Assembly: GCF_006337105.1 (NCBI RefSeq) | Contig: NZ_CP040871.1 | Span: 1,550,001 to 1,614,000, forward strand | DNA: 64,000 nt | DNA from: Thermomonas aquatica | GTDB lineage: Bacteria; Pseudomonadota; Gammaproteobacteria; Xanthomonadales; Xanthomonadaceae | Direction: 5' to 3' | Shown: one piece after another, positions 1 to 64,000 of the stretch | Numbering within the stretch: position 1 is the stretch's first letter | Layout of the letters: each line of letters opens with the position of its first letter | Made by a program: the position numbers and the translations under genes | The notes under the pieces: generated by a model | What the model was told of the DNA's origin: nothing | The model's input: only the letters and a program-made list of their open reading frames with translations | Database searches by the model: none

Positions 1-267
1 GCCTGGCTTTATACCGGCTGGCAGGCGTACCGCGCGATCCGCCGCGGCGATGTGGCGACGCATCGCCGCTGGATCGTGCGCAATTTCGCCCTGACCCTTG
101 CGGCCGTGAGCTTGCGCATCCTGTTGCCGCTGTCCGGCATCTCCGGCATTCCGTTCGCAACCGCCTACCCCGCCGTCGCCTGGCTGTGCTGGATCCCCAA
201 CCTGCTGTTGGCGGAATGGATCCTGGCGGGTCAGATCACGCCGCGCTTCTTCTCGAACAGCAGGTAG
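1..267 (+). CDS. DUF2306-type membrane protein, C-terminal part
   Basis: The reading frame is open from the first base, so the start lies outside the window; about 88 residues remain. They contain the HRRW...RNFALT stretch followed by hydrophobic segments and an ILLPLSG region, which resembles the C-terminal helices of DUF2306 multi-pass membrane proteins. The family has no firmly assigned biochemical role. The last 37 bases overlap the end of the convergent gene at 231-419. The family call rests on this short part only. Confidence 0.6.
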   Translation, partial: AWLYTGWQAYRAIRRGDVATHRRWIVRNFALTLAAVSLRILLPLSGISGIPFATAYPAVAWLCWIPNLLLAEWILAGQITPRFFSNSR

Positions 268-419
268 GCGACGGCGACCACGGCGCCGATCACCAGCGAC
301 ACGACCCAGCCCAGCGGACTCAGCCACTTCACCAGCCCCGCCACGACCAGGCCGAGGATGGCGAACTGCGAATAACGCCACGGGCTCTCGCGGAAGCTTT
401 TCATCTGCGGCTCGACCAT
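231..419 (-). CDS. small two-helix membrane protein
   Basis: A 62-residue protein with a polar N-terminus (MVEPQMKSF) followed by two hydrophobic stretches around residues 18-32 and 38-54, and a charged end (EKKRGVI). It starts 3 bases downstream of the ubiE stop, so it is probably the second gene of a ubiE transcript. Its end overlaps the end of the convergent DUF2306 gene. I do not recognise a family. The close spacing and clean membrane topology argue that it is real. Confidence 0.5.
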   Translation of the reverse strand: MVEPQMKSFRESPWRYSQFAILGLVVAGLVKWLSPLGWVVSLVIGAVVAVAYLLFEKKRGVI

Positions 420-422
420 GGC

Positions 423-1184
423 CTACGCCTTGTAGCCGGTATGGATGGCGACGATGCCGGCGGACAGGTTCTTGTAATCGCAGCGCACGAACCCGGCCGC
501 TTCCATCATCGCCTTCAGCTCCGCCTGCGGCGGATGCTTCCGGATCGACTCGGCGAGGTACTGGTAGCTGCCGGAATCGCCCGCAAACAGCTTGCCCAGC
601 GCCGGCAATACCTTGAACGAATGGAAGTCGTAGATCGGCTTGAACCAGTCGGCGGTGACTTCCGAGAACTCCAGCACCCGCGCCTGTCCGCCCGGCTTGA
701 GCACGCGCAGCATCTCGCGCAGGCCGGCGTCCTTGTCGGTGACGTTGCGCAGGCCGAACGCGATGGTGACCAGGTCGAAGCTCGCATCCGGGAACGGCAG
801 CGACTCCGCGTTGCACTGCACGTACTCGAAGCCGCGCACGTTGCCGCGGTCGGTCATGCGGTCGCGGCCGACGCGCAGCATCTCGCCGTTGATGTCGCCG
901 AGCACCAGTTCGCCGGCCTCGCCCACCCGTTCCTTCAGCAACGCGGCGATGTCGCCGGTGCCGCCGGCCAGGTCGAGCACGCGGTCGCCCCTGCGCACCT
1001 GCGCGGTGGCGACGAAGTAGCGCTTCCACACCCGGTGGATGCCGAGGCTCATCGCATCGTTCATCAGGTCGTACTTGCCGGCCACCGAGGAGAACACCTC
1101 GCCCACCAGCTTCTGCTTGTCGGCCACCGGCACGTCGCGGAAACCGAAGTGGGTGGTGCCGGGCTTGTCAGTGGATTCGCTCAT
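423..1184 (-). CDS. ubiE: ubiquinone/menaquinone biosynthesis C-methyltransferase UbiE
   Basis: A 253-residue class I SAM-dependent methyltransferase that methylates the ring carbon of the quinone precursor (2-octaprenyl-6-methoxy-1,4-benzoquinol, or demethylmenaquinol). It has the family N-terminus (THFGFRDVP...KQKLVGEVFSSVAGKYDLMNDAMS), the SAM motif VLDLAGGTGD, the AFGLRNVTD segment and the LKPGGQARVLEFS strand. The ATG at 1184 starts the protein just ahead of the conserved FGF region; the upstream extension of the same frame has no family match. The length is normal. Confidence 0.95.
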   Translation of the reverse strand: MSESTDKPGTTHFGFRDVPVADKQKLVGEVFSSVAGKYDLMNDAMSLGIHRVWKRYFVATAQVRRGDRVLDLAGGTGDIAALLKERVGEAGELVLGDINGEMLRVGRDRMTDRGNVRGFEYVQCNAESLPFPDASFDLVTIAFGLRNVTDKDAGLREMLRVLKPGGQARVLEFSEVTADWFKPIYDFHSFKVLPALGKLFAGDSGSYQYLAESIRKHPPQAELKAMMEAAGFVRCDYKNLSAGIVAIHTGYKA

Positions 1185-1233
1185 GCGGCGATTATCGCAT
1201 CGGCGCGCGCGGGCGGCGTGCGAAACTCCGCCG

Positions 1234-2052
1234 ATGCACGCCGAACCCACCGAATACCGCAGTCTGCCCTGCATCCGCATCGACGCCGAAGGCGCGACCG
1301 CGCTGGTCGCCCTGCACGGCGCCCACGTGCTGTCGTGGCGGCCGGCCGATGGCCGCGAGCGCCTGTTCCTGTCCGAACGCGCGGTGTTCGACGGCCGCGC
1401 CGCGATCCGCGGCGGCATCCCGGTGATCTTCCCGCAGTTCGGCGAACGCGGCGCGCTGGCCAGGCACGGCTTCGCCCGCGCCACGGCGTGGCGCTACGCC
1501 GGGATCGAGGGCGGCGGCGCCGTATTCGAGTTGAGCGGCGACGGCGGCGATCCCGCCTGGCCGCATCCGTTCCGTGCCCGCCTGCGCATCGCGCTCGCCG
1601 CAACCACGCTCGCGCTGGCACTGGAGATCGAAAACACCGGCGACGACGCGTTCGCCTTCAGCGCCGCGCTGCACACCTACCTGCGCGTCGACGAGATCGC
1701 CGCAGTCGCCATCGAAGGCCTGCACGGCTGCGATTTCGAGGACAGCGCCAACGGCGGCAGCCTGCACCGCCAGCACGACCACGACGTCAGGTTCGACGAC
1801 GAAACCGACCGCATCTACAGCGACGTGGTCGCCCCGCTCGCGCTGGTCGAAGGCGAGCGCCGGCTGGCGATCGAACAGGACGGCTTCGCCGACGCCATCG
1901 TCTGGAACCCCGGCCAACGCCTGGGCGCGCGGATCGGCGACCTGGCCGCGGACGATTGGCGCCGCTTCGCCTGCGTCGAAGCCGGCCAGGTGCTGCAGCC
2001 AGTGGTGCTGGCGCCGGGGGAAAGCTGGCGGGGACGCCAGCTGCTGGGCTGA
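1234..2052 (+). CDS. D-hexose-6-phosphate mutarotase (YeaD-like)
   Basis: A 272-residue beta-sandwich enzyme of the aldose 1-epimerase-like superfamily that interconverts alpha and beta anomers of hexose 6-phosphates. Family segments visible are LHGAHVLSWRP, AIRGGIPVIFPQFGE (phosphate-binding loop region), LARHGFAR with the conserved His, FSAALHTYLRVDE and the late VVLAPGESWRG. The ATG at 1234 is 49 bases from the divergent ubiE start, and an upstream in-frame extension runs antisense into ubiE and was discarded. Confidence 0.88.
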   Translation: MHAEPTEYRSLPCIRIDAEGATALVALHGAHVLSWRPADGRERLFLSERAVFDGRAAIRGGIPVIFPQFGERGALARHGFARATAWRYAGIEGGGAVFELSGDGGDPAWPHPFRARLRIALAATTLALALEIENTGDDAFAFSAALHTYLRVDEIAAVAIEGLHGCDFEDSANGGSLHRQHDHDVRFDDETDRIYSDVVAPLALVEGERRLAIEQDGFADAIVWNPGQRLGARIGDLAADDWRRFACVEAGQVLQPVVLAPGESWRGRQLLG

Positions 2053-2055
2053 GGT

Positions 2056-2451
2056 TCAGCCGGCGATTTCGTAGGCGCGCGCCAGGCTGGCGATCAGGTC
2101 CCGCACCAGCTTGCGCTGCGGCACAGGCAAGCTGAAGTAGGCATCCACCATCGCCCGATCCGGGGCGGCCATTGCCTGCGTCCAATCGGCCTTGCCCTCC
2201 GCGACCGCGGGCTTGCCGCCGAACTGCAATTCGTGCGGCTGCATGCCGACGAGCGCCGCCAGTACCCGCAACTTGTCCTGCTTGGGCATGGATTTGCCAT
2301 TGAGCCAGCCGGAGATCGCCTGTGCGGTGACCGCCGCGCCGTCGTAGCGGGAATTGAAGCGCTTCTCGAGCACCGCCGCGCTGGCCTCGATGCCCCTGGC
2401 CTCGAGCGCCCCACGCAAGCGCGCCGCGAATGCCGCCTTCTCCTTGTCCAT
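2056..2451 (-). CDS. HTH DNA-binding regulator divergent from the type III R-M system
   Basis: A 131-residue protein with an XRE/Cro-like helix-turn-helix around residues 35-65: VTAQAISGWLNGKSMPKQDKL matches the usual Q-x-ISGWLNG-x-x-MP-x-x-D-x-L pattern. The C-terminal half is helical and lacks a recognised domain. It is transcribed away from mod, and the 105-bp gap holds three copies of a CTTTCA motif in inverted array. I infer that it represses itself and perhaps controls mod-res, like controller proteins of other R-M systems; the family alone does not prove this. Confidence 0.75.
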   Translation of the reverse strand: MDKEKAAFAARLRGALEARGIEASAAVLEKRFNSRYDGAAVTAQAISGWLNGKSMPKQDKLRVLAALVGMQPHELQFGGKPAVAEGKADWTQAMAAPDRAMVDAYFSLPVPQRKLVRDLIASLARAYEIAG

Positions 2452-2476
2452 GGGCTCGGACGTTAGGCAAGTGGCA

Positions 2477-2525
2477 CTTTCATTGTGAAAGATATGCTTT
2501 CAATGATCTGAAAGTTTTGCTTTCA
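2477..2525. promoter_or_regulatory. operator cluster of CTTTCA repeats between the HTH gene and mod
   Basis: Two inverted repeats are present, CTTTCA-3 nt-TGAAAG (2477-2491) and CTTTCA-6 nt-TGAAAG (2497-2514), followed by a third half-site CTTTCA (2520-2525). They fill most of the 105-bp intergenic region between two divergent genes, one of which encodes an HTH protein. The binding partner is inferred. Confidence 0.6.
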
Positions 2526-2556
2526 TTGCAGGCCTTGTTTCCTGCGCCCCGGGTTG

Positions 2557-4632
2557 ATGCCCAAGTCCCTGCTCGAAGAACTGCCGGAGATCGTCGCCAG
2601 CGGGCGACGGCAGGCCGAGCGCATCCTGGAGAGCCTGGAGAACCGGCACCGGGTGCGGCTGCAGACGCGCGAGTGGGTGTTGCCGTCCAAGGACGTGTCC
2701 GCCGCCGACTGGATCGCGCAGGCGCAACGCGCGACGCGCCTGGGCGATGCCGGCGCCGATGGCGATGCATGGAAGAACCGCCTGATCTACGGCGACAACC
2801 TGCATGCGATGGCCGCACTGCTGGCCGGCGACGAGGACACGCCCAGCCTGCGCGGCGCGGTGGATCTCGTCTACATCGATCCGCCGTTCGATTCGAAGGC
2901 GGACTACCGGACCAAGGTGCAGTTGCCGGGCGTGGAGATCGAGCAGCGCCCCACGGTCATTGAGCAATTCGCGTATTCGGACACGTGGAGCGACGGCACG
3001 GCGTCGTACCTGCGGATGATCGTGCCTCGGTTGATCCTGATGCGGGAGCTATTGGCCGAGACGGGGTCGATCTACGTGCATCTGGATTGGCATGTGGGGC
3101 ATTACGTCAAGCTTGTTCTGGACGAAATTTTCGGAAAGGAAAACTTCCGAAACGAAATCATATGGAAGCGGACAACGTCTCATTCGGACGCGGCAGCTTA
3201 CGGCTCGGTACACGACACGATTCATTTCTACTCGAAGAGTGGTCGCGAACGACTCAATCCAGTCTTCCAAAAGTACGACGAAGCGTACGTCGAGTCCTAC
3301 TACCGCTACGTGGACGACGATGGCAGGAAATTCATGTCTGCCGACCTATCAGGTGCGGGTCAAGGTCCAGCCCGAAAATTCGGCGACCGCATTATCGAGC
3401 CGCCACCTGGCAGACATTGGATGTACGATCAGACAGGGATCGATAAGGCAATCGCCCTTAACAGGATTTTCTGGACTCGGAACGGCATTCCGAGACTCAA
3501 GAAATTTATTGACGATTCCGAAGGAATGCCGGCTTCTGACATCTGGGCCGATGTCCAACCGTTGCGTTCGTATCACCGCTCAGAGGACGTCGGCTACAAC
3601 ACTCAGAAGCCAGAAGCATTGCTTCAACGGATCGTGCAAGCTTCAAGCCCCGAAAACGGACTCGTCGCCGACTTCAACGGCGGCTCCGGCACCACTGCCG
3701 CTGTCGCCGAAAAGCTCGGCCGCCGCTGGATCACCAGCGACATCGGCAAGCCCGCCTGCATGATCATGCGCAAGCGCCTGATCGACCAGGACGCCAAGCC
3801 CTTCCTGTACCAGGCCATCGGCGACTACCACGTCGAAACCGCCAAGACCCACCTGGGCCGCAACTACCGCGTCGGCGATCTGTCCGCCATCGTGCTGTCG
3901 CTCTATGGCGCGCTGCCGCTGCAGCCGGAGGACAACCCGCTTCGCAACCTGGGCAGCGTGAGCTTCGCCGGCAGGAAGACGCTGGTGCTGGTCGACGCGC
4001 CCAGCAAGCTCACCGGCGACGCCACCCTGCGCAAGGCCATCGCCCAGCGCGACAACCTGCTGGGCGGCTGGGACCGGGTGGTGGTGCTGGGCTGGAACTT
4101 CGAGCCCAACATCGGCCAGAGCATCGCCGCGCTCAACGACGACAGGCTGGAAGTGCTGGTCATCCCGCCCGACCTGCTGGACCGCCTGCGCAAGAAGGGC
4201 GGCATCGAGAAGCTGCGCGGGCAGGTGCGCTTCGCCAGCCTGCAATACGTCAAGCTGAAGTCGGTCACGCGCCATGCGGAAGCCGATGGGCAGGAACGCA
4301 TCGAGGTGTCGCTGGACAACTACGTGCTGCTCTCGCCCGAGGCGATCAACCTGGACGAGGACAATCGCAGGAAGCTGCTCAAGGTGATGAACGTCGAGCC
4401 GCTGGCACTGATCGAATACTGGGCGGTGGATCCGGACTACGACGGCCAGGTGTTCCGCTCGGTGTGGCAGGACTACCGCGGCAACACCGCGAACGACGGC
4501 GACGCGCTGCGGGTGATCGACCGCGCCAGTTTCAGCGTGCCGCGCAAGGCGGGCGAGCGGCGGATCTGCGTGCGCGTGGTGGACGTGTTCGGCTTCGAAG
4601 CCGAAGTGGTGAAGGCGGTGGCCGGAGCGTGA
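2557..4632 (+). CDS. mod: type III restriction-modification system DNA methyltransferase (Mod)
   Basis: A 691-residue adenine methyltransferase of the beta class. Motif [10 protein letters not shown] is near residue 107-112 and comes before the SAM motif [17 protein letters not shown] near 372, the order expected for Mod subunits. The ATG at 2557 follows a TTG at 2554 that could also start the frame. The target-recognition part between the two motifs (about 3100-3650) is clearly more AT-rich and uses rarer codons than either flank, which suggests exchange of this part. The stop overlaps the res GTG start (GTGA). Confidence 0.93.
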
Positions 4633-7598
4633 GCATCAAGCCCGACGACCCGCTGGTGCTTGCCAAGTCGTTGACCCAACGTGCCGATCAACTCTGCACC
4701 GGCCTGGCCTCCGACACCGCCGATCTGTACGAACTGGTCACGCCGACCACCGCAGAACTGCTGCGCTGGTGGTTCGGCGAAGACGCGCGCCAGACCCGCC
4801 CGTTCAATTTCCATCCCGGCCAGCAGCAGGCGATCCTCAACACCATCGTGGCGCATGAAGTGCTGGGCAGCCCCGATCTCAAGGCACTGTACGAACAGGC
4901 CTGCGCCGAAGCACTGCTGGTTGGCGATCGACTCGCGGAGGTCTCGCAGCCCAAGCACGCGCATCCCAAGTACTGCCTGAAGATGGCCACCGGCACCGGC
5001 AAGACCTGGGTGCTGCAGGCGTTGCTGGTCTGGCAGATGCTCAACAAGACCGCCGCGCTGGAGGAAGGCATCGACGATCCGCGCTTCAGCCGGCGCTTCC
5101 TGATCGTGGCGCCGGGGCTGATCGTGTACGAGCGCTTGCTGGATGCCTTCGTCGGCAAGGAACGCGAAGCTGGCAACGGGCGCGACTTCTCGACCTCCGA
5201 CACCGAGCGCTACGCGGAACTGTTCGTGCCGCCCGCCTACCGCGAACGCGTGCGCCAGTTCGTGCAGGGCAACTTCTGCGCCAAGCAGGACATCGGCCTG
5301 AAGGCGACCGGCAACGGCATGGTGGCGGTGACCAACTGGCACCTGCTGCAGGAGACCGGCGAGGAACTGGCCGAGGCGGAAGCCGACGAGGAACTGCTGG
5401 AGACGGCCGGCATCGTGCCCGAGGCGCACGACGTGGCCCGCCACGTCCTGCCGGTGGTGCCCGGCCGGGCCACCGGCAACAGCCTGGAAGTGCTGGACAA
5501 CCGCTGGGCGCGCGGCCGCGTGATCGCCTTCCTGCAGGCATTGCCCGACCTGGTCGTGTTCAACGACGAAGCCCACCACATCCACGATCTGAAGAAGGAC
5601 GGCGAGGCCGGCGAAGTGGAATGGCAGAAGAGCCTGAGCCGGATCGCCGAAGGCAAGGGCCGGCGGTTCGTGCAGGTGGACTTCTCGGCCACGCCCTACA
5701 ACGAACGCGCGGGGCGCGGACGCAACGCCGGCAGCACCAAGGTCTGGTTCCCGCACATCGTGGCGGATTTCGACCTGAAGCAGGCGATGCGCGCCGGGCT
5801 GGTGAAATCGCTGGTGCTGGACAAGCGCCGCGAGATCGGCGCGGTGCCGCTGGAATCCCTGGAGTTCAAGGCCGAGCGCGACGACGACGGAACGCTGCGC
5901 CTGTCGGAAGGCCAACGCATCATGCTGCGCGCCGGCCTGCAGAAACTGAAGCGGCTGGAACAGGATTTCGGCGGCATCGACCCCGCTCGCCACCCGAAGA
6001 TGCTGGTGGTCTGCGAGGACACCAACGTCAGCCCGCTGGTCGCGCAATTCATGGTCGACGAAGGCCTGCACGACAATGACGTGCTGACGGTGGATTCGGG
6101 CAAGAAGGCCGAACTCGGCGAGAAGGACTGGGCGCCGCTGCGCCAGCGCCTGTTCGACGTGGACCGGCATGCGCAGCCGCGGGTGATCGTCAGCGTGCTG
6201 ATGCTGCGCGAGGGCTTCGACGTCAACAACATCTGCGTGATCGTGCCGTTGCGCGCCAGCGGCGCGCAGATCCTGCTGGAACAGACCATCGGCCGCGGCC
6301 TGCGCCTGATGTGGCGCGACGCCGAATTCGACGACATCAAGCGCGAGAACCGCGAGCGGATCGATCGCGGCGAGGAACCCGGCAGCCTGATCGACATCCT
6401 GTCGATCGTCGAGCATCCGCGCTTCGAGCAGTTCTACGACGAACTGATGCGGGATGGCCTGGTCGGCACAACCGGAGATGATGAGGGCGGCTCGACGGTC
6501 GGCGACTTGATCACCGTCGAACGGCGCGATGGCTGGGAAGCCTTCGACTTCGCCGTTCCCTTCATCCTGCGCGACGTCGACGAAAGCCTGGAACACCTGC
6601 CGATCGAGCTGGATTCGCTGCCGCCGTTCACCCAAATGCCGCGCAGCGCGCTGTCCGCGCTGCTGGGCAAGGGCGACACCTTCGTCTCGCAGGACCTGCA
6701 GAGCAGCACGCTGTTCGGCGACTACCGCGTCGAAGGCAGCGTGATGAACGTCAGCGGCTACAACGAATACCTGTCGCGCCTGACCCGCCGGGTCGGACAG
6801 GCGCTGAGCAACCCGCTACCGAGGGGCAACCGCATCGCCGAGCACCTGGCGACGCCGTACATGCAGGTCAACAGCACCGTGCTGGCGCAGGCGCTGGACG
6901 ATTACATCCGCGAGTTCCTGTTCCGCGAGCCGTTCGAGCCGTTCGCCGGAGAGAACTGGCGGCTGTTGCTGTTGCAGCCGGTGATCGACCACATCGTCAA
7001 GGTGTTCGGGCTTGCATTGGTCCAGTCCGAAGCACGCGGCACAACCGGCGAAACCGAAGTGCGCCATCGCCGTCTGTCCGAAGTGGAACGGATCACCCTG
7101 CGCGAGAGTACGTCGATGGACGTGACCAAATGTATCTATGCACGCCAAGGCTGGCCGGCGCGCAGTGGTGGACTGGAGCGCGCCTTCATCGAATGGTGCC
7201 AATCCGACGCCGGCGTGGAAGCGTTCTGCAAGCTCAGCGAGAACAAGCACGACTTCGTCCGCCTGCGGTACGTGCGCGAGGATGGCTTGCCGGCGTTCTA
7301 CTTCCCCGACTTCATGGTGCGCACGGCGGACGCGATCTACCTGGTCGAGACCAAGGCGCAGCAACAGACCAGCCACCCGAACGTCCAGCGCAAGCGCAGG
7401 GCAGCGGCCACCTGGTGTTCACGCATCAACGAATTGCCGCCCTACGACCGCAACGGCCGCGAATGGCATTACGCGCTGGTCGGTGAAAGCCTGTTCGAGG
7501 ACTGGCGCAGCAAGCATGCGCGCATGGCCGAGTTGCTGGCGTTCTGCCGCATACGTGCCGCGACCAGCCACGTGGACCAAGGGTTGCTGGCGATCTGA
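4629..7598 (+). CDS. res: type III restriction endonuclease subunit (Res)
   Basis: A 989-residue superfamily 2 translocase with a C-terminal nuclease; it works with Mod to cut after ATP-dependent communication between sites. Walker A MATGTGKT lies near residue 119, the DEAH box FNDEAHH near 312, motif III FSATPYN soon after, and motif [12 protein letters not shown] near 550. The C-terminal [20 protein letters not shown] (near 890-910) is a PD-ExK nuclease core. The start is the GTG at 4629 that overlaps the mod stop, giving translational coupling. All key motifs are intact. Confidence 0.93.
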
Positions 7599-7609
7599 CT
7601 GCGCCCGCC

Positions 7610-7912
7610 TCAGCAGTAATCGTCTTCCCGCTGGTGCCGCACCGCGGCAACCGTCACCGTGTCCTCGTCGATCCTGTACAGGACCACATAGCCGGTTCCG
7701 CCGAAGCCGATCAGCAATTCGCGCAGGAAAGGGTCATGACCCTCGCCCGCCTTGCGGCAGGCATACGGAAAGTCCTGCAACGATGCCAGCCCGGCTTCGA
7801 TGGTCCGGATCGCGCGTTCGGCCTCGGCCCAGTCGCCGCGTTCGAGGACGAAATCGTAAAGCCGATCGAAGTCGGCATCCGCATGCGCCGACAACAGGAC
7901 GCGGAATGTCAC
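7610..7912 (-). CDS. ParE/RelE-superfamily toxin
   Basis: A 100-residue protein with the fold pattern of ParE-type toxins: an N-terminal strand (FRVLLSAHADADFDRLYDFV), a helical hairpin (AEAERAIRTIEAGLASLQDFP), then the strand-rich end RELLIGFGGTGYVVLYRIDEDTVTVAAVRHQREDDY. ParE toxins usually act on DNA gyrase and RelE toxins on mRNA; the sequence does not separate the two with certainty. The start is a GTG that overlaps the antitoxin stop (GTGA), so both are made from one message. It lies just past the res stop, in opposite orientation. Confidence 0.85.
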   Translation of the reverse strand: MTFRVLLSAHADADFDRLYDFVLERGDWAEAERAIRTIEAGLASLQDFPYACRKAGEGHDPFLRELLIGFGGTGYVVLYRIDEDTVTVAAVRHQREDDYC

Positions 7913-8184
7913 GCCTTGCCGGCCTTCGCCCTGGCCCGCTCCAGCTTGACGCGCAGCTTGCCCACGGATTCATCGACCGTGAAATACACGCCGGTCCGCT
8001 TCGATTCCTCCAGCGACGCCAGGCCACGCTTGATGAATTCGTCACGCAACTGCCGCTGGCGCACTTGCGCGCGCAGCGAGGCCTCGACGAACCCGGACAA
8101 TGTCTCGCCTTCGCGCAGTACCGATTCGGCGGCTTCGCGCAGCGCTGGTTCCACGCGCAGCGAGGGAATGGTGGCGGTTTTCAT
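7909..8184 (-). CDS. antitoxin of the ParE-type pair (ribbon-helix-helix)
   Basis: A 91-residue protein whose N-terminal part (MKTATIPSLRVEPALREAAESVLREGETLSGFVEASL) fits a strand followed by two helices, as in ribbon-helix-helix antitoxins of the YlcI/YnfO kind. The charged C-terminus would wrap the toxin. The ATG at 8184 is chosen because an upstream in-frame ATG would run through the palindromic operator at 8194-8217. Antitoxin-first order and overlap with the toxin are typical. Confidence 0.82.
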   Translation of the reverse strand: MKTATIPSLRVEPALREAAESVLREGETLSGFVEASLRAQVRQRQLRDEFIKRGLASLEESKRTGVYFTVDESVGKLRVKLERARAKAGKA

Positions 8185-8193
8185 CGCTGGCTC

Positions 8194-8217
8194 CATGCAT
8201 CGCAATTGCGATGCATG
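8194..8217. promoter_or_regulatory. perfect 24-bp palindrome, likely operator of the toxin-antitoxin pair
   Basis: The half-site CATGCATCGCAA is followed directly by its exact reverse complement. The palindrome ends 9 bases upstream of the antitoxin start, so a bound repressor would cover the promoter or the ribosome site. Autoregulation by the antitoxin is inferred from position and from how such pairs work. Confidence 0.7.
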
Positions 8218-8254
8218 ATGCACCCATGCCTGCCACAAGGCAAGCATGGCGCGC

Positions 8255-9646
8255 TCACAGGATGTACCGGCTCAAATCCGGATCCTGCGCCAGTCCGCCC
8301 AGCTGCGCATCGACGTAGGCGCGGTCGATCGACAGGCTGCCGCCCTTGTCCGGCGCCTCGAAGCTCAGGCTTTCCAGCAGCCGTTCCAGCACGGTGTGCA
8401 GGCGGCGCGCGCCGATGTTCTCCTGGCGTTCGTTGACGTGCGCGGCGATCTCGGCGAGGCGATCGATGGCCTCCGGCGCGAACGACAGCGCGACGCCCTC
8501 GGTGCCCATCAGCTCGACGTACTGGCGGGTCAATGCCGCCTTCGGTTCGGTGAGGATGCGCACGAAGTCGTCCTTGCCGAGCGCGCCGAGCTCGACCCGG
8601 ATCGGGAAGCGGCCCTGCATCTCGGGAATCAGGTCGCTGGGCTTGGCCAGGTGGAACGCGCCGCTGGCGATGAACAGGATGTGGTCGGTCTTCACCGGCC
8701 CGTACTTGGTGCTGACCGTGCTGCCCTCGACCAGCGGCAGCAGGTCGCGCTGCACGCCTTCGCGGCTGACGTCGGCGCCCATGCCCTCGCTGCGCTTGGC
8801 GACCTTGTCGATCTCGTCGATGAACACGATGCCGTGCTGCTCGCAGGCCTCGATCGCGGCCTCGCGGACCTCGTCCTCGTTGACCAGCTTGCCGGCCTCT
8901 TCCTCGATCAGCAGCGGGCGCGCGGCCTTGATCGCCATCGCCTTCTTGTGGGTCTTGCCGCCGGACAGCTGGCCGAACACCTGGCGCAGCTGCTGGCCCA
9001 TCTCCTCCATGCCGGGCGGGGTCATGATGTCGATGCCGGCATTCATCGCCAGCTCCAGTTCGATCTCGCGCTCGTCCAGCTCGCCGCTGCGCAACTGCTT
9101 GCGCAGCTTCTGCCGGGTGGCGGACTCCTGCGAAGACGGCTCCGCGCCGATGTCGACCGTGGTGGTCGCGTTCGGGTTGAAGCCGAACGTCGGCGCCGCC
9201 TCGCGCTTCGGCAGCAGCGCATCGAGGATGCGATCCTCGGCGCGCTCCTCGGCCTGGGTGCGCACGCGCTGCTTGGCCTGGCCGCGATACAGCTTGACCG
9301 CGGTATCGGCGAGGTCGCGGATGATCTGCTCGACGTCCTTGCCGACGTAGCCGACCTCGGTGAAGCGGGTGGCCTCGACCTTCACGAACGGCGCATTGGC
9401 CAGCGTGGCCAGCCGGCGCGCGATCTCGGTCTTGCCGACGCCGGTCGGGCCGATCATCAGGATGTTCTTCGGCATCACTTCGTTGCGCAGCTCGGGCGCA
9501 AGCTGCGCGCGCCGCCAGCGGTTGCGCAGGGCGATCGCCACCGCGCGCTTGGCCGCGTGCTGGCCGACGATGTGGCGGTCGAGCTCGGCGACGATCTCGC
9601 GCGGGGTCATGTTGGACGAAGTGGTGTCGATCTTGAGTGCGGTCAT
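8255..9646 (-). CDS. hslU: ATP-dependent protease ATPase subunit HslU
   Basis: A 463-residue AAA+ unfoldase that feeds substrates to the HslV peptidase in the cytoplasm. It begins with the family start [17 protein letters not shown], carries Walker [10 protein letters not shown] near residue 60-67, Walker [10 protein letters not shown], the sensor region IASGAFH and the C-terminal LSRYIL tail that docks into HslV. The inserted I-domain spans roughly residues 110-240. It follows hslV on the same strand, with an 108-bp gap that holds a long inverted repeat. Confidence 0.97.
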
Positions 9647-9662
9647 GCTGGATCCTTGGTAA

Positions 9663-9741
9663 GCCATGCCGGTGGGGCAGGCCCCATCAACAAAGCGAGT
9701 ATCGGGGAGCGTCTTGATGGGGCCTGCCCTGCCGGCATGGC
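9663..9741. repeat. 28-bp inverted repeat between hslV and hslU
   Basis: The left arm (9663-9690, starting GCCATGCCGG) and right arm (9714-9741) are reverse complements at 26 of 28 positions, with a 23-base loop. The hairpin sits in the hslV-hslU intergenic region, has no T-run, and could be a REP-like element or an mRNA-stabilising or attenuating structure. Confidence 0.7.
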
Positions 9742-9754
9742 CCGCGACAGAACG

Positions 9755-10309
9755 TCAAAGCTGCTCGACCACGATGTTGCGGTTGGTGTAGATGCAGATG
9801 TCGCCGGCGATGTTCAGCGCCTCGGTGGCGATGGACTTGGCGTCCAGTTCGGTATGCGCAAGCAGCGCGCGCGCCGCGGACAGCGCATACATGCCGCCGG
9901 AACCGATCGCGATCAGGCCGTCTTCCGGCTCGATCACGTCGCCGGTGCCGCTGATGATCAGCGATGTCTCGGCATCGGCCAGCGCCAGCAGCGCCTCCAG
10001 CTTGCCGAAGCGGCGCTCGGTGCGCCAATCCTTGGCGAACTCGACCGCCGCGCGCAGCAGCTGGCCGTTGTGCTTCTCCAGCTTGGCCTCGAACAATTCG
10101 AACAGGGTGAAGGCATCGGCCGCCGCGCCGGCGAACCCGGCCAGCACGCGGCCATCCTTGCCGAGCCGGCGCACCTTGCGCGCGTTGGCCTTCATCACCG
10201 TGTGGCCCAGGGTGACCTGGCCGTCGCCGGCGATCACCACCTGGCCGTTGCGGCGCACCGACACGATGGTGGTGGCGTGGAATACAGTGGGGTTCTGGCT
10301 GGGGTCCAT
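9755..10309 (-). CDS. hslV: ATP-dependent protease proteolytic subunit HslV
   Basis: A 184-residue threonine peptidase of the proteasome-like family. The catalytic threonine is in [25 protein letters not shown] and is exposed after removal of a propeptide that is longer (about 12 residues) than the one-residue form of E. coli. [14 protein letters not shown] and [14 protein letters not shown] are other family blocks. HslV forms a double hexamer capped by HslU. A heat-shock type promoter is visible upstream at 10333-10360. Confidence 0.97.
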
Positions 10310-10332
10310 CGTTTTCTCCGTTGGAACCGGCT

Positions 10333-10360
10333 ATGTGGGGCCGTCGGCCCCGGCTTCAAG
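10333..10360 (-). promoter_or_regulatory. sigma-32-type heat-shock promoter of hslVU
   Basis: Read on the minus strand, CTTGAAG (-35) is followed after about 13-14 bases by CCCCACAT (-10), close to the sigma-32 consensus CTTGAAA-N13-15-CCCCATNT. It ends 24 bases before the hslV start. hslVU is a heat-shock operon in other proteobacteria, which fits. Confidence 0.72.
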
Positions 10361-10376
10361 AACGGACCGCCGCCGC

Positions 10377-11399
10377 ATGGAACCACTGGTCAGCATCGCC
10401 ACCCCGGTCTGGAACACCGCCCGCTTCCTGCCGGCGGCGCTGGACAGCCTGCTGGCGCAGGACCACCCGCACTGGGAATGCCTGCTGTGGGACGATGGCT
10501 CCACCGACGGCAGCGCCGAGATCGCCGCCGAGTATTCGCGGCGCGATCCACGCTTCCGCCTGCTTGGCAATGGCCGCAACAATGGCGTCGGCATCGCCCT
10601 GTCGTCGGCGCTCGACGCCGCGCGCGGCGACTACGTCGGCGTGCTCGACGGCGACGACCTGCTGGAGCCCGATGCGCTGTCCTCGATGCTGGCGTTCATG
10701 CAGGCACGTCCGCAGCTGGGCATGGCCTATTCGCAATACGTCGAGATCGACGAGGACGGCGGCGAACTCGGCCTGGGCGGACGTTTCCGCACGCCGTATT
10801 CGCCGCAGCGGCTGCTGCTGGAATTCATGACCTACCACTTCCGCCTGGCCCGCAGCGATGCCTATCGCGCGGTCGGCGGCTTCGACCCGTCGATGGATGT
10901 CTCCGCCGACTACGATTTCTGCCTGCGCATGTCGGAACGCTACCCGGTCGAGCACCTGCCGAAATCGCTGTACCGCTACCGGATCCGCCGCACCTCGATC
11001 TCGCAAGGCAGCCGGCTGCGGCAGGTGCGCGCCAGCTTCGCCGCCGCGCAGCGCGCGGTGCAGCGGCGCGGGATGGACCGCGATTACGCGTTTTCGCTGG
11101 GCCTGCGCGCCCGCCACGTGCTGCGGCCGAAACCGGCAGCGGGCGCGGACCCGGCAGGCGCTCCCGGCGCGAACGACCCGGACGCCGAACAATGCCTGCG
11201 CCTGTCGCCGCCCTTCGATCCCGCCAACGCATCGCACGCGCACGACTGGGCGCAGCAGGTCGAGGACCACTACAACGCCTTCGTTGCCGATGCACAGCGG
11301 CGCGGGCTGGAGGCACGCTACGATTGCGCGCTGGAGATCGACAGCTGGCACATCCTGCAGCCGTTGCGGCCGTTCGGTGGCGCCGGCAATTGGCGCTAG
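10377..11399 (+). CDS. glycosyltransferase family 2
   Basis: A 340-residue GT-A fold enzyme: VSIATPVWNTARFLPAALDSLLAQ at the N-terminus, the nucleotide-sugar site LLWDDGSTDGS, the metal-binding LDGDDLLEP (DxD-like) and the acceptor-side FDPSMDVSADYDFCLRM with a catalytic acidic ED-like pair. The remaining 120 residues do not resemble a known domain. Donor and acceptor cannot be told from the sequence. It is divergent from hslV, and the start is the first ATG after the promoter region. No other polysaccharide gene is nearby. Confidence 0.85.
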   Translation: MEPLVSIATPVWNTARFLPAALDSLLAQDHPHWECLLWDDGSTDGSAEIAAEYSRRDPRFRLLGNGRNNGVGIALSSALDAARGDYVGVLDGDDLLEPDALSSMLAFMQARPQLGMAYSQYVEIDEDGGELGLGGRFRTPYSPQRLLLEFMTYHFRLARSDAYRAVGGFDPSMDVSADYDFCLRMSERYPVEHLPKSLYRYRIRRTSISQGSRLRQVRASFAAAQRAVQRRGMDRDYAFSLGLRARHVLRPKPAAGADPAGAPGANDPDAEQCLRLSPPFDPANASHAHDWAQQVEDHYNAFVADAQRRGLEARYDCALEIDSWHILQPLRPFGGAGNWR

Positions 11400-11449
11400 A
11401 TCAAGCGCATCTCGTTAGCCGCAACGGCCCGCGCGAGGCGTTCATCGCA

Positions 11450-12334
11450 TCACGGCTTGCGCTTCGCCCGCGGATGCGCAGCGTCGTAGACCTTGGCCAG
11501 GTGCTGGAAGTCGAGGTGGGTGTAGATCTGGGTGGTGGCGATGTCGGCATGCCCCAGCAGTTCCTGCACGCCACGCAGGTCGCCGGAGGATTCCAGCATG
11601 TGGCTGGCGAAGCTGTGCCGCAGCAGGTGCGGGTGCACGCGCTTGTACACCCCGCGCTGCATGGCGATCTGCTTCATCCGTAGCTGCACCGCGCGTGAGC
11701 TGATTTGCCTGCCGCCGCGGCCCGGGAACACGAAACCGGCCGGCTCGCCGCCGGATTCGACCCGCCATTCCTGCAACGCATTGCGTGCGTGCGAGCCCAC
11801 CGGCACCACGCGCTGCTTGCCGCCCTTGCCGAACACGCTGACCAGGCCCTGGGCGAAGTCGAGGTCGCTCCATCTCAGCGCGCACACCTCGGACAGGCGC
11901 AGGCCGGAGGAATAGAACAACTCCAGCAACGCGCGATCGCGCAAGCCCAGCGGCGCATCGGTGGCGACTTCCACCAGCTGCACGGCTTCGTCGACGTCGA
12001 GCACCTGCGGCAGCTTGCGCGGCGCCTTGGGCGCGCGGATCGCCTCGGCGGGGCTGGCGGCGATGCGGCCCAGCTTCAGCAGCCAGCGATAGAAACTGCG
12101 GCAGGCCGAGAGCCGGCGTTGCAGGCTCTTCGGCGACAGGCCGCGACGATGCTCCGAAGCCACGAACTGGCGCAGCTCCTCGCCGCTCAGCGCAAGCACG
12201 TCGCGCGATTGCGCCTTCGCCCATGCGTTCAACGAGGACAGATCCCGGCGATACGCATCCAGCGTGTGCGCGGAGGTGCGGCGCTCGACCGCGAGGTGCG
12301 ACAGGAACGCCTCGACCGGGCCGGTCGCGTTCAT
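11450..12334 (-). CDS. xerC: tyrosine recombinase XerC
   Basis: A 294-residue tyrosine recombinase that, with XerD, resolves chromosome dimers at dif. The N-terminal SAM-like DNA-binding domain ([26 protein letters not shown]) precedes the catalytic domain with Arg in [14 protein letters not shown], Lys in [17 protein letters not shown], the late His in [14 protein letters not shown] and the Tyr nucleophile in that same segment. It ends a block lptM-dapF-DUF484-xerC, the arrangement usual for chromosomal xerC and unlike that of phage integrases. Confidence 0.95.
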
Positions 12335-12335
12335 G

Positions 12336-13022
12336 TCATCCGCGGAAACGCTGCAGCCCCGCCGCCAGCGCCTCGCCCATCATGCGCAGGAACAGCGTGC
12401 CCATGCCGGGGAAGAAGCGGTTGGGATCGCGGCTGCCGACCGCGACCAGGCCGATGCCCGGCAACACCAGCAGCGCCGAACTCTGCACGTCTTCCGCGCG
12501 CAGGCCGTACAGCAATGCGTTCTTGTCCGGATGCAGGCGGCCGCACACCGGCTCGCCGCCGGCCGCCATCAGGTCGCGGAAACCGGACAGTCGCGGATCG
12601 TCCTCGCCGATCACCTGCAGCCACTCGGCATCGTCGACGCCGTCGACCGCATGGAAGGACACGATCCGCACCAGGTCGCCCTGGAAGTCTTCCGCCAGCG
12701 TCGCCGCCATCGCACGCAGGGTGTCGGCGGCGCTGTCCTGCTTCATCAGCGCCAGGGTCAGCTGGTGGGTGCGCACCGCGAGGCGCTCGTTCTCCTGCGC
12801 GTTGCCGAACAGTTCCTGCAGCCGCCGCGACAGCTCGCGGTTCTTGTCGCGCAGCACGTCCAGCTGGTAGCTGGCCAGCGACGCGGCCGGGCCGTTCTCG
12901 CGCGGCACCACCAGGGTCAGGGCGAGGTCGGGGAATTGCTGCAGGAAGGATGGATGCCGGCGCAGCCAGGCCGCCACTTCGTGCGCACCGAGCTTCTCGG
13001 CATTGTCGAAACCGTTCGTCAC
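12336..13022 (-). CDS. DUF484 family protein
   Basis: A 228-residue protein of the DUF484 family, found between dapF and xerC in many gammaproteobacteria. The N-terminal [22 protein letters not shown] block and a coiled-coil region are followed by a GAF-like fold ending in [39 protein letters not shown]. The biochemical role is not established. It begins 9 bases after the dapF stop and is separated from xerC by one base, so it is clearly in the same operon. Confidence 0.9.
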
Positions 13023-13031
13023 TACGAGCCC

Positions 13032-13868
13032 CTAGGAAAGAATGCTGCCTTCGAAAACGAAGGCGGTCGGACCGCCCATGCGGATGCGGCCATCGGTTCG
13101 ATCGATGCGGATGCGCAGGGTGCCGCCGGGCAATTCCACCGCGATCTCGCGCTCTGCGTCGATCCGCCCGCGTCGCGCCAGCGACGCCACCGCCGCGCAG
13201 GCGCCGCTGCCGCAGGCCAGGGTCTCGCCGACGCCGCGCTCGAACACGCGCAGGCGGATGCGATCGCGCGACACGACCTCGGCGAAACCGACGTTGACCG
13301 ACTCCGGGAAGGCGAGGCTCGCCTGCATGGCCGGCCCGAGTTCGGCCACTGGCGCGGTCGCCACGTCCGCCGCCTCGATCACCGCATGCGGGTTGCCCAT
13401 CGAGACCGCACCGAAGCGGACCGCGATGCCGTCGATGTCCAGCGTGTATTCGTCCTGCGCCACGTGCCAGCCGCGCAGCGGCACGGCCTCCGGCAGGAAA
13501 CCCGGCGCGCCCATGTCGATGACGAAGCCGCCCTGCGCGTCGCGCGCGACCTCGTGCCGGCCGGCCGGGCTGTCGATGGCGAAGCCGCCGTTCGCCGGCG
13601 CCGCGCCATCGCGCAGCAGCCAGGCGGCGATGCAGCGCGCGCCGTTGCCGCATTGCCGCGCGGCCGAGCCATCCGAATTCCAGATGCGGTAGGACGCCAC
13701 CGCGCCCTCGCTGCGCGGCGCTTCGACGGTCAGCAACTGGTCGCAGCCGACGCCCAGGTGGCGGTCGGCGATGCGCGCGCACTGCGCGGCATCCGGCGGC
13801 GCGCGGCCATCGCGCAGGTCGAGCACGACGAAGTCGTTGCCCGCGCCGTGCATCTTCGAGAAACGCAT
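13032..13868 (-). CDS. dapF: diaminopimelate epimerase
   Basis: A 278-residue enzyme that converts LL- to meso-diaminopimelate for lysine and peptidoglycan synthesis. It has the start [17 protein letters not shown], the first catalytic cysteine in [14 protein letters not shown] and the second in [15 protein letters not shown], each with the expected Gly/Asn surroundings, plus the SMGNPHAV block. Both cysteines are intact. It lies 6 bases downstream of the small lipoprotein gene lptM. Confidence 0.97.
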
Positions 13869-13874
13869 GCGGCT

Positions 13875-14042
13875 TCAGCCTGCCGGCGTGCCGGACTCGG
13901 TCTTCGCGGGTTCGGCGGCGGGCTGTGCGGCGGGCGCGGGCGCGGCGGCCGGCTTGGCGTCCGGCATCACCAGCGGACCCTTGTTGCCGCAGGCGGCCAG
14001 CAGGCAGAGCAGGAACGAGGCGAGTGCGATGCGCTTGATCAT
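13875..14042 (-). CDS. lptM: small outer-membrane lipoprotein LptM (YifL-like)
   Basis: A 55-residue protein with a type II signal peptide: MIKRIALASFLL then the lipobox LLAAC, followed by GNKGPLVMPD, the signature of the LptM/YifL family that assists LptD assembly in E. coli. The rest is Ala/Pro-rich (PAAAPAPAAQPAAEPAK). Position directly before dapF is the conserved one. The ATG at 14042 gives the complete signal peptide. Confidence 0.88.
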   Translation of the reverse strand: MIKRIALASFLLCLLAACGNKGPLVMPDAKPAAAPAPAAQPAAEPAKTESGTPAG

Positions 14043-14068
14043 GGCCGGCAGTGTACCCGCGGCTCCGC

Positions 14069-14428
14069 TCACTGTCGCGGCTCCGGGCGACGCCACAGCC
14101 ACAGCGCCACGCAGGCCATGATCGCGGTGCCGGTGGCGGCCATCCACCACTTCGGCGCGGTCAGGAACATCACCAGCGCGCACAGCGCCATCATGCCGAT
14201 GGCCAGCCGCTTGGCGCGGCGCGAGACCGCGCCTTCGCGCTCCCAATCGCGGATCACCGGCCCGAACTGGCGATGCGCCAGCAGCCAGTCGCGCAGGCGC
14301 TGCGAACCGCGCGCGGCGGCGAACGCGGCGAGCAGCACGAACGGCACCGTCGGCAGGCCCGGCACCACGATGCCGACGATGCCGATGCCGAGGCTGGCGT
14401 AGGCCAGCAGCCACCAGAACCAGCGCAT
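14069..14428 (-). CDS. DUF454 (YbaN-like) inner-membrane protein
   Basis: A 119-residue protein with four hydrophobic segments and the DUF454 signature GIVGIVVPGLPTVPFVLLAAFAAARGS followed by LRDWLLAHRQFGPVIRDWE. The family is widespread and uncharacterised. It lies 26 bases upstream of lptM on the same strand and may open that operon. Confidence 0.85.
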   Translation of the reverse strand: MRWFWWLLAYASLGIGIVGIVVPGLPTVPFVLLAAFAAARGSQRLRDWLLAHRQFGPVIRDWEREGAVSRRAKRLAIGMMALCALVMFLTAPKWWMAATGTAIMACVALWLWRRPEPRQ

Positions 14429-14452
14429 GCACGCGCCGCCGTCGGCGAGGGC

Positions 14453-16615
14453 TTACTTGCGCTCGCCCACGCCGAGCTGGTCGAGCATGAAGGAATACAT
14501 CTCCGCCTGCTCGCGATAGCGGCGGAAACGGCCGGACTTGCCGCCGTGGCCGGCTTCCATGTTGATCCGGAACACCACCGGTTCCTTCGAGGTGTTGAGG
14601 TCGCGCAGGCGCGCCACGTACTTCGCCGGCTCCCAGTACTGCACCTGCGAATCCCACAGGCCGGTGCCGACGAAGGTGGCCGGATAGGCCTGCTGCTTCA
14701 GGTTGTCGTACGGCGAGTAGGTGAGCATGTAGTCGTAGAATTTCTTCTGCTCGGGGTTGCCCCACTCGTCGTATTCGTTGGTGGTCAACGGGATGCTGGG
14801 ATCCAGCATGGTGGTCACCACGTCGACGAACGGCACCTGCGAGAGGATCACCCGGTACTTGTCCGGCGCCATGTTCCCGATCGCGCCCATCAGCAGGCCG
14901 CCGGCGCTGCCGCCGAGCGCGGCGACGCGATCCTTCGCCGCATAGCCTTGCTTCACCAGGTCGTCGGTGACGTCGATGAAGTCGGTGAAGGTGTTCTTCT
15001 TGTGCAGCAGCTTGCCGTCCTCGTACCAGGCGCGGCCCATTTCCTGGCCGCCGCGGATGTGCGCCAGCGCATACACCATGCCGCGGTCGAGCAGGCTGAC
15101 CGTGGTCACCGAGAAGCCCGGATCCATCGACGCGCCATAGCTGCCGTAGCCGTACTGCAGCATCGCCGCCTTGCCGTTCTTCTCGAAGCCCTTCCTGTAG
15201 ACGATCGAGACCGGGACCTTGACGCCGTCGCGCGCGGTCGCCCACACCCGCTCGGTGACGTAGTTGGCCGGGTCGTAGCCCGGCACCGGCTGGCGCTTCA
15301 GCTCACGGCGTTCGCCGGTCTTGATGTTCAGCTCATAGGTCGTCGCCGGCATCGCCAGCGAGGTGTAGCTGTAGCGCAGCCAGTCGGTATCGGTTTCGGC
15401 ATTGACGTCGAGGCCCATCGAATAGGCGGTCTCGTCAGCCTTCACGTATTCGGAGCCGCCGTCGCCGCGCAGCACGCGCACGCGCTCCAGCCCGCCGGAA
15501 CGCTCGGCCACCGCGGCGAAGCCGTCGAACAGCTCGATGCCCTCGATGAACACCTGCGGGTCGTGCGCGATCCAGTCCCGCCAGTCCTTGCGCGAGGCGC
15601 TGCCGTCGGCGGCGGTGACGATCTTGAAGTTGGTCGCGCCGCCATCGTTGGTGCGGATCACCCAGCGGCCGCCGAAGTGGTCGGCATCGTATTCGACGTC
15701 GCGCGCGCGCGGCGCCAGCACCTTGAACTCGCCCGGGTCCGCCGCCGAGGCGTAGCGGGTCTCGTTGGAGACGGTGCTGTCCATCCCGATCACGATGAAC
15801 TTGTCGTCGCGGGTGCGGCCGACGCCCATGTAGAAGGTGTCGTCCTTCTCCTCGTAGACCAGCACGTCGTCCTTCGGATCGGTGCCGAGTATGTGCTTCT
15901 TCACCCTGGTGCTGAGCAGGGTCTCGGGATCGTTCTCGATGTAGAAGAAGGTCTTGTTGTCGTCCGCCCACACGCCGTAGCCGGCGGTGCCGGGGATCGC
16001 ATCGGCCAGGGTTTCGCCGGTTTCGAGGTTCTTGACGCGCAGAGTGTACTGGCGGCGGCCATTGGTGTCGTCGCCGTAGACCATCAGCCGGTTGTCCTGG
16101 CTGACGTTGCGCCCGCTGACCGCGTAGTAGTCCTTGCCCGCGGCCAGCGCGTTGACGTCCAGCAGCACCTCTTCGCCGGCGAAGTCGGCGGCCTCGTTGG
16201 CGCGCTGGATCGACACCGCGCCGATGCCCGCGGCATCGCGGCGACGGGCGTAGATCGGGTAATCCTTGCCGGCCTCGAAGCGTCCGTAATACCACCAGCC
16301 GCGTTCGCGGAACGGCACCGAGGCGTCGTCCTGCTTGATGCGCGCCACGATCTCGTCGTACAGCGTGTCCTGCACCGGCTTCAGTGGCGCCAGCAGCGCG
16401 TCCGCGTAGGCGTTCTCCGCCTTCAGGTAGGCCAGCATGGCCGGGTTCTTGCGGTTGTCGTCGCGCAGCCAGTAGTACTCGTCCTGGCGCTCGGCGCCGA
16501 ACGGGGCCTTCACCACGTGCGGCTGCTTCGCCACGTCGGGCGGGGCGGGGAGGTCGGCGGCGAAGGCGTTCAGGCTCATCAGGGCAAGGGCGAAGGCGAT
16601 GGAGGTCGGTTTCAT
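14453..16615 (-). CDS. exported oligopeptidase B-like S9 peptidase
   Basis: A 720-residue prolyl-oligopeptidase-family serine peptidase. Residues 1-19 form a signal peptide ending AFAAD, so unlike cytosolic PtrB of E. coli it is probably periplasmic or secreted. The beta-propeller covers about 40-430. The hydrolase domain has the nucleophile in GGSAGGLLMG, the Asp near LWDSQVQY and the His in EAGHGGKSGR, with the oligopeptidase B-like QEMGRAWYEDGK segment. Basic-residue preference is inferred from that subfamily. A second S9 enzyme follows upstream. Confidence 0.88.
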   Translation of the reverse strand: MKPTSIAFALALMSLNAFAADLPAPPDVAKQPHVVKAPFGAERQDEYYWLRDDNRKNPAMLAYLKAENAYADALLAPLKPVQDTLYDEIVARIKQDDASVPFRERGWWYYGRFEAGKDYPIYARRRDAAGIGAVSIQRANEAADFAGEEVLLDVNALAAGKDYYAVSGRNVSQDNRLMVYGDDTNGRRQYTLRVKNLETGETLADAIPGTAGYGVWADDNKTFFYIENDPETLLSTRVKKHILGTDPKDDVLVYEEKDDTFYMGVGRTRDDKFIVIGMDSTVSNETRYASAADPGEFKVLAPRARDVEYDADHFGGRWVIRTNDGGATNFKIVTAADGSASRKDWRDWIAHDPQVFIEGIELFDGFAAVAERSGGLERVRVLRGDGGSEYVKADETAYSMGLDVNAETDTDWLRYSYTSLAMPATTYELNIKTGERRELKRQPVPGYDPANYVTERVWATARDGVKVPVSIVYRKGFEKNGKAAMLQYGYGSYGASMDPGFSVTTVSLLDRGMVYALAHIRGGQEMGRAWYEDGKLLHKKNTFTDFIDVTDDLVKQGYAAKDRVAALGGSAGGLLMGAIGNMAPDKYRVILSQVPFVDVVTTMLDPSIPLTTNEYDEWGNPEQKKFYDYMLTYSPYDNLKQQAYPATFVGTGLWDSQVQYWEPAKYVARLRDLNTSKEPVVFRINMEAGHGGKSGRFRRYREQAEMYSFMLDQLGVGERK

Positions 16616-16678
16616 GGATGGGGCTCCGGTGCGCGGATTGCAACGAAGGCCGGCCCGGCAGCAGCGGGCCGGAGCCGC

Positions 16679-18769
16679 TTATTTCGTGAGTTGCTGCCAG
16701 AGGAAGGTGTAGGACAGCGCGTTCATGTGCGCGGACTGCGCATTGTTGGCCGCGCCGCCGTGGCCGCCCTCGATGTTCTCGTAGTAGCGCACGTTTTTGC
16801 CGGCGGCTTCCATCTTCGCCATCATCTTGCGCGCATGGCCGGGGTGCACGCGGTCGTCCTTGGTCGAGGTGGTGAACAGCGTCGCCGGGTAATCCTTGTT
16901 CGCATCGAACAGGTGGTAGGGCGAGAAGGTCTGGATGAACGACCAGTCGCTGGTGTCCGGATCGCCGTATTCGGCCATCCACGAGGCGCCGGCCAGCAGG
17001 TGGCTGTAGCGCTTCATGTCGAGCAGCGGCACCTGCACCACGATCGCGCCGAACTTCTCCGGGTATTGCGTGAGCATGTTGCCCATCAGCAGGCCGCCGT
17101 TGCTGCCGCCCATGGTGCCGAGGTGCCTGGGCGAGGTGATCTTGCGCGCGACCAGGTCGTCGGCGATCGCGGCGAAGTCCTCGTAGGCCTTGTGACGATT
17201 GGCCTTCAGCGCGGCCTGGTGCCAGCGCGGCCCGTATTCGCCGCCGCCGCGGATATTGGCCAGCGCGTACACGCCGCCCTTCTCCAGCCAGGCCTTGCCG
17301 ATGCTGCCGGAGTACGACGGCGTCATCGACACCTCGAAGCCGCCGTAGCCGTACAGCAGGGTCGGCGCCTTGCCGTCGAACTTCAGCGCCTTCGGGCGCA
17401 CCAGGAAGTACGGGACCTTGGTGCCGTCCTTGCTGGTGGCGAAGTGCTGCTCGATCACGTCCTTCGACCCGTCGAAGAACACCGGGTTGGACTTCAGCAC
17501 TTCCGGCTTGCTGCCCAGTTCCGCGATGGACAGCGTGGTCGGGGTGAGGAAGTCGGTGGCGGTCAGCCACACCGCATTGCTGTCGTCGGCATCCACCGCG
17601 CCGACGCCGATGGTGCCGATAGTCGGCGCGCCGACGAAGTCGTTCTTCGCCCATTCCACCTTGCCAGGAGTCAGCACGTACAGGCGGTTCTTGACGTCCT
17701 CCATCACGTTCAGGACCAGGTGGTCCTTGGTCCAGGTGTAACCCGCCAGCGAGGACTTGTCGGTCGGCTCGAACAGCGCGGTGAAGTCGCGCTTGCCGGC
17801 CATGAAGTCGTTGAAGTTGGTCGCGATCAGCGCGCCGGGCTTGTACGTCTTGCCATCGGCTTCATACGGCTCGCGCAGTTCCAGCAGCAGCCAGTCCTTG
17901 TGCACGCCCTTCTGCGCGGAATTCGGCGCATCGACCTTCGCCAGGCTTCCATCCTTGTTCCGCAGGTACAGCTCGTCGTTGTAGAAGGCGAGCGTGCGGT
18001 TGACGAAATCGCGCTCGTACCCCGGCGCGTGGTCGTGGCCGGCGCTGATGTACATGTCGCCCGGCTTGCCCTCGTACACCGTCTGCGCGGCGGACATCGG
18101 CGTGCCGCGCTTCCATTCCTTGACGATGTTCGGATAGCCGGAACTGGTGGTGCTGCCCGGGCCGAAGTCGGTGAACACGTAGACCGTGTCGCGATCGATC
18201 CAGCCCAGCCCGCCCTTGGCTTCCGCGCGGAAGAACCCGTCCTGCACGAACTGCTTGGTCCTGAGGTCGAACTCGCGGGTGACGTCGGCATCCGAACCGC
18301 CGGGCGACAGCGCGATCAGGCAGCGCTCGTACTCCGGCTTCAGGCAGTCGGCGCCGTGCCAGACCCATTTCGCGCCCTCCGCCTTGTTCAGCGCGTCGAG
18401 GTCGAGCACGGTTTCCCACTGCGGCTGCGGCTTGCGGTATTCCGCCAGCGTGGTGCGCCGCCACAGGCCGCGCTCGTGTTGCTTGTCCTTCCAGAAGTTG
18501 TAGTAGTGGTCGCCGATCTTCTCGACGCCGGGGATCTTGGCGTCCGAATCGAGGATGGCGAGGATCGCCGCCTCGAGCCGCTTGAACTCCGGCGTGCCGG
18601 CGATCTCCGCCTCGGCCTTGGCGTTGCGCGCCTTCACCCAATCCAGCGACTTCTCGCCCTGCACGTCTTCCAGCCAGGCATAGGGATCGTCGCTTGGCGG
18701 GGTCTGCGCGGCAGCGCCGCCGGCGATGGCGAGGCCGGCGATCAGGCAGGCGTTGGACAGCTGGGACAT
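16679..18769 (-). CDS. exported prolyl oligopeptidase family serine peptidase
   Basis: A 696-residue S9A-type enzyme with a signal peptide (MSQLSNACLIAGLAIAGGAAAQ). DDPYAWLEDVQGEKSLDWV is the usual N-terminal block, the propeller follows, and the C-terminal hydrolase has nucleophile Ser in GGSNGGLLMGN, Asp in TSTKDDRVHPGHARKM and His in EGGHGGAANN. It differs from the neighbouring oligopeptidase B-like enzyme and is not a recent copy. The ATG at 18769 gives the signal peptide; an upstream in-frame extension is Ala/Arg-rich and not protein-like. Confidence 0.88.
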   Translation of the reverse strand: MSQLSNACLIAGLAIAGGAAAQTPPSDDPYAWLEDVQGEKSLDWVKARNAKAEAEIAGTPEFKRLEAAILAILDSDAKIPGVEKIGDHYYNFWKDKQHERGLWRRTTLAEYRKPQPQWETVLDLDALNKAEGAKWVWHGADCLKPEYERCLIALSPGGSDADVTREFDLRTKQFVQDGFFRAEAKGGLGWIDRDTVYVFTDFGPGSTTSSGYPNIVKEWKRGTPMSAAQTVYEGKPGDMYISAGHDHAPGYERDFVNRTLAFYNDELYLRNKDGSLAKVDAPNSAQKGVHKDWLLLELREPYEADGKTYKPGALIATNFNDFMAGKRDFTALFEPTDKSSLAGYTWTKDHLVLNVMEDVKNRLYVLTPGKVEWAKNDFVGAPTIGTIGVGAVDADDSNAVWLTATDFLTPTTLSIAELGSKPEVLKSNPVFFDGSKDVIEQHFATSKDGTKVPYFLVRPKALKFDGKAPTLLYGYGGFEVSMTPSYSGSIGKAWLEKGGVYALANIRGGGEYGPRWHQAALKANRHKAYEDFAAIADDLVARKITSPRHLGTMGGSNGGLLMGNMLTQYPEKFGAIVVQVPLLDMKRYSHLLAGASWMAEYGDPDTSDWSFIQTFSPYHLFDANKDYPATLFTTSTKDDRVHPGHARKMMAKMEAAGKNVRYYENIEGGHGGAANNAQSAHMNALSYTFLWQQLTK

Positions 18770-18840
18770 GGCGCGCTCCGGGCGGAATCGTGGATCCGGA
18801 ACGCTAGCACAGGGCCCTCGGCCGCCAATGTGCCATCCGC

Positions 18841-19113
18841 TCAGGCGCGGCGCGCCGCCCGCAGCGGCGACATGGCGCGGTGCATCCGCCGCCTGTGCGC
18901 CTGCGCGCGACGGCGGCGCGGCAAGCGCAGCGCGACATCCGGCAGCGGGAAGCCGCGCAGGCTCCACCAGGCCGCCAACGGCATGCCGACCAGCCACAGC
19001 GGCAGCCAGCCCAGCCATTGCGAACTGCCGCGTGCGGCCGGGAACAGCAGGACGGCCAGGGTGCCGAGGATCACGGCGTGGCGGAGGATGGCATCAAGCT
19101 GTTCGCGGGTCAT
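18841..19113 (-). CDS. small membrane protein
   Basis: A 90-residue protein with two predicted membrane segments (HAVILGTLAVLLFPAA and WLPLWLVGMPLAAWWSL) and a very basic C-terminal tail (RLPRRRRAQAHRRRMHRAM) that would face the cytoplasm. No family recognised. It is alone between two larger genes on the same strand. Confidence 0.55.
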   Translation of the reverse strand: MTREQLDAILRHAVILGTLAVLLFPAARGSSQWLGWLPLWLVGMPLAAWWSLRGFPLPDVALRLPRRRRAQAHRRRMHRAMSPLRAARRA

Positions 19114-19174
19114 GGCGGCGCTCCGTTCGGGTTGCCTGCAGCTTGCGCAGGCACCTTCTCACGGGCTGCGACGC

Positions 19175-20089
19175 TCAGTACCCCGCCGCGTCCAGCGCCT
19201 TTTCGGTCGCTTGCCGGCCGATCGCGATCAATTCCTCGCCGCGCCAGAATTCGTAGAACTGGCAGGCATCGCGGGGGATGCGGATCAGCAGCTCCGGCGG
19301 ATCCAGCGCCAGCTGCACGCGCGCGATCTGCGCCTGCATGGTGTCCAGCGAGCGCGACATGGTTTCGGTCAGGCCGATGTGGTGGTCGGGCTTGCCGTCG
19401 CCATCGGCATCGCCGCCGAAATGGCGGCCGATCCAGCGACCGATCACGCCGGGCGCGCTTGCGCCTTCCGCATCCGCATCGTCGTTCGCCACGTCGCCCG
19501 GCGGCGACTGCGGCCAGCCATGCATGTCCACCGCGACCAGCCGGTGCGCGCCGGACAGCCGGGTCGCGGTGATCGGCAACGGCGCCAGCAGGCCGCCGTC
19601 GACCAATTCGCGCCCGCCCAGCGTGAATGGCGTGAAGATGCCGGGGATCGCGAACGACGCACGCACCGCATCCCACAGGTCGCCGCGGCGCAGCCAGACT
19701 TCGCGCTGGCGGACCAGGTCCACCGCGACCGCGGTGAAATCGATCGGCAATTCCTCGATCCGCGGGGTGCCCACCACTTCGCGCAGCTTCTCCAGCAAGC
19801 GGTCGCCGGTGAACAGCGCGGGCCGGCCGAAGCCGGGGTCGAGCAGGCGCAGCATGGCGCCGCGGCTGGTGCCGAGCAGCCAGTCGCGCAACGCTTCCAG
19901 CTTGCCCGCCGCGCAGGCGCCGCCGACCAGCGCGCCGCTGGAGGCGCCGGAGATCGCGACGATGCGCAACCCGCGCGCCTGCAGCGCCTCGATCACGCCG
20001 ATCTGCGCCAGCCCGCGCGCGCCGCCGGCACCCAGCGCAAGCGCGATCGGCTCGTCGCGCGATGCCGCGCTGACCGGCACGCCGCCCAT
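19175..20089 (-). CDS. patatin-like phospholipase (RssA/YchK-like)
   Basis: A 304-residue patatin-fold acyl hydrolase. The oxyanion-hole stretch LALGAGGARGLAQIGVIEAL precedes the nucleophile elbow ISGASSGALVGG (Ser in G-x-S-x-G form), and the second catalytic residue is in ELVDGGLLAPLPI (DGG). A conserved Asp/Gly-rich insertion (FGGDADGDGKPDHH) follows. It has no signal peptide. The ATG overlaps the stop of the WYL regulator gene (ATGA), so the two are co-translated; the regulator could control lipase expression. Confidence 0.87.
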   Translation of the reverse strand: MGGVPVSAASRDEPIALALGAGGARGLAQIGVIEALQARGLRIVAISGASSGALVGGACAAGKLEALRDWLLGTSRGAMLRLLDPGFGRPALFTGDRLLEKLREVVGTPRIEELPIDFTAVAVDLVRQREVWLRRGDLWDAVRASFAIPGIFTPFTLGGRELVDGGLLAPLPITATRLSGAHRLVAVDMHGWPQSPPGDVANDDADAEGASAPGVIGRWIGRHFGGDADGDGKPDHHIGLTETMSRSLDTMQAQIARVQLALDPPELLIRIPRDACQFYEFWRGEELIAIGRQATEKALDAAGY

Positions 20090-21057
20090 CACGACCCGTA
20101 GTTGGAAATGGCCAGCTGCAGCATCGCCCGCATCTGCTCGCGCAGGGTCCTGGGCTCGACGATCTCGGCGTCGCCGCCGTAGTGCAGCACGTCCATCAGC
20201 AATTCGCGCGGCACCGAATACGGCACCTTTAGTTCGTAGCGGCCATCGGCCAGGAACCGGCCCTGCTGCTGCGAATGCCAGTGCTCGTCGGCGACCCAGC
20301 GCGCGGCCTTGGCGCTGAACACGATGGTGGCCCAGCCCTTCGGCGCGCCGGAGAAGATGCCGTAGCTGCCGGCAAGGTGCGCGTTGAGTTCGTCGTCGGC
20401 CACGTCGCGGGCCGCGCCATCGGCGAAACGCGCGGCGGAGATGCGGTCGATCGAGAAGCTGCGCAGGCCCTGCTTCTCCTCGTCCCAGGCATCCACGTAC
20501 CAGTTGTCGCGATAGTGGGTCAGCCGCTGCGGCGACACCGTGCGCCGGGTCTTCTCGTCGGTCGAGCGCGCGCGATAGTCGAACGCCAGCTTGCGCCGCT
20601 CCAGCACGCTGGAGGCGACGATCCGGAACGCGTGCTCGTCCATGTGCCGGCCGCGATGCGGGATCACCCGCACCCGTTCCACCGGCCAGGTCTTGCCGCC
20701 GGAATGCGCGTCCAGCAGCTTTTCCACCCGCGACTGCAGCGGCGCCAGCGCGGACGACAGCATGCCGCCGCTGCTCTTCGACAACAGCTGCTGCGCGGCC
20801 AGCAGCGCGTGCAGCTCCTCGGAATTGAGCCACAGGCCCGGTAGCTCGAAGCGCTCGGCCTCGGCCTTGTCGTAGCTGAAGCCGGCCTCGCCGTCGCCGA
20901 TGAGCGGCGCCATCAGGCCATCGCGCAGGAAGGCCAGGTCGCGGTACACGGTGGCGCGCGAGCAGCCGAGTTCGTCCTGCAGGCGGGCCACGGTCACCGG
21001 GCGGCGCGCGGCCTGCAGCACGCGGTGCAGGGCGATGATGCGTTCGTAGCGATCCAT
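20089..21057 (-). CDS. YafY/WYL-domain transcriptional regulator
   Basis: A 322-residue regulator: an N-terminal HTH (MDRYERIIALHRVLQAARRP...ELGCSRATVYRDLAFLRD) followed by a WYL domain (LAFDYRARSTDEKTRRTVSPQRLTHYRDNWYVDAWD) and a C-terminal WCX-type extension. WYL domains bind nucleic acid or other ligands; the ligand here is unknown. The ATG at 21057 is at the start of the HTH; longer in-frame starts lack homology. Overlaps the downstream patatin gene by one base. Confidence 0.9.
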   Translation of the reverse strand: MDRYERIIALHRVLQAARRPVTVARLQDELGCSRATVYRDLAFLRDGLMAPLIGDGEAGFSYDKAEAERFELPGLWLNSEELHALLAAQQLLSKSSGGMLSSALAPLQSRVEKLLDAHSGGKTWPVERVRVIPHRGRHMDEHAFRIVASSVLERRKLAFDYRARSTDEKTRRTVSPQRLTHYRDNWYVDAWDEEKQGLRSFSIDRISAARFADGAARDVADDELNAHLAGSYGIFSGAPKGWATIVFSAKAARWVADEHWHSQQQGRFLADGRYELKVPYSVPRELLMDVLHYGGDAEIVEPRTLREQMRAMLQLAISNYGS

Positions 21058-21167
21058 GCGCGGATTATGCCGTCGAAACCCGGCATTCGCCGCTCGGGTC
21101 GCGGCTCGGGAACCTTTTCGCCCGCGCTTGCTCCAATCGCCCCGGGAACCTCGCCGCGGAGCGAAGC

Positions 21168-21776
21168 TTGGGGACACGGACGTTGCATCGCGACGGCGCC
21201 ATCGCGCTCGCGGGTTTGCTGGTTATCCATGTGTTGCTCGCCTGGGCGCTGCTGCGGGCGATGCGGCTGATCCCGTCGGACGGCGATGAAGAGGCATTGC
21301 AGGTCGTCTTCCTGCCTCCACGCGCGCTTGCGGTCGCGCCGGAACCATCACCACGCCCGCGCAAGGAAGCTTGGCAGCGCGCGATTCCCGCACCCGACAA
21401 GGAATCGCCGCCTGCGGACGCCGCCACCGTTGACGCCGCCCAAGCGCCTGTACCGCTACAGGCAAGGCTGCTCGAGCAATCGGCCGCGGCGGCGGCGCGG
21501 GTGGCACCGATCGAGATACCGGCCCATGACGCCCTGGCCGATCGCCAGGCGCGCCTGCCCGGCCGTGCCGGTGGCCGCTTCCGCATGCACGAGCGGCTAT
21601 CCCCGGCGCAGGCGGTGGCGATGGTCGGCAAGCTGTTCGGCGGCATGGATCCGGACGAGATCCGCGCGCAGATCTGCACGCGCAACCGGCACAACCTCGT
21701 CACTGCGGCCGGTCGCGGCGACAGCCCGGAACTGCAGGCCGAACTGGAGATCCAGCGCAGGTATTGCGAACCCTGA
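21168..21776 (+). CDS. unknown single-pass membrane protein with Pro-rich stalk
   Basis: A 202-residue protein. A membrane helix near residues 12-30 (IALAGLLVIHVLLAWALLRAM) is followed by a Pro/Ala-rich stretch like the stalk of TonB-type proteins and a C-terminal domain with CTRNRHN and a terminal RRYCEP, so two cysteines could pair in the periplasm. The start is a TTG at 21168, supported by GGAG six bases upstream. It precedes the Soe-like operon by 49 bases. I do not recognise a family. Confidence 0.6.
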   Translation: MGTRTLHRDGAIALAGLLVIHVLLAWALLRAMRLIPSDGDEEALQVVFLPPRALAVAPEPSPRPRKEAWQRAIPAPDKESPPADAATVDAAQAPVPLQARLLEQSAAAAARVAPIEIPAHDALADRQARLPGRAGGRFRMHERLSPAQAVAMVGKLFGGMDPDEIRAQICTRNRHNLVTAAGRGDSPELQAELEIQRRYCEP

Positions 21777-21825
21777 TCGCCGCAACCCGCTCGCGAACGG
21801 CGCGGCCAGCCTGCACAATGCGCGG

Positions 21826-24690
21826 ATGCACGATCCCGCGTTGAACCTCTCGCCGTCGCCCGGCGACGAGGTCAAGACCACCACCTGCTACATGTGCGCC
21901 TGCCGTTGCGGCATCAAGGTGTGGCTGCAGGACGGCAAGATCCGCTACATCCAGGGCAACCGCGAGCATCCGGTCAACCAGGGCGTGCTGTGCGCCAAGG
22001 GCGCCAGCGGGATCATGCAGCACTATTCGCCCGCGCGGCTGCGCAAGCCGCTGCTGCGGGTGGGCGAACGCGGCGCCGGCGAATTCCGCGAGATCGAATG
22101 GGACGAGGCGCTCGACCTTGCCGCGTCCTGGCTGAAGCCGATCCGCGCACGCAATCCCGATGAATTCGCGTTCTTCACCGGCCGCGACCAATCGCAGGCG
22201 CTGACCGGCTGGTGGGCGCAGCAGTTCGGCACGGTGAACTACGCGGCGCACGGCGGCTTCTGCTCGGTGAACATGGCCGCGGGCGGCCTGTATTCGATCG
22301 GCGGCAGCTTCTGGGAATTCGGCGAACCCGATTGGGAGCACACCCAGTACCTGATGCTGTGGGGCGTGGCCGAAGACCACGACAGCAACCCGATCAAGCT
22401 CGGCCTCGGCAAGCTGAAGGCACGCGGCGCCAAGATCGTCGCGGTCAACCCGGTGCGCAGCGGTTATGGCGCGATCGCCGACGAATGGATCGGCATCCGC
22501 CCCGGTACCGATGGCCTGTTCGCGTTCGCGCTGGCGCACGAACTGCTGCGCATGGACCGCATCGACCTCGATTACCTGGTCCGCTACGCGAACGCGCACT
22601 GGCTGGTGATCGACCAGCCCGGCGGCGCCGACGATGGGCTGTTCGCGCGCGATGCCGCCGGCAACGCGCTGTGCTGGAACACGCACACGCACGCCGCCAC
22701 GGATGCGAATGCCATCGACATGTCGCCCGCCGTGGTCGGCGAGTACGTGTTGGCCGATGGCCGCAAGGCGCGCCCGGTGTTCCAGCTGATCGCGGACCGC
22801 TACCTCGATCCGCAGTATTCGCCCGACGCCGTCAGCGAACGCTGCGGCATCCCCGCCGACAGCATCCGCCGCATCGCCCGCGAACTGGCGGAGGCCGCGT
22901 TCGACAGCAAGCTCGAACTGCCGATCGCCTGGACCGACAGTTGGGGCCGCGAGCACGCCACGATGGAAGGCCGTCCGGTGTCGATGCATGCGATGCGCGG
23001 GATCAGCGCGCACAGCAACGGCTTCCACACCTGCCGCGCGCTGCACCTGCTGCAGCTGCTGCTGGGCGCGCTCGATGCACCGGGCTCGTTCCGCTACCAG
23101 CCGCCGTTCCCGAAACCGATCCCGCCGGCCAATCGCCCCGGCAAGGCGCGCAAACCCGATGGCGTGCTGGATGCCGCACCACTGGGCTTCGTGCATGGGC
23201 CGGAAGACCTGGTCGTCGACGAACACGGCCAGCCGCGCCGCATCGACCATGCGTATTCGTGGGCGTATCCGCTGTCCGCGCACGGGATGATGCACACCGT
23301 GATCCGCAACGCCTGGGCCGGCGATCCTTACAAGATCGACACCCTGCTGATGTTCATGGCGAACATGAGCTGGAACTCGGCGATGAACACCGGCGAGACC
23401 ATGCGCTGGCTCACCGACAAGGACGAGGCCGGCGAATACAAGATCCCGCGCATCATCTATTCCGATGCCTATGCGTCGGAGATGGTGGCCTATGCCGACT
23501 TGGTGCTGCCGGACACGACGTACCTCGAGCGCTTCGACGCGATCAGCCTGCTGGATCGCCCGATCAGCGATGCCGATGCCGCCAGCGACGCGATCCGCCA
23601 TCCGATCTTCGACCCGGCGACCCAGCTCGACGAAGACGGCCGGCCGCGCGACGTGCGCGGCTTCCAGTCGGCGCTGATCGAGCTCGGCGCGCGCATCGGC
23701 CTGCCCGGGCTGGTGAACGAGGACGGTTCGCCGAAGTACCGCGACTACGCCGACTACATCGTGCGCCACGAACGCGCGCCCGGCGTCGGCCTGCTGGCCG
23801 GCTGGCGCGGCGAGGACGGCGCGCAGCAGGGCAAGGGCGCGCCGAACCCCGACCAGCTGCAGCGCTACATCGAACACGGCGGGTTCTGGCACGCGCCGAT
23901 CCCGCAATCCGCGCGCTATTACAAGATGGCCAACCGCGATTACCTGCAATGGGCGCAGCGCTTCGGCTTCGTGCCGAACGACCAACCCATCGTGCTGCAG
24001 CTGTATTCGGAGACGCTGCAGAAGTTCCGGCTGGCCGCGCAAGGCCACGGCGCGCTGCAGCCGCCGGCGGAACATCGCCAGCGCGTCGCCACCTATTTCG
24101 ATCCGCTGCCGATCTGGTACGAGCCGTTCGAGCACGACCAGACCTCGCGCACCACCTTCCCGCTCAACGCGGTGACCCAGCGGCCGATGTTCATGTACCA
24201 CGCCTGGGGCAGCCAGAACGCGTGGCTGCGGCAGATCACCGCGCGCAACTACCTCTACCTGCATCCGCAGACCGGCGCCGCGCATGGCATCGCCGACGAG
24301 GACTGGATCGAGGTGACCTCGCACCACGGCAGGATCACCGTGCAGGCCAAGTTCGCCGGCAACGTGCAGCCGGACACGGTGTGGACCTGGAACGCGATCG
24401 GCAAGCGCAAGGGCGCGTGGCGGTTGGCGAAGGATGCACCGGAAGGCGAACAGGGCTTCCTGCTCAACCACCTGATTTCCGACGTGACGCCGAAGGGCGA
24501 TTACGCCAATGCCGATCCGGTCACCGGGCAGGCTGCGTGGTTCGACCTGCGCGTCTCGATCCGCAAGGCGGATGCGCAGGCGGACCAAAGCGCGCCGCAG
24601 TTCGCGCCATTGCAGTTCAAACCGGCCGACGAACGCCCGCTGCGCTACGGCGCCGGCTTCCGTCGCCGCAACAAGGAGGCTACGCGATGA
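21826..24690 (+). CDS. molybdopterin oxidoreductase catalytic subunit, SoeA-like
   Basis: A 954-residue Mo-bisMGD enzyme of the DMSO reductase family. A [4Fe-4S] site is formed by C21, C24, C28 and C56 (CYMCACRCG ... GVLCAKG). Mid-protein blocks such as WAQQFGTVNYAAHGGFCSVNMAAGG and the C-terminal cofactor domain (GIADEDWIEVTSHHGRITVQAKF) fit. There is no Tat signal, as in cytoplasmic sulfite dehydrogenase SoeA. Downstream genes code for an FeS subunit and a DmsC-like anchor. Sulfite oxidation is the best guess; polysulfide, thiosulfate or other substrates are possible. The stop overlaps the next ATG. Confidence 0.8.
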   Translation: MHDPALNLSPSPGDEVKTTTCYMCACRCGIKVWLQDGKIRYIQGNREHPVNQGVLCAKGASGIMQHYSPARLRKPLLRVGERGAGEFREIEWDEALDLAASWLKPIRARNPDEFAFFTGRDQSQALTGWWAQQFGTVNYAAHGGFCSVNMAAGGLYSIGGSFWEFGEPDWEHTQYLMLWGVAEDHDSNPIKLGLGKLKARGAKIVAVNPVRSGYGAIADEWIGIRPGTDGLFAFALAHELLRMDRIDLDYLVRYANAHWLVIDQPGGADDGLFARDAAGNALCWNTHTHAATDANAIDMSPAVVGEYVLADGRKARPVFQLIADRYLDPQYSPDAVSERCGIPADSIRRIARELAEAAFDSKLELPIAWTDSWGREHATMEGRPVSMHAMRGISAHSNGFHTCRALHLLQLLLGALDAPGSFRYQPPFPKPIPPANRPGKARKPDGVLDAAPLGFVHGPEDLVVDEHGQPRRIDHAYSWAYPLSAHGMMHTVIRNAWAGDPYKIDTLLMFMANMSWNSAMNTGETMRWLTDKDEAGEYKIPRIIYSDAYASEMVAYADLVLPDTTYLERFDAISLLDRPISDADAASDAIRHPIFDPATQLDEDGRPRDVRGFQSALIELGARIGLPGLVNEDGSPKYRDYADYIVRHERAPGVGLLAGWRGEDGAQQGKGAPNPDQLQRYIEHGGFWHAPIPQSARYYKMANRDYLQWAQRFGFVPNDQPIVLQLYSETLQKFRLAAQGHGALQPPAEHRQRVATYFDPLPIWYEPFEHDQTSRTTFPLNAVTQRPMFMYHAWGSQNAWLRQITARNYLYLHPQTGAAHGIADEDWIEVTSHHGRITVQAKFAGNVQPDTVWTWNAIGKRKGAWRLAKDAPEGEQGFLLNHLISDVTPKGDYANADPVTGQAAWFDLRVSIRKADAQADQSAPQFAPLQFKPADERPLRYGAGFRRRNKEATR

Positions 24691-25343
24691 ACGCCACGCC
24701 GCTGGACTGGTATTTCGACTTCATCTCGCCGTTCGCCTACCTGCAATGGAAGCGCCTGCGCCGCGACTTCCCCGAAGTCACGCTCAATCCGAAGCCGTTG
24801 CTGTTCGCCGCGATCCTCAACCACGTCGGCCAGCTCGGCCCCGCGGAAATCCCGCAGAAGCGCCGGCATACCTACCGCATCGTGCTGTGGCAGGCGCGGC
24901 AGGCCGGCATCCCGCTGCATTTCCCGCCGGCGCATCCGTTCAACCCGCTGCCCGCGCTGCGCCTGTGCCTGGCCGCGCCGGACCGGATCCAGGCCATCGA
25001 CGCGATCTTCGCCCACATCTGGGAACACGGGCGGCAGGCCGACAGCATCGAGGCGCTGGCCGATGTCGCGGCAGCGCTCGGCATCGACGATCCCGCCGCC
25101 GCCATCGCCCGCGACGAGGTGAAGCGCGAATTGCTGGCCAATGGCGAGGAAGCGATGCGCCTTGGCCTGTTCGGTGTACCGACCTTGAAGGTGCGCGACG
25201 AATTGTTCTGGGGCAACGACGCCACCGAGCTCGCGCTCGCCTATCGCGACGACGAAGGCGCGCTCGATGCCGAGATGCGCCGCGTCGACGCGATCCCCGA
25301 AGCCGTGCAACGCAAGAAGCCCAGCGGCGAACCAGCACGATGA
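24687..25343 (+). CDS. 2-hydroxychromene-2-carboxylate isomerase-like (DsbA-fold) protein
   Basis: A 218-residue thioredoxin-fold protein of the HCCA isomerase/kappa-GST group: [19 protein letters not shown] at the N-terminus, the cis-Pro loop in [18 protein letters not shown], and no CxxC pair, so it is not a disulfide oxidase. The family uses glutathione in aromatic degradation. Here it is locked between the Mo subunit and the FeS subunit by ATGA overlaps at both ends, which implies a function tied to the oxidoreductase, possibly with a glutathione-bound sulfur substrate. That role is an inference. Confidence 0.85.
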
Positions 25344-26083
25344 CCTCGTTGCCACCGCCATCGAAGAAAAAACTCGGGCTGGTCATCGACCTCGATACCT
25401 GCGTCGGTTGCCATGCCTGCGCGACCAGCTGCAAGGAGTGGAACGCGGGCGGCATCGCCGGGCCGCTGACCGACGAACGTCCCTACGGCAAGGATCCGCA
25501 GGGTGTGTGGTTCAACCGCGTGCACAGCTACGAGCTGGCGCCGGATGCGGCGACCAGGCAACCCGCGCAGACCCTGCATTTCCCGCGCAGCTGCCTGCAT
25601 TGCGAAACGCCCGCCTGCGTCACCGTGTGCCCGACCGGCGCCAGCTACAAGCGCGCCGAGGACGGCATCGTGCTGGTCGACGAGGACAAGTGCATCGGTT
25701 GCAAGCTGTGTTCCTGGGCCTGCCCGTACGGCGCGCGCGAATACAGCGAAGTCGAAGGGGTGATGAAGAAATGCACGCTGTGCGTGGACCGCATCTACAA
25801 CGAAAACCTCGACCAAGCCGATCGCCAACCGGCCTGCGTGCAGGCCTGCCCGACCAAGGCGCGGCATTTCGGCGACCTCGCCGATCCGCAATCGAAGGTC
25901 TCGCTGCTGGTGGCCGATCGCGGCGGCGTGGCGCTGATGCCGGAGCTCGGCTACCAGCCGACCAACCGCTACCTGCCGCCGCGGCCGCGACGCACCGGCG
26001 CTGCGCAGGCGGGCGACGGCATCGCCCAGGCCGATGCCGGCAACCTCGCCGCACGCTGGCTCAACCGCATCCTCAAACGCTGA
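25340..26083 (+). CDS. 4Fe-4S ferredoxin subunit, SoeB/DmsB-like
   Basis: A 247-residue electron-transfer subunit with four cysteine clusters: [52 protein letters not shown], and [12 protein letters not shown] with [14 protein letters not shown]. This matches the four [4Fe-4S] clusters of DmsB-type subunits. It would pass electrons between the Mo subunit and the membrane anchor. Start ATG overlaps the isomerase stop. Confidence 0.9.
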
Positions 26084-26094
26084 AGGACATCGCC

Positions 26095-26439
26095 ATGGCC
26101 AAGGACACCGAGATCCTCGTCACCACCACCGACGGCTTCGAAGGCCGCCGCATCGTCGCCTACAAGGGCCTGGTCGGCGGCGACGCCATCCTCGGCGCCA
26201 ACATGTTCCGCGACCTGTTCGCCGGCCTGCGCGACATGATCGGCGGCCGTTCCGGCAGCTACGAAAAGGTCCTGCGCGCGGCCAAGACCGAGGCGCTGGA
26301 AGACATGCTCGCCTCGGCGCGCGAACGCGGCGCGAACGCGGTGGTCGGCGTCGACCTCGACTACGAGACCGTGCAGATCCAGGACGGCGGTTCGATGCTG
26401 ATGGTGTCCGCCTCCGGCACCGCGGTGGTGATCGAGTAG
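26095..26439 (+). CDS. YbjQ-type (UPF0145) heavy-metal-binding domain protein
   Basis: A 114-residue protein of the YbjQ/UPF0145 family: [52 protein letters not shown], then [19 protein letters not shown]. These proteins form pentamers; metal binding is proposed but not well shown. It lies 11 bases after the FeS subunit stop and before the anchor subunit, so it belongs to the oxidoreductase operon by position. Confidence 0.87.
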
Positions 26440-26578
26440 GCATGGGCGCTCCTCGCTCGATGTCGCTGCCTCGTCGCCATCCCTGGCGCAACACTCCTGA
26501 CTTTGGCAGCCCCGGGGCAGGCGTCCTGCCTGCCCGTCCATGCGATGCGCGCGGCAATGCCGCGCAAGCGTGCATCGC

Positions 26579-27517
26579 ATGAACCCCGCCTTCTCCGTCC
26601 TCTTCTTCACCACCCTGTCCGGCGCCGGCTTCGGCCTGTGGGCCTGGCTGGGCCTGCGCATCGCCTTCGGCGCGCCGCCGCAGAACTTCCAGGCGCTGGG
26701 CTGGAGCTGGCTGCTGGTCTACGCCGGCATCGCCGCGGCGGTCGGCCTGCTGGCCTCGTTCTGGCATCTCGGCAAGCCGCTGCGCGCGTGGCGGGCGTTC
26801 TCGCAATGGCGCACCTCGTGGCTGTCGCGCGAGGGCGTGCTGGCGGTGGCGAGCTTCGTGCCTGCCGCAGCATTGCTGTGCCTGCTGGCGCGCGATGGCG
26901 GCTACCAGATCGGTGCAGCAACGCGCTTCGCCGCGGCCCTGTTGGCGCTGCTAAGCCTGGCCACCGTGGCCTGCACCGCGATGATCTACGCCTCGCTCAA
27001 GCCGATTCCCGCCTGGCGGCATCCGCTGGTGCTGCCCGGCTACCTGCTGTTCGCGCTGCTCACCGGCGGTTTGCCGATGCTGCCGTCCATCCCTGCGGGC
27101 GCGCACGGCATCGATGGCGCACTGCCGTACGCGCTGGCATTCATCGCCGCCGCAGTGCTGCTGCTGAAGCTCGCCTACTGGCGCGACATCGACCGCACCC
27201 CGCTGCCGCAGGCGCGCGGCGACGCCATCGGCCTGCCGCAGCGCAAGGCCTCGGTGTTCGAACGCCCGCACACCGAGGCCAACTACATCACCCGCGAGAT
27301 GGCCTTCGTGGTCGCCCGCCGGCACTCGCGCATGTTGCGGATCGCCTCGGCATTGCTGTTCGCGCCGGCACCGCTGCTGTGCCTGCTGCTGGCATGGTCG
27401 CAGCCGGGTTGCGCGTGGGCGGCGCCGCTCGCCACCGGCTGCGCGCTGATCGGCGCCTTGCTCGAGCGCTGGCTGTTCTTCGCCCAGGCCCGGCACCTGG
27501 TCACGCTGTACTACTGA
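26579..27517 (+). CDS. DmsC/SoeC-like membrane anchor subunit
   Basis: A 312-residue protein with eight hydrophobic segments starting at MNPAFSVLFFTTLSGAGFGLWAWLG. The SFWHLGKPLRAWRAFSQWRTSWLSREGV block is characteristic of DmsC-type anchors, which exchange electrons with the quinone pool. The start is the ATG at 26579, 139 bases after the YbjQ-like gene; that gap holds a short GC-rich inverted repeat (GGGCAGG/CCTGCCC, 26515-26535) that might end or attenuate part of the message. Confidence 0.85.
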   Translation: MNPAFSVLFFTTLSGAGFGLWAWLGLRIAFGAPPQNFQALGWSWLLVYAGIAAAVGLLASFWHLGKPLRAWRAFSQWRTSWLSREGVLAVASFVPAAALLCLLARDGGYQIGAATRFAAALLALLSLATVACTAMIYASLKPIPAWRHPLVLPGYLLFALLTGGLPMLPSIPAGAHGIDGALPYALAFIAAAVLLLKLAYWRDIDRTPLPQARGDAIGLPQRKASVFERPHTEANYITREMAFVVARRHSRMLRIASALLFAPAPLLCLLLAWSQPGCAWAAPLATGCALIGALLERWLFFAQARHLVTLYY

Positions 27518-27577
27518 GCGCGTTGCCCCGTGCGGGGGGCCGGGTAGAATGCGGGAACCCTCCCCGCATCGCCGCCC

Positions 27578-28213
27578 ATGTTGCCCTTGCTGTGGCTGGC
27601 CTTTTCCGTGCCGGCGCCCGTCGTCGACCTCGCCCCCGTGCCCGCGATGGACGCGGTGGTGGTGCAGCGCCTGGCCGATCCGCCGCGCTGCCTGGCGGCG
27701 CGCTGCGCCAGCGGCGAATGGCAGGTCGGGGCGATGCCGGCGATTCCCGCCGGCCAGCTGCGCATCGATGGCGACGACCTGCCCGGCGCGGGCGGCCGCC
27801 TGCGGGTCGCCGCGCAACCGCGCAAGGACTGGGTGAAGGCGCAGGGCAGCAATGCCCGGGTCGGCATGCAGTACGGCATGCAGGCGCTGAAGTCCGAATA
27901 CGCCAGCCTGGCCTGGGCGATCGACACCGGCTACCGCCTGCAGGGCTATGCCGAGGACGGCATCGCCGGCACCGGCCCGGTGCTGCGCGGCAACCTGGAA
28001 TGGCGGCAGGCGCTGGGCGAACGCACCCGGCTGTCGCAGACCACCCGGATCGAAACCGGCCAGCACGGCACCTACCTGCGCAACAGCCTGCAGCTGAAGT
28101 TCCAGCTGCAGCCGGCGCTGACCCTGGACACCGGGGTCGAACTGCGCCGCGACAGCGAAGTGACCGGCCGCAACCAGACCGACGCGAAGTTGAACCTGCG
28201 CTACGTGTTCTGA
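27578..28213 (+). CDS. exported protein, probable outer-membrane beta-barrel
   Basis: A 211-residue protein with a short N-terminal hydrophobic signal ([14 protein letters not shown]) and a C-terminal half of alternating polar and hydrophobic strands ending LNLRYVF. A terminal Phe is the usual sorting signal of outer-membrane barrels. Strand-like repeats are [23 protein letters not shown] and [23 protein letters not shown]. The barrel part resembles DUF481-type proteins, but I would not assign the family firmly. The end overlaps hemC by 13 bases, tail to tail. Confidence 0.6.
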
Positions 28214-29118
28214 TCGATCAGCGCGCGCGCGCCCTGCGCGAGCAACGCCTCCGCAACCGCCAGCCCGAGCGCCTCCGGCGCGTCGCCGCGGCCCTGCGCC
28301 TGCGCACGCACGCTGCGGCCGTCGCCGGCGGAACCGACCAGGCCTTGCAGCATGAGCCGCTCGCCATCCAGCCGTGCGAACGCGGCCACCGGCACATGGC
28401 AGCTGCCGTGCAGGGCCAGGTTCATCGCCCGCTCGGCGCCCACGCAGGTGCGGGTGTCGGCATCGTCGAGCGCGGCGCACAGCGCGACGACCGCATCGTC
28501 GCCGTCGCGGCATTCGATCGCGATCGCGCCCTGCGCCGGTGCCGGCAACCAGTGCGGCGCATCCAGCCGGGCGCGGATGCGCGCATCGAAGCCGAGCCGC
28601 TGCAAGCCCGCGCAGGCCAGCACGATGGCGTCGTAGTCGCCGGCATCGAGCTTGGCCAGCCGCGTGTTGACGTTGCCGCGCAGGTCCAGCAGCTCGAGGT
28701 CGGGACGCAGCGCGCGCAATTGCGCCTGCCGGCGCAGCGACGAGGTGCCGACGCGCGCGCCCTGCGGCAAGGCGTCGATCCCGTCGAAGCGGCCGCTGAC
28801 GAAGGCGTCGGCGTGGTCGGCGCGGGCGAGGATCGCCGGCAAGGCGAAGCCCGGCTCCAGCTGCATCGGCACGTCCTTCAGCGAATGCACCGCGCAGTCC
28901 GCCTCGCCGCGCTGCATCGCCAGCTCCAGTTCCTTGAGGAACAGGCCCTTGCCGCCGATCGCCGCCAGCGAACGATCCAGCACTTCGTCGCCGCGCGTGC
29001 TCATCGGCACCAGTTCGACGACGAGGCCCGGATGCGCGGCGCGCAGGCGGTCGGCGACGTGTTCGGTCTGCCAGAGGGCGAGCGGGCTCTTGCGGGTGGC
29101 GATGCGCAGCGTGGTCAT
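28201..29118 (-). CDS. hemC: hydroxymethylbilane synthase (porphobilinogen deaminase)
   Basis: A 305-residue haem-pathway enzyme that joins four porphobilinogens. The N-terminal [23 protein letters not shown], the MSTRGD and [10 protein letters not shown] blocks, [32 protein letters not shown] and [14 protein letters not shown] are all standard. The dipyrromethane cofactor cysteine is in [12 protein letters not shown]. The start at 29118 follows the AlgR-like gene by 31 bases, so the two may share a message. Confidence 0.96.
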
Positions 29119-29149
29119 GCGCGCATTATCGCCCGTGCCGGCCCGCGGC

Positions 29150-29881
29150 TCACAGGTGGCGCAACGTATCCCGCAGCTGCGACACGCAGCGCCGGCTGAC
29201 TTCCAGCGGATGCGCGCCATGGCGCAGCACGGCCTGGGTATGGCCGTCGCCGGCACGGCGCAGTTCGACGATTTCGTTGCGCGCCACCAGGCAGTTGCGG
29301 TGGATGCGCACGAAGCGCTCGGCGAATTCGCCTTCCAGCGACTTCAGCGATTCCTCGATCAGGTCCTCGCCGCGCGCATGGTGGACCACCACGTACTTCT
29401 CTTCCGCCTGCAGGTAGCGGATGTCGTCGACCGGGATCAGCCGCAGGCTGCCGCGCAGGCGCGCGCACAGGTGGGTCCGCTTCTGCCCTTCGCCCGGATG
29501 GTCGGCGTGTTGCGCGCGGCCGGCGGCGAAGGTGCGCACCCGCTGCAGCGCGGCGGACAGCCGCTCCGGGCGCACCGGCTTGACCAGGTAGTCGATCGCC
29601 TGCGCCTCGAACGCGGACAAGGCATGCATGTCGTAGGCGGTGCAGAACACCACGGCCGGGCGCGGCTCGAACGCGGCCAGGTGGCGCGCGGTTTCCAGCC
29701 CGTCGATGCCCGGCATCGAGATGTCCAGCAGCACCATGTCCGGATGGTGCTCCGCGCAGGCATGCAGCGCGGCATGCCCGTCGCCGGCTTCCGCGACGAC
29801 CTCCACCCCGGGCTCGCCGGCCAGCATCGCGCGCAACCGCTCGCGCGCCAGCGGCTCGTCGTCGGCGATGACCACTTTCAT
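29150..29881 (-). CDS. LytTR-family response regulator (AlgR-like)
   Basis: A 243-residue protein with an N-terminal receiver ([16 protein letters not shown]; phosphoacceptor Asp in [11 protein letters not shown]; Lys in [12 protein letters not shown]) and a C-terminal LytTR DNA-binding domain ([21 protein letters not shown]...[15 protein letters not shown]). Its place just upstream of hemC matches algR-hemC of pseudomonads, where AlgR controls alginate and type IV pili. The partner kinase gene algZ is expected upstream but a carboxylesterase gene is found there instead. Confidence 0.88.
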
Positions 29882-29928
29882 CGCATGCTCCGCCCGTTCA
29901 TCCCGTTGCGCCCATCCTCGCGCAGGAC

Positions 29929-30606
29929 TCAAGCGGCTGCAAACCGCGCCGCCATCCAGTCGCCCAGGTCGCGGATTTCCTCGGCGCACACCGCGTGCTG
30001 CATCGGGTAGCGATGCCATCGCACGTCGAAACCGAGCGTGCGCAGCGCGTTCGCGCTCATCTCGCCACCGGCGCAGGGCACCACCGGATCGAATTGCCCG
30101 TGCGCCATGAACAGCGGTTGCGATGCCGCGGCCGGCCGCAACGCGGCCTGCGCCTGCGCGGGCGTCATCGGCAAGTACGTCGACAACGCGACCAGTCCGG
30201 CCAGCGGCGTGCTGCGCGCGATGCCGGCGGCAAGCGTGATCGCGCCGCCCTGCGAGAAGCCGGCCAGCAACAGCCGATCCGCGGCGATCCCGCGCTGCGC
30301 CTCGCGCTCGATCAGGGCCTCGACCTGCGCGACCGATTCGGCCACGCCTTCGCCGTCGGCGCGATGGGCCAGGTTCATGTCGCGGATGTCGTACCAGGCG
30401 CGCATCCGCGCGCCGCCGTTGATGGTCACCGCGCGCACCGGCGCATGCGGGAACACGAAGCGGATCGCCGGCCAGTCCTTGCGCACCAGTTCCGGCACGA
30501 TCGGCGCGAAATCGTGGCCGTCGGCGCCCAGGCCGTGCAGCCACAGCACGCTCCACTGCGGTTGCGGGCCGGTTTCGTGTTCGACGGTTTCGAGCAGTGC
30601 GGTCAT
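29929..30606 (-). CDS. carboxylesterase/phospholipase (alpha/beta hydrolase, EstB type)
   Basis: A 225-residue esterase of the carboxylesterase II/acyl-protein thioesterase family. WLHGLGADGHDF forms the oxyanion loop, the nucleophile is in LAGFSQGGAI, the Asp is in GQFDPVVP and the His in YPMQHAVCAEEI. The protein lacks a signal peptide. It is 47 bases upstream of the response regulator gene on the same strand. Confidence 0.9.
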   Translation of the reverse strand: MTALLETVEHETGPQPQWSVLWLHGLGADGHDFAPIVPELVRKDWPAIRFVFPHAPVRAVTINGGARMRAWYDIRDMNLAHRADGEGVAESVAQVEALIEREAQRGIAADRLLLAGFSQGGAITLAAGIARSTPLAGLVALSTYLPMTPAQAQAALRPAAASQPLFMAHGQFDPVVPCAGGEMSANALRTLGFDVRWHRYPMQHAVCAEEIRDLGDWMAARFAAA

Positions 30607-30647
30607 GGGGGAGGGCGATGCGGACCAGCGCGCAGTCTACCCAAGGC

Positions 30648-31577
30648 TCAGTCGTCCGCGTCGTCGTCGCCCGCGCGCACCTTGCCGGGACCGACGCCCT
30701 CGACGCGCTTGAAGAAGCGGCGGAACGCGGCCTCGCTGCGGTAACCGAGCATCTCCGCCACCGCCGCCACCGAGAACCGGCGGTTCTTCAGCAGCCGCCG
30801 CGCCTCGGTCGCGCGCCAGTGGGCGAGGTACTGGATCGGCGGCAGGCCGACGGTGGCGGCGAACAGTTCGGCGAAGGCGGTGCGCGACATGTTCGCCCGC
30901 TGCGCCATCGACTGGATCGTCCAGTCCTCGCCCGGGCGTTCGTGCACCGCCGCCAGTGCGCGCGACAGGCGCGCGTCGGTCAATGCCGCGAGCAGGCCGC
31001 GCGGGTGTTCGGCACGGCGCACGTATTCGCACACCGCCATGGTGAACAGCGAATCGGCCAGCTTGTTCTGCACCAGCTGGCGGCCCCAGCGGCGGTCGCG
31101 GCTGGTTTCGGTGAGCATCGTCGCGAGCTGGCGGAAACCGTCGCTGCTGTCCTCGGAGCGCACCACGAAATACGCCGGCAAGGCGCTGAAGATCGGGTTG
31201 CTGGTGCCGGTGATGAATTCCAGTTCGCCGCACAGCATCGCGGTGTCGTCGGGTTCGATCTCGCCCACCGTCGGCAAATGGGCGTCCGCACTGGATGACA
31301 GCAGGTGGCGCACGCCGGCCGGGAACACGATCAGGTCGCCGCGGCGCAGCTGCACCGGCGCCTCCAGCGCGGCGCCGCTGACCCAGCATTCGCCCTCGGT
31401 GAGCAGGTGGAACTGGCCGTAGCGGGTCGCCGGCTCCTGGTCGTACCAGGTGCCGCAGTAGCGCACGTCGGCAGTGATCTCCACGCGCATGCGGTATGCG
31501 CCGAGCACCGTCTCGAGCACGCTGTCGCGGTTGTCGTCCAGGGTCGCGGTGGCGGGAACAGTGTCCACGACCCGCAT
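30648..31577 (-). CDS. AraC-family regulator with cupin_6 sensor domain
   Basis: A 309-residue regulator. The N-terminal half fits the cupin_6 domain (VLETVLGAYRMRVEITADVRYCGTWYDQEP...LRRGDLIVFPAGVRHLL), and the C-terminal part has two HTH motifs (TIQSMAQRANMSRTAFAELFAATVG and SVAAVAEMLGYRSEAAFRRFFKRVEG). Residue 1 is set at the ATG at 31577, the last good start before the cupin domain. It points away from the bufferin operon, so it could regulate it, but no operator was identified. Confidence 0.88.
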   Translation of the reverse strand: MRVVDTVPATATLDDNRDSVLETVLGAYRMRVEITADVRYCGTWYDQEPATRYGQFHLLTEGECWVSGAALEAPVQLRRGDLIVFPAGVRHLLSSSADAHLPTVGEIEPDDTAMLCGELEFITGTSNPIFSALPAYFVVRSEDSSDGFRQLATMLTETSRDRRWGRQLVQNKLADSLFTMAVCEYVRRAEHPRGLLAALTDARLSRALAAVHERPGEDWTIQSMAQRANMSRTAFAELFAATVGLPPIQYLAHWRATEARRLLKNRRFSVAAVAEMLGYRSEAAFRRFFKRVEGVGPGKVRAGDDDADD

Positions 31578-31630
31578 CCTAGGCCAGCCCCGCCACCGCG
31601 ACCATGCCCGCGCCACCGCCATTCCATGCG

Positions 31631-31675
31631 CGAGCGTCCGCCGCCTCGGGACGCTTCGCCGTTGGCGGACGCTCG
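31631..31675. repeat. inverted repeat with 12-bp arms upstream of the bufferin operon
   Basis: CGAGCGTCCGCC (31631-31642) and its reverse complement (31664-31675) are separated by 21 bases. It lies in the 223-bp gap between the divergent AraC-type gene and bufA2. It could be an operator or an RNA structure; no T-run follows, so an ordinary terminator is unlikely. Confidence 0.5.
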
Positions 31676-31800
31676 GGCATATCGGTCGGACTCGCGGGGA
31701 TATCGCCACCAGCACCATCGGCATGGAATACGCAGGCGCCGCCACCTCCCCCACGCGGTGCCCGAACACCCACTTCCATTCCAATCCCGAGGATCACCGC

Positions 31801-32097
31801 ATGAATACCAAGACCGCCACCGCTTCCGGCCTGATGCTGGCCATGACCGCCGCCGCGCTGTTCGCCGGCGCACCCGTTGCCCACGCCGGCACCACCGCCA
31901 AGGCGCAGATGGGCCACTGCATGGGCGCCAACGCCTGCAAGGGCCACGGTGCCTGCAAGAGCGCCGCCAATGCCTGCAAGGGGCAGAACGCATGCAAGGG
32001 CCAAGGCTTCACCGAAGCCACCGCAAAGGACTGCAAGGTCGCCGGCGGCAAGTTCGAGATCCCGAAGCCGGCCAAGGCCGAGGCGAAGAAGGCCTGA
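31801..32097 (+). CDS. bufA2: bufferin-type RiPP precursor (BufA2-like)
   Basis: A 98-residue precursor with a Sec signal peptide (NTKTATASGLMLAMTAAALFAGAPVAHAG). The predicted mature part of about 69 residues has six cysteines, most in repeated ACKG or ACKS units (GANACKG, GHGACKS, NACKGQ), and a Lys/Ala/Pro-rich tail. In bufferins such cysteines are modified by the MNIO enzyme encoded next door and the product binds copper or other metals in the periplasm. Modification here is inferred from the bufB and bufC neighbours. Confidence 0.87.
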   Translation: MNTKTATASGLMLAMTAAALFAGAPVAHAGTTAKAQMGHCMGANACKGHGACKSAANACKGQNACKGQGFTEATAKDCKVAGGKFEIPKPAKAEAKKA

Positions 32098-32155
32098 TCT
32101 GAAGCGCGTGCGCCCGTCCCCGCGACGGGCGCCACGCCCCACGACGGACACGACC

Positions 32156-33001
32156 ATGACCCGCACCCTGCACGGCTTCGGCCTGGGCCTGCGCCCTCAG
32201 CATTACCACGCGCTGCTGCGCGGCGACGATGCCGCCGTCGACTGGCTCGAGATCGTCAGCGAGAACTACCTGGTCGAAGGCGGCCGCCCGCTGGCGATGC
32301 TCGACCGCATCGCCGAACGCTGGCCGCTGGCGATGCATGGCGTGGCGCTGAACATCGGCGGCAGCGATCCGCTCGACCGCGATTACCTGCGCGCACTCGC
32401 AAAGCTCGCGAGGCGCGTGCGCCCCGCGTTGATTTCCGACCACCTGTGCTGGACCCGGCACGACGGCGTGCAACTGCACGACCTGCTGCCGCTGCCCTGC
32501 AACGACGAGACCCTGCGCCACGTCGCCACGCGCGTGCGCCAGGTGCAGGACGCGCTTGGCACGCAACTGGTGCTGGAGAACGTGTCCAGTTACCTGCGCT
32601 TCGCCGGCGACACGCTGGGCGAAGCCGAATTCCTTGCGGCGCTGGTCGCCGAGACCGGCTGCGGCCTGCTGCTTGATGTGAACAACGTGTACGTCAACGC
32701 GCACAACCACGGCATCGACGCCATCGCCTGGCTCGACACGCTGCCGGTGCACGCGGTCAAACAGATCCACCTGGCCGGCCACGGCGAGGATGCGCTCGGC
32801 TCCGGCCTGTTGATCGACACCCACGACGCGCCGGTGTGCGACGCGGTGTGGACGCTGTTCGCGCACGCACAGCGGCGTTTCGGCGAAGTGCCGGCGATGA
32901 TCGAGCGCGACGACCGCATCCCGCCGCTGCACGACCTGCTGGCGGAACTCGCCATCGCCCGCGGCATCGCCGACGAGGCGCGTCTTGGAGTAGCGGCATG
33001 A
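32156..33001 (+). CDS. bufB: MNIO (DUF692) enzyme, BufB-like
   Basis: A 281-residue multinuclear non-haem iron-dependent oxidative enzyme of the DUF692/MbnB family. It has the N-terminal GFGLGLRPQHYHAL, the SENYL motif, SDHLCW, LLPLPCNDETL, LLLDVNNVYVNAHNHG and IHLAGH, which carry the conserved His, Asp, Glu and Asn ligands, then MIERDDRIPPLHDLL. It is expected to modify cysteines of the precursor. The stop overlaps the bufC ATG. Confidence 0.92.
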   Translation: MTRTLHGFGLGLRPQHYHALLRGDDAAVDWLEIVSENYLVEGGRPLAMLDRIAERWPLAMHGVALNIGGSDPLDRDYLRALAKLARRVRPALISDHLCWTRHDGVQLHDLLPLPCNDETLRHVATRVRQVQDALGTQLVLENVSSYLRFAGDTLGEAEFLAALVAETGCGLLLDVNNVYVNAHNHGIDAIAWLDTLPVHAVKQIHLAGHGEDALGSGLLIDTHDAPVCDAVWTLFAHAQRRFGEVPAMIERDDRIPPLHDLLAELAIARGIADEARLGVAA

Positions 33002-33747
33002 ACGCGCTTTCCGCCGTGCAAGACGCGATGCAGGTCTGGCTGCTGCAGGGCGATGCCGGCATCGTCGCGTTCGTCGACGACGACTTGGCCGCGCATCGCC
33101 TGCGCATCTACGCCGATGCCTACGTGTTGCGCCTGCTCGACGTGCTCGGCAACGACTTCCCGGCCACCCGCACCGCGCTCGGCGAGGATGCGTTCGATGT
33201 GCTTGCGCGTGCCTACATCGCGGCACATCCGTCGACGCAACCGTCCGTCTGCCATTTCGGCCACGCCTTCGCCGGCTGGCTGGCGGCGCGCACCGACGTG
33301 CCGCGCGGCGTGCACGAACTCGCCCGCTTCGAATGGCTGCAGGGCGAATGCTTCGACGCCGCGGATGCAATCCCGCTGGGTGTCGAGGCGATCGCCGCAT
33401 TGCCCGCGGACGCATGGCCTGCGCTGCGGCTGTCGCTGCATCCGGCGACGCGCCTGCTTGCCACCCGCAGGCTGCGGTTGCGCGACGGCAAGCCGTGTCC
33501 CGCAACGCGCTCTGCCGATCGCGACTGGCTGCTGTGGCGCGCCGGCCTCGACGTGCATTGGCGACTGCTCGACGCCGACGAAGCCGATGCCCTGCGCGCG
33601 CTGCACGATGGCGCTGCATTCGGCGAACTGTGCACGCGTCTGGCCACCCATCACGGCGACGCCAGTGCATTGCGCGCCGCCGCCCTGCTCAAGCGCTGGC
33701 TGGCCGATGGCCTGCTCGCCGCCCCCGATACCGCACACGACAGCTGA
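32998..33747 (+). CDS. bufC: BufC-like partner protein (DUF2063)
   Basis: A 249-residue protein of the DUF2063 family, the usual partner of DUF692 enzymes. RLRIYADAYVLRLLDVLGNDFPATRTALGEDAFDVLARAYIAAHP is the N-terminal family block, and ELARFEWLQGECFDAAD follows. It probably binds the precursor and presents it to BufB. It overlaps bufB by four bases (ATGA). Confidence 0.9.
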   Translation: MNALSAVQDAMQVWLLQGDAGIVAFVDDDLAAHRLRIYADAYVLRLLDVLGNDFPATRTALGEDAFDVLARAYIAAHPSTQPSVCHFGHAFAGWLAARTDVPRGVHELARFEWLQGECFDAADAIPLGVEAIAALPADAWPALRLSLHPATRLLATRRLRLRDGKPCPATRSADRDWLLWRAGLDVHWRLLDADEADALRALHDGAAFGELCTRLATHHGDASALRAAALLKRWLADGLLAAPDTAHDS

Positions 33748-33757
33748 GGACACCGCC

Positions 33758-34258
33758 ATGCAACGCTGCGCCACCTACGCCAATCGCACTCCCGCCGCGA
33801 CCGAGAGGCCGCGGGATCCGTTCGCACCGCTGTGGCGGCTGCGCGCGGCCGTCGCCCGCTTCGAATGGCTCGGCCCGCTGCTGCTGCGGCTGGTGTTCGG
33901 CTGGTTCTGGCTGGAAACCGGCTGGGCCAAGCTGCACAACCTGGAATTCTTCTCGCAGCGCTTCGTCGAATGGGGCATTCCCTTCCCGATGCTCAGTGCC
34001 ACCGCCTCCGGCGCGGTCGACCTGGTCGGCGGCGCGCTGCTGCTGCTCGGCCTCGGCACGCGCCTGGTCACGATCCCGATGATCGTGAACATGCTGGTGG
34101 CGCTGGCGGTGGTCGTGCTGCCGACCATCTCCACCCTCGACGAATTCGTCGAACTCGATGAAGTGCTGTATGTCGCGGTGCTGTTCTGGCTGCTGATGGC
34201 CGGCCCGGGCAAGGCCAGCCTTGACCACGCGATCGCCGGCCGCCTGCGCACGCGCTAG
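33758..34258 (+). CDS. DoxX-family membrane protein of the bufferin operon
   Basis: A 166-residue protein with four hydrophobic segments and the DoxX pattern LLRLVFGWFWLETGWAKLHNLEFFSQRFVEWGIPFP...GAVDLVGGALLLLGLGTRL. DoxX proteins often end bufferin operons; their role is not settled. It begins 10 bases after bufC. Its TAG stop lies inside the 6-bp target of the IS481-type element that follows, so the insertion left the gene whole. Confidence 0.87.
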   Translation: MQRCATYANRTPAATERPRDPFAPLWRLRAAVARFEWLGPLLLRLVFGWFWLETGWAKLHNLEFFSQRFVEWGIPFPMLSATASGAVDLVGGALLLLGLGTRLVTIPMIVNMLVALAVVVLPTISTLDEFVELDEVLYVAVLFWLLMAGPGKASLDHAIAGRLRTR

Positions 34259-34259
34259 C
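34254..34259. repeat. left copy of the IS target duplication GCTAGC
   Basis: The six bases GCTAGC directly precede the left end of the IS481-type element and include the stop codon of the DoxX gene. The same six bases follow the right end at 35283-35288. GCTAGC agrees with the NCTAGN target known for IS481 of Bordetella. Confidence 0.8.
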
Positions 34260-35282
34260 TGTGATCTCTCGGTAGGTTGTTCATCCGGGGCATCTCTGGA
34301 AGATGGGGGTTGCGAAGCCAACCCAGCCCCCAGGAGCCCCGGATGAACCTGCATAAACATGCCCGTTTGAGCCCGCGCGGTCGAGCCCTGCTCGTGGACC
34401 GCATCCTTGTTCAGGGCCTTCGCGTCGAAGAAGCAGCGCATGCGGCCGGTGTCAGCGTCCGCACGGCCTACAAGTGGCTCAGACGGTTCAAGGAGGAAGG
34501 TCCGCAAGGCTTGGTCGACCGGTCCTCTCGGCCACGCTCCTGCCCGCATGCCACGCCACAGGAGATTGTGCAGCACGTCATCGAGCGGCGCCGCTCACGG
34601 CAGACGTATCGGCAGATCGCCGGGCAACTGCCTGTTGCCCCGAGCACCATCGCCCGGCTGCTGCGTCGCGCCGGCCTGCACCGCTTGGCCGAACTGCAGC
34701 CGGCAGCGCCGGAGAACCGCTACGAATACGCCTTGCCCGGCCAGCTGCTGCATCTGGACATCAAGAAGCTTGCTCGTTTCCGACAGCCGGGGCATCGGGT
34801 CACCGGCAATCGCCAAGTCAACTCCGATGGCATCGGCTGGGAATACGTCCATCTGGCCATCGATGACCACTCCCGCGTGGCGTTCGGCTCCATCGAGCCG
34901 GACGAGCGCGGTAGTAGCGCGTGCAGGGCGCTGTTGCGGACGGTGCGCTACTACCGACGCTTGGGCGTGCAATTCGAGCGCGTCCTGACCGACAACGGCG
35001 CCTGCTACAGATCGCGTAGCTTCCGGCGTCTGGTCCGTCGGTTGGGCATGCGCCACCTGCGCACGCGCCCCTACACCCCACGCACCAACGGCAAGGCTGA
35101 GCGGCTGGTGCAGACCAGCCTGCGCGAATGGGCCTACGCCCGCTCATACGCCAACTCCGAACAGCGAGCCCACGCGCTGCAGGGCTGGCTTCATCACTAC
35201 AACTGGCATCGACCACATGCCAGCCTTGGCTACAGGCCACCCATCACCCGAATCCCACTGAACAACGTGGTGGGTTTACACA
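34260..35282 (+). mobile_element. complete IS481-family insertion sequence
   Basis: The element is 1023 bp. Its ends form imperfect inverted repeats that share TGTG at the outer tip and GTTGTTCA near position 17-24 (15 of 24 positions match). It carries one intact transposase gene and is flanked by GCTAGC direct repeats, so it looks complete and recent enough to keep the duplication. It has landed between the bufferin operon and the SGNH hydrolase gene. Confidence 0.85.
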
Positions 35283-35287
35283 GCTAG
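34343..35287 (+). CDS. IS481-family transposase
   Basis: A 314-residue DDE transposase. An N-terminal HTH pair (LRVEEAAHAAGVSVRTAYKWLRRFKEEG and IAGQLPVAPSTIARLLRRAGL) leads into the integrase core with Asp in LLHLDIKKLARF, Asp in RVLTDNGACYRS and Glu in TPRTNGKAERLVQTSLREWAY. YNWHRPHASLGYRPPITR is the IS481 C-terminal signature. The last Ser codon crosses the right IS end and the TAG stop is in the duplicated target, so the target site supplies the stop. Confidence 0.93.
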   Translation: MNLHKHARLSPRGRALLVDRILVQGLRVEEAAHAAGVSVRTAYKWLRRFKEEGPQGLVDRSSRPRSCPHATPQEIVQHVIERRRSRQTYRQIAGQLPVAPSTIARLLRRAGLHRLAELQPAAPENRYEYALPGQLLHLDIKKLARFRQPGHRVTGNRQVNSDGIGWEYVHLAIDDHSRVAFGSIEPDERGSSACRALLRTVRYYRRLGVQFERVLTDNGACYRSRSFRRLVRRLGMRHLRTRPYTPRTNGKAERLVQTSLREWAYARSYANSEQRAHALQGWLHHYNWHRPHASLGYRPPITRIPLNNVVGLHS

Positions 35288-35288
35288 C
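35283..35288. repeat. right copy of the IS target duplication GCTAGC
   Basis: Matches the left copy at 34254-34259 exactly and contains the TAG that ends the transposase frame. Confidence 0.8.
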
Positions 35289-35310
35289 CGTCCATCGCCG
35301 CCGGCATTCG

Positions 35311-35357
35311 CAGCGCACGGGCAAAGCGTGCGCTGCAGCACACGCGAAGCGTGCTGC
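35311..35357. repeat. two adjacent hairpins downstream of the IS
   Basis: The first hairpin has arms CAGCGCACG/CGTGCGCTG (35311-35335) and the second GCAGCAC/GTGCTGC (35335-35357), sharing one base. The paired arrangement is like a REP-type element or a bidirectional transcription stop. The rest of the 238-bp gap to the SGNH gene shows no further gene or clear promoter to me. Confidence 0.5.
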
Positions 35358-35525
35358 GCCGCAAGATGACCGCCCCCGGACAAGACGCTAGCGTATGGTC
35401 AGGCAGCGGGGAGGGCTAGGGGAGGCCAGCTGCCGATTCCCCATCGCAGTTGGCAGTTGCACCGCATCGCGCAGGCCGCCGGCCGGCGCCACCGACTACA
35501 ACACAACTTCCTTGAGGGGCAGATC

Positions 35526-36629
35526 ATGTCTTCACGTGTCTGCAAGACCGCTCGTCCGCTGTTCGCTGGCATCGCCTTGACCCTGCTGTGCGCGCCGACC
35601 CTGGCCAATACCCTGAACCAGAACGTGTCGTGGACCATCGACCGTTCCGGCACCACCGCCAAGTACCGGGTGGTCGCCTACGGCGATTCGATCTACGCCG
35701 GCTACAACGGCTCCACCCTCAGCGCCGCCAAGTACTCGGCGCCGACGGTGGATGCCGAATACCTGTCCGCGCTGTGGAACGCCGACGTCGAAAGCGTGCG
35801 CCGCACCAAGTCCGGCGCGGTGGCCTCGGACGTGTACAACAACAAGATCGTCGCCGAACGTTCCTACATGCAGGCCAGCAGCACGCGCGTGGTCACCTTC
35901 GAGATGTGCGGCAACGACGGCCTGCAGGCGCGTTCCAGCTTCAAGGGCCAGACCGGCACCTGCAACTACAACGTGATGGCCACCGCCGAGGCCAACTGCA
36001 AGACCTACGTGGCGGCGGCGATGGACTACATCAACGCCAACGCGTACAGCGGCACCAAGGTCAAGATCGTCGCCAACCTGTACTACCCCGGCTACAACGC
36101 CGACAACGTGCAGAGCTCCTGCAACGACCCGACCACCGGCGCCAAGGTCAACCTGCGCGACAGGTTCCTGCCGTACATCGCGCGCATGAACTACTGGATG
36201 TGCGAGTACGCGCGGCAGAAGGGCTTCAAGTGCGTCGACAACTTCGCCGAATACATGGGCGCGGACTACGACAGCAACGGCGACGGCCAGGTCGATTCGC
36301 AGGCGCTGAAGTACGTCGCCGGCGAGAGCGAGGCCAGCTACGTGGCGCGCATCACCGGCACGCTGAAGGGCACGCTGCGCGATGCCAACGCCCACTTCAT
36401 CTCGTCCAGCAGCAGCGCCGACTACATCCAGTCCGACGACGTGCACCCGACCTACCAGGGCAGCACGGTCACCGCCGGCCTGTTCGGCGGCACCACCAGC
36501 TCCGGAGCGCCGCGTTACACCAGCTTCAGCGGCGGCAAGAACCCGATCTGGAACCTGTACGGGCACGAGCGCATGGGCTGGTTGCTGTCGTTGTACGCAC
36601 CGGCCAGCGCCAACAAGGCGCGCAGGTAA
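35526..36629 (+). CDS. exported SGNH/GDSL-type hydrolase
   Basis: A 367-residue protein with a signal peptide (TARPLFAGIALTLLCAPTLANT). The SGNH blocks are visible: VVAYGDSIYAGYNG with the nucleophile Ser, EMCGNDGLQ with the Asn, and SDDVHPTYQGS with the Asp-x-x-His pair. CNYNVMATAEANCKTY and SSCNDP give likely disulfides. Such enzymes deacylate lipids or deacetylate sugars; the substrate is not shown by the sequence. The ATG at 35526 is preceded by the ribosome-site-like GAGGGGCAGAT. Confidence 0.85.
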   Translation: MSSRVCKTARPLFAGIALTLLCAPTLANTLNQNVSWTIDRSGTTAKYRVVAYGDSIYAGYNGSTLSAAKYSAPTVDAEYLSALWNADVESVRRTKSGAVASDVYNNKIVAERSYMQASSTRVVTFEMCGNDGLQARSSFKGQTGTCNYNVMATAEANCKTYVAAAMDYINANAYSGTKVKIVANLYYPGYNADNVQSSCNDPTTGAKVNLRDRFLPYIARMNYWMCEYARQKGFKCVDNFAEYMGADYDSNGDGQVDSQALKYVAGESEASYVARITGTLKGTLRDANAHFISSSSSADYIQSDDVHPTYQGSTVTAGLFGGTTSSGAPRYTSFSGGKNPIWNLYGHERMGWLLSLYAPASANKARR

Positions 36630-36630
36630 C

Positions 36631-37293
36631 GTGACAGTCCAGCGGCCCGGCGAACGGCCCGCCACGCCGCCCGAACAGGGCGGCGCTGGCGCCGGGCGCG
36701 GGTATCGCATGCTGGCCGGCACGCTGCTGCTGGCCTGCATCGGCGGCGTGGTCTATTTCGCGGCGCACGAACCGGCGCGCGCGCGCGCCGGCGCCGACGG
36801 ACGCGGCCCTCGATCGCAGCAGGACTCGGGCGACATCGACGCCTCCCGGACCGCGGCCATGGCAAGACAACCGTTGCATCCCCGCCGCGCGCAAGCCCGG
36901 CCCGCCGCCGACGACCTGGCCTCGGTCGTCGTGCCCGGCACGCCCGCACCGAGCATGGGCGAGGTCATCGAGGGCCTGCACCGGGCCGGCATCCATACCG
37001 GCCTCGGCGCCTTCAATCCGCCCGGCACCAGTCCGCCGCTGGTCGGCCTGGCGGTGCCCGAGGACTACGTGCTGCCGGAAGGCTATGTGCGCCATTACCA
37101 GGCCACCGACGACGGCCAGGCGATCGAACCGATCCTGATGTATTCGCCCGACTACCAGTTCGTGGACGGCGCCGGCCAGCCGGTGGCGATTCCCGCGGAT
37201 CGCGTCGTGCGCGCGGCCAATGCGCCGGCAGGCCTGCCGATCCGGCAGGTGCGCATCCCGCCGCCGCAAGCCGGCCCGGGCGCTTCGTCCTGA
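36631..37293 (+). CDS. unknown membrane-anchored protein downstream of the SGNH hydrolase
   Basis: A 220-residue protein starting with a GTG one base after the upstream stop. A membrane helix (RMLAGTLLLACIGGVVYFAA) near residue 27 is followed by a disordered Arg/Ala-rich region and a C-terminal periplasmic domain (VIEGLHRAGIHTGLGAFNPPG...YVLPEGYVRHYQATDDGQ). No family is recognised. It may be a partner or chaperone-like factor of the secreted hydrolase; tight spacing is the only evidence. Confidence 0.65.
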   Translation: MTVQRPGERPATPPEQGGAGAGRGYRMLAGTLLLACIGGVVYFAAHEPARARAGADGRGPRSQQDSGDIDASRTAAMARQPLHPRRAQARPAADDLASVVVPGTPAPSMGEVIEGLHRAGIHTGLGAFNPPGTSPPLVGLAVPEDYVLPEGYVRHYQATDDGQAIEPILMYSPDYQFVDGAGQPVAIPADRVVRAANAPAGLPIRQVRIPPPQAGPGASS

Positions 37294-37298
37294 ACCCG

Positions 37299-39761
37299 GT
37301 GCATTCCCTCCGATCCGGCTGGCGCCTGCTGGCCGGCGTCCTGGCCAGCGCCTTGCTGCTGGGGCTGTATGCCCGTGGCGGCAACCTTTACCTCCTCGGC
37401 TTCGTCGCACTGGTGCCGTGGTTGCTGGCGCTGGATGCGTGCACCACAGCGCTGCGCGCGCTGGCGGCGGGCGTGGCGATGGGCATCGCCTTCGTCGCGG
37501 CCGCGTTCGGCTGGTTCGGCTTCGCCATCGGCGAGTTCACCGGACTCGGCGCGATCGGCGGTTGGCTGGTGCTGCTGCTGGCGGCGCCCGTGTTGCAGCC
37601 GCAGCTGCTGGCGTTCGCGCTGGTCCGCCATCTCGCCGGGCAACGGCATGGCGCGGCGGTCCGCGCCCTGGCCGGCGCCTGCGCCTGGACGGGCTGCGAA
37701 TGGCTGCTGCCGAAACTGCTCGGCGACACCCTCGGCCACGGGCTGTATCCGTCATTGCCGCTGCGCCAGCTGGCCGACCTCGGCGGTGCGGCCGGCATCA
37801 GCTTCGTGCTGTTGCTGGTCAACGAAGGCATCGTCGTCGCGATCCGCCAGCATCGCGACGGCACGCGCGGATGGGCGCGACCGAGCCTCGCCATCGCCGC
37901 GATCCTGCTCGCATGGCTCGGTTACGGTAGCTGGCGCGCAGCCGCGATCGCAGCGCATGCGAACGCAGGCGAGCCGCTGCGGGTGGCGATGGTGCAGACC
38001 AATATCGTCGACTACGAACGCCTGCGCCGCGAGCGTGGTGCGTATGCGGTGGTGCGCGAGGTGCTCGACACCCATTTCGCGATGTCGCGCGCGGCGGTCG
38101 AACAGGGACACGCCGACGCAGTGCTGTGGTCGGAGACCGTGTATCCGACGACGTACGGCCATGCGAAGAGCGAGGACGGCGCGTTGCTGGATCGTGAGAT
38201 CGCGGACTTCGTCGCGTCGATCCGCGCGCCGCTGGTATTCGGCAGCTACGACATCGACGCCGACGGCGAGTACAACGCCGCCGCGTTCCTCGCGCCGGAT
38301 GGCCGCACGCTGGGGATGTACCGGAAGAGCGATCCGTTCCCGCTGACCGAATACGTGCCGCGCTGGCTGGATGGCCCCGCATTCCGCCGTCTGCTGCCGT
38401 GGACCGGTACCTGGCAGCGTGGCGACGGCGCGCGCGTGTTCCCGCTGCAGTTGGCCGATGGCCGCGAGATCCCGGTACAGCCGCTGATCTGCCTGGACGA
38501 TGTCGATCCCGCGCTGGCGATCGACGGCGCACGCCTGGGCGCGCAGGCGATCCTCGGCATGTCCAACGATTCCTGGTTCAGCACGCATGCGCAGGGCGCG
38601 CAGCTGCACCTGGCGGTCGCCGCCTTCCGCAGCATCGAGACGCGGCTGCCGCAATTCCGGGTCACCGCCAACGGCATCAGCGCGGCGATCGATCCGGCCG
38701 GCACCCGCGTTGCGACCACCGCGATCGGCGCACCGGCGCTGCTGACGGTCGCGCTGCCGGTGCGTACGCCGCCGCGCACCTTGATGGTGGCGTGGGGGAA
38801 TTGGGTTGGCGCGGCGGGGCTGGCGGGCCTGCTGTTGTTGGCGCTGCACGCGCTGTGGCGGCGCCGATGCGCGACCGCCGCACAAGCCGTCGCTGCCACT
38901 GCCGATACGCCGGAGCATGCGGACATCGTGTTGTTGGCGCCCGCGCTGCGCGCCCTGCTGGTGCTGCTGCAACTGGCGAGCTTCGCCACGCTGGCGTGGA
39001 TCGGCTGGCGCATGCTGGTGCGCGACGGCCTGCAGGTGCATGCGCTGGCGCAGCTGACATGGTTCGGCTACGGCGTGGCGCTGCCGGCCTTGTGCGGCTG
39101 CTGGCTGCGCCGCAGGCACCGCGCGCAGGTGCGGATCGACGGCGACGCCCTGCTGTTTTCCCGGCGCGATGGAAACCGCCACGTGCCGGTGCGCGACATC
39201 GCCACGGTGACGCCGTGGACGCTGCCGTTGCCCACGCCCGGCCTGCGCCTGCGCCTGGCTTCGGGCGCTGCACTGGACTGCGCCAGCGGCGCGCACGATC
39301 CCGCGCAGCTGGCGGCGCTGCTGCAGCGCGCGGGCGCGCCGGCGATCGCGAACACGCGCGGCAACACCCTCGCGCTGGCCGATGCGCAGGCACGCGCCGA
39401 CGCGCCGCGTTGGCGCATCGACCATCCGCTTTGCAAGTTCGCCCTGTTCCCGCTGCTGCTGGCCTTGCCGGCGTTCCGCCTGCACCAGCACATCGCCTTC
39501 GGCGGCACCTTCGGCGAGTACTACAGCTTCGGCCTGCAGGCCTGGCTGCTGGGGTTGCTGATCTGGTGGGCGGCGTGGACCATCGGCATGACCCTGTACG
39601 CGGCGCTGCTGCGCAGCATGGTAGAGCTGGGCGCGCTGGCGGCGCTGCTGCTGCGCCCGCAACAGGCGGGCGCCGTGCGCGCGGCGCTGCAGAGCATCGC
39701 GCGCGCGCTGTATTTCATCGGCGCGCCGGCGTGGCTGCTATGGCGGATGCTGGCGGGCTGA
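37299..39761 (+). CDS. apolipoprotein N-acyltransferase-like protein fused to extra membrane/PH-like domain
   Basis: An 820-residue protein. Residues 1-500 resemble Lnt: hydrophobic N-terminal helices, then a nitrilase-type domain with a possible catalytic Glu in LWSETVYPT (near 279), Lys in YRKSDPFPLTEYVPRW (near 341) and Cys in PLICLDDVDP (near 397). The surroundings differ from standard Lnt (FPLTEYVP in place of PFGEYVP; CLDD in place of CYE). The last 300 residues add membrane helices and a small strand-rich domain not found in Lnt. It may be a divergent acyltransferase rather than the housekeeping one. Start GTG. Confidence 0.72.
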   Translation: MHSLRSGWRLLAGVLASALLLGLYARGGNLYLLGFVALVPWLLALDACTTALRALAAGVAMGIAFVAAAFGWFGFAIGEFTGLGAIGGWLVLLLAAPVLQPQLLAFALVRHLAGQRHGAAVRALAGACAWTGCEWLLPKLLGDTLGHGLYPSLPLRQLADLGGAAGISFVLLLVNEGIVVAIRQHRDGTRGWARPSLAIAAILLAWLGYGSWRAAAIAAHANAGEPLRVAMVQTNIVDYERLRRERGAYAVVREVLDTHFAMSRAAVEQGHADAVLWSETVYPTTYGHAKSEDGALLDREIADFVASIRAPLVFGSYDIDADGEYNAAAFLAPDGRTLGMYRKSDPFPLTEYVPRWLDGPAFRRLLPWTGTWQRGDGARVFPLQLADGREIPVQPLICLDDVDPALAIDGARLGAQAILGMSNDSWFSTHAQGAQLHLAVAAFRSIETRLPQFRVTANGISAAIDPAGTRVATTAIGAPALLTVALPVRTPPRTLMVAWGNWVGAAGLAGLLLLALHALWRRRCATAAQAVAATADTPEHADIVLLAPALRALLVLLQLASFATLAWIGWRMLVRDGLQVHALAQLTWFGYGVALPALCGCWLRRRHRAQVRIDGDALLFSRRDGNRHVPVRDIATVTPWTLPLPTPGLRLRLASGAALDCASGAHDPAQLAALLQRAGAPAIANTRGNTLALADAQARADAPRWRIDHPLCKFALFPLLLALPAFRLHQHIAFGGTFGEYYSFGLQAWLLGLLIWWAAWTIGMTLYAALLRSMVELGALAALLLRPQQAGAVRAALQSIARALYFIGAPAWLLWRMLAG

Positions 39762-39777
39762 TCGCGCAGCGCGCGGC

Positions 39778-40608
39778 TCACTTCGCCCTGGTGCAGTTCT
39801 CCAGCCAGATCACCTTGCGGAAGTTGTCGTACTTCATCACCGCACCGGTCAGGGTCACCTTCTGGCCCTCGCGCAGCGCCAGCACGGTGGCCAGCTGGTT
39901 GGGGCGGAACAGGCAGGACACGCCGACCCGGAACTGCGCCTGGAACGGCAGCGGCTTGATCGCCATCTCGCTGACCTCGGGGATGTCGAACACCAGGTTG
40001 TAGTCCTCGCCGTCCTCCATCAGCGTGTCGATGCGCCCGGTCAGCGTGTACTTGCGGCCCTTGTGGCGCGCGTTGACCGCGATCGCGTTCTTGTTCGCCT
40101 CGTTGGCGATCATCCGCGAGAACGCGAACACGTCCTGGTTGGCGGTGGCTTCGTTGTTGCTCGCGCCCGCGCCCTTCTTCGCCGCGGCCACGCCTTCCTT
40201 GCCGCCCTTCAGCTTCGCCAGCAAGCCGCACATGTACGGGCGGATCTGCTCGACCTTGGAGAACACCCCGCGCTCCATCTTCACCGACATCTCCACCCGG
40301 GTGCCGGCCGCCACCTCGCTGACCGTGACCGTGGTCGGGATCGGCCGCGCCTTGTCCGACTGCCGCTGCTCGACCAGCAAGGTGCCGCCTTCGACGTCGT
40401 CGGCCAGCACGTCCATCTTCTCGGCGACCAGGATCCCGCGCATCTGCGCCTGCGCATCGCGGGTGGACAGGTTCGGCATGGTGACCGCGCTGCTGTAGGT
40501 GGTCATCACCAGCGGGTTGCCGGATTTCTTGAAGTTGGCTTCGCATTCGTCGGCGAACGACGGCGCGGACAGCAAGAACAAGACGAATGCGGCGAGCGGC
40601 TTGAGCAT
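39778..40608 (-). CDS. exported protein with OB-like (tRNA_anti-like) domains
   Basis: A 276-residue protein with a signal peptide (MLKPLAAFVLFLLSAPSFADEC). The C-terminal half (NKNAIAVNARHKGRKYTLTGRIDTL...LREGQKVTLTGAVMKYDNFRKVIWLENCTRAK) has the strand pattern of tRNA_anti-like OB domains found in exported proteins. Three cysteines could pair. It converges with the Lnt-like gene, with a 16-bp gap. The family is only partly recognised and no function is offered. Confidence 0.65.
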   Translation of the reverse strand: MLKPLAAFVLFLLSAPSFADECEANFKKSGNPLVMTTYSSAVTMPNLSTRDAQAQMRGILVAEKMDVLADDVEGGTLLVEQRQSDKARPIPTTVTVSEVAAGTRVEMSVKMERGVFSKVEQIRPYMCGLLAKLKGGKEGVAAAKKGAGASNNEATANQDVFAFSRMIANEANKNAIAVNARHKGRKYTLTGRIDTLMEDGEDYNLVFDIPEVSEMAIKPLPFQAQFRVGVSCLFRPNQLATVLALREGQKVTLTGAVMKYDNFRKVIWLENCTRAK

Positions 40609-40722
40609 CGGGACGTGCCTGTCGTGGTCATGGCGATGACCACGGATGCTAGGGCGGCGTGCGGATGCGCGCCGGCGGCCGATGCCGTTCGCCCCGCCGG
40701 GCGATGCGTTGGTCACACCGCG

Positions 40723-40742
40723 TGATGGTGGGCCCACCATCA
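40723..40742. repeat. perfect 20-bp palindrome near the island edge
   Basis: TGATGGTGGG is followed by its exact reverse complement. It lies 115 bases upstream of the minus-strand exported protein gene, in the 387-bp intergenic stretch (40609-40995) where base composition changes. Outside this palindrome and the operator at 40957-40978 I see no gene in that stretch. Confidence 0.6.
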
Positions 40743-40956
40743 ACCACATTGCCTTGCTACGGTGTTGAATTTGCTCAGCTATCTCGTGCTTAGGTTCAAT
40801 ATCTGACTCGCATTCTGACTCACTTCTGGGCTGACTATGGCCGCGTCAGAAGCTTACCGAGAGGTGCATGATTCTCCCCCGCAGAGCTTGCATTGCCAGC
40901 CTGGTCGCAGCCTGTGCGCCAAGCCCCCTCTAACCTGATTCAACGGGCCCGGCTTT

Positions 40957-40978
40957 TGGATACACACGCGTGTATCCA
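40957..40978. promoter_or_regulatory. operator-like inverted repeat upstream of the RHH gene
   Basis: TGGATACAC-ACGC-GTGTATCCA has 9-bp perfect arms. It ends 17 bases before the ribbon-helix-helix gene and covers its expected -35 region, which fits binding by the gene's own product. The binding itself is inferred. Confidence 0.65.
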
Positions 40979-40983
40979 TTGGC

Positions 40984-40989
40984 TATGAT
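40984..40989 (+). promoter_or_regulatory. -10 element (TATGAT) of the RHH gene
   Basis: TATGAT ends 6 bases before the ATG at 40996. A start of transcription 6-7 bases downstream of a -10 box would fall on or next to that ATG, which suggests a leaderless message. The -35 region overlaps the inverted repeat at 40957-40978 and is not strong, as expected for an activated or repressed promoter. Confidence 0.45.
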
Positions 40990-40995
40990 CCCAGC

Positions 40996-41223
40996 ATGGC
41001 TATGAAGGACGTCGGACTCCGAATCCGTGTCGAGCGCGAGCTCCGGGACGCCTTTCGTAGCGCGTGTGCGGCGGAGAATCGGGACGCTTCCGAAGTGCTG
41101 CGCGAGTTCATGCGGTCATTCGCTGAACAGCGGCACGCAGGTAAACAAGCAAGTCTCTTCGCCCTGCCAGGGCGGGAGACAACAAGAGGCAGACCATCGT
41201 CTGGGGCTGTTAAGAGCAAGTAG
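40996..41223 (+). CDS. small ribbon-helix-helix regulator of the restriction island
   Basis: A 75-residue protein with the ribbon-helix-helix layout: a strand DVGLRIRVERE followed by helices LRDAFRSACAAENRDASEVLREFMRSFAEQ. The C-terminus (SLFALPGRETTRGRPSS) is basic and likely disordered. It is the first gene of the AT-richer island and lies behind its own operator-like repeat. By position it may control the methyltransferase operon that starts 82 bases further on, like controller proteins of R-M systems. Confidence 0.75.
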   Translation: MAMKDVGLRIRVERELRDAFRSACAAENRDASEVLREFMRSFAEQRHAGKQASLFALPGRETTRGRPSSGAVKSK

Positions 41224-41305
41224 GGGTGGATATGGTCAGGTGCATTGACTCGCGTATTTACGAGTGGGGTCTTGTTGCTCGGAACGCTCAAGCGAGGAAG
41301 ACAAC

Positions 41306-42400
41306 ATGACGTTCCGCTACATCGGGTCGAAGTCAAGGCTTATCGATCAGATCAGCGCCTACATGGGGCACCCTACGAAGGGTGCCTTCTTTGTGGATGC
41401 CTTCTGCGGCACCGGAGCAGTCGCTGAAGCCGCCGCAGAGCTCGGTTGGAACGTTCGCATCAACGACAACCTGCTTTCTGCAGTGATCTCTGCGGGAGCC
41501 CGGCTTGTTAGCCACGAACAAGCGGCCTTCAAGAAGCTGGGTGGTTATTCCAAAGCCATCGGCAAGATCAACGCCGCCAAGCCTAAACACGGCTTTATGT
41601 GGCGCGAGTACAGCCCCGCATCGCTTGACTCCTGCGGCATCGAGCGGCGCTACTTCACCGAAGAGAATGCGGCCCGAATCGATGCTATGCGAGCCCTGAT
41701 CGCCGATTGGAGCGAGGCTGGCACCATCGACGAGGTGGAAGAGCGTTTACTGATTGCAGACCTCTTTGGGGCTTTGAACCGGGTGGCCAATATTGCAGGC
41801 ACCTTTGGCTGCTTCCTCTCCAAGTGGACTAGCCAGTCTCAGGACAAGATCGCCATGCGTTGCCGTGAGCTTAAAACCAACGGTGTGCGCGTGGAAGCCA
41901 CCGTGGGCGATGTGTTTGAGGTGCCCAACAGTGCTCAAGACCTCGTGTACTTAGACCCTCCGTACACCAAGCGCCAATATGCCAGCTACTACCACATCCT
42001 TGAAACGGTGGCCCTAGGCGATGAGCCAGAGGTCGAGGGCGTTGCGGGCCTGCGGCCTTGGAAAGATCGGGCTTCGGACTTCTGCTACAAGACTCGTGCA
42101 CTCAAAACGCTCTCATGCCTGGTGCAGAGCCTGAAGGCTGAGAGGGTGCTCTTGTCGTACAGCAGTGAAGGGCACATCTGCATGCAGGACATGAAGGCCG
42201 AACTTTCGAAGATCGGCAAGTCCACCATGCGCCCTTTGGGCGCCATCGGTCGCTATCGACCCAACAAGGTGGCCAGCAGTACCGCTTCTGATGTGAGCGA
42301 ATTCTTGATAGTGGTGGAGCGGTCCATAGCGCAGCTTCCAAAGCCCGAAACCAAGACCCTCAAGACTATCCAACCCGTCTTTGTGGAAAGCTATGCATGA
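41306..42400 (+). CDS. D12-class DNA adenine methyltransferase
   Basis: A 364-residue enzyme of the Dam-like D12 (alpha) class. It begins MTFRYIGSKSRLIDQI, which matches the family start Y-x-GSK, continues with the SAM motif FVDAFCGTGAVAEAAAELG (near residue 28-45) and the catalytic LVYLDPPYTKRQYASYYHILET (DPPY near 216). The TRD lies between. It is the first of two methyltransferases here; the ATG at 41306 is preceded by GAGGAAG. The stop overlaps the next ATG (ATGA). Confidence 0.92.
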   Translation: MTFRYIGSKSRLIDQISAYMGHPTKGAFFVDAFCGTGAVAEAAAELGWNVRINDNLLSAVISAGARLVSHEQAAFKKLGGYSKAIGKINAAKPKHGFMWREYSPASLDSCGIERRYFTEENAARIDAMRALIADWSEAGTIDEVEERLLIADLFGALNRVANIAGTFGCFLSKWTSQSQDKIAMRCRELKTNGVRVEATVGDVFEVPNSAQDLVYLDPPYTKRQYASYYHILETVALGDEPEVEGVAGLRPWKDRASDFCYKTRALKTLSCLVQSLKAERVLLSYSSEGHICMQDMKAELSKIGKSTMRPLGAIGRYRPNKVASSTASDVSEFLIVVERSIAQLPKPETKTLKTIQPVFVESYA

Positions 42401-44628
42401 GTGCTCCACGGCCCATTGAAGCAGAGTACTTAGCACCGGCAGAGGCGGCCCTGACTAGGGCAGTTGGTGGTAGGTGTGGGCCCGCCGGCTTTGAATTTCG
42501 ACTTCAAGTATTAGAGGCCGTTTCGGCGCGGTTCGGTGGGTTTGACTTAGTGTCTTTTCATATAGCTTTTGGTGTTCAAAGCAAGAAGCCTGCAGCTGAG
42601 CTCTTGGAACTGGCTGCGCCTGTAGCAAGTGCCATCGAAAGATCGCCTATCCATCACGCGCTGGCACTGAGCGCATTGGCACGCGAGGCCCTGCGTGAGC
42701 AGGATCGAAAGAACACGGGTGCGTATCACACGGATTTTCGCCTCGCTACGCGTTTGGCACAGCTTGCCGCGCCCAAACTCAACCACAAGAGCAAGGTGAT
42801 TGATCCAGCGAGCGGCGCGGGAATTTTGTTGGCAGCCCTAACTCATGCGGTGTGTGGTCTGGATCGAGCGAAGGCTGCGCACTGGCTCGCTCATGGTGTG
42901 TGCGCGGCGGACTTATCGGCCAATTCGCTTCGCGCGGCCTTGTTGAGCCTGGCATCCTTCACCGACGATCTAGAAGCCCTCAAAGCGATGAGAGCCCGCT
43001 GGCATTGTGGCGATAGCCTGATGGCTGATCATAAGGTCTGGGCAGCAATGGCTCCGGATGGCTTTGATGCAGTGATCGGTAATCCGCCTTGGGAGAAGGT
43101 CAAGCTCTCACGGCACGAATTCTTGAAGTCTTCAGGTGCGAAGCGCCACTACGGAGCCGAGATTCGCGGGTTGGATGAAGATCGGTTTGCCACCCAGCGC
43201 GATGAGGTCTCCGACTACTCGCGGCGATTGCTGGCGCGCTATCCCGATCTGGGCAATGGAGAGCCCGATCTCTATATCGCTTTTACAGACCTCTTTTTTG
43301 ATCTGTGCAAAGGGCAAGGTGTCGTGGCAGCACTCATCCCAGGTGGGCTCATCCGCTCGCAAGGGACACAAGCCATGCGTCGGAAGATTTTTGAGGCGAC
43401 CCAAAGCGTATCGCTCTCGATCATTGATAACCGTGCCAGGTTCTTTGCTATCGATACACGGTTCAAGTTCCTTGCGATGGCTCTCGTGAAGGCAGGCCAC
43501 GGAAGGAGCAAGCGAGAGCCCATAAAGCTCTTGCACGAGCGCGGCACTTCCACAGGTTTGGAAATCACGGGCACGGCCACCATCGGCCGTGCGGCACTGG
43601 CGGCCATTCGAGACGACTTGAGCCTCCCTGAAGTTCGAAGCATTGCGGAGTGGAAGCTCTTTTCCAAGATTGCAGAAGCAGGCACCTCGTGGGAGGAGCC
43701 TGGTTGCGGCTGGACTCCGAAGTTCTGTCGCGAAGTTGATATGACGAAGGAGCGTCCCAAATTCCTGGGCCGTGCCATCCGTGGAGCACTGCCTTTAATT
43801 GAAGGTCGCATGGTGCAGGCTCACCGTTTTGGCGTGAAAGGTCACGTGTCGGGCACTGGCCGCAGTGCTCTGTGGAAGGCCTTCCCCATCGGTGGCTCAC
43901 GTATCTCGCCGCAATTTTGGATTCGCTCGTCGGACGTGCCTCGTGCCAATCAGCACCGAACAGGCATGCTGCGGGTGGGTTTCTGCGACATCGCGGGCCA
44001 GACCAACGAACGCTCGCTCATGGCGACCGTGATTCCTGCGGGTGTGGTCTGTGGCAACAAGGTACCCACGATCCTCTTTCCTGAGGACTCGTCAGAAGAG
44101 CGACTGCTAGTATGGGCGGCCATTGCAAATAGCTTTGCTTTTGACTGGATGCTCAGGCGTGTGCTCACCACTACGGTGAACTACTTTCTGCTGCAAAGCG
44201 TGCCGCTGCCGAAGGTGACAAAAGACGGCTTACCATGGAAAAAACTGGTGAGTGTCACTCGTGAATTGCAGGCGCTCGATCATGCAGGTTCCAGCCGTAA
44301 AACCCAGGCGCGCATGGCCCAACTTCGTGCTGAGATCGATGCAGAAGTAGCTGTTGCATATGGACTCGACATTAGTGACGTAGAGCTGATTCTCCAAGAT
44401 TTTCCGATTTTGGATCGAGGTCAGACCGCTTTGCCTGGCGAAAGTAAGTCCACGATCACCCGAGACAGTGTTTTGACTGCTGTGGCAAAACGCATATCGA
44501 GTCGGGGTGCAGTTTGGTCGCGCCGTGCGGCAGAGGCTCTTGCGTTGGGGGCAATGGCGTATGTGCCCTCGGAACTTGCTCTCGGGAGCGATGAAATTGA
44601 GGAAGAAGGAGCCCGAGTTCATGGGTAG
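42397..44628 (+). CDS. N6-adenine DNA methyltransferase of the Eco57I/TaqI type
   Basis: A 743-residue methyltransferase. GAYHTDFRLATRLAQL precedes the SAM motif VIDPASGAGILLAALTHAV (near residue 135), and the catalytic motif is VIGNPPWEKVKLSRHEFL (near 228). The C-terminal half from about 440 resembles TaqI-type target-recognition regions (PRANQHRTGMLRVGFCDIAGQTNERSL, LLVWAAIANSFAFDWMLRRV). No nuclease motif was seen at the N-terminus, so it is probably a stand-alone MTase and not a type IIG enzyme. Overlaps neighbours on both sides. Confidence 0.88.
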   Translation: MSAPRPIEAEYLAPAEAALTRAVGGRCGPAGFEFRLQVLEAVSARFGGFDLVSFHIAFGVQSKKPAAELLELAAPVASAIERSPIHHALALSALAREALREQDRKNTGAYHTDFRLATRLAQLAAPKLNHKSKVIDPASGAGILLAALTHAVCGLDRAKAAHWLAHGVCAADLSANSLRAALLSLASFTDDLEALKAMRARWHCGDSLMADHKVWAAMAPDGFDAVIGNPPWEKVKLSRHEFLKSSGAKRHYGAEIRGLDEDRFATQRDEVSDYSRRLLARYPDLGNGEPDLYIAFTDLFFDLCKGQGVVAALIPGGLIRSQGTQAMRRKIFEATQSVSLSIIDNRARFFAIDTRFKFLAMALVKAGHGRSKREPIKLLHERGTSTGLEITGTATIGRAALAAIRDDLSLPEVRSIAEWKLFSKIAEAGTSWEEPGCGWTPKFCREVDMTKERPKFLGRAIRGALPLIEGRMVQAHRFGVKGHVSGTGRSALWKAFPIGGSRISPQFWIRSSDVPRANQHRTGMLRVGFCDIAGQTNERSLMATVIPAGVVCGNKVPTILFPEDSSEERLLVWAAIANSFAFDWMLRRVLTTTVNYFLLQSVPLPKVTKDGLPWKKLVSVTRELQALDHAGSSRKTQARMAQLRAEIDAEVAVAYGLDISDVELILQDFPILDRGQTALPGESKSTITRDSVLTAVAKRISSRGAVWSRRAAEALALGAMAYVPSELALGSDEIEEEGARVHG

Positions 44629-45193
44629 CAAAGCGAATGACGTTGCGCGATTCCTCTACAAAGAGATCGTTGATGGGGATCGGAGAAAGGCTAAAGCGGA
44701 GTCGAACGACACCGCGTCTGGTGGGGGTGCAAGAGACTTCAGATTTCCATATGAAGAGGTATTGCCTATCGTTGAGAAGATCTTCCCGACCAAGATCATC
44801 AGACGCGGAAAAACTGCGCATCAAGGTACGTTTTTCTGGAACGAACCGGGAGTGGAGCAGACACTTTCAAGGACGGCTCAGTTCATGTCTCCTACAAAGT
44901 CGCGGCCACGCGAGGGTTGGATTTCCCAGGTCCCGAAATTCTCATGCTTTGATACTGAGCGAATGCCCTTGGGCAGTCCGACGAATCGAGTCTTGCTACT
45001 GCTAATACAACTTTACGATGATACGGTGTGGCCCTTCTTTGCCGAAGAAAGGACTCTACGCGTCAAGGGCGCGTGGGACCCGGTGGTTGCTCAAGAACTG
45101 TTGGATTGCCTAGACGCCAAGCGTGCAGTCAACCGGGCTGTGATTGGCTACCGAGACTTCACTACCGCTGGCAGGTTCTGCAATGGAAACTGA
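44621..45193 (+). CDS. unknown protein between methyltransferase and McrB-like genes
   Basis: A 190-residue protein of unknown family. N-terminal helices (GSKANDVARFLYKEIVDGDRRKA) are followed by a conserved-looking core (FRFPYEEVLPIVEKIFPTKIIRRGKTAHQGTFFWNEPG) and a C-terminal part with CLDAKRAVNRAVIGYRDF. The ATG at 44621 has AAGGAG nine bases upstream; an ATG at 44591 inside the preceding gene lacks good spacing. It overlaps both neighbours. Position between the methylase and the McrB-like motor suggests a recognition or adaptor subunit. Confidence 0.7.
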   Translation: MGSKANDVARFLYKEIVDGDRRKAKAESNDTASGGGARDFRFPYEEVLPIVEKIFPTKIIRRGKTAHQGTFFWNEPGVEQTLSRTAQFMSPTKSRPREGWISQVPKFSCFDTERMPLGSPTNRVLLLLIQLYDDTVWPFFAEERTLRVKGAWDPVVAQELLDCLDAKRAVNRAVIGYRDFTTAGRFCNGN

Positions 45194-46319
45194 TGACTGC
45201 AAGTTGGCTTTAAAACTGCTGGCCCGCTCTCGGAACGTTTTGATTTCGGGTCCTCCTGGGACGGGAAAATCGAAGCTGTTGGCCGAGGTGGCGTTGGCTT
45301 TTGAAACAGCCTTTGGCATTGCTCCCGCAGGTGGTGCGCCTAAGCTCAATCCAGTGGGTGGCATCCCGATTCCGCCTGCCGCAGGCGGTGCCGTCAAGGA
45401 TATTCCTGCGCCTACGAAGACGAATCGCAAGGTCTTTCGGACGGTCTTTCACCAGAACTCCAAATACCGAGACTTTTTGTCTGGCATCACGCCGGCGGTC
45501 AACAAGGCGGCAGGCGCCCCGGACTTCACCATCGTGAAGGGTACGCTCTACCGTGCGAGTGAGCACGCCAAGGCAGACGGTGGCGCGGCCCTATTGATCA
45601 TCGACGAGATCAACCGAGGCCCCGCTGTGCAGGTCTTCGGCGGAGCCATCGTGGCCATGGAGTCTGACAAGCGCTTGGCCGTAGATGGCTCCAAACGGTC
45701 CGAAACCCAGTTTTTTGAAATGCTCGACCCCGCGACGGGCGATGTGATCGAGTACGCCTTGCCGCATGACCTGTACATCCTGGCCGCCATGAACCAAGCC
45801 GATGCGTCGGTGGAGCCCTTGGATGTGGCTTTCTTGCGTCGCTGGGAGCCGCTAAGACTTGAACCCGATGAGAGGGCGTTGAGGGACTTCTATGGTCTGG
45901 GGGCCAAGGGTGCCAACACCTTGCCCGATCCCCTCGTCAGCGTCACTGATGCCTTGGAGGCGTCGGCGAGGGCTTGGGCGGTCGTCAACGGACAAATCTC
46001 GCTAGGCCGAGGCCCCGAGTTCCAGATCGGTCATGGCGTCTTGATGTCGGATGTGAAGCCTCAAACGCTGCCTCTGCCTGAGGCGCTGGGTACGTTGTGC
46101 GTGGGGTGGGCCAAAATGCGGGCCCACATTGAAGAGGTCTTCTTCGGAGATACACGAGGCATTGCCGCAACCCTCAATGCTTTGGATGGCCCCGCCTTCA
46201 ACCCGTTCCAACTCTCTGAGACAACTTTCGCGGACGATTTGCGGTTCAGGCTTGAAGGCCCCACCAACTTCAACGAAGACAACATCTACCCCGCCCTGAG
46301 GGCCTTTGCGAAGGGGTAG
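45183..46319 (+). CDS. McrB-like AAA+ NTPase
   Basis: A 378-residue AAA+ protein with Walker A LISGPPGTGKSKLL (near residue 20-32), Walker B LLIIDEINRGPAVQVFGGAI (near 135-150), and the McrB-type signature LAAMNQADASVEPLDVAFLRRW (near 201-222), close to the MNTAD motif of GTP-using McrB. FHQNSKYRDFLSGITP fits the MoxR/McrB insert. It lacks the N-terminal methyl-DNA-binding domain of E. coli McrB. With the McrC-like gene next door it would form the nuclease motor. Starts inside the previous gene. Confidence 0.88.
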   Translation: METDDCKLALKLLARSRNVLISGPPGTGKSKLLAEVALAFETAFGIAPAGGAPKLNPVGGIPIPPAAGGAVKDIPAPTKTNRKVFRTVFHQNSKYRDFLSGITPAVNKAAGAPDFTIVKGTLYRASEHAKADGGAALLIIDEINRGPAVQVFGGAIVAMESDKRLAVDGSKRSETQFFEMLDPATGDVIEYALPHDLYILAAMNQADASVEPLDVAFLRRWEPLRLEPDERALRDFYGLGAKGANTLPDPLVSVTDALEASARAWAVVNGQISLGRGPEFQIGHGVLMSDVKPQTLPLPEALGTLCVGWAKMRAHIEEVFFGDTRGIAATLNALDGPAFNPFQLSETTFADDLRFRLEGPTNFNEDNIYPALRAFAKG

Positions 46320-46322
46320 TGT

Positions 46323-47627
46323 GTGGCGCATACCCGAACACGGTTATCGCTTGTCGAGTACGGATCACCCGTTGATCTGAGTCGAGAAATTGGCGCGGCG
46401 ATTGGTGTGGATCGCACGAAAGCCAACAGCCTCCTGATTGAGGCTGGCAACCGTGCCGCATCGAACTTGGGGCTCAAATACAATCCCATTAGTGTTGATG
46501 CCATTGGCGCACGAGCCATCGACTTTGCTGGCCTCATCCGCTTAGCCCCAGCGCTTGAACTGGAAGTCGCACCCAAGTTCTTGGGTCTTGATGACGCTGA
46601 CGCCACCTGGCGAGAGGACTTCTTCTTTCTCTCCACGCTCTCACGGCATGGGCGGCTTCTTGCGACCGAGCGCTTATCGGCCTCAGGTGGTGCACCGCGC
46701 GACCTCTCCACGTTGGTGGCCCGATCCATCACGAGCATGTACGAGGCCAGAAAACGCCGCCCTCTGCGCAGCTACCGCCGGGTGAGGGAGGCAGACTTCT
46801 TCATTGATGGCGATCCAGATCCTGTGGATCTCATCTTTCCATCACCCGATGGTTTTGAGCAGGAGGTCATCCGCTTTGATCGGCGCAATGGCTGGAATGC
46901 AGACATCGTGGCGGCTGCCAAGGGGCTTCTGCCCGAGGTGAGCGACCCATCAGCCGCAGGCTCCTTGGTGCGGCTGATCGAAGACCTTTCACCACAAAGC
47001 GGCCCTGCCAACCGTCGTAAGTCGCTCCCTGCGAGGCACAGGGCGTGGAAGCCATTGCACGAGCTTTCCATCGATGTGCTTGGAGGACTGGGTCTCAACT
47101 ATAAGCAGGGTCAAGCGCACGCGCCTGGTTACCTCGTTTCGACCTGGCGGGTGTGGGAGGACTTATTAACGGTAGCGGCTCGCCTCGGGTTCGGACGTTC
47201 TGCAGTGGTGCCTCAAAAGGGCTTCACGCTGGGCACTAGGGTCAAGTCGACCACGGGTGCTGTGCGTAACGTAACGGTCGTTCCCGACTGCGTGATCGAA
47301 GCCGAGGGCGCCAGACCCCGGTTGCTTCTCGACGCCAAGTACAAGGGGCACATAGAGAAGGGGCAGCTCCGCATCTCGGAGGCTGACATGTATGAGGCAC
47401 TAGCCTTTTCTAGGGCCACAGGTTGCAACTTGGTGGTTCTTGCCTATCCGGCCCAGCTAGGTGATGTACCGCTACCTGTGGGTGCGTGCACCGAGTTTGA
47501 AAAAGTGCAGGTAGACGCTGTAAAGATCGTGGGCATCCAAATCGAAACTCGTCACATCTCCAGGACAGGCGCTTTGAAGGCCTTTGCTGGAAATTTGGCA
47601 AGTAGCATCGCTGAGATAATTCGGTAG
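46323..47627 (+). CDS. McrC-like nuclease subunit
   Basis: A 434-residue protein. An N-terminal region with LELEVAPKFLGLDDADATWREDFFFLSTLSRHGRLLATERL and a long helical middle resembles McrC. The C-terminus carries a PD-(D/E)xK core: VVPDCVIEAEGARPRLLLDAKYKG, with PD near residue 322, and the D-x-K pair near 337. McrC stimulates and cuts for McrB. The GTG start lies three bases after the McrB-like stop. The nuclease residues are intact. Confidence 0.85.
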   Translation: MAHTRTRLSLVEYGSPVDLSREIGAAIGVDRTKANSLLIEAGNRAASNLGLKYNPISVDAIGARAIDFAGLIRLAPALELEVAPKFLGLDDADATWREDFFFLSTLSRHGRLLATERLSASGGAPRDLSTLVARSITSMYEARKRRPLRSYRRVREADFFIDGDPDPVDLIFPSPDGFEQEVIRFDRRNGWNADIVAAAKGLLPEVSDPSAAGSLVRLIEDLSPQSGPANRRKSLPARHRAWKPLHELSIDVLGGLGLNYKQGQAHAPGYLVSTWRVWEDLLTVAARLGFGRSAVVPQKGFTLGTRVKSTTGAVRNVTVVPDCVIEAEGARPRLLLDAKYKGHIEKGQLRISEADMYEALAFSRATGCNLVVLAYPAQLGDVPLPVGACTEFEKVQVDAVKIVGIQIETRHISRTGALKAFAGNLASSIAEIIR

Positions 47628-48064
47628 AGCCGTAGTCTGATGACCTTCTGTTCGCGTACGAGATTTATACAACTCGAGCAAGGCGCTCCCAAGCGGAAAC
47701 ATTTCCTCGAAGGTCGTATGCTGCCGCCTCGGGGCTCCAAGTTGGAACATACGTCGTCGAAGCTCTGGAGGCGCGTTCGCAAGCGACCTATGACAAAGCC
47801 ATCGCGATGCAGGCAGCCTTCCCACGCCAGTGGTGATTACAAAACCCGGCTCAGCGATCGGCTTCAAGCAGTGACAAGCCACACGGGCTTACCAACCTCT
47901 GCGTCAGAGACTAATGGTACCGAATCGACGATAGAGTCACGCAAAATCAGATTATCAAGATCCGTTGTTCCCGCAACGGCATCCACAGCACAAATAAATC
48001 ACACCCCGGAAAAACTAGGGCACGAAGTAATGAGCTATGGCAAGGCTGTGTATGCGGGGGAGCT
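47628..48064. other. 437-bp gap without a confident gene
   Basis: The stretch between McrC-like and the unknown gene is AT-richer. In one plus-strand frame, open from 47636 to 47836, residues such as QVGTYVVEALEARSQATYDKA look protein-like but no start codon is obvious, so it may be the tail of a lost gene. A 142-codon frame from 47640 that overlaps the next gene start has an Arg/Ser-rich composition and I do not accept it. Confidence 0.45.
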
Positions 48065-49519
48065 ATGACTCTCGATACGAAAGGGTCGGCTGCACTCAAG
48101 AAGGAACGAAAACCACAGTTTGATTTTACGAGCAACTTTGATCCTGAAAGCAGAGATACCGCCACAATCAAGGAACTTCTAGCGGAGATTAACCAAGAAC
48201 GTAATGATGCCGATGGAACAACCTTTGATTTGAAAAGTCTTGGCACAGTACTTCGGCTCCTAAGCACCATCACGGGCAGAAGCTACCGCAGCATCACCGA
48301 AAGACACCCGCTTTCGACGCTGAAAACGATCAAGCTGTTGCACAAGGAATGCCGGCACATTGACGCACACCTGATTAGGCTGCTCGAACTTCCCAAAGGT
48401 GACTCACACAGCATTTTGGATTTCTTTACCATGGCGTCTTCCCCAGAAGGGGAAGATGTAAAGCGTCAGATCAGCCGCATTATTGCGAGACTTGAAAAGG
48501 AAATAGATCAAGTCGAAATCGATCAGATCAATGCCATTAGTGACCCCGGCAAGCTCCGAGAGCAATACCGGCGCGACACGAACGAGGCCGTGGACGACAT
48601 CCTGCTGACCCATATCCACATTGAAGACGAGCTACTGAAGGATGCCGACAGGTACCTGACCGATCAGTCCCGACAATTCCTTACGTCGATCAGCCCTCTC
48701 AAGCGCGAATCACGGGCGCATGTCGCCACCTGCGTCTATCTCAAGGTTCTCGACTACGTCCACCGTCTCCACTTCGAATTGGCCACGCAGCTGTCGATAC
48801 CGCATGATCGCCCCATCTCAAACATGAAGATTAGATTCGAGAAGATATGCGCCGATATCTCGTCGAATTTGGATCGCCAAATCCTGACGGACACCAACTT
48901 CCTTTCCATCCACGAGATGATGGATTTCTGCATAAAGTACATGAGCCCTCTCAGCGAAATCGTAACGAATGCTGTGGGTTTTGTTTACGAAAACCGAGCG
49001 TTCAAACAGGATATTCCTCGCGCCCACCTCATCATTCAACTTTATCTTTACCAAGCCAAGTTGCCAGCAACGCCTGAATCAAAGCCCATCGGGGTCGTTC
49101 ATGCTGCTGCCGCATTCGCTTCCGTTTTTCACCAGCGCATCAACAAGGCGAATCTGGTGAAGAAGTCGGTCAAGTACAGCCCGAAGATCTCCGATCCACA
49201 GCGACAACTGGATCAATTCGTGAAGGGAGAGACGCGGCAAATTCCACACACGGTGCAGTACCTCTACACGGAACGAATGAAGTGGTATCTCTTCGCGCTT
49301 CTCGAAAGAAAGGACACGACCGACTCCCACAAGTCACTGCAACTAGCGCAGTCCGAACTGACGAGGGACATATTCCTTTCCCTCTCTCCTGTGCTGATCG
49401 TCGAACAGATCAACGCGTACCGTAAACGAATCGTACAGGCAGCGAATGACTTTATCGTCGCTCATGATAAGCAACACATCCGATACGAGAAGATTCGTAA
49501 CTACCAGTCAAATGCATAG
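48065..49519 (+). CDS. unknown all-helical protein
   Basis: A 484-residue protein with no recognised domain. The sequence is mostly helical and charged (DTATIKELLAEINQERND, ISRIIARLEKEIDQVEIDQINA), with a repeated ELLKDADRYL-like pattern, and lacks nuclease, NTPase or membrane motifs. The ATG at 48065 follows a strong GGGGGAG ribosome site. It is in an AT-rich setting between the McrBC-like module and the mobilization region and could be an accessory or defence gene. No closer call is possible. Confidence 0.7.
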   Translation: MTLDTKGSAALKKERKPQFDFTSNFDPESRDTATIKELLAEINQERNDADGTTFDLKSLGTVLRLLSTITGRSYRSITERHPLSTLKTIKLLHKECRHIDAHLIRLLELPKGDSHSILDFFTMASSPEGEDVKRQISRIIARLEKEIDQVEIDQINAISDPGKLREQYRRDTNEAVDDILLTHIHIEDELLKDADRYLTDQSRQFLTSISPLKRESRAHVATCVYLKVLDYVHRLHFELATQLSIPHDRPISNMKIRFEKICADISSNLDRQILTDTNFLSIHEMMDFCIKYMSPLSEIVTNAVGFVYENRAFKQDIPRAHLIIQLYLYQAKLPATPESKPIGVVHAAAAFASVFHQRINKANLVKKSVKYSPKISDPQRQLDQFVKGETRQIPHTVQYLYTERMKWYLFALLERKDTTDSHKSLQLAQSELTRDIFLSLSPVLIVEQINAYRKRIVQAANDFIVAHDKQHIRYEKIRNYQSNA

Positions 49520-49590
49520 ACCTGAATTATTTTCTTACATCAACCCTATTCGTATGGAGGTGGATTGACTCCTGTCTAGCTTGTTGAATC

Positions 49591-49612
49591 GGTAACCTCA
49601 CTATTGGTTACC
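49591..49612. repeat. inverted repeat GGTAACC-8-GGTTACC next to the oriT
   Basis: Perfect 7-bp arms with an 8-base loop lie 13 bases from the oriT-like core. Such extra repeats near a nic region can bind accessory proteins. A function is inferred only. Confidence 0.4.
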
Positions 49613-49625
49613 AGGGGTAGATACA

Positions 49626-49656
49626 GGACGCGCACTTACCGTTTCCTTCAGAAACG
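49626..49656 (-). other. oriT: origin of transfer (oriT), MOBQ/RSF1010-R1162-like
   Basis: On the minus strand, a CGTTTC-TGAAG-GAAACG hairpin is followed at once by GTAAGTGCGCGTCC. The R1162/RSF1010 oriT has the same layout: a GTTTCT hairpin with GAAG in the loop, then GGTAAATGCGCCCTCC with the nick after GCG. The match in hairpin, loop and core is close. The relaxase gene mobA/mobL begins 92 bases away on the plus strand. The nick site is assigned by analogy. Confidence 0.75.
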
Positions 49657-49688
49657 CGCAAAGAACCTGGACACCCATCTCCACGCAG

Positions 49689-49717
49689 CCGACGGCACAA
49701 AACGCCGTCGGTTTTTT
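49689..49717 (+). terminator. rho-independent terminator upstream of mobL
   Basis: CCGACGGC-7 nt-GCCGTCGG is followed by TTTTTT. It lies 31 bases before the relaxase start, so it may end a short leader or antisense-controlled RNA and act as an attenuator. Confidence 0.8.
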
Positions 49718-49747
49718 ATTGACTACGGATAAAAAGGGTACACGTTT

Positions 49748-50473
49748 ATGGCAAGCTTCCATCACTGCATCAAGAGCGGCAAGAAGGGCACCGCGTGCGG
49801 ACACGCCGCCTACATCGAGCGGCGCGGCCGTTACAAGACGCGCGGCGAAGATTTGATACATTCCGCCTACGGCAACATGCCTGCATGGGCCGCGAACAAT
49901 CCGGGTCGGTTTTGGCGTATGGCCGACAAGCACGAGCGCGCCAATGGCGCAGCGTACCGCGAACATGAAATTGCGCTGCCAAACGAGCTGCACGTCGATC
50001 AGCTTATCGCTCTGACCGAACGTACGGTGCGTGAGCTGATAGGGAACAAGCCATACCAGTACGCCATTCACGCGCCTGACGGCTCCTTAGCGGCGATCCC
50101 GAACCCGCATCTGCATCTGATGTATTCGGATCGTCTGCCGGATGGAATCGAACGCGAGCCGGACCGGACGTTTTCGCGCTTCAATGCGAAGCAGCCAGAA
50201 CTTGGTGGTTGCCGAAAGGACAGTGGCGGACTATCCCCGCTGGAGCTCCGGGCTGGCGTGATCGACGCGCGCAAAACTATCGCCCATTTGCAGAATGAGG
50301 CTTTGGCGGAGGGCGGCCACGATGCCCGCGTTGATCACCGCAGCTTGAGCGAGCAAGGCCGCCAGCGCCGCCCTGAGCGTCACTTGGGGCCCGCCCGCGT
50401 ACGGGGTATGTCCACTAAAGAGAAGGCCATCTACGCCGCCCACCGCGGTGGCGAGCCGGGATTGGGACACTGA
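49748..50473 (+). CDS. MobA/MobL-family relaxase
   Basis: A 241-residue relaxase that would nick the adjacent oriT and pilot the strand. Visible: AYIERRGRYKTRGEDLIHSAYGNMPAWAANNPGRFWRMADKHERANGAAYREHEIALPNEL with the catalytic Tyr region, the metal-binding IPNPHLHLMYSDRLPDG (His triad) and GGCRKDSGG. It is short compared with full MobA proteins (which add primase or other domains), but the relaxase domain seems complete. It lies behind an oriT of the matching type. Confidence 0.87.
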   Translation: MASFHHCIKSGKKGTACGHAAYIERRGRYKTRGEDLIHSAYGNMPAWAANNPGRFWRMADKHERANGAAYREHEIALPNELHVDQLIALTERTVRELIGNKPYQYAIHAPDGSLAAIPNPHLHLMYSDRLPDGIEREPDRTFSRFNAKQPELGGCRKDSGGLSPLELRAGVIDARKTIAHLQNEALAEGGHDARVDHRSLSEQGRQRRPERHLGPARVRGMSTKEKAIYAAHRGGEPGLGH

Positions 50474-50554
50474 AATTGCTGCTCTGGCTCCAGAATTTCC
50501 GAGGCGATTCTGCGATTTTCTCGCGTAATCGCCAATGAATTCGGGGGGCAAGCC

Positions 50555-50584
50555 AAAAAAAAGCCCCGACCTTACGGTCGGGGC
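50555..50584 (-). terminator. rho-independent terminator for the DUF3987 gene
   Basis: On the minus strand GCCCCGACC-GTAA-GGTCGGGGC is followed by eight T. It is 18 bases past the stop of the DUF3987 gene. Confidence 0.85.
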
Positions 50585-50601
50585 GTGCGGCGATTTATCG
50601 G

Positions 50602-52062
50602 TCATACGGCAATGCTGCCGAAGTAGGGGTTGAGCAACCGGACATAGGACTTCTTGTCTTTCGGCGCCACACCTACAAGGACGCCACCCCAAAGCTCGAT
50701 CAATCCCAGAGCTGCGTTGAGACGGGCGCGGTCACGAACCGGACCACTGTGCAACACATGGTTTTTCGCAACGATGGTGTCCGAACTCGGGCCGAGCCAA
50801 ATGCGGGTGCGCAAGTACTTCACCACCGCGTGTGCATCGACCTGATCCTGCGGCATCACGAACTGCGGCGAAAACAAGTGCTTGAATTCGTCGAGGTGCC
50901 ACCGCACCAGGGTGAAAGCGCGCTCCAGCGTATCAAGCGTGATCTTTCCGCCTTCGCCACCGAAGTATTGCAATGCTGCCGCAAGGCGGCCCAAGATCTC
51001 CATCAGTTTCGACGCGAAATCATCGATGTCGCTCAGGTACTCGCCCTGGCGCAACATCTGCTCGGTTTGGACGGCTAAGTCAAACCAACGCGATTTCGCA
51101 TCGTCCGAGAATTCCAGGCTCTCACGCTTGACATGGCCCGATTCAATCATGCTCCGATACAGCTCGAGCAATTCACGAATGCGTTCATGGAACTTCGGAA
51201 GGCATTCCCAGACCAGCTCGTTCGTATTCACCCAGCGAAAGCCCTTCTTCGATGCCGGCCAGCCCACCAGATAGCGCGCCCAATGGCCGCTACCCTTGGC
51301 AACCGCACCGCGCTTTTTCATATACGCTTTCAACGGAGCCGGCTGGCTCATGATGCTCACCGAAACACGCGGGTTCATTGCCATGATCTGCTCGCGCCCG
51401 GCGCGATCCAGCGGCAACACCTCCGGCGAATCCCACAGGCGGTTAAGCAGGCCCAAGTGGGACATTGCTGCACTCTGGAACAACACATGGCCTTCGTCGG
51501 TAGTGATAGCAATTGACTCGCCATCACCCTCCAACGCCTCCATGATCGCCTTTGCCGTCATGTCTTGGCGCAGAAAGTAGCGCAAGCGTGGCTTTATCGG
51601 CTTTGCCTCTGTCTGAGCGGCCAACTGCCAATCCATTTCATCCGTGGATTCGCCCTTGCTGACTAACTTACTGATGGACCGGCGGATACCCTTGTTCTTG
51701 GCCTGCCACACGTCGAGCTCGATCTGGTACTGCGCCATTTTGGCTCCTAGCGCACGCTGTGCGGTGGAGTCCCATTCGCTAAACGGCTTGTGCAGCATTG
51801 AATAGACCGTTGACTTGCGCTCTCCTGATTCGGCCACGATCAACAGGTTCTGCGAAGTCGGACGCACTTGTCCGGTCGGCAGCTTCACGTCGATGACGCT
51901 TTGGCACGCCAACGAAATGGCACTGATTAGCCCCATGCCGATCAGGGCATCCGGCGCCTGTACGTTTCGCATCAGCTCGAATCCAGCTTCACGGACAACT
52001 ATCGGAAATGCATCCATCGGGTACGGAGGGGGAGCAGGAGGAAGAGAGAACATGCCGTTCAT
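50602..52062 (-). CDS. DUF3987 (YfjI-like) primase/helicase-associated protein
   Basis: A 486-residue protein of the DUF3987 family found in integrated elements. NLLIVAESGERKSTVYSMLHKPFSEWD is a P-loop-like region (GERKS) and further blocks such as ITTDEGHVLFQSAAMSHLGLLNRLWDS and SVSIMSQPAPLKAYM fit. It probably takes part in replication of the excised element. The start at 52062 overlaps the stop of the upstream gene (ATGA), so these three minus-strand genes form one operon. Confidence 0.85.
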   Translation of the reverse strand: MNGMFSLPPAPPPYPMDAFPIVVREAGFELMRNVQAPDALIGMGLISAISLACQSVIDVKLPTGQVRPTSQNLLIVAESGERKSTVYSMLHKPFSEWDSTAQRALGAKMAQYQIELDVWQAKNKGIRRSISKLVSKGESTDEMDWQLAAQTEAKPIKPRLRYFLRQDMTAKAIMEALEGDGESIAITTDEGHVLFQSAAMSHLGLLNRLWDSPEVLPLDRAGREQIMAMNPRVSVSIMSQPAPLKAYMKKRGAVAKGSGHWARYLVGWPASKKGFRWVNTNELVWECLPKFHERIRELLELYRSMIESGHVKRESLEFSDDAKSRWFDLAVQTEQMLRQGEYLSDIDDFASKLMEILGRLAAALQYFGGEGGKITLDTLERAFTLVRWHLDEFKHLFSPQFVMPQDQVDAHAVVKYLRTRIWLGPSSDTIVAKNHVLHSGPVRDRARLNAALGLIELWGGVLVGVAPKDKKSYVRLLNPYFGSIAV

Positions 52063-52418
52063 TGCGCTCCCTCCTGCTTGTCATCCGTGCTCTCCAGCAC
52101 ATGCATGTTGGAGACCATGGGTCGATAGCACGAGGAGCAGACCACGACATCGCCTAACTCGGCGCGACGCTTGCGTTCTGCACTCAGCAGCTTGCGAAAA
52201 TGCGGAGCGTGGATGCTGTAGCCATACGCATCGCCGAACATTTTCATAACGCGACTCACCGGCACCTTGCGGGCCAAGTGCTTCTCGATCAGCTGATAGG
52301 CTTCAATAAAGTCAACTTCCTTCTTTTGCTTGCCAGCCACGTCTGCATGCTGGAGCGCAAGCTCCAACTTCTTCAACGCGCCAGCATTGACATACAACGA
52401 TTCTTCAATAGCGTTCAT
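52059..52418 (-). CDS. unknown element protein with a CxxC motif
   Basis: A 119-residue protein. N-terminal helical region (ALKKLELALQHADVAGKQKKEVDF) is followed by VSRVMKMFGDAYGYSIHAPHFRKLL and VVVCSSCYRPM, whose two cysteines may be half of a zinc site. It sits between AlpA and DUF3987 genes with ATGA overlaps on both sides. Function unknown; likely part of the element's replication or control group. Confidence 0.7.
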   Translation of the reverse strand: MNAIEESLYVNAGALKKLELALQHADVAGKQKKEVDFIEAYQLIEKHLARKVPVSRVMKMFGDAYGYSIHAPHFRKLLSAERKRRAELGDVVVCSSCYRPMVSNMHVLESTDDKQEGAQ

Positions 52419-52765
52419 TGCTTTTTGCCTTCATTTTTGCTTATAAACTTGTTACTACGCCCTTCAAGCCAAGCGACCGCCTCGTGTCGCCAAAAAGCCT
52501 TTGGCGAACGAGGCGTGTCGAACAGAGCAAATCCATTGGGAAAGTCAGGATCAAATCCAGGATCTTTCGGATTCATCATTGCGTAGGCCTTGCTCCGTCC
52601 CACTTTTGTGAGGCTCAGTAGCTCGGCAAACCGGAGAACGAGGTCATCTGACGCTTCGCCCCTTTCGTCCGTGTTTGTTCGAGTGCGGATCAAGGCCATC
52701 TCGCCGCTGTTCCGCTCTCGCGGCTCGACGGGTGTGCTGTGTACTGCTTTTTTGTCAATGAGCAT
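52415..52765 (-). CDS. AlpA-family regulator/excisionase-like protein
   Basis: A 116-residue protein. The HTH part LLSLTKVGRSKAYAMMNPKDPGFDPDFPNGFALF and SPKAFWRHEAVAWLEGRSN match AlpA proteins, which activate excision genes or act as excisionases. The ATG at 52765 has GAGGAG six bases upstream; the ATG at 52771 would touch the ribosome site. The first gene of the three-gene element operon; no integrase lies nearby. Confidence 0.82.
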   Translation of the reverse strand: MLIDKKAVHSTPVEPRERNSGEMALIRTRTNTDERGEASDDLVLRFAELLSLTKVGRSKAYAMMNPKDPGFDPDFPNGFALFDTPRSPKAFWRHEAVAWLEGRSNKFISKNEGKKQ

Positions 52766-52943
52766 GCGCATCTCCTCGATGGCGTTCGGCCCTCAGCGGC
52801 CGATGCCAACGATATGCACGCAGCCTTCTTGAGTCAGCGGAAAATTTTTAGGGTTTTCTGCAACCCCATCACCTCTCGTCAGAGCAAGCGTCCGCACCCG
52901 GATCAATCTCGACAGATCCAAAGAAAAATCAGCGACCTACACA

Positions 52944-52968
52944 GACGGGGAGCCAGCGGCTCCCCGTC
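52944..52968 (+). terminator. strong hairpin, probable plus-strand terminator
   Basis: GACGGGGAGCC-AGC-GGCTCCCCGTC is followed by TTCTCCTTGTT. There is no plus-strand gene in front, so it may insulate the two minus-strand operons. The rest of the gap 52766-53024 is AT-rich, with no gene that I can support. Confidence 0.55.
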
Positions 52969-53024
52969 TTCTCCTTGTTAGCGTGATTCCTCTCCGCGCC
53001 CGCTAAGCATCGCCATGACCCAGG

Positions 53025-53243
53025 TCAAATGCCCGCTCCACGCAGTGGCCCCTGCCCCCCAGGGTAGATGTTGAGCAGGTAGTCGCTCCGATGGCACAGC
53101 ACGCCATCGGCCTGTTCACGAGTAAGCCCGCCCCTGACGAAATACTCCAGCAGTTCTACGTCGCTGCCGACCTCGTCATTGGAGAGCACATCTTCTACCC
53201 ACGCCACTTCGTCGGCGCTCAGGCCATATCTGAAGTGGCTCAT
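53025..53243 (-). CDS. unknown small protein
   Basis: A 72-residue acidic protein (LSADEVAWVEDVLSNDEVGSDVELLEYFVRGGLTREQADGVLCHR). The pattern GLTREQADGVL looks like a short helix-turn-helix, and a tail with CHRSDYLLNIYPGGQGPL follows. It is 3 bases after the gene at 53247-53447 and seems to end that group. No family is recognised. Confidence 0.6.
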   Translation of the reverse strand: MSHFRYGLSADEVAWVEDVLSNDEVGSDVELLEYFVRGGLTREQADGVLCHRSDYLLNIYPGGQGPLRGAGI

Positions 53244-53246
53244 CGA

Positions 53247-53447
53247 CTACGCCGCAGGATTGCCAGCCGTGACAGCACCTGCTGCTGCGCCCTCCGCATC
53301 GGGTTCGGCCTTTGCGGGCACTTTCTCGATCACGACCTTCAGCTGCGGGCGCGAGGCCAGCGTGTACAGACCAAACGCGGCCAGTCCATAGACGACCGCG
53401 CCACCGAGCACTTTCAACACGCTTGTTCTCCTTGGGGTTGTTGTCAT
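53247..53447 (-). CDS. small single-pass membrane protein
   Basis: A 66-residue protein: basic N-terminus (TTTPRRTSVLK), a membrane helix VLGGAVVYGLAAFGLYTL, then a periplasmic Ala-rich tail. It overlaps the RDF-like gene upstream by four bases. Unknown function in the conjugative-element group. Confidence 0.6.
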   Translation of the reverse strand: MTTTPRRTSVLKVLGGAVVYGLAAFGLYTLASRPQLKVVIEKVPAKAEPDAEGAAAGAVTAGNPAA

Positions 53448-54337
53448 GCACCACCCATGCGGGCGGCTTTATGTTCCAGACGACTTCGCAGGCTGGATGC
53501 CGGCGGTGCGTGGCCCGCAGCACCAGCGTGCGGTGCTTCTTCCTGGGGATAGAACTCCTCGACAACCGCCGACACGTCCTCCCCCAACTCCTCGAACGCG
53601 CCGTTGGCGAAGCCCAGTCGCGCCGCTTCATCGAGCGCAGCCTGATCGAGGCCCGCCTCCTTCCTAGCCCCGTCCAAGCGCCGGGCCTCGGTAATCGCCT
53701 CTTCCAGCGTCATGCCCGAACGGATCACCAGATCGACGTAGAAGATCGGTGCACGGTAGCTTTGGGTCGTAGACTTGCCACGCAGCTTCAGTTCCAGCGG
53801 CAGGCAGGCGAGCAACCCACCGGAGACCGCTTGGAAGTACTGCAGGCGGGCCGCCAGCGTGCGGATCGTGTTGAACGACGTGGTGCGTAGCACAAAGGTG
53901 CCAGTCTCATCCTCGTCTCCGATGCGCACGTTGAAGCGGGCGTACGGTTTGCACTGACCTTCAGCGAATCGGCATGTATCCGACCCTGGGCACGGCAAGG
54001 TCTCTATGCCGTCCTGGCCTGATCGCCTGCAACTCTCGCCGTTGCCAACGCATAGCGGCCGACCGGTGGAGCGGTCAAACAAGTTGTAGTCAGCACGCAG
54101 GTTCAGACTCGGATCATTGAACAGCAACTGGACCGGCAAGCTCCGTAGCTTGCCGCCGACCTGCTGACGCAAAGCTTCGTCGAGCGGATGGAGCAGCCAG
54201 CCCTCGCGGTTCTGGACTTGGGTGGTCAGGGTGAATTGATCGTCCTTCTCGGGCAGGCGCGTGCCGTTGCGTTCGATGACGCGCCCGATCGAGATGCGAC
54301 CCACGACGGGTGGGGTGATGGCAAATCCTTTGAGCAT
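53444..54337 (-). CDS. RDF-like 'hydrolase or metal-binding' element protein
   Basis: A 297-residue protein. N-terminal GFAITPPVVGRISIGRVIERNGTRLPEKDDQFTLTTQVQ and a cysteine-rich middle (CVGNGESCRR..., CPGSDTCRF, CKPY) that could bind zinc match the recombination-directionality-factor-like proteins of integrative elements, which are annotated as hydrolase or metal-binding. The C-terminus is disordered. It lies between YqaJ exonuclease and small membrane protein genes. Assignment as RDF-like is by family resemblance; the name hydrolase is unproved. Confidence 0.7.
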   Translation of the reverse strand: MLKGFAITPPVVGRISIGRVIERNGTRLPEKDDQFTLTTQVQNREGWLLHPLDEALRQQVGGKLRSLPVQLLFNDPSLNLRADYNLFDRSTGRPLCVGNGESCRRSGQDGIETLPCPGSDTCRFAEGQCKPYARFNVRIGDEDETGTFVLRTTSFNTIRTLAARLQYFQAVSGGLLACLPLELKLRGKSTTQSYRAPIFYVDLVIRSGMTLEEAITEARRLDGARKEAGLDQAALDEAARLGFANGAFEELGEDVSAVVEEFYPQEEAPHAGAAGHAPPASSLRSRLEHKAARMGGA

Positions 54338-54347
54338 GGAACCTCTC

Positions 54348-55325
54348 CTAGGGTTGATCGGCTCCGGCCGAGATGAGGAACCGGCGGCTGCCGGGTTTTG
54401 GGACGATGTACTTGGCCACCAGATCCGGGTGATCCAAAGCCAAGCGCTTTGTGTCCAGGCTGGTGCCGTCCTGAGCCCGCTTGTAGGTCACTTCGCCGGT
54501 GGCGAAGACTGCTCGGGCGGCATCGCCCATGGCTTGCTGCAGGCTCTGCTTGAGCTGTTCGGCTTCCTTGCCGCGTGTCTCGAGCTCGTTCCGCAGGGCC
54601 ACCAACTCGGCGAAGGTGTCCGACAGCACCCGGTCATCGCAGAAATCGAGGGTGTTGCCACCACCGGGGTACAACTGGCGCAGCGCTTTGCCCGATGACT
54701 CGCTGCCATCGGCCGGCGGCGCGATGTCAGTCTCGACGTACTGCCAGAACCTGGCTTCCAACACCATCAACCTCGCGATAACTTCTTGGTCGCGTTCGAT
54801 ACGGTGGATCTCCATCCGTTGGCCGCACAGCAGCACCGCCACGTCGGCGGCGTCCTGGTTGGTTACTGCCAACTGATGCTGGACCTGCAGTTGAATGTGT
54901 TCCGGCACACCGTGCTGCCAGAGCTTCGACCCCCATTCCCCGGCCGTCTTGCACTCGAGGATCTGCACGGCCGGTGTGCCCACGACCTCACGGTCGATGT
55001 TCGCCAACAAGTAAGGGAAGGTCGGGTGCTGCAGGACCGCATTGATCTTGCGGACCTTTCGACCGGTCAACTGCGTGTAGGCCACGGCCACGTAGGGTTC
55101 CAACAACGTGCCCCAGTAGCGCGGATCGTCCATGCCAGGCGGTGCGGTTTCCGTTGGCGTCCGGCCCGTCTTTTCCATCCACAGTTCAAGCGGACTCTTG
55201 TACGGGCACAGGCCCACGGCGGCAGCGGCATCCGAACTGCCGATCCCGCCTTGGCGCACGGACAACCACTGGTGTCGGTCGAGCGTGCGCGTGTCGACCA
55301 GCCGCAAGGCGGCGTTCTTCTTCAT
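54348..55325 (-). CDS. YqaJ-type viral/element recombinase exonuclease
   Basis: A 325-residue exonuclease of the YqaJ/lambda-exo type. IGSSDAAAAVGLCPYKSPLELWMEKTG is the N-terminal signature, the active site is DREVVGTPAVQILECKTAGEWGSKLWQ with the D-ExK residues, and IQLQVQHQLAVTNQDAADVAVLL follows. The C-terminal helical part may bind a partner. It would resect ends for recombination in the element. The ATG at 55325 follows a hairpin at 55344-55368. Confidence 0.87.
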   Translation of the reverse strand: MKKNAALRLVDTRTLDRHQWLSVRQGGIGSSDAAAAVGLCPYKSPLELWMEKTGRTPTETAPPGMDDPRYWGTLLEPYVAVAYTQLTGRKVRKINAVLQHPTFPYLLANIDREVVGTPAVQILECKTAGEWGSKLWQHGVPEHIQLQVQHQLAVTNQDAADVAVLLCGQRMEIHRIERDQEVIARLMVLEARFWQYVETDIAPPADGSESSGKALRQLYPGGGNTLDFCDDRVLSDTFAELVALRNELETRGKEAEQLKQSLQQAMGDAARAVFATGEVTYKRAQDGTSLDTKRLALDHPDLVAKYIVPKPGSRRFLISAGADQP

Positions 55326-55343
55326 GCGGTTTCTCCAAATGGA

Positions 55344-55368
55344 AACGCCCGGCACAGGGCCGGGCGTT
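55344..55368. repeat. hairpin upstream of the YqaJ gene
   Basis: AACGCCCGGC-5 nt-GCCGGGCGTT lies between two minus-strand genes, 18 bases before the YqaJ start. No T-run is present. It is similar in position to the hairpin at 56379-56408 before the DUF932 gene. Confidence 0.55.
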
Positions 55369-55390
55369 GCGGGAACAACTAGGGTTGGGA

Positions 55391-56347
55391 TCAGGTGGTC
55401 AGCTGGACCAGCTCGTCCCATGCGCGTTGCTTGAACTGCGCGCCCTGTCCGAACCAAGCCGCCTCACGCCGATGATCATCACTGCGCGCGCGTCGATGGT
55501 GGTCGACGTACTCGGTGACGCTGTTGAGCAAGCCCCACGCCGTGCCGCGGCTGGACGCCAACTGCGCGCCACGGCCGCCACCGTCGTAAAGGGCTCGTAC
55601 CGAACGCATTGCCTGCTCGTTGACTACCGGAGCCTGGCCGGGCTGCCCAGGATAGGTCAGCATTCGACGCAGCAACCCATCGACCGAGTCCGGATCCACC
55701 GGGCATGCCACCAGATCCTTCATCTTCGACACGAACCGATTCCACGGCGCAACAGTGATTCCAAGCTGCTGCTTCACCGCATCGGGATTGAACTCGGAGC
55801 GATGCGGCACCTTCACCGCGCCACGGTTGTCACCCAAGGCGATTTGCAGGGTGTTGTTGCAGACCACCCGCACTGACGTGAACTGGGCGGTGGTGGCCAA
55901 GGATCCATCGCAGGCGGTTGCCAGCAGCAGATAGCCATTCACTTGGTCCTTGCCCTTGAGCGTGGTGCTCTGGCCCGTGCGCGCGAGCGCCCAGAACTTC
56001 CTGCCTTCCTTGAGGACGCCTGCCGTCTCAAGCTCGAAGCCGGCGTGCTCGGTCAGGTCGCGGTAGAACTCCAGTACTTCCTCCGGCTGCACGACCTGGA
56101 AACGCTTGGAAACCACCGACAGCGGGCGCTTGGTGTCGGAGCGGTAGAGCACCTTCTGCTCCGGGAAAGTATGGATCGCCCCGACCGTGTGGTTGCCGGT
56201 GATGTAGCGAACCTCGGACTCTTCGATCATCCAGTCCATGCCGGCCTGTCGCTTCCAGATCTCGATGGGCTGCGGGGTAGCGATTTTGTTGCCAAGGCCA
56301 TGCCAAGGCTTGTCGCCGGCATAGGCCATCGTTTCGACCAAGTGCAT
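55391..56347 (-). CDS. DUF932 (phage/plasmid-like) protein
   Basis: A 318-residue protein of the DUF932 family found in plasmids and integrative elements: AGDKPWHGLGNKI, WMIEESEVRYIT, YLLLATACDGSLATTAQFTSVRVVCNNTLQIAL and LYDGGGRGAQLASSRGTAWGLLNSVTEYVDHHRRA are family blocks. The role is unknown, possibly linked to DNA processing. Located directly upstream of the YqaJ gene. Confidence 0.87.
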   Translation of the reverse strand: MHLVETMAYAGDKPWHGLGNKIATPQPIEIWKRQAGMDWMIEESEVRYITGNHTVGAIHTFPEQKVLYRSDTKRPLSVVSKRFQVVQPEEVLEFYRDLTEHAGFELETAGVLKEGRKFWALARTGQSTTLKGKDQVNGYLLLATACDGSLATTAQFTSVRVVCNNTLQIALGDNRGAVKVPHRSEFNPDAVKQQLGITVAPWNRFVSKMKDLVACPVDPDSVDGLLRRMLTYPGQPGQAPVVNEQAMRSVRALYDGGGRGAQLASSRGTAWGLLNSVTEYVDHHRRARSDDHRREAAWFGQGAQFKQRAWDELVQLTT

Positions 56348-56378
56348 GTTGAATCCTCATATTGGGCGGCATAAACGC

Positions 56379-56408
56379 AGAAGGCCCGCCGGTGAGGGCG
56401 GGCCTTCT
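56379..56408. repeat. hairpin upstream of the DUF932 gene
   Basis: AGAAGGCCCGCC-6 nt-GGCGGGCCTTCT is 31 bases upstream of the DUF932 start, between it and a tiny membrane-protein gene. It may end that tiny gene's message or be an RNA structure. Confidence 0.55.
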
Positions 56409-56426
56409 GTGAGTGCCAGTGGATGG

Positions 56427-56528
56427 CTAGGGGAAGCGATCAAACGGCGGCTTCTTGAGCAGCGTGGCCAGGACCGCCGCTGCTACAAGCATCACGTAGT
56501 AGATCGTCTCCTTGGTGTCGTCGCGCAT
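56427..56528 (-). CDS. 33-residue membrane microprotein
   Basis: Translation gives MRDDTKETIYYVML, then a hydrophobic helix VAAAVLATLL, and KKPPFDRFP at the end. One membrane span with a charged N-terminus and a Lys-Lys cap is a typical small-protein layout. The ribosome site is weak (GGGG), so expression is not certain. It lies in the otherwise gene-free stretch 56348-56751. Confidence 0.45.
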   Translation of the reverse strand: MRDDTKETIYYVMLVAAAVLATLLKKPPFDRFP

Positions 56529-56751
56529 CGGCTAGACCCCATTGGGATGCTAGGACCGCAGCATCCAGACGTGAAGCGAAATTGTCCCGCTTCATGTTGG
56601 TGTTATAGGTCTGAAATAGTTTTGCATCGCTCCGGGCATGCGGAGCACTCCTCAGCGGCGGACACTCGGCACTGACCCTCGCGAGCCGGATGATCCTCTT
56701 GCACATATGTGCAGCGTCTGAGGACCCGACATCGGCCACCGAACGCCTAGT

Positions 56752-58890
56752 TCACCCGTGGAAGCGTCCTTTGAAATAGGCGTTCATTTCGCTCAAGGGG
56801 ATTTCTTGTGAGGAGTTGCCACTTCGTGCATAGAATTTCTCAACGGCCTGGCCGTTCTTATCCTTCACTTGCAGAACCAACGGAGCGTGGGCAGGTTGGA
56901 TATCGACCTGACAAACGTCTCTTTCTTCGAGGGCCGAGAATCGAACTTTGACCCGGGTTGCTGCATACGTCTCGCCGAATGCACCGTTAAGCAGGTTCTT
57001 CAGGTGTAACTCGAACTTATCGCGGTCGCAATGGCCAAGCGCGGCGTAATCGTGGGAAAGCCCGAGCACCTGCCCGTCATCGGCGACGCCGATGAGCAAG
57101 GTGCCTCCATTGGAATTCCCGAAAGCGGCCACTGTTTTGAGGATCACATCCTCTAACTTCCGGTTGGCGACACCTTCCTTATAGTCCCACCGCAGCGATG
57201 ATTTGAATTCCAGTTCGTCGCTCTCGCCCTCCGCAATCAGGTCCTCGATCGATGCTGCCTGATCTGATTCGCCTGTCTCCGTAATGCCGGCGAGGTAAGC
57301 CGTCAAGCTTGACGCCAACATCTTCCGACGCTCGCGCAGGAACTCTTCATAATTCTCCAGCTGCCAGAGGCACTCATCCTCTGGAATGCACTGCAATTTG
57401 AGTGCTTTGGGAAAATCCCTGCGGACGGCAGTCAGGTAATCAAGCGCTGTCGTGGCGGACTTGGTCCGATTGGCGACCTGGGTCAGGATGGCGCGGTTGG
57501 TGAGTTCCTGCGCCAGCGCATACCTAACGCGATTGTCCTTCCCATACCCGGCCGCCTTGAGGCGAGAGAACGGGAAGATATGGTCGTTCTCGAGCTGATA
57601 CTTCGCCCCCATGTTCTTGTGCAGCCCGACCCCTGTTGTTAAGCAGACTGCGCCGCGGCTCTTGAGATACCAGCGCATCATTGAGAACAACGGATGCTGG
57701 ATCGCACGGCCCTCGAATTCATGGGGCTGAATTTCCAGCCTACCTTCGTCCTCTTCGATCACCCGTAAAAGGTTGTCGAATGGATGCTCGGATTCCTTCA
57801 ATGCACGCAGATCGCGATCGAGCTTCTGTGGCAACTGACTTACGTAGCGTGCGCGGACCTGGCTGTAGTAGAACCACTTCACCATCTTGTTGATTTCGGA
57901 CTCGGTGGGGTGGGTGCCCTGCTTGTCGAAGCAGTACACAATCATGGGCACCAACGCATACACCGAACTGATCTCGTTGGTGTGATCCACGAATGCCCTG
58001 GACCGAAGCAAATTCACTACGTAGTCCAGCACCTGCTCATCCAGGCGCTTCCATGCCGCTTGCAGTGGCTGCTTGTTCTCCACTCCATGGAGCTTTTTCA
58101 TTTCCGAACCGATGCGGTGCACGCAGCCCAGCAGTACGTAGACGATAAAGTCCAGCTTGAATGCGAATCCCGCGTCCTTGAGCTTGTCCAGCTTGGCCTT
58201 GAACAGATCACGCGCTTGCGGCCAGTAGCCAGAGATCTGGGCTAGCGCGAGCTCCGCGTCTGTCAGGGCGACGCCGCTGGCGTTTACCTTGTAGAAGATA
58301 TCGATCGCTTCCCGGATATTCGCTTTGATCGGAATGGTCTGCTCCGGAAAGTCCCGTCCGAGAATGGCCTCAATGGCGCTTGTGTTGTCGTCGATCCGGT
58401 CATCACGCTCGCGATCGACAGTCTGGCCTTTGGCCTCCAGTTCACGCACGACATCCTTGGCTCGAATTTTCTTCTGGAAGATTTGAGTGATGTCCTGCCA
58501 GAGCGGATCGTTCTGCATGCGCGACTTGACGAAATACGACAACTCCAAGGACTCTAGGTTGACGTAGAGCTCGCGGGTGTCATTGGTGATCTCTGGCAGC
58601 GTGTAGTACGGCGGAACGGTCCCGCGAATCAGCATGTAAAGCGTGGTAATGCGCTGCTGACCATCTAGGAGAAGGCGCACAGCCCCCTGTTTCGCGTCGT
58701 ATTTGTGAGGCCCCTTCAGCTCCGGCGGACTGGCCGTTTCCCAGGTCAGCATGGTCCCTGTCGGATACTGCTTGATTAGAGAGTCGATCAATTGCTTAGC
58801 ATCGTCTCGCTTCCACACGTATTCGCGTTGAAACGCCGGCACGAACAGCTGCTTTTCGTCGATCTTGTCGAGAATCATTGAAATCTTCAT
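56752..58890 (-). CDS. GmrSD-type (DUF262) nuclease fused to a Schlafen/AlbA_2 domain
   Basis: A 712-residue protein. The N-terminal DUF262 part has VPAFQREYVWKRDDAKQLIDSLIKQYPTG and the signature LLLDGQQRITTLYML (DGQQR at 76-80). A DUF1524-like HNH segment follows (YQLENDHIFPFSRLKAAGYG near 430, ELTNRAILTQVANRTKS). The last 150 residues (ESDELEFKSSLRWDYKEG...AAFGNSNGGTLLIGVADDGQVLGL) form an AlbA_2/Schlafen-like domain. GmrSD cuts modified phage DNA; a fused AlbA_2 domain is unusual. Probably a type IV-like defence protein. Confidence 0.85.
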   Translation of the reverse strand: MKISMILDKIDEKQLFVPAFQREYVWKRDDAKQLIDSLIKQYPTGTMLTWETASPPELKGPHKYDAKQGAVRLLLDGQQRITTLYMLIRGTVPPYYTLPEITNDTRELYVNLESLELSYFVKSRMQNDPLWQDITQIFQKKIRAKDVVRELEAKGQTVDRERDDRIDDNTSAIEAILGRDFPEQTIPIKANIREAIDIFYKVNASGVALTDAELALAQISGYWPQARDLFKAKLDKLKDAGFAFKLDFIVYVLLGCVHRIGSEMKKLHGVENKQPLQAAWKRLDEQVLDYVVNLLRSRAFVDHTNEISSVYALVPMIVYCFDKQGTHPTESEINKMVKWFYYSQVRARYVSQLPQKLDRDLRALKESEHPFDNLLRVIEEDEGRLEIQPHEFEGRAIQHPLFSMMRWYLKSRGAVCLTTGVGLHKNMGAKYQLENDHIFPFSRLKAAGYGKDNRVRYALAQELTNRAILTQVANRTKSATTALDYLTAVRRDFPKALKLQCIPEDECLWQLENYEEFLRERRKMLASSLTAYLAGITETGESDQAASIEDLIAEGESDELEFKSSLRWDYKEGVANRKLEDVILKTVAAFGNSNGGTLLIGVADDGQVLGLSHDYAALGHCDRDKFELHLKNLLNGAFGETYAATRVKVRFSALEERDVCQVDIQPAHAPLVLQVKDKNGQAVEKFYARSGNSSQEIPLSEMNAYFKGRFHG

Positions 58891-58912
58891 GCGATTTTTG
58901 TCTTTAGATTGA

Positions 58913-59485
58913 CTAGGGAGGATCTCGCCGCTGACTTGCCCACGTATTCAAGTACAACTCCTGCTGATATGTCTCTACAGCTCCAGGCCTCACCTCCCTG
59001 ACCCTAGCGATTGCGTCCGCAGCCGTCGATGCAGTTTCGCAATCTAACAGGAGCATTGCAGCCACAGTTCCGGCCCGCCCGAGTCCATCCTTGCAATGCA
59101 CCAGCACTCCACCCCCCGCACGTAACGTGTTAACCAAGCCAGGGCGTGTTGTCCTCCACAGTCTCTCGAAGGAACGGTCTGGAGCGCACTGATCAATGAT
59201 GGGCAGGTGATGCCAACGCAACCCAAGTTCATTTGCGATACGGGGAAGACCCTCTACACCCAGACCTGTGATTTCGTGCGCTTCGATCAACGAAACAACA
59301 TCATTCGCTCCCCACTCGCGGATGGTTTCGAGATCCATGGCGAGATCCCGATCCCACGCCCCCGTCATTGCGTCGGACTGCTTCTTGCCCGGGCAGAACG
59401 TGATACCGATCTTCCCATCGCCGACCTGTAGCGTGGCTATTAGGATTGGATGGGCCAGACTCGTTCTGGCGACTGGCTTCGTCAC
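58913..59485 (-). CDS. dual-specificity/tyrosine phosphatase of the CDKN3-like type
   Basis: A 190-residue Cys-based phosphatase. The P-loop is VLVHCKDGLGRAGTVAAMLLLD with C131 and R137, and the general-acid Asp may be in LPIIDQCAPDRSFERLW, as in CDKN3-like phosphatases. Both catalytic residues are present. The ATG at 59485 overlaps the stop of the ADP-ribosylglycohydrolase gene, so both are made together. Substrate unknown: phosphoprotein, or a phosphorylated nucleotide or RNA end are options. Confidence 0.85.
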   Translation of the reverse strand: MTKPVARTSLAHPILIATLQVGDGKIGITFCPGKKQSDAMTGAWDRDLAMDLETIREWGANDVVSLIEAHEITGLGVEGLPRIANELGLRWHHLPIIDQCAPDRSFERLWRTTRPGLVNTLRAGGGVLVHCKDGLGRAGTVAAMLLLDCETASTAADAIARVREVRPGAVETYQQELYLNTWASQRRDPP

Positions 59486-60495
59486 CGGCGTATCGAGTGA
59501 TGCGAGATCAGGCCATTCAATAAGGGCGCAAGAATGTCATTGCCTCTCAAGCCCTCTCGCCAACTGCGCGGAATTCCGCTGAGGCCGTACAGCGCCCCCG
59601 CAACCCCCCCTGCTATCGCCGCGGTGGTGTCGGTGTCGTTTCCAAGTGACACTGCGCGCCGCACACAGGCATCAAACGTGGATGTCTCCAAAACTGCAGC
59701 CCGAGCCGACCATAGCGAATCCACGACGTACCCGCTGCCTTGCACGCACTCAGCATTCGCTGGGTCCAACACCTGTTCCATCTCTTGGGGGTCGAGCTCG
59801 AGAGGAGGAGCAATTAACCTCAGTCGACTAGTGGCCTCGTCCCAAGGGTGAGAGCCGCCTGCCAGGACGCAACGGACCCAGAGGCAATACAGCGCACAAG
59901 CAATTCTGGAGCGCATGTGCCCGTGCGTGGGCAACGACTGCTCCGAACTCAACATGACTAGTTCGTGGTCGCTACCTTGGTGCCAAAGGGCCAATGGCAA
60001 CACCCGCATCAATGACCCATTCCCGTTGTCCCGCTCTCCAGCGGGGCCGGCTTGTGCAGGCGCGACTCCAGCCGCCAAGCGCCCTAATGCCCGGCTAGTC
60101 TGGATACCCACATCGAAGACTTTTCCATCGACGGCGCAGAAGCCTTGGCTCATCCAGCGAAGCAGGCCTTTGGAGAAGTGCTCCAAGTCCAAACCCTCTC
60201 GAACCAAGAGGCTGTCCAGCAACACCAGCGCCTGGGCGCCATCGTCGCTCCAGGTGCCAGGCAGAACCGAGCGGTGCGAGCGATGAAACCCGTTTGGCGG
60301 TGTGAACTCGATCAAAGCTTCCGACGGGATTGACTCTGCGGCATGAAACTCATAGGGCACGCCAAGTGCGTCGCCGATCAGCAACCCAGTTAGGCCTCCC
60401 GCGATACGTTCAAAGCTCAGGGGAGGCTGGGCTTGTTCATTCGTGATCGGCATGGTCGGCGTATTTAACTCCATAGCGCAACACTTCTTGGACAT
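59482..60495 (-). CDS. ADP-ribosylglycohydrolase (DraG/ARH-like)
   Basis: A 337-residue ADP-ribosyl hydrolase. The metal-binding GTWSDDGAQALVLLDSLL (family T-x-DD), the ERDNGNGSLMRVLPLAL block and the second metal motif SLGNDTDTTAAIAGGVAGALYGL match the ARH family. It would remove ADP-ribose from protein or nucleic acid. Start at 60495 is the longest option; ATGs at 60474 and a little further on would also work. It is coupled to a phosphatase gene. Confidence 0.87.
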   Translation of the reverse strand: MSKKCCAMELNTPTMPITNEQAQPPLSFERIAGGLTGLLIGDALGVPYEFHAAESIPSEALIEFTPPNGFHRSHRSVLPGTWSDDGAQALVLLDSLLVREGLDLEHFSKGLLRWMSQGFCAVDGKVFDVGIQTSRALGRLAAGVAPAQAGPAGERDNGNGSLMRVLPLALWHQGSDHELVMLSSEQSLPTHGHMRSRIACALYCLWVRCVLAGGSHPWDEATSRLRLIAPPLELDPQEMEQVLDPANAECVQGSGYVVDSLWSARAAVLETSTFDACVRRAVSLGNDTDTTAAIAGGVAGALYGLSGIPRSWREGLRGNDILAPLLNGLISHHSIRR

Positions 60496-60678
60496 TTCTC
60501 AACTACGCCCACGGAGTCGAAAAGTAAGAGGCCGGGTCCTCAACTGTTACCCTCGCTAACTTCAATGCGGGATCTACTCCGGTTGCTTTCCACACGCCGC
60601 TGCCAAGCCTAAGCGACGGCTTGCACGCACGAGGCGGCGATTTGCCAAGCACGGTCAGCCAAGCATCTAGCTAGAGAG

Positions 60679-62232
60679 CTAGAGGCGGGATCTTTTCCAT
60701 ACAATCGATCCGGAGGATCTGTCGGTGCTGATCTTCATTTGTTCGGACGGGGGAGCTAGTCCCAACTTATGAAAATCCACTAGGCTATGAACTCTCTGCG
60801 AGTCCGTGGACCAAAGGAGAGAAGACCTATTACTTGGCAATAGCCTGCTCGTCAAAACCCTAGTTACCTTCTTGACCCTTTCTGGGTCCGTCGACGCGAA
60901 CCCAATAGGTAGCGTAATTGCACTGGCCGTACTTGGTTGTAGATGATATTGAGCCACGACCAATCTTTCTGGGACCACTAAAAGCTCAACTCGATCAAGA
61001 GCCACGTTCCCTGAGAATAGGACCGCATGCGGCACTCTCGAGTTGAATTTCTTCTTCAACCATTTTTCGCTGGAGTCGTACCCGCAGAAGCAAGCAACCA
61101 GTCTTCCATCATCTTCGCGACCTAACGCGCGTTGGAGCTTTGGTGCGAAATCAACGAGCTCGGAACTGTTTGCTGCCCAGAATGGAACTGACGAGGGTAG
61201 CCAATGCGCTATTCGGGATGCGCCCTCATCGCCTTCTGTGTGTTTTAACATATTGATCAACGTAGTCCGATTGCCAGTGAGGTAGATCGGACCCAGCAGC
61301 GCGCGTGTCTCTTGGGTGCCGTAGCCGGTTTTCCTAGCGTCTCGATCTGCGAGCCACTTCGCGAGTGCGACGTCATTCTTGTGCACGTATCTGGCCAAGA
61401 TTTCGTCCCCTACCAGCTCGCAGTAATCCTCCACTGAAGGTGTTGCGCTTGGTAGTGACTCCTGAGCCAGATAGTCCGCCACTTGGGACTCCAGTTCATT
61501 AGACAGCGCTCTGCGTCGATTCTCACCAAGCCTTTCGATCGCGTCTCGGTAGACGTTCAACTCACCATTTGTGCCGGCCTCGAGGAAAATCTCCATATCG
61601 ATCGGTACTTGTAACGTTCTCTTGGGACGGCACCTAGACACTTTATACAATCGAGTCTTGTGAACGTCTTTCGATCGTCCGCGCGAGTATTCGAGGAAGG
61701 CTCTGGACTGTTCGCTAAATGCCTCCGCTATTCGATCCGGAGGTACCGACTTTGAGATTTCTGGAATAGGAATTTCCGGCAGACCGAAGCGTGCATTGCT
61801 GTAGCCGCGGCGAGGGACGATCTTTAGTGCAAGGAGATCGAAGACAGCATCTTCTTCCCGGGTTTCAAAGTTGGTGAAGGTTGGCACATCACCCGCGGTC
61901 ACTCTCTTGGCTTGGAGCATTGCGGACGCCATTAGGGTGCCGTCATCGGCAACATCGACAAGTCGATTCTTGACCAGATTTCTCACCAAACCCTCGGTCT
62001 CCAAGATGGATAGACCGAAGTAACTCTTCAGCTCGGAAGGGCTAACCCCATCCATGAGGAGGATAAGCCTGCACGCGAACTCCTCGACGGCGGGAAGCGG
62101 ACGCTCAGTGGTCCAGGAGCACTCAAGCCGATATTCCCTTGCAGGAAGGAGGACAGAAATCACGTTAGCCAACCTTCGCTTCGGCCCTTGGTCCCTAAGG
62201 AGCTCTTCTTGCTCGATCAGTTCCTCAACCAT
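60679..62232 (-). CDS. unknown protein coupled to the UPF1-like helicase
   Basis: A 517-residue protein. The N-terminal part has a winged-helix-like pattern (CRLILLMDGVSPSELKSYFGLSILETEGLVRNLVKNRLVDVADDG). The rest (HAVLFSGNVALDRVELLVVPERLVVAQYHLQP; SLLWSTDSQRVHSLVDF) is mixed strand and helix without a nuclease or HKD motif that I can find. The ATG at 62232 overlaps the helicase stop by 8 bases, so it is translated with it. Probably the second component of a helicase-based defence system; unproved. Confidence 0.72.
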   Translation of the reverse strand: MVEELIEQEELLRDQGPKRRLANVISVLLPAREYRLECSWTTERPLPAVEEFACRLILLMDGVSPSELKSYFGLSILETEGLVRNLVKNRLVDVADDGTLMASAMLQAKRVTAGDVPTFTNFETREEDAVFDLLALKIVPRRGYSNARFGLPEIPIPEISKSVPPDRIAEAFSEQSRAFLEYSRGRSKDVHKTRLYKVSRCRPKRTLQVPIDMEIFLEAGTNGELNVYRDAIERLGENRRRALSNELESQVADYLAQESLPSATPSVEDYCELVGDEILARYVHKNDVALAKWLADRDARKTGYGTQETRALLGPIYLTGNRTTLINMLKHTEGDEGASRIAHWLPSSVPFWAANSSELVDFAPKLQRALGREDDGRLVACFCGYDSSEKWLKKKFNSRVPHAVLFSGNVALDRVELLVVPERLVVAQYHLQPSTASAITLPIGFASTDPERVKKVTRVLTSRLLPSNRSSLLWSTDSQRVHSLVDFHKLGLAPPSEQMKISTDRSSGSIVWKRSRL

Positions 62233-64000
62233 GCTGCGCCACCCCTTCACGGTCCTGCGACATTGTAAATTCCGAGAGATCCCGGCTAATCGTGTACCTG
62301 TCGTCAGCCTCCGCACAGCGATCACTGATGAAACGCACAACCCGGCCCAATGGGCCCTTTGTATTGCGGCGCTGCCACATCCGAGCCGCGCCCACTACGA
62401 TCAATCGCTCCTGCGCCCTCGAGAGCGAGACGTTGATTCGCGCTGGATCCCACATGAAGCCCTGATCTTCGCTAGGGTTATCTCGAACCAGACTAAGAAT
62501 GATGAAAGGATTTTCCTGCCCCTGATAGCTATCTACGGTGTCGATTCGGATGAAGCTACGAATAGGAGCAGCCCATTCGGCCTTGCTTAGCTCCTTCTCC
62601 AATAGACTCTTCTGAGCCCTGTACATCGTGATAACGCCGATCGGATGTAAGGATCCGTTCGCTTCTGACCGGAGGCGTTCGACTGTACCGTTAGACGCTA
62701 GCCGTTGAAGCAAGCGCAGGACCAGTTTGACCTCATGCACATTTACGTACTGGCGGTGCCCGCGCTCATCCTCACCCGTGGCATCTTGTCCCGCCCCACT
62801 ATCGACCCATGCCACCGGCGTGTTAAGCGGATAGGGCAGATCCGAGTACCACTCCGGCGAATCACCGCGCCCGGTGTGCAGCTCAACCCCGTCGTCCTTG
62901 TAGAAGCAGTCGGAGACCAGCTGACCGATGGGCTCGATCATTCGATACTGGGTGTCGAGCGTCACGCCGCGCGTGACCCGATAAGCTCGTTCGAAGTCGG
63001 TTTGACGAGTCTTCTCCTCGGACAGGCCAAGCTTTTTTGATGCGGCGCGGATATGGGGGCGCTCATAGAAGGGTGGCAGTTGCCTGTGGTCACCAACCAG
63101 GAGGATTCGTCGACCCGACTGCAGAGGAATCATCAACTCGCTGGCTTGGGCCCTTGCGGCCTCGTCGACAATAACCCAGTCAAATTCTGCTTCAGCGACA
63201 CCGAGTTGTTTCAACCCCATCCCGACAAGCGTGCCACAAACAAGTTGTCTGGTTTGGACTAAGAATTGATCGTAGTTGGATTGACCGGCATGGAGAACGG
63301 ACAACCAATCCTGACTGAGCGAGAGAAGCCACCGCAGCCGAGAAAGAGCGGACGGATTATTTACATTGTGGGACCCTGCCACATGCTCAAGAATGGCATC
63401 CCAAGGGTTCTTACTTGATAGAAGTCCAGATGCTTGGTCCGGGAATCTATGATGAACGATTCTATCCCTAAGCGATCTCACTTCATCCAGCTGATCCCGT
63501 ATCTCGCGGGAGCGAGAACTAATCTCGTCATTCGCACTACCTGGTTGCGCCGAAGATAGCTCCTCCTCGTAGCGACATATCGACGATAAGATTCCATCCA
63601 GTGTCCGATGAAGCGCCGCCACCTCTGTGGTTAATGCAGCAGGCAGCCCCAAACGGTCGCTGAAGATCTCGACCCTATGCTCGTACTCACGATGGAAAGA
63701 ATGTCGCATCTGGCGCTGGATCGCACGAGAATGGGTATCGAGCATCTCCGTCGCAACCATTCTTTCTTGTCCCATTCTCACAACGCTCAATGGCAACTCG
63801 TGTCTCACGCACATCGCCCTTGCCTTCTTTGCAACAGCATCGACGGCAGTATGGGATTGCCCAACAAGGAGAACATTGCGGACATGGAGTTCGCTAAATA
63901 GGTAGTGGATGAACGCACCGACGAAAGTTGTCTTGCCGGTGCCCGGAGGTCCCTGAAGTACGCCGACAGGGCCGCGCTCCACTAACTCCATGAAGGCATG
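62225..64000 (-). CDS. UPF1-like superfamily 1 helicase, N-terminus outside the window
   Basis: At least 592 residues are present and the frame is open to the right edge, so the start is missing. Motif I GPPGTGKTTFVGAF is near the first residues seen; further on come WVIVDEAARAQASELMIPL (motif II, DEAA), LLVGDHRQLPPFYE (III), IDTVDSYQGQENPFIILSLVRDN (V) and INVSLSRAQERLIVVGAARM (VI). This is the AAA_11/AAA_12 UPF1-like group of COG1112. Such helicases occur in defence systems like Mokosh, but no PLD domain is seen here. Confidence 0.85.
   Translation of the reverse strand, partial: HAFMELVERGPVGVLQGPPGTGKTTFVGAFIHYLFSELHVRNVLLVGQSHTAVDAVAKKARAMCVRHELPLSVVRMGQERMVATEMLDTHSRAIQRQMRHSFHREYEHRVEIFSDRLGLPAALTTEVAALHRTLDGILSSICRYEEELSSAQPGSANDEISSRSREIRDQLDEVRSLRDRIVHHRFPDQASGLLSSKNPWDAILEHVAGSHNVNNPSALSRLRWLLSLSQDWLSVLHAGQSNYDQFLVQTRQLVCGTLVGMGLKQLGVAEAEFDWVIVDEAARAQASELMIPLQSGRRILLVGDHRQLPPFYERPHIRAASKKLGLSEEKTRQTDFERAYRVTRGVTLDTQYRMIEPIGQLVSDCFYKDDGVELHTGRGDSPEWYSDLPYPLNTPVAWVDSGAGQDATGEDERGHRQYVNVHEVKLVLRLLQRLASNGTVERLRSEANGSLHPIGVITMYRAQKSLLEKELSKAEWAAPIRSFIRIDTVDSYQGQENPFIILSLVRDNPSEDQGFMWDPARINVSLSRAQERLIVVGAARMWQRRNTKGPLGRVVRFISDRCAEADDRYTISRDLSEFTMSQDREGVAQHG

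Follow-up and report, generated by a model that had tools for sequence, protein, structure and literature searches.

The window, that is, the whole stretch of 64,000 nucleotides analysed here, carries at positions 41306–47627 a cassette of five genes, all on the + strand, whose small third gene has been swapped from cassette to cassette independently of the four others; this exchange is newly found here. The products are a D12-class methyltransferase, an Eco57I-class methyltransferase, a 190-aa protein with a predicted B3 fold, a McrB-like NTPase and a McrC-like nuclease. We propose that the cassette is probably a mobile restriction-modification system of McrBC-type parts: two adenine methyltransferases would mark the DNA, the B3-fold protein would read it, and the McrB/McrC pair would cut what is unmarked, possibly in defence against phages.

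Gene content and order

The first gene (41306–42400) encodes a D12-class N6-adenine DNA methyltransferase of 364 aa, matched by Pfam PF02086 (96 bits, cut-off 22, E 4.1e-27). Its DPPY and RY(I/L)GSK motifs are kept in all 47 intact loci, and motif I in 46 of the 47. The second (42397–44628) encodes an Eco57I-class N6-adenine DNA methyltransferase of 743 aa with a PF07669 match (36.9 bits, cut-off 25.3, E 4.9e-9) and an NPPW motif in 47 of 47 intact loci; with TIGR02987 (Alw26I/Eco31I/Esp3I adenine methyltransferases) it scores 111.9 bits, below the curated cut-off of 353.5, and is not assigned to that family. The third gene (44621–45193) encodes the stand-alone B3-fold protein, proposed as the target-recognition subunit from its predicted fold, synteny, exchange tests and GGGARD motif.

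The fourth gene (45183–46319) specifies a short McrB-like AAA+ NTPase of 378 aa (Pfam AAA_5, 42.2 bits, cut-off 22), whose Walker A, Walker B and NxxD motifs are preserved in all intact loci (47/47). The fifth (46323–47627, GTG start) encodes a McrC-like PD-(D/E)xK nuclease of 434 aa that matches PF10117, the McrBC family, with 41.6 bits (cut-off 23.9); its PD...DAK motif is likewise present in 47 of 47. Three of the four gene junctions overlap (by 4, 8 and 11 bases), and the McrB and McrC genes are 3 bases apart. The operon described in a first, sequence-only reading is thus real, with its families and overlapping junctions reproduced.

Gene order and strand are kept in 51 of 53 loci, and the remaining two are cut by contig ends. 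The small gene accordingly lies between the methyltransferase and McrB-like genes, which that reading had singled out as the point to check. Most loci were collected via the B3 protein, the order of the other genes being no selection criterion; the window's own copy (L001) was left out of the motif and order tally. Both methyltransferase genes are present in all 53 loci, so their pairing, which had been called uncommon, is the rule within this cassette family; L021 and L023 have a broken copy of the Eco57I-class gene. Searches started from the other genes found the B3 gene in all six plasmid records that do not end before it, and in five of seven viral records; the remaining two stop at the methyltransferase gene.

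Annotated phages gave no match to the B3 protein or the Eco57I-class methyltransferase. Among 368 other genomes of the same class, the Eco57I-class profile yielded just two partial matches, inside long open reading frames, and the McrB profile gave none in 397 other genomes of the same phylum at E 1e-30. PF10117 was matched in one of 14 control genomes, that of Methanosarcina acetivorans. In a limited set of literature, judged mostly by title and the opening of the abstract, we found no account of such a five-gene cassette, nor any work combining restriction-modification, a specificity subunit, a B3 domain and a methyltransferase.

An open frame at 40996–41223 ends 82 bases upstream of the cassette and had been read as a ribbon-helix-helix (RHH) gene belonging to the operon. 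Its product bears a weak resemblance to RHH proteins (Pfam RHH_10, 14.9 bits, cut-off 27), and in PHROGs it matches an 'Arc-like repressor' (E 0.0014) and a family of unknown function (E 9.2e-9). No relative was found among the small upstream open reading frames of 49 other loci (phmmer, E up to 10), in a few of which the upstream stretch is short, for example 196 bases in L024. Because no relatives turned up beside these 49 copies, we do not count the gene as a component and reject it as the cassette's control gene.

The small B3-fold protein and its short McrB partner

Sequence searches of Pfam, PADLOC, NCBIfam, PHROGs and PDB returned no significant match for the 190-aa protein. Two structure models show a B3 fold, and rows 1–21 of both VIA lists of structural matches are B3 domains; support from Foldseek is weaker, with E never below 0.001. 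Those of the restriction enzymes BfiI, UbaLAI, LlaJI.R1 and EcoRII are among the B3 domains matched.

The McrB-like protein has its P-loop at residues 23–30 and therefore no space for an N-terminal recognition domain. The models support the idea that the small protein is a detached recognition domain, in line with the earlier suggestion that it replaces this missing part; its presence in every uncut record found via other genes agrees with this. The lack of an assignment by sequence would also suit a regulator or adaptor that reads no DNA. We consider such a role improbable, given that the predicted fold matches DNA-binding domains and that the partner McrB has no reader of its own.

The GGGARD motif of the B3 protein occurs in 47 of 47 intact loci, and residues G19, D20, K23, D30, G34–D39, R41, R95 and E98 are invariant in all 45 rows. 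Loop 17–41 holds most of the invariant residues and is kept well across B3 types (0.76); residues 57–89 form the part that varies most between types (0.31–0.37). By the general anatomy of B3 domains and the modelled secondary structure, the strand-loop-strand within 57–89 is probably where the second DNA-binding arm would lie.

Exchange of the B3 gene and its meaning

In a set of 18 close loci, the near copies L002 and L008 among them, divergence of the B3 gene is nearly uncoupled from that of the other genes (r ~0.2), whereas the latter correlate among themselves at 0.84–0.97. Across the full set of 33 representative loci, identity in B3 does track the other genes (r 0.86–0.88, against 0.97–0.99 for those mutually). 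The uncoupling is seen in the 18 close loci, and the 33-locus correlations weaken the argument for exchange.

When 14 loci were grouped by B3 type, identities within and between types were 80/80 for the D12 gene, 80/81 for the Eco57I-class gene, 83/83 for McrB, 78/78 for McrC and 79/60 for B3; the labels were taken from the B3 tree, so that the values for D12, the Eco57I-class gene, McrB and McrC are independent of them and the B3 value is not. Type labels leave out L009, L010, L013 and L020, and the trees leave out L008. The B3 tree conflicts strongly with those of the other genes. In AU tests, with groups chosen after the trees had been seen, B3 data rejected L012+L016 (p 3e-66) and L002+L072 (p 9e-41), each of which the other genes place together, as well as L006+L019 (p 1e-34), which are alike in the other genes without forming a resolved clade there.

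Quick trees group the first two pairs for D12 (support 99 and 100) and McrC (75 and 96). Grouping L016 with L071 is rejected by the D12 data (p 0.017) and has p 0.068 for McrC; the Eco57I-class and McrB quick trees do not reject it (p 0.71; already grouped, support 25). The latter result fits an exchange tract extending into both neighbours, without proving it. Pairwise comparison of cassettes places the tract at 44620–45190, where cassettes that are otherwise close drop to ~50% identity at the DNA level; in one pair it is wider, about 44200–45450.

None of the 40-residue windows of the other four proteins covaries with B3 (partial r is at most 0.37 in absolute value), and L022 carries a second B3 gene downstream of McrC, the one locus to do so. 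Judged by these sequence comparisons, the B3 gene acts as a specificity subunit open to exchange would, but swapping it leaves the methyltransferases unchanged.

Two accounts of what the exchange means are each compatible with our main explanation. In the first, B3 would direct both the methyltransferases and the McrBC-type nuclease in the manner of HsdS, and one exchange would alter marking and cutting jointly. The independence of B3 types from the other genes, the three rejected pairs, the absence of covarying windows and the second B3 gene of L022 all speak for it. However, D12 and Eco57I-class methyltransferases normally hold their own recognition regions, and the conservation of loop 17–41 between types suggests that specificity may stay unchanged. 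We regard such sharing as unlikely. We are equally doubtful, if not slightly more so, of its fullest form: one free-standing B3 protein would determine where two unrelated adenine methyltransferases and a McrBC-type nuclease act, would be recombined like HsdS and would re-target both activities with one swap.

In the second account, B3 proteins of every type would recognise one common site, or sites that fall within the marked motif, and exchange would evade phage-encoded inhibitors or serve partner fit. The invariant residues favour it and the methyltransferases would need no change; against it, the most variable segment includes the putative second DNA-binding arm. This is a reasonable possibility, if short of an even chance.

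As for the cassette as a whole, our preferred explanation is that the two methyltransferases, being of different classes, would mark host DNA most likely one per strand of a single asymmetric site. The B3-fold protein would bind the unmodified target, dock on the McrB-like NTPase ring and so bring in ring and McrC-like nuclease, which would then cut DNA without the mark. The nuclease's membership of PF10117, and the fact that a B3-like reader could in principle recognise modified bases, would also allow type IV use, with the pair cutting modified foreign DNA and the methyltransferases serving another role. Both methyltransferase genes, however, adjoin the McrBC-like pair in every locus, and the B3 domains of BfiI, UbaLAI and EcoRII read unmodified sites. 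So does that of LlaJI.R1, as described for LlaJI. We give type IV use little credence.

On the preferred explanation, nature has here given a McrBC-type motor nuclease a likely DNA reader encoded by a gene of its own, open to exchange, and the cassette joins type IV-like machinery to type II-like logic of self and non-self. Should the B3 gene re-target the system, it would provide a modular route to studying how McrBC-type nucleases locate their targets; should it not, the exchange would point to an arms race over the reader while the site stays the same. The question can be tested directly with those E. coli cassettes whose B3 genes have diverged most; the cassettes of E. coli CFSAN051542 and KFu015 are 90–94% alike in the other four proteins and only 61% alike in B3.

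Comparison with known systems

To our knowledge, the type IV McrBC system of E. coli has no methyltransferases. It shares its NTPase and nuclease families with the cassette, as the intact McrB and McrC motifs show; in EcMcrB, as described, a reader of methylated cytosine is fused to the NTPase, which the cassette McrB lacks. The B3 domain of EcoRII is a target reader. CglI, NgoAVII, BfiI and UbaLAI also use B3 in this way, as proposed for the cassette. In all five it belongs to a larger protein, and its partners in CglI and NgoAVII are a nuclease domain of the PLD type and an ATPase of the DEAD family. Type I systems resemble the cassette in behaviour alone, without homology: their specificity subunit is exchanged independently of M and R.

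LlaI and BsuMI have short McrB homologues of 337 and 343 aa in three-ORF restriction cassettes (PMC1459862), and, compared by description, our 378-aa McrB with its 190-aa neighbour follows this layout of a short McrB with an extra gene. Together with LlaJI, LlaI and BsuMI are described as relatives of McrBC that cleave unmethylated DNA and carry methyltransferases in pairs (PMC2614495). The CoCoNuT census mentions methyltransferase-associated McrB clades, with McrB-like GTPases bearing NxxD next to predicted methyltransferases, and leaves details for a later paper; the part of its text at hand describes neither a B3 subunit nor a five-gene cassette (PMC11090510).

LlaJI, from L. lactis pNP40, shares with the cassette two methyltransferases, a McrB-related NTPase and a PD-(D/E)xK partner. 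By hhalign (98.1%, E 7.6e-14), the cassette's McrB-like protein is a relative of the R1.LlaJI NTPase region, and the N-terminal domain of the H. pylori LlaJI R1 (6c5d) is described as a B3 recognition domain, of which our B3 protein would be the counterpart as a separate, exchanged gene. The differences are nonetheless clear. M1 and M2 of LlaJI are 5mC enzymes of PF00145, whereas those of the cassette are adenine-class (PF02086 and PF07669); R2.LlaJI belongs to RE_LlaJI, PF09563 (3.8e-31), whereas all 17 cassette nucleases examined carry PF10117 and no PF09563, and the alignment of the two nuclease profiles covers just PD...DAK (3.5%); and the specificity part of LlaJI is fused to its NTPase. 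We therefore reject membership of the LlaJI family by nuclease family, methyltransferase class and the unfused B3. The label 'LlaJI-like' given in the sequence-only reading holds as an analogy, for two methyltransferases joined to McrB/McrC-type subunits, and the comparison supports a cassette whose logic would be LlaJI-like without its being LlaJI.

Cassette layout and genomic setting

The cassette is compact: its five genes lie on the + strand at 41306-47627 of the window, and three of the four gene junctions overlap. In order, they encode a D12 adenine methyltransferase, an Eco57I-class methyltransferase, a 190-residue protein without family assignment and with a predicted B3 fold (44621-45193; the B3 protein), a McrB-like NTPase of 378 residues and a McrC-like nuclease of 434 residues. 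E. coli McrB is matched by the McrB-like protein over residues 79-324, and weakly at the P-loop as well. Because the P-loop starts already at residue 23, no recognition domain stands in front of this NTPase, in agreement with the sequence-only reading. The same reading had included an upstream RHH gene (40996-41223); no relative of it was found beside 49 other cassettes, and it is excluded as a component.

Between 40 and 41.5 kb of the window G+C drops from about 70% to about 58%, and a MobA/MobL relaxase is encoded downstream of the cassette (49748-50473); the cassette is therefore probably located at the margin of a mobile island. A perfect 10-base inverted repeat (40723-40742) lies near the G+C edge. 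Other cassette loci are inside ICE transfer operons, another is close to ICE genes and a tRNA-Leu, and another is in an island adjoining ssrA.

After the window's cassette comes a 484-residue protein (48065-49519) with no match in Pfam, NCBIfam, PADLOC or PHROG. The same low-G+C stretch holds genes for a Gp3-like recombination directionality factor, a YqaJ recombinase and DUF932 (53444-56347, - strand). A GmrSD N-terminal domain fused to a Schlafen AlbA_2 domain (56752-58890, - strand) is possibly a further defence gene. Beyond it, a dual-specificity-phosphatase-like gene overlaps an ADP-ribosylglycohydrolase gene (58913-60495, - strand), and a 553-residue ORF without family (60679-62340) adjoins the gene of a protein that resembles helicases and carries AAA_11 and AAA_12 domains (62225-63991, - strand). 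A second McrC (PF10117, 325 bits) is encoded elsewhere in the genome (G000:C1:1355734-1356708, locus L053), and in a Casimicrobiaceae genome bin a 596-residue McrB-like ORF and a McrC-like ORF directly follow the cassette (L014:13040-16155).

Conservation of the five-gene order

Scanning the species-genome collection with a B3-protein profile gave 40 loci; searches with the B3 protein added 5 from viral contigs and 5 plasmid records. Four plasmid loci were fetched for comparison and three E. coli loci, found via cassette DNA, were added; 53 loci were examined in total, the window included. All five genes occur in the same order on one strand in 51 of the 53, so that the B3 gene recurs between the methyltransferase and McrB-like genes; in the remaining two loci the contig stops short of McrC. 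Cassettes are intact at 47 loci, and the other six (L005, L021, L023, L032, L034 and L036) all keep the B3 gene. At 90% B3-protein identity the loci form 41 clusters, 36 of them with an intact cassette, in hosts that, judged by organism names, include Pseudomonadota, Actinomycetota, Bacillota and Bacteroidota. The tested motifs are present in all intact loci, with the exception of D12 motif I (46/47), and the two adenine methyltransferases of different classes are always together. The five-gene system is rare: a search at blastn sensitivity detected cassette DNA in 6 of 5,426 E. coli genomes, and 368 other genomes of the same class gave no full-length match.

Since most loci came via the B3 protein, the search was repeated with other cassette genes. 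Against plasmids, the Eco57I-class methyltransferase matched six records at at least 42.9% identity across 93% or more of the protein, followed by a gap and then by identities below 33% (28 records in total). McrB matched the same six at at least 39.5%, with identities below 36% beyond them among the matches listed (214 records). All six carry the B3 gene; five were detected by tblastn and the sixth, with IS66-family genes between methyltransferase and B3, by profile only. Among viral contigs, the methyltransferase matched seven records, five with the B3 gene, while the other two stop inside the methyltransferase gene or at its last bases; McrB matched the same five that carry the B3 gene. In these reverse tests, which are small and share records between searches, the presence of the B3 gene had no exception.

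Exchange of the B3 gene and its meaning

When 18 close loci are compared pairwise, identities of the four proteins other than B3 correlate with one another (r 0.84-0.97), but those of the B3 protein correlate with them at only 0.19-0.25. In a wider set of 33 loci B3 does track the other genes (0.86-0.88, versus 0.97-0.99 among the others), as expected from common descent. Loci L006 and L019 share 93% (D12), 95% (Eco57I-class), 91% (McrB) and 88% (McrC) identity but 56% in B3; their DNA identity runs at 83-93% as far as the B3 gene, drops to about 50% across it and is again above 80% in McrB. The reverse holds for L016 and L071, at 83% in B3 and 74, 75, 81 and 70% in D12, Eco57I-class methyltransferase, McrB and McrC. 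Between L012 and L016 the exchange tract spans approximately 44200-45450.

A tree built from the four genes other than B3 groups L012 with L016 (100/99) and L002 with L072 (100/100). In the B3 tree the groups are instead L016 with L071 (100/100) and a trio of the window, L006 and L002 (100/99). In AU tests the B3 data reject L012+L016 (p 3e-66) and L002+L072 (p 9e-41), and the other genes reject L016+L071 (p 0.016) and window+L006+L002 (p 8e-63); the exchange analysis is subject to the choice of rows, to groups named post hoc and to single-gene results. Four B3 types in 14 loci require seven changes on the other-gene tree versus three on the B3 tree. Identity within and between types is 79/60 for the B3 protein itself, and 80/80, 80/81, 83/83 and 78/78 for D12, Eco57I-class, McrB and McrC. 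In a Stenotrophomonas cassette, McrC is directly followed by another B3-like gene of this family (L022:8641-9228), which retains the GGGARD motif and is perhaps a spare specificity gene.

We propose that the two adenine methyltransferases would modify both strands of one asymmetric site, and that the role of the B3 subunit would be to load unmodified sites with McrB and McrC. In LlaJI the two methyltransferases act on opposite strands of an asymmetric site (PMC1459862; PMC12707154), and the constant pairing seen here would fit the same arrangement. A B3 domain on its own is capable of site-specific binding (PMC4267653), and the exchange is compatible with B3 as the specificity subunit. Still, an exchange altering the cut site while the marks stay unchanged should be harmful, which leaves three possibilities: every B3 type reads the same or a nested site; the methyltransferases are also guided by the B3 subunit; or B3 is swapped for some other reason, such as escape from an inhibitor. 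With overall divergence allowed for, no 40-residue window of D12, Eco57I-class methyltransferase, McrB or McrC covaries with B3; the largest positive signal (0.32) is at the McrB N terminus, adjoining the exchange tract.

Relation to known McrBC-related systems

In the parts available of the literature surveyed on McrBC-related and B3 systems, we found no description of a separate B3 subunit, of a D12 and Eco57I-class pair with a PF10117 nuclease, or of B3-gene exchange. The proposed likeness to LlaJI stands for the overall logic and for the related NTPase. It does not extend to membership, because LlaJI (pNP40) has 5mC methyltransferases and a PF09563 nuclease, whereas the present cassette has adenine methyltransferases and a PF10117 nuclease. 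For the combination of a short McrB and an extra gene there is precedent in LlaI and BsuMI (PMC1459862), which were grouped with LlaJI in 2008 as McrBC-related type II systems (PMC2614495), and the CoCoNuT census mentions McrB clades with methyltransferases, deferring their treatment (PMC11090510). The kind of system is therefore already known.
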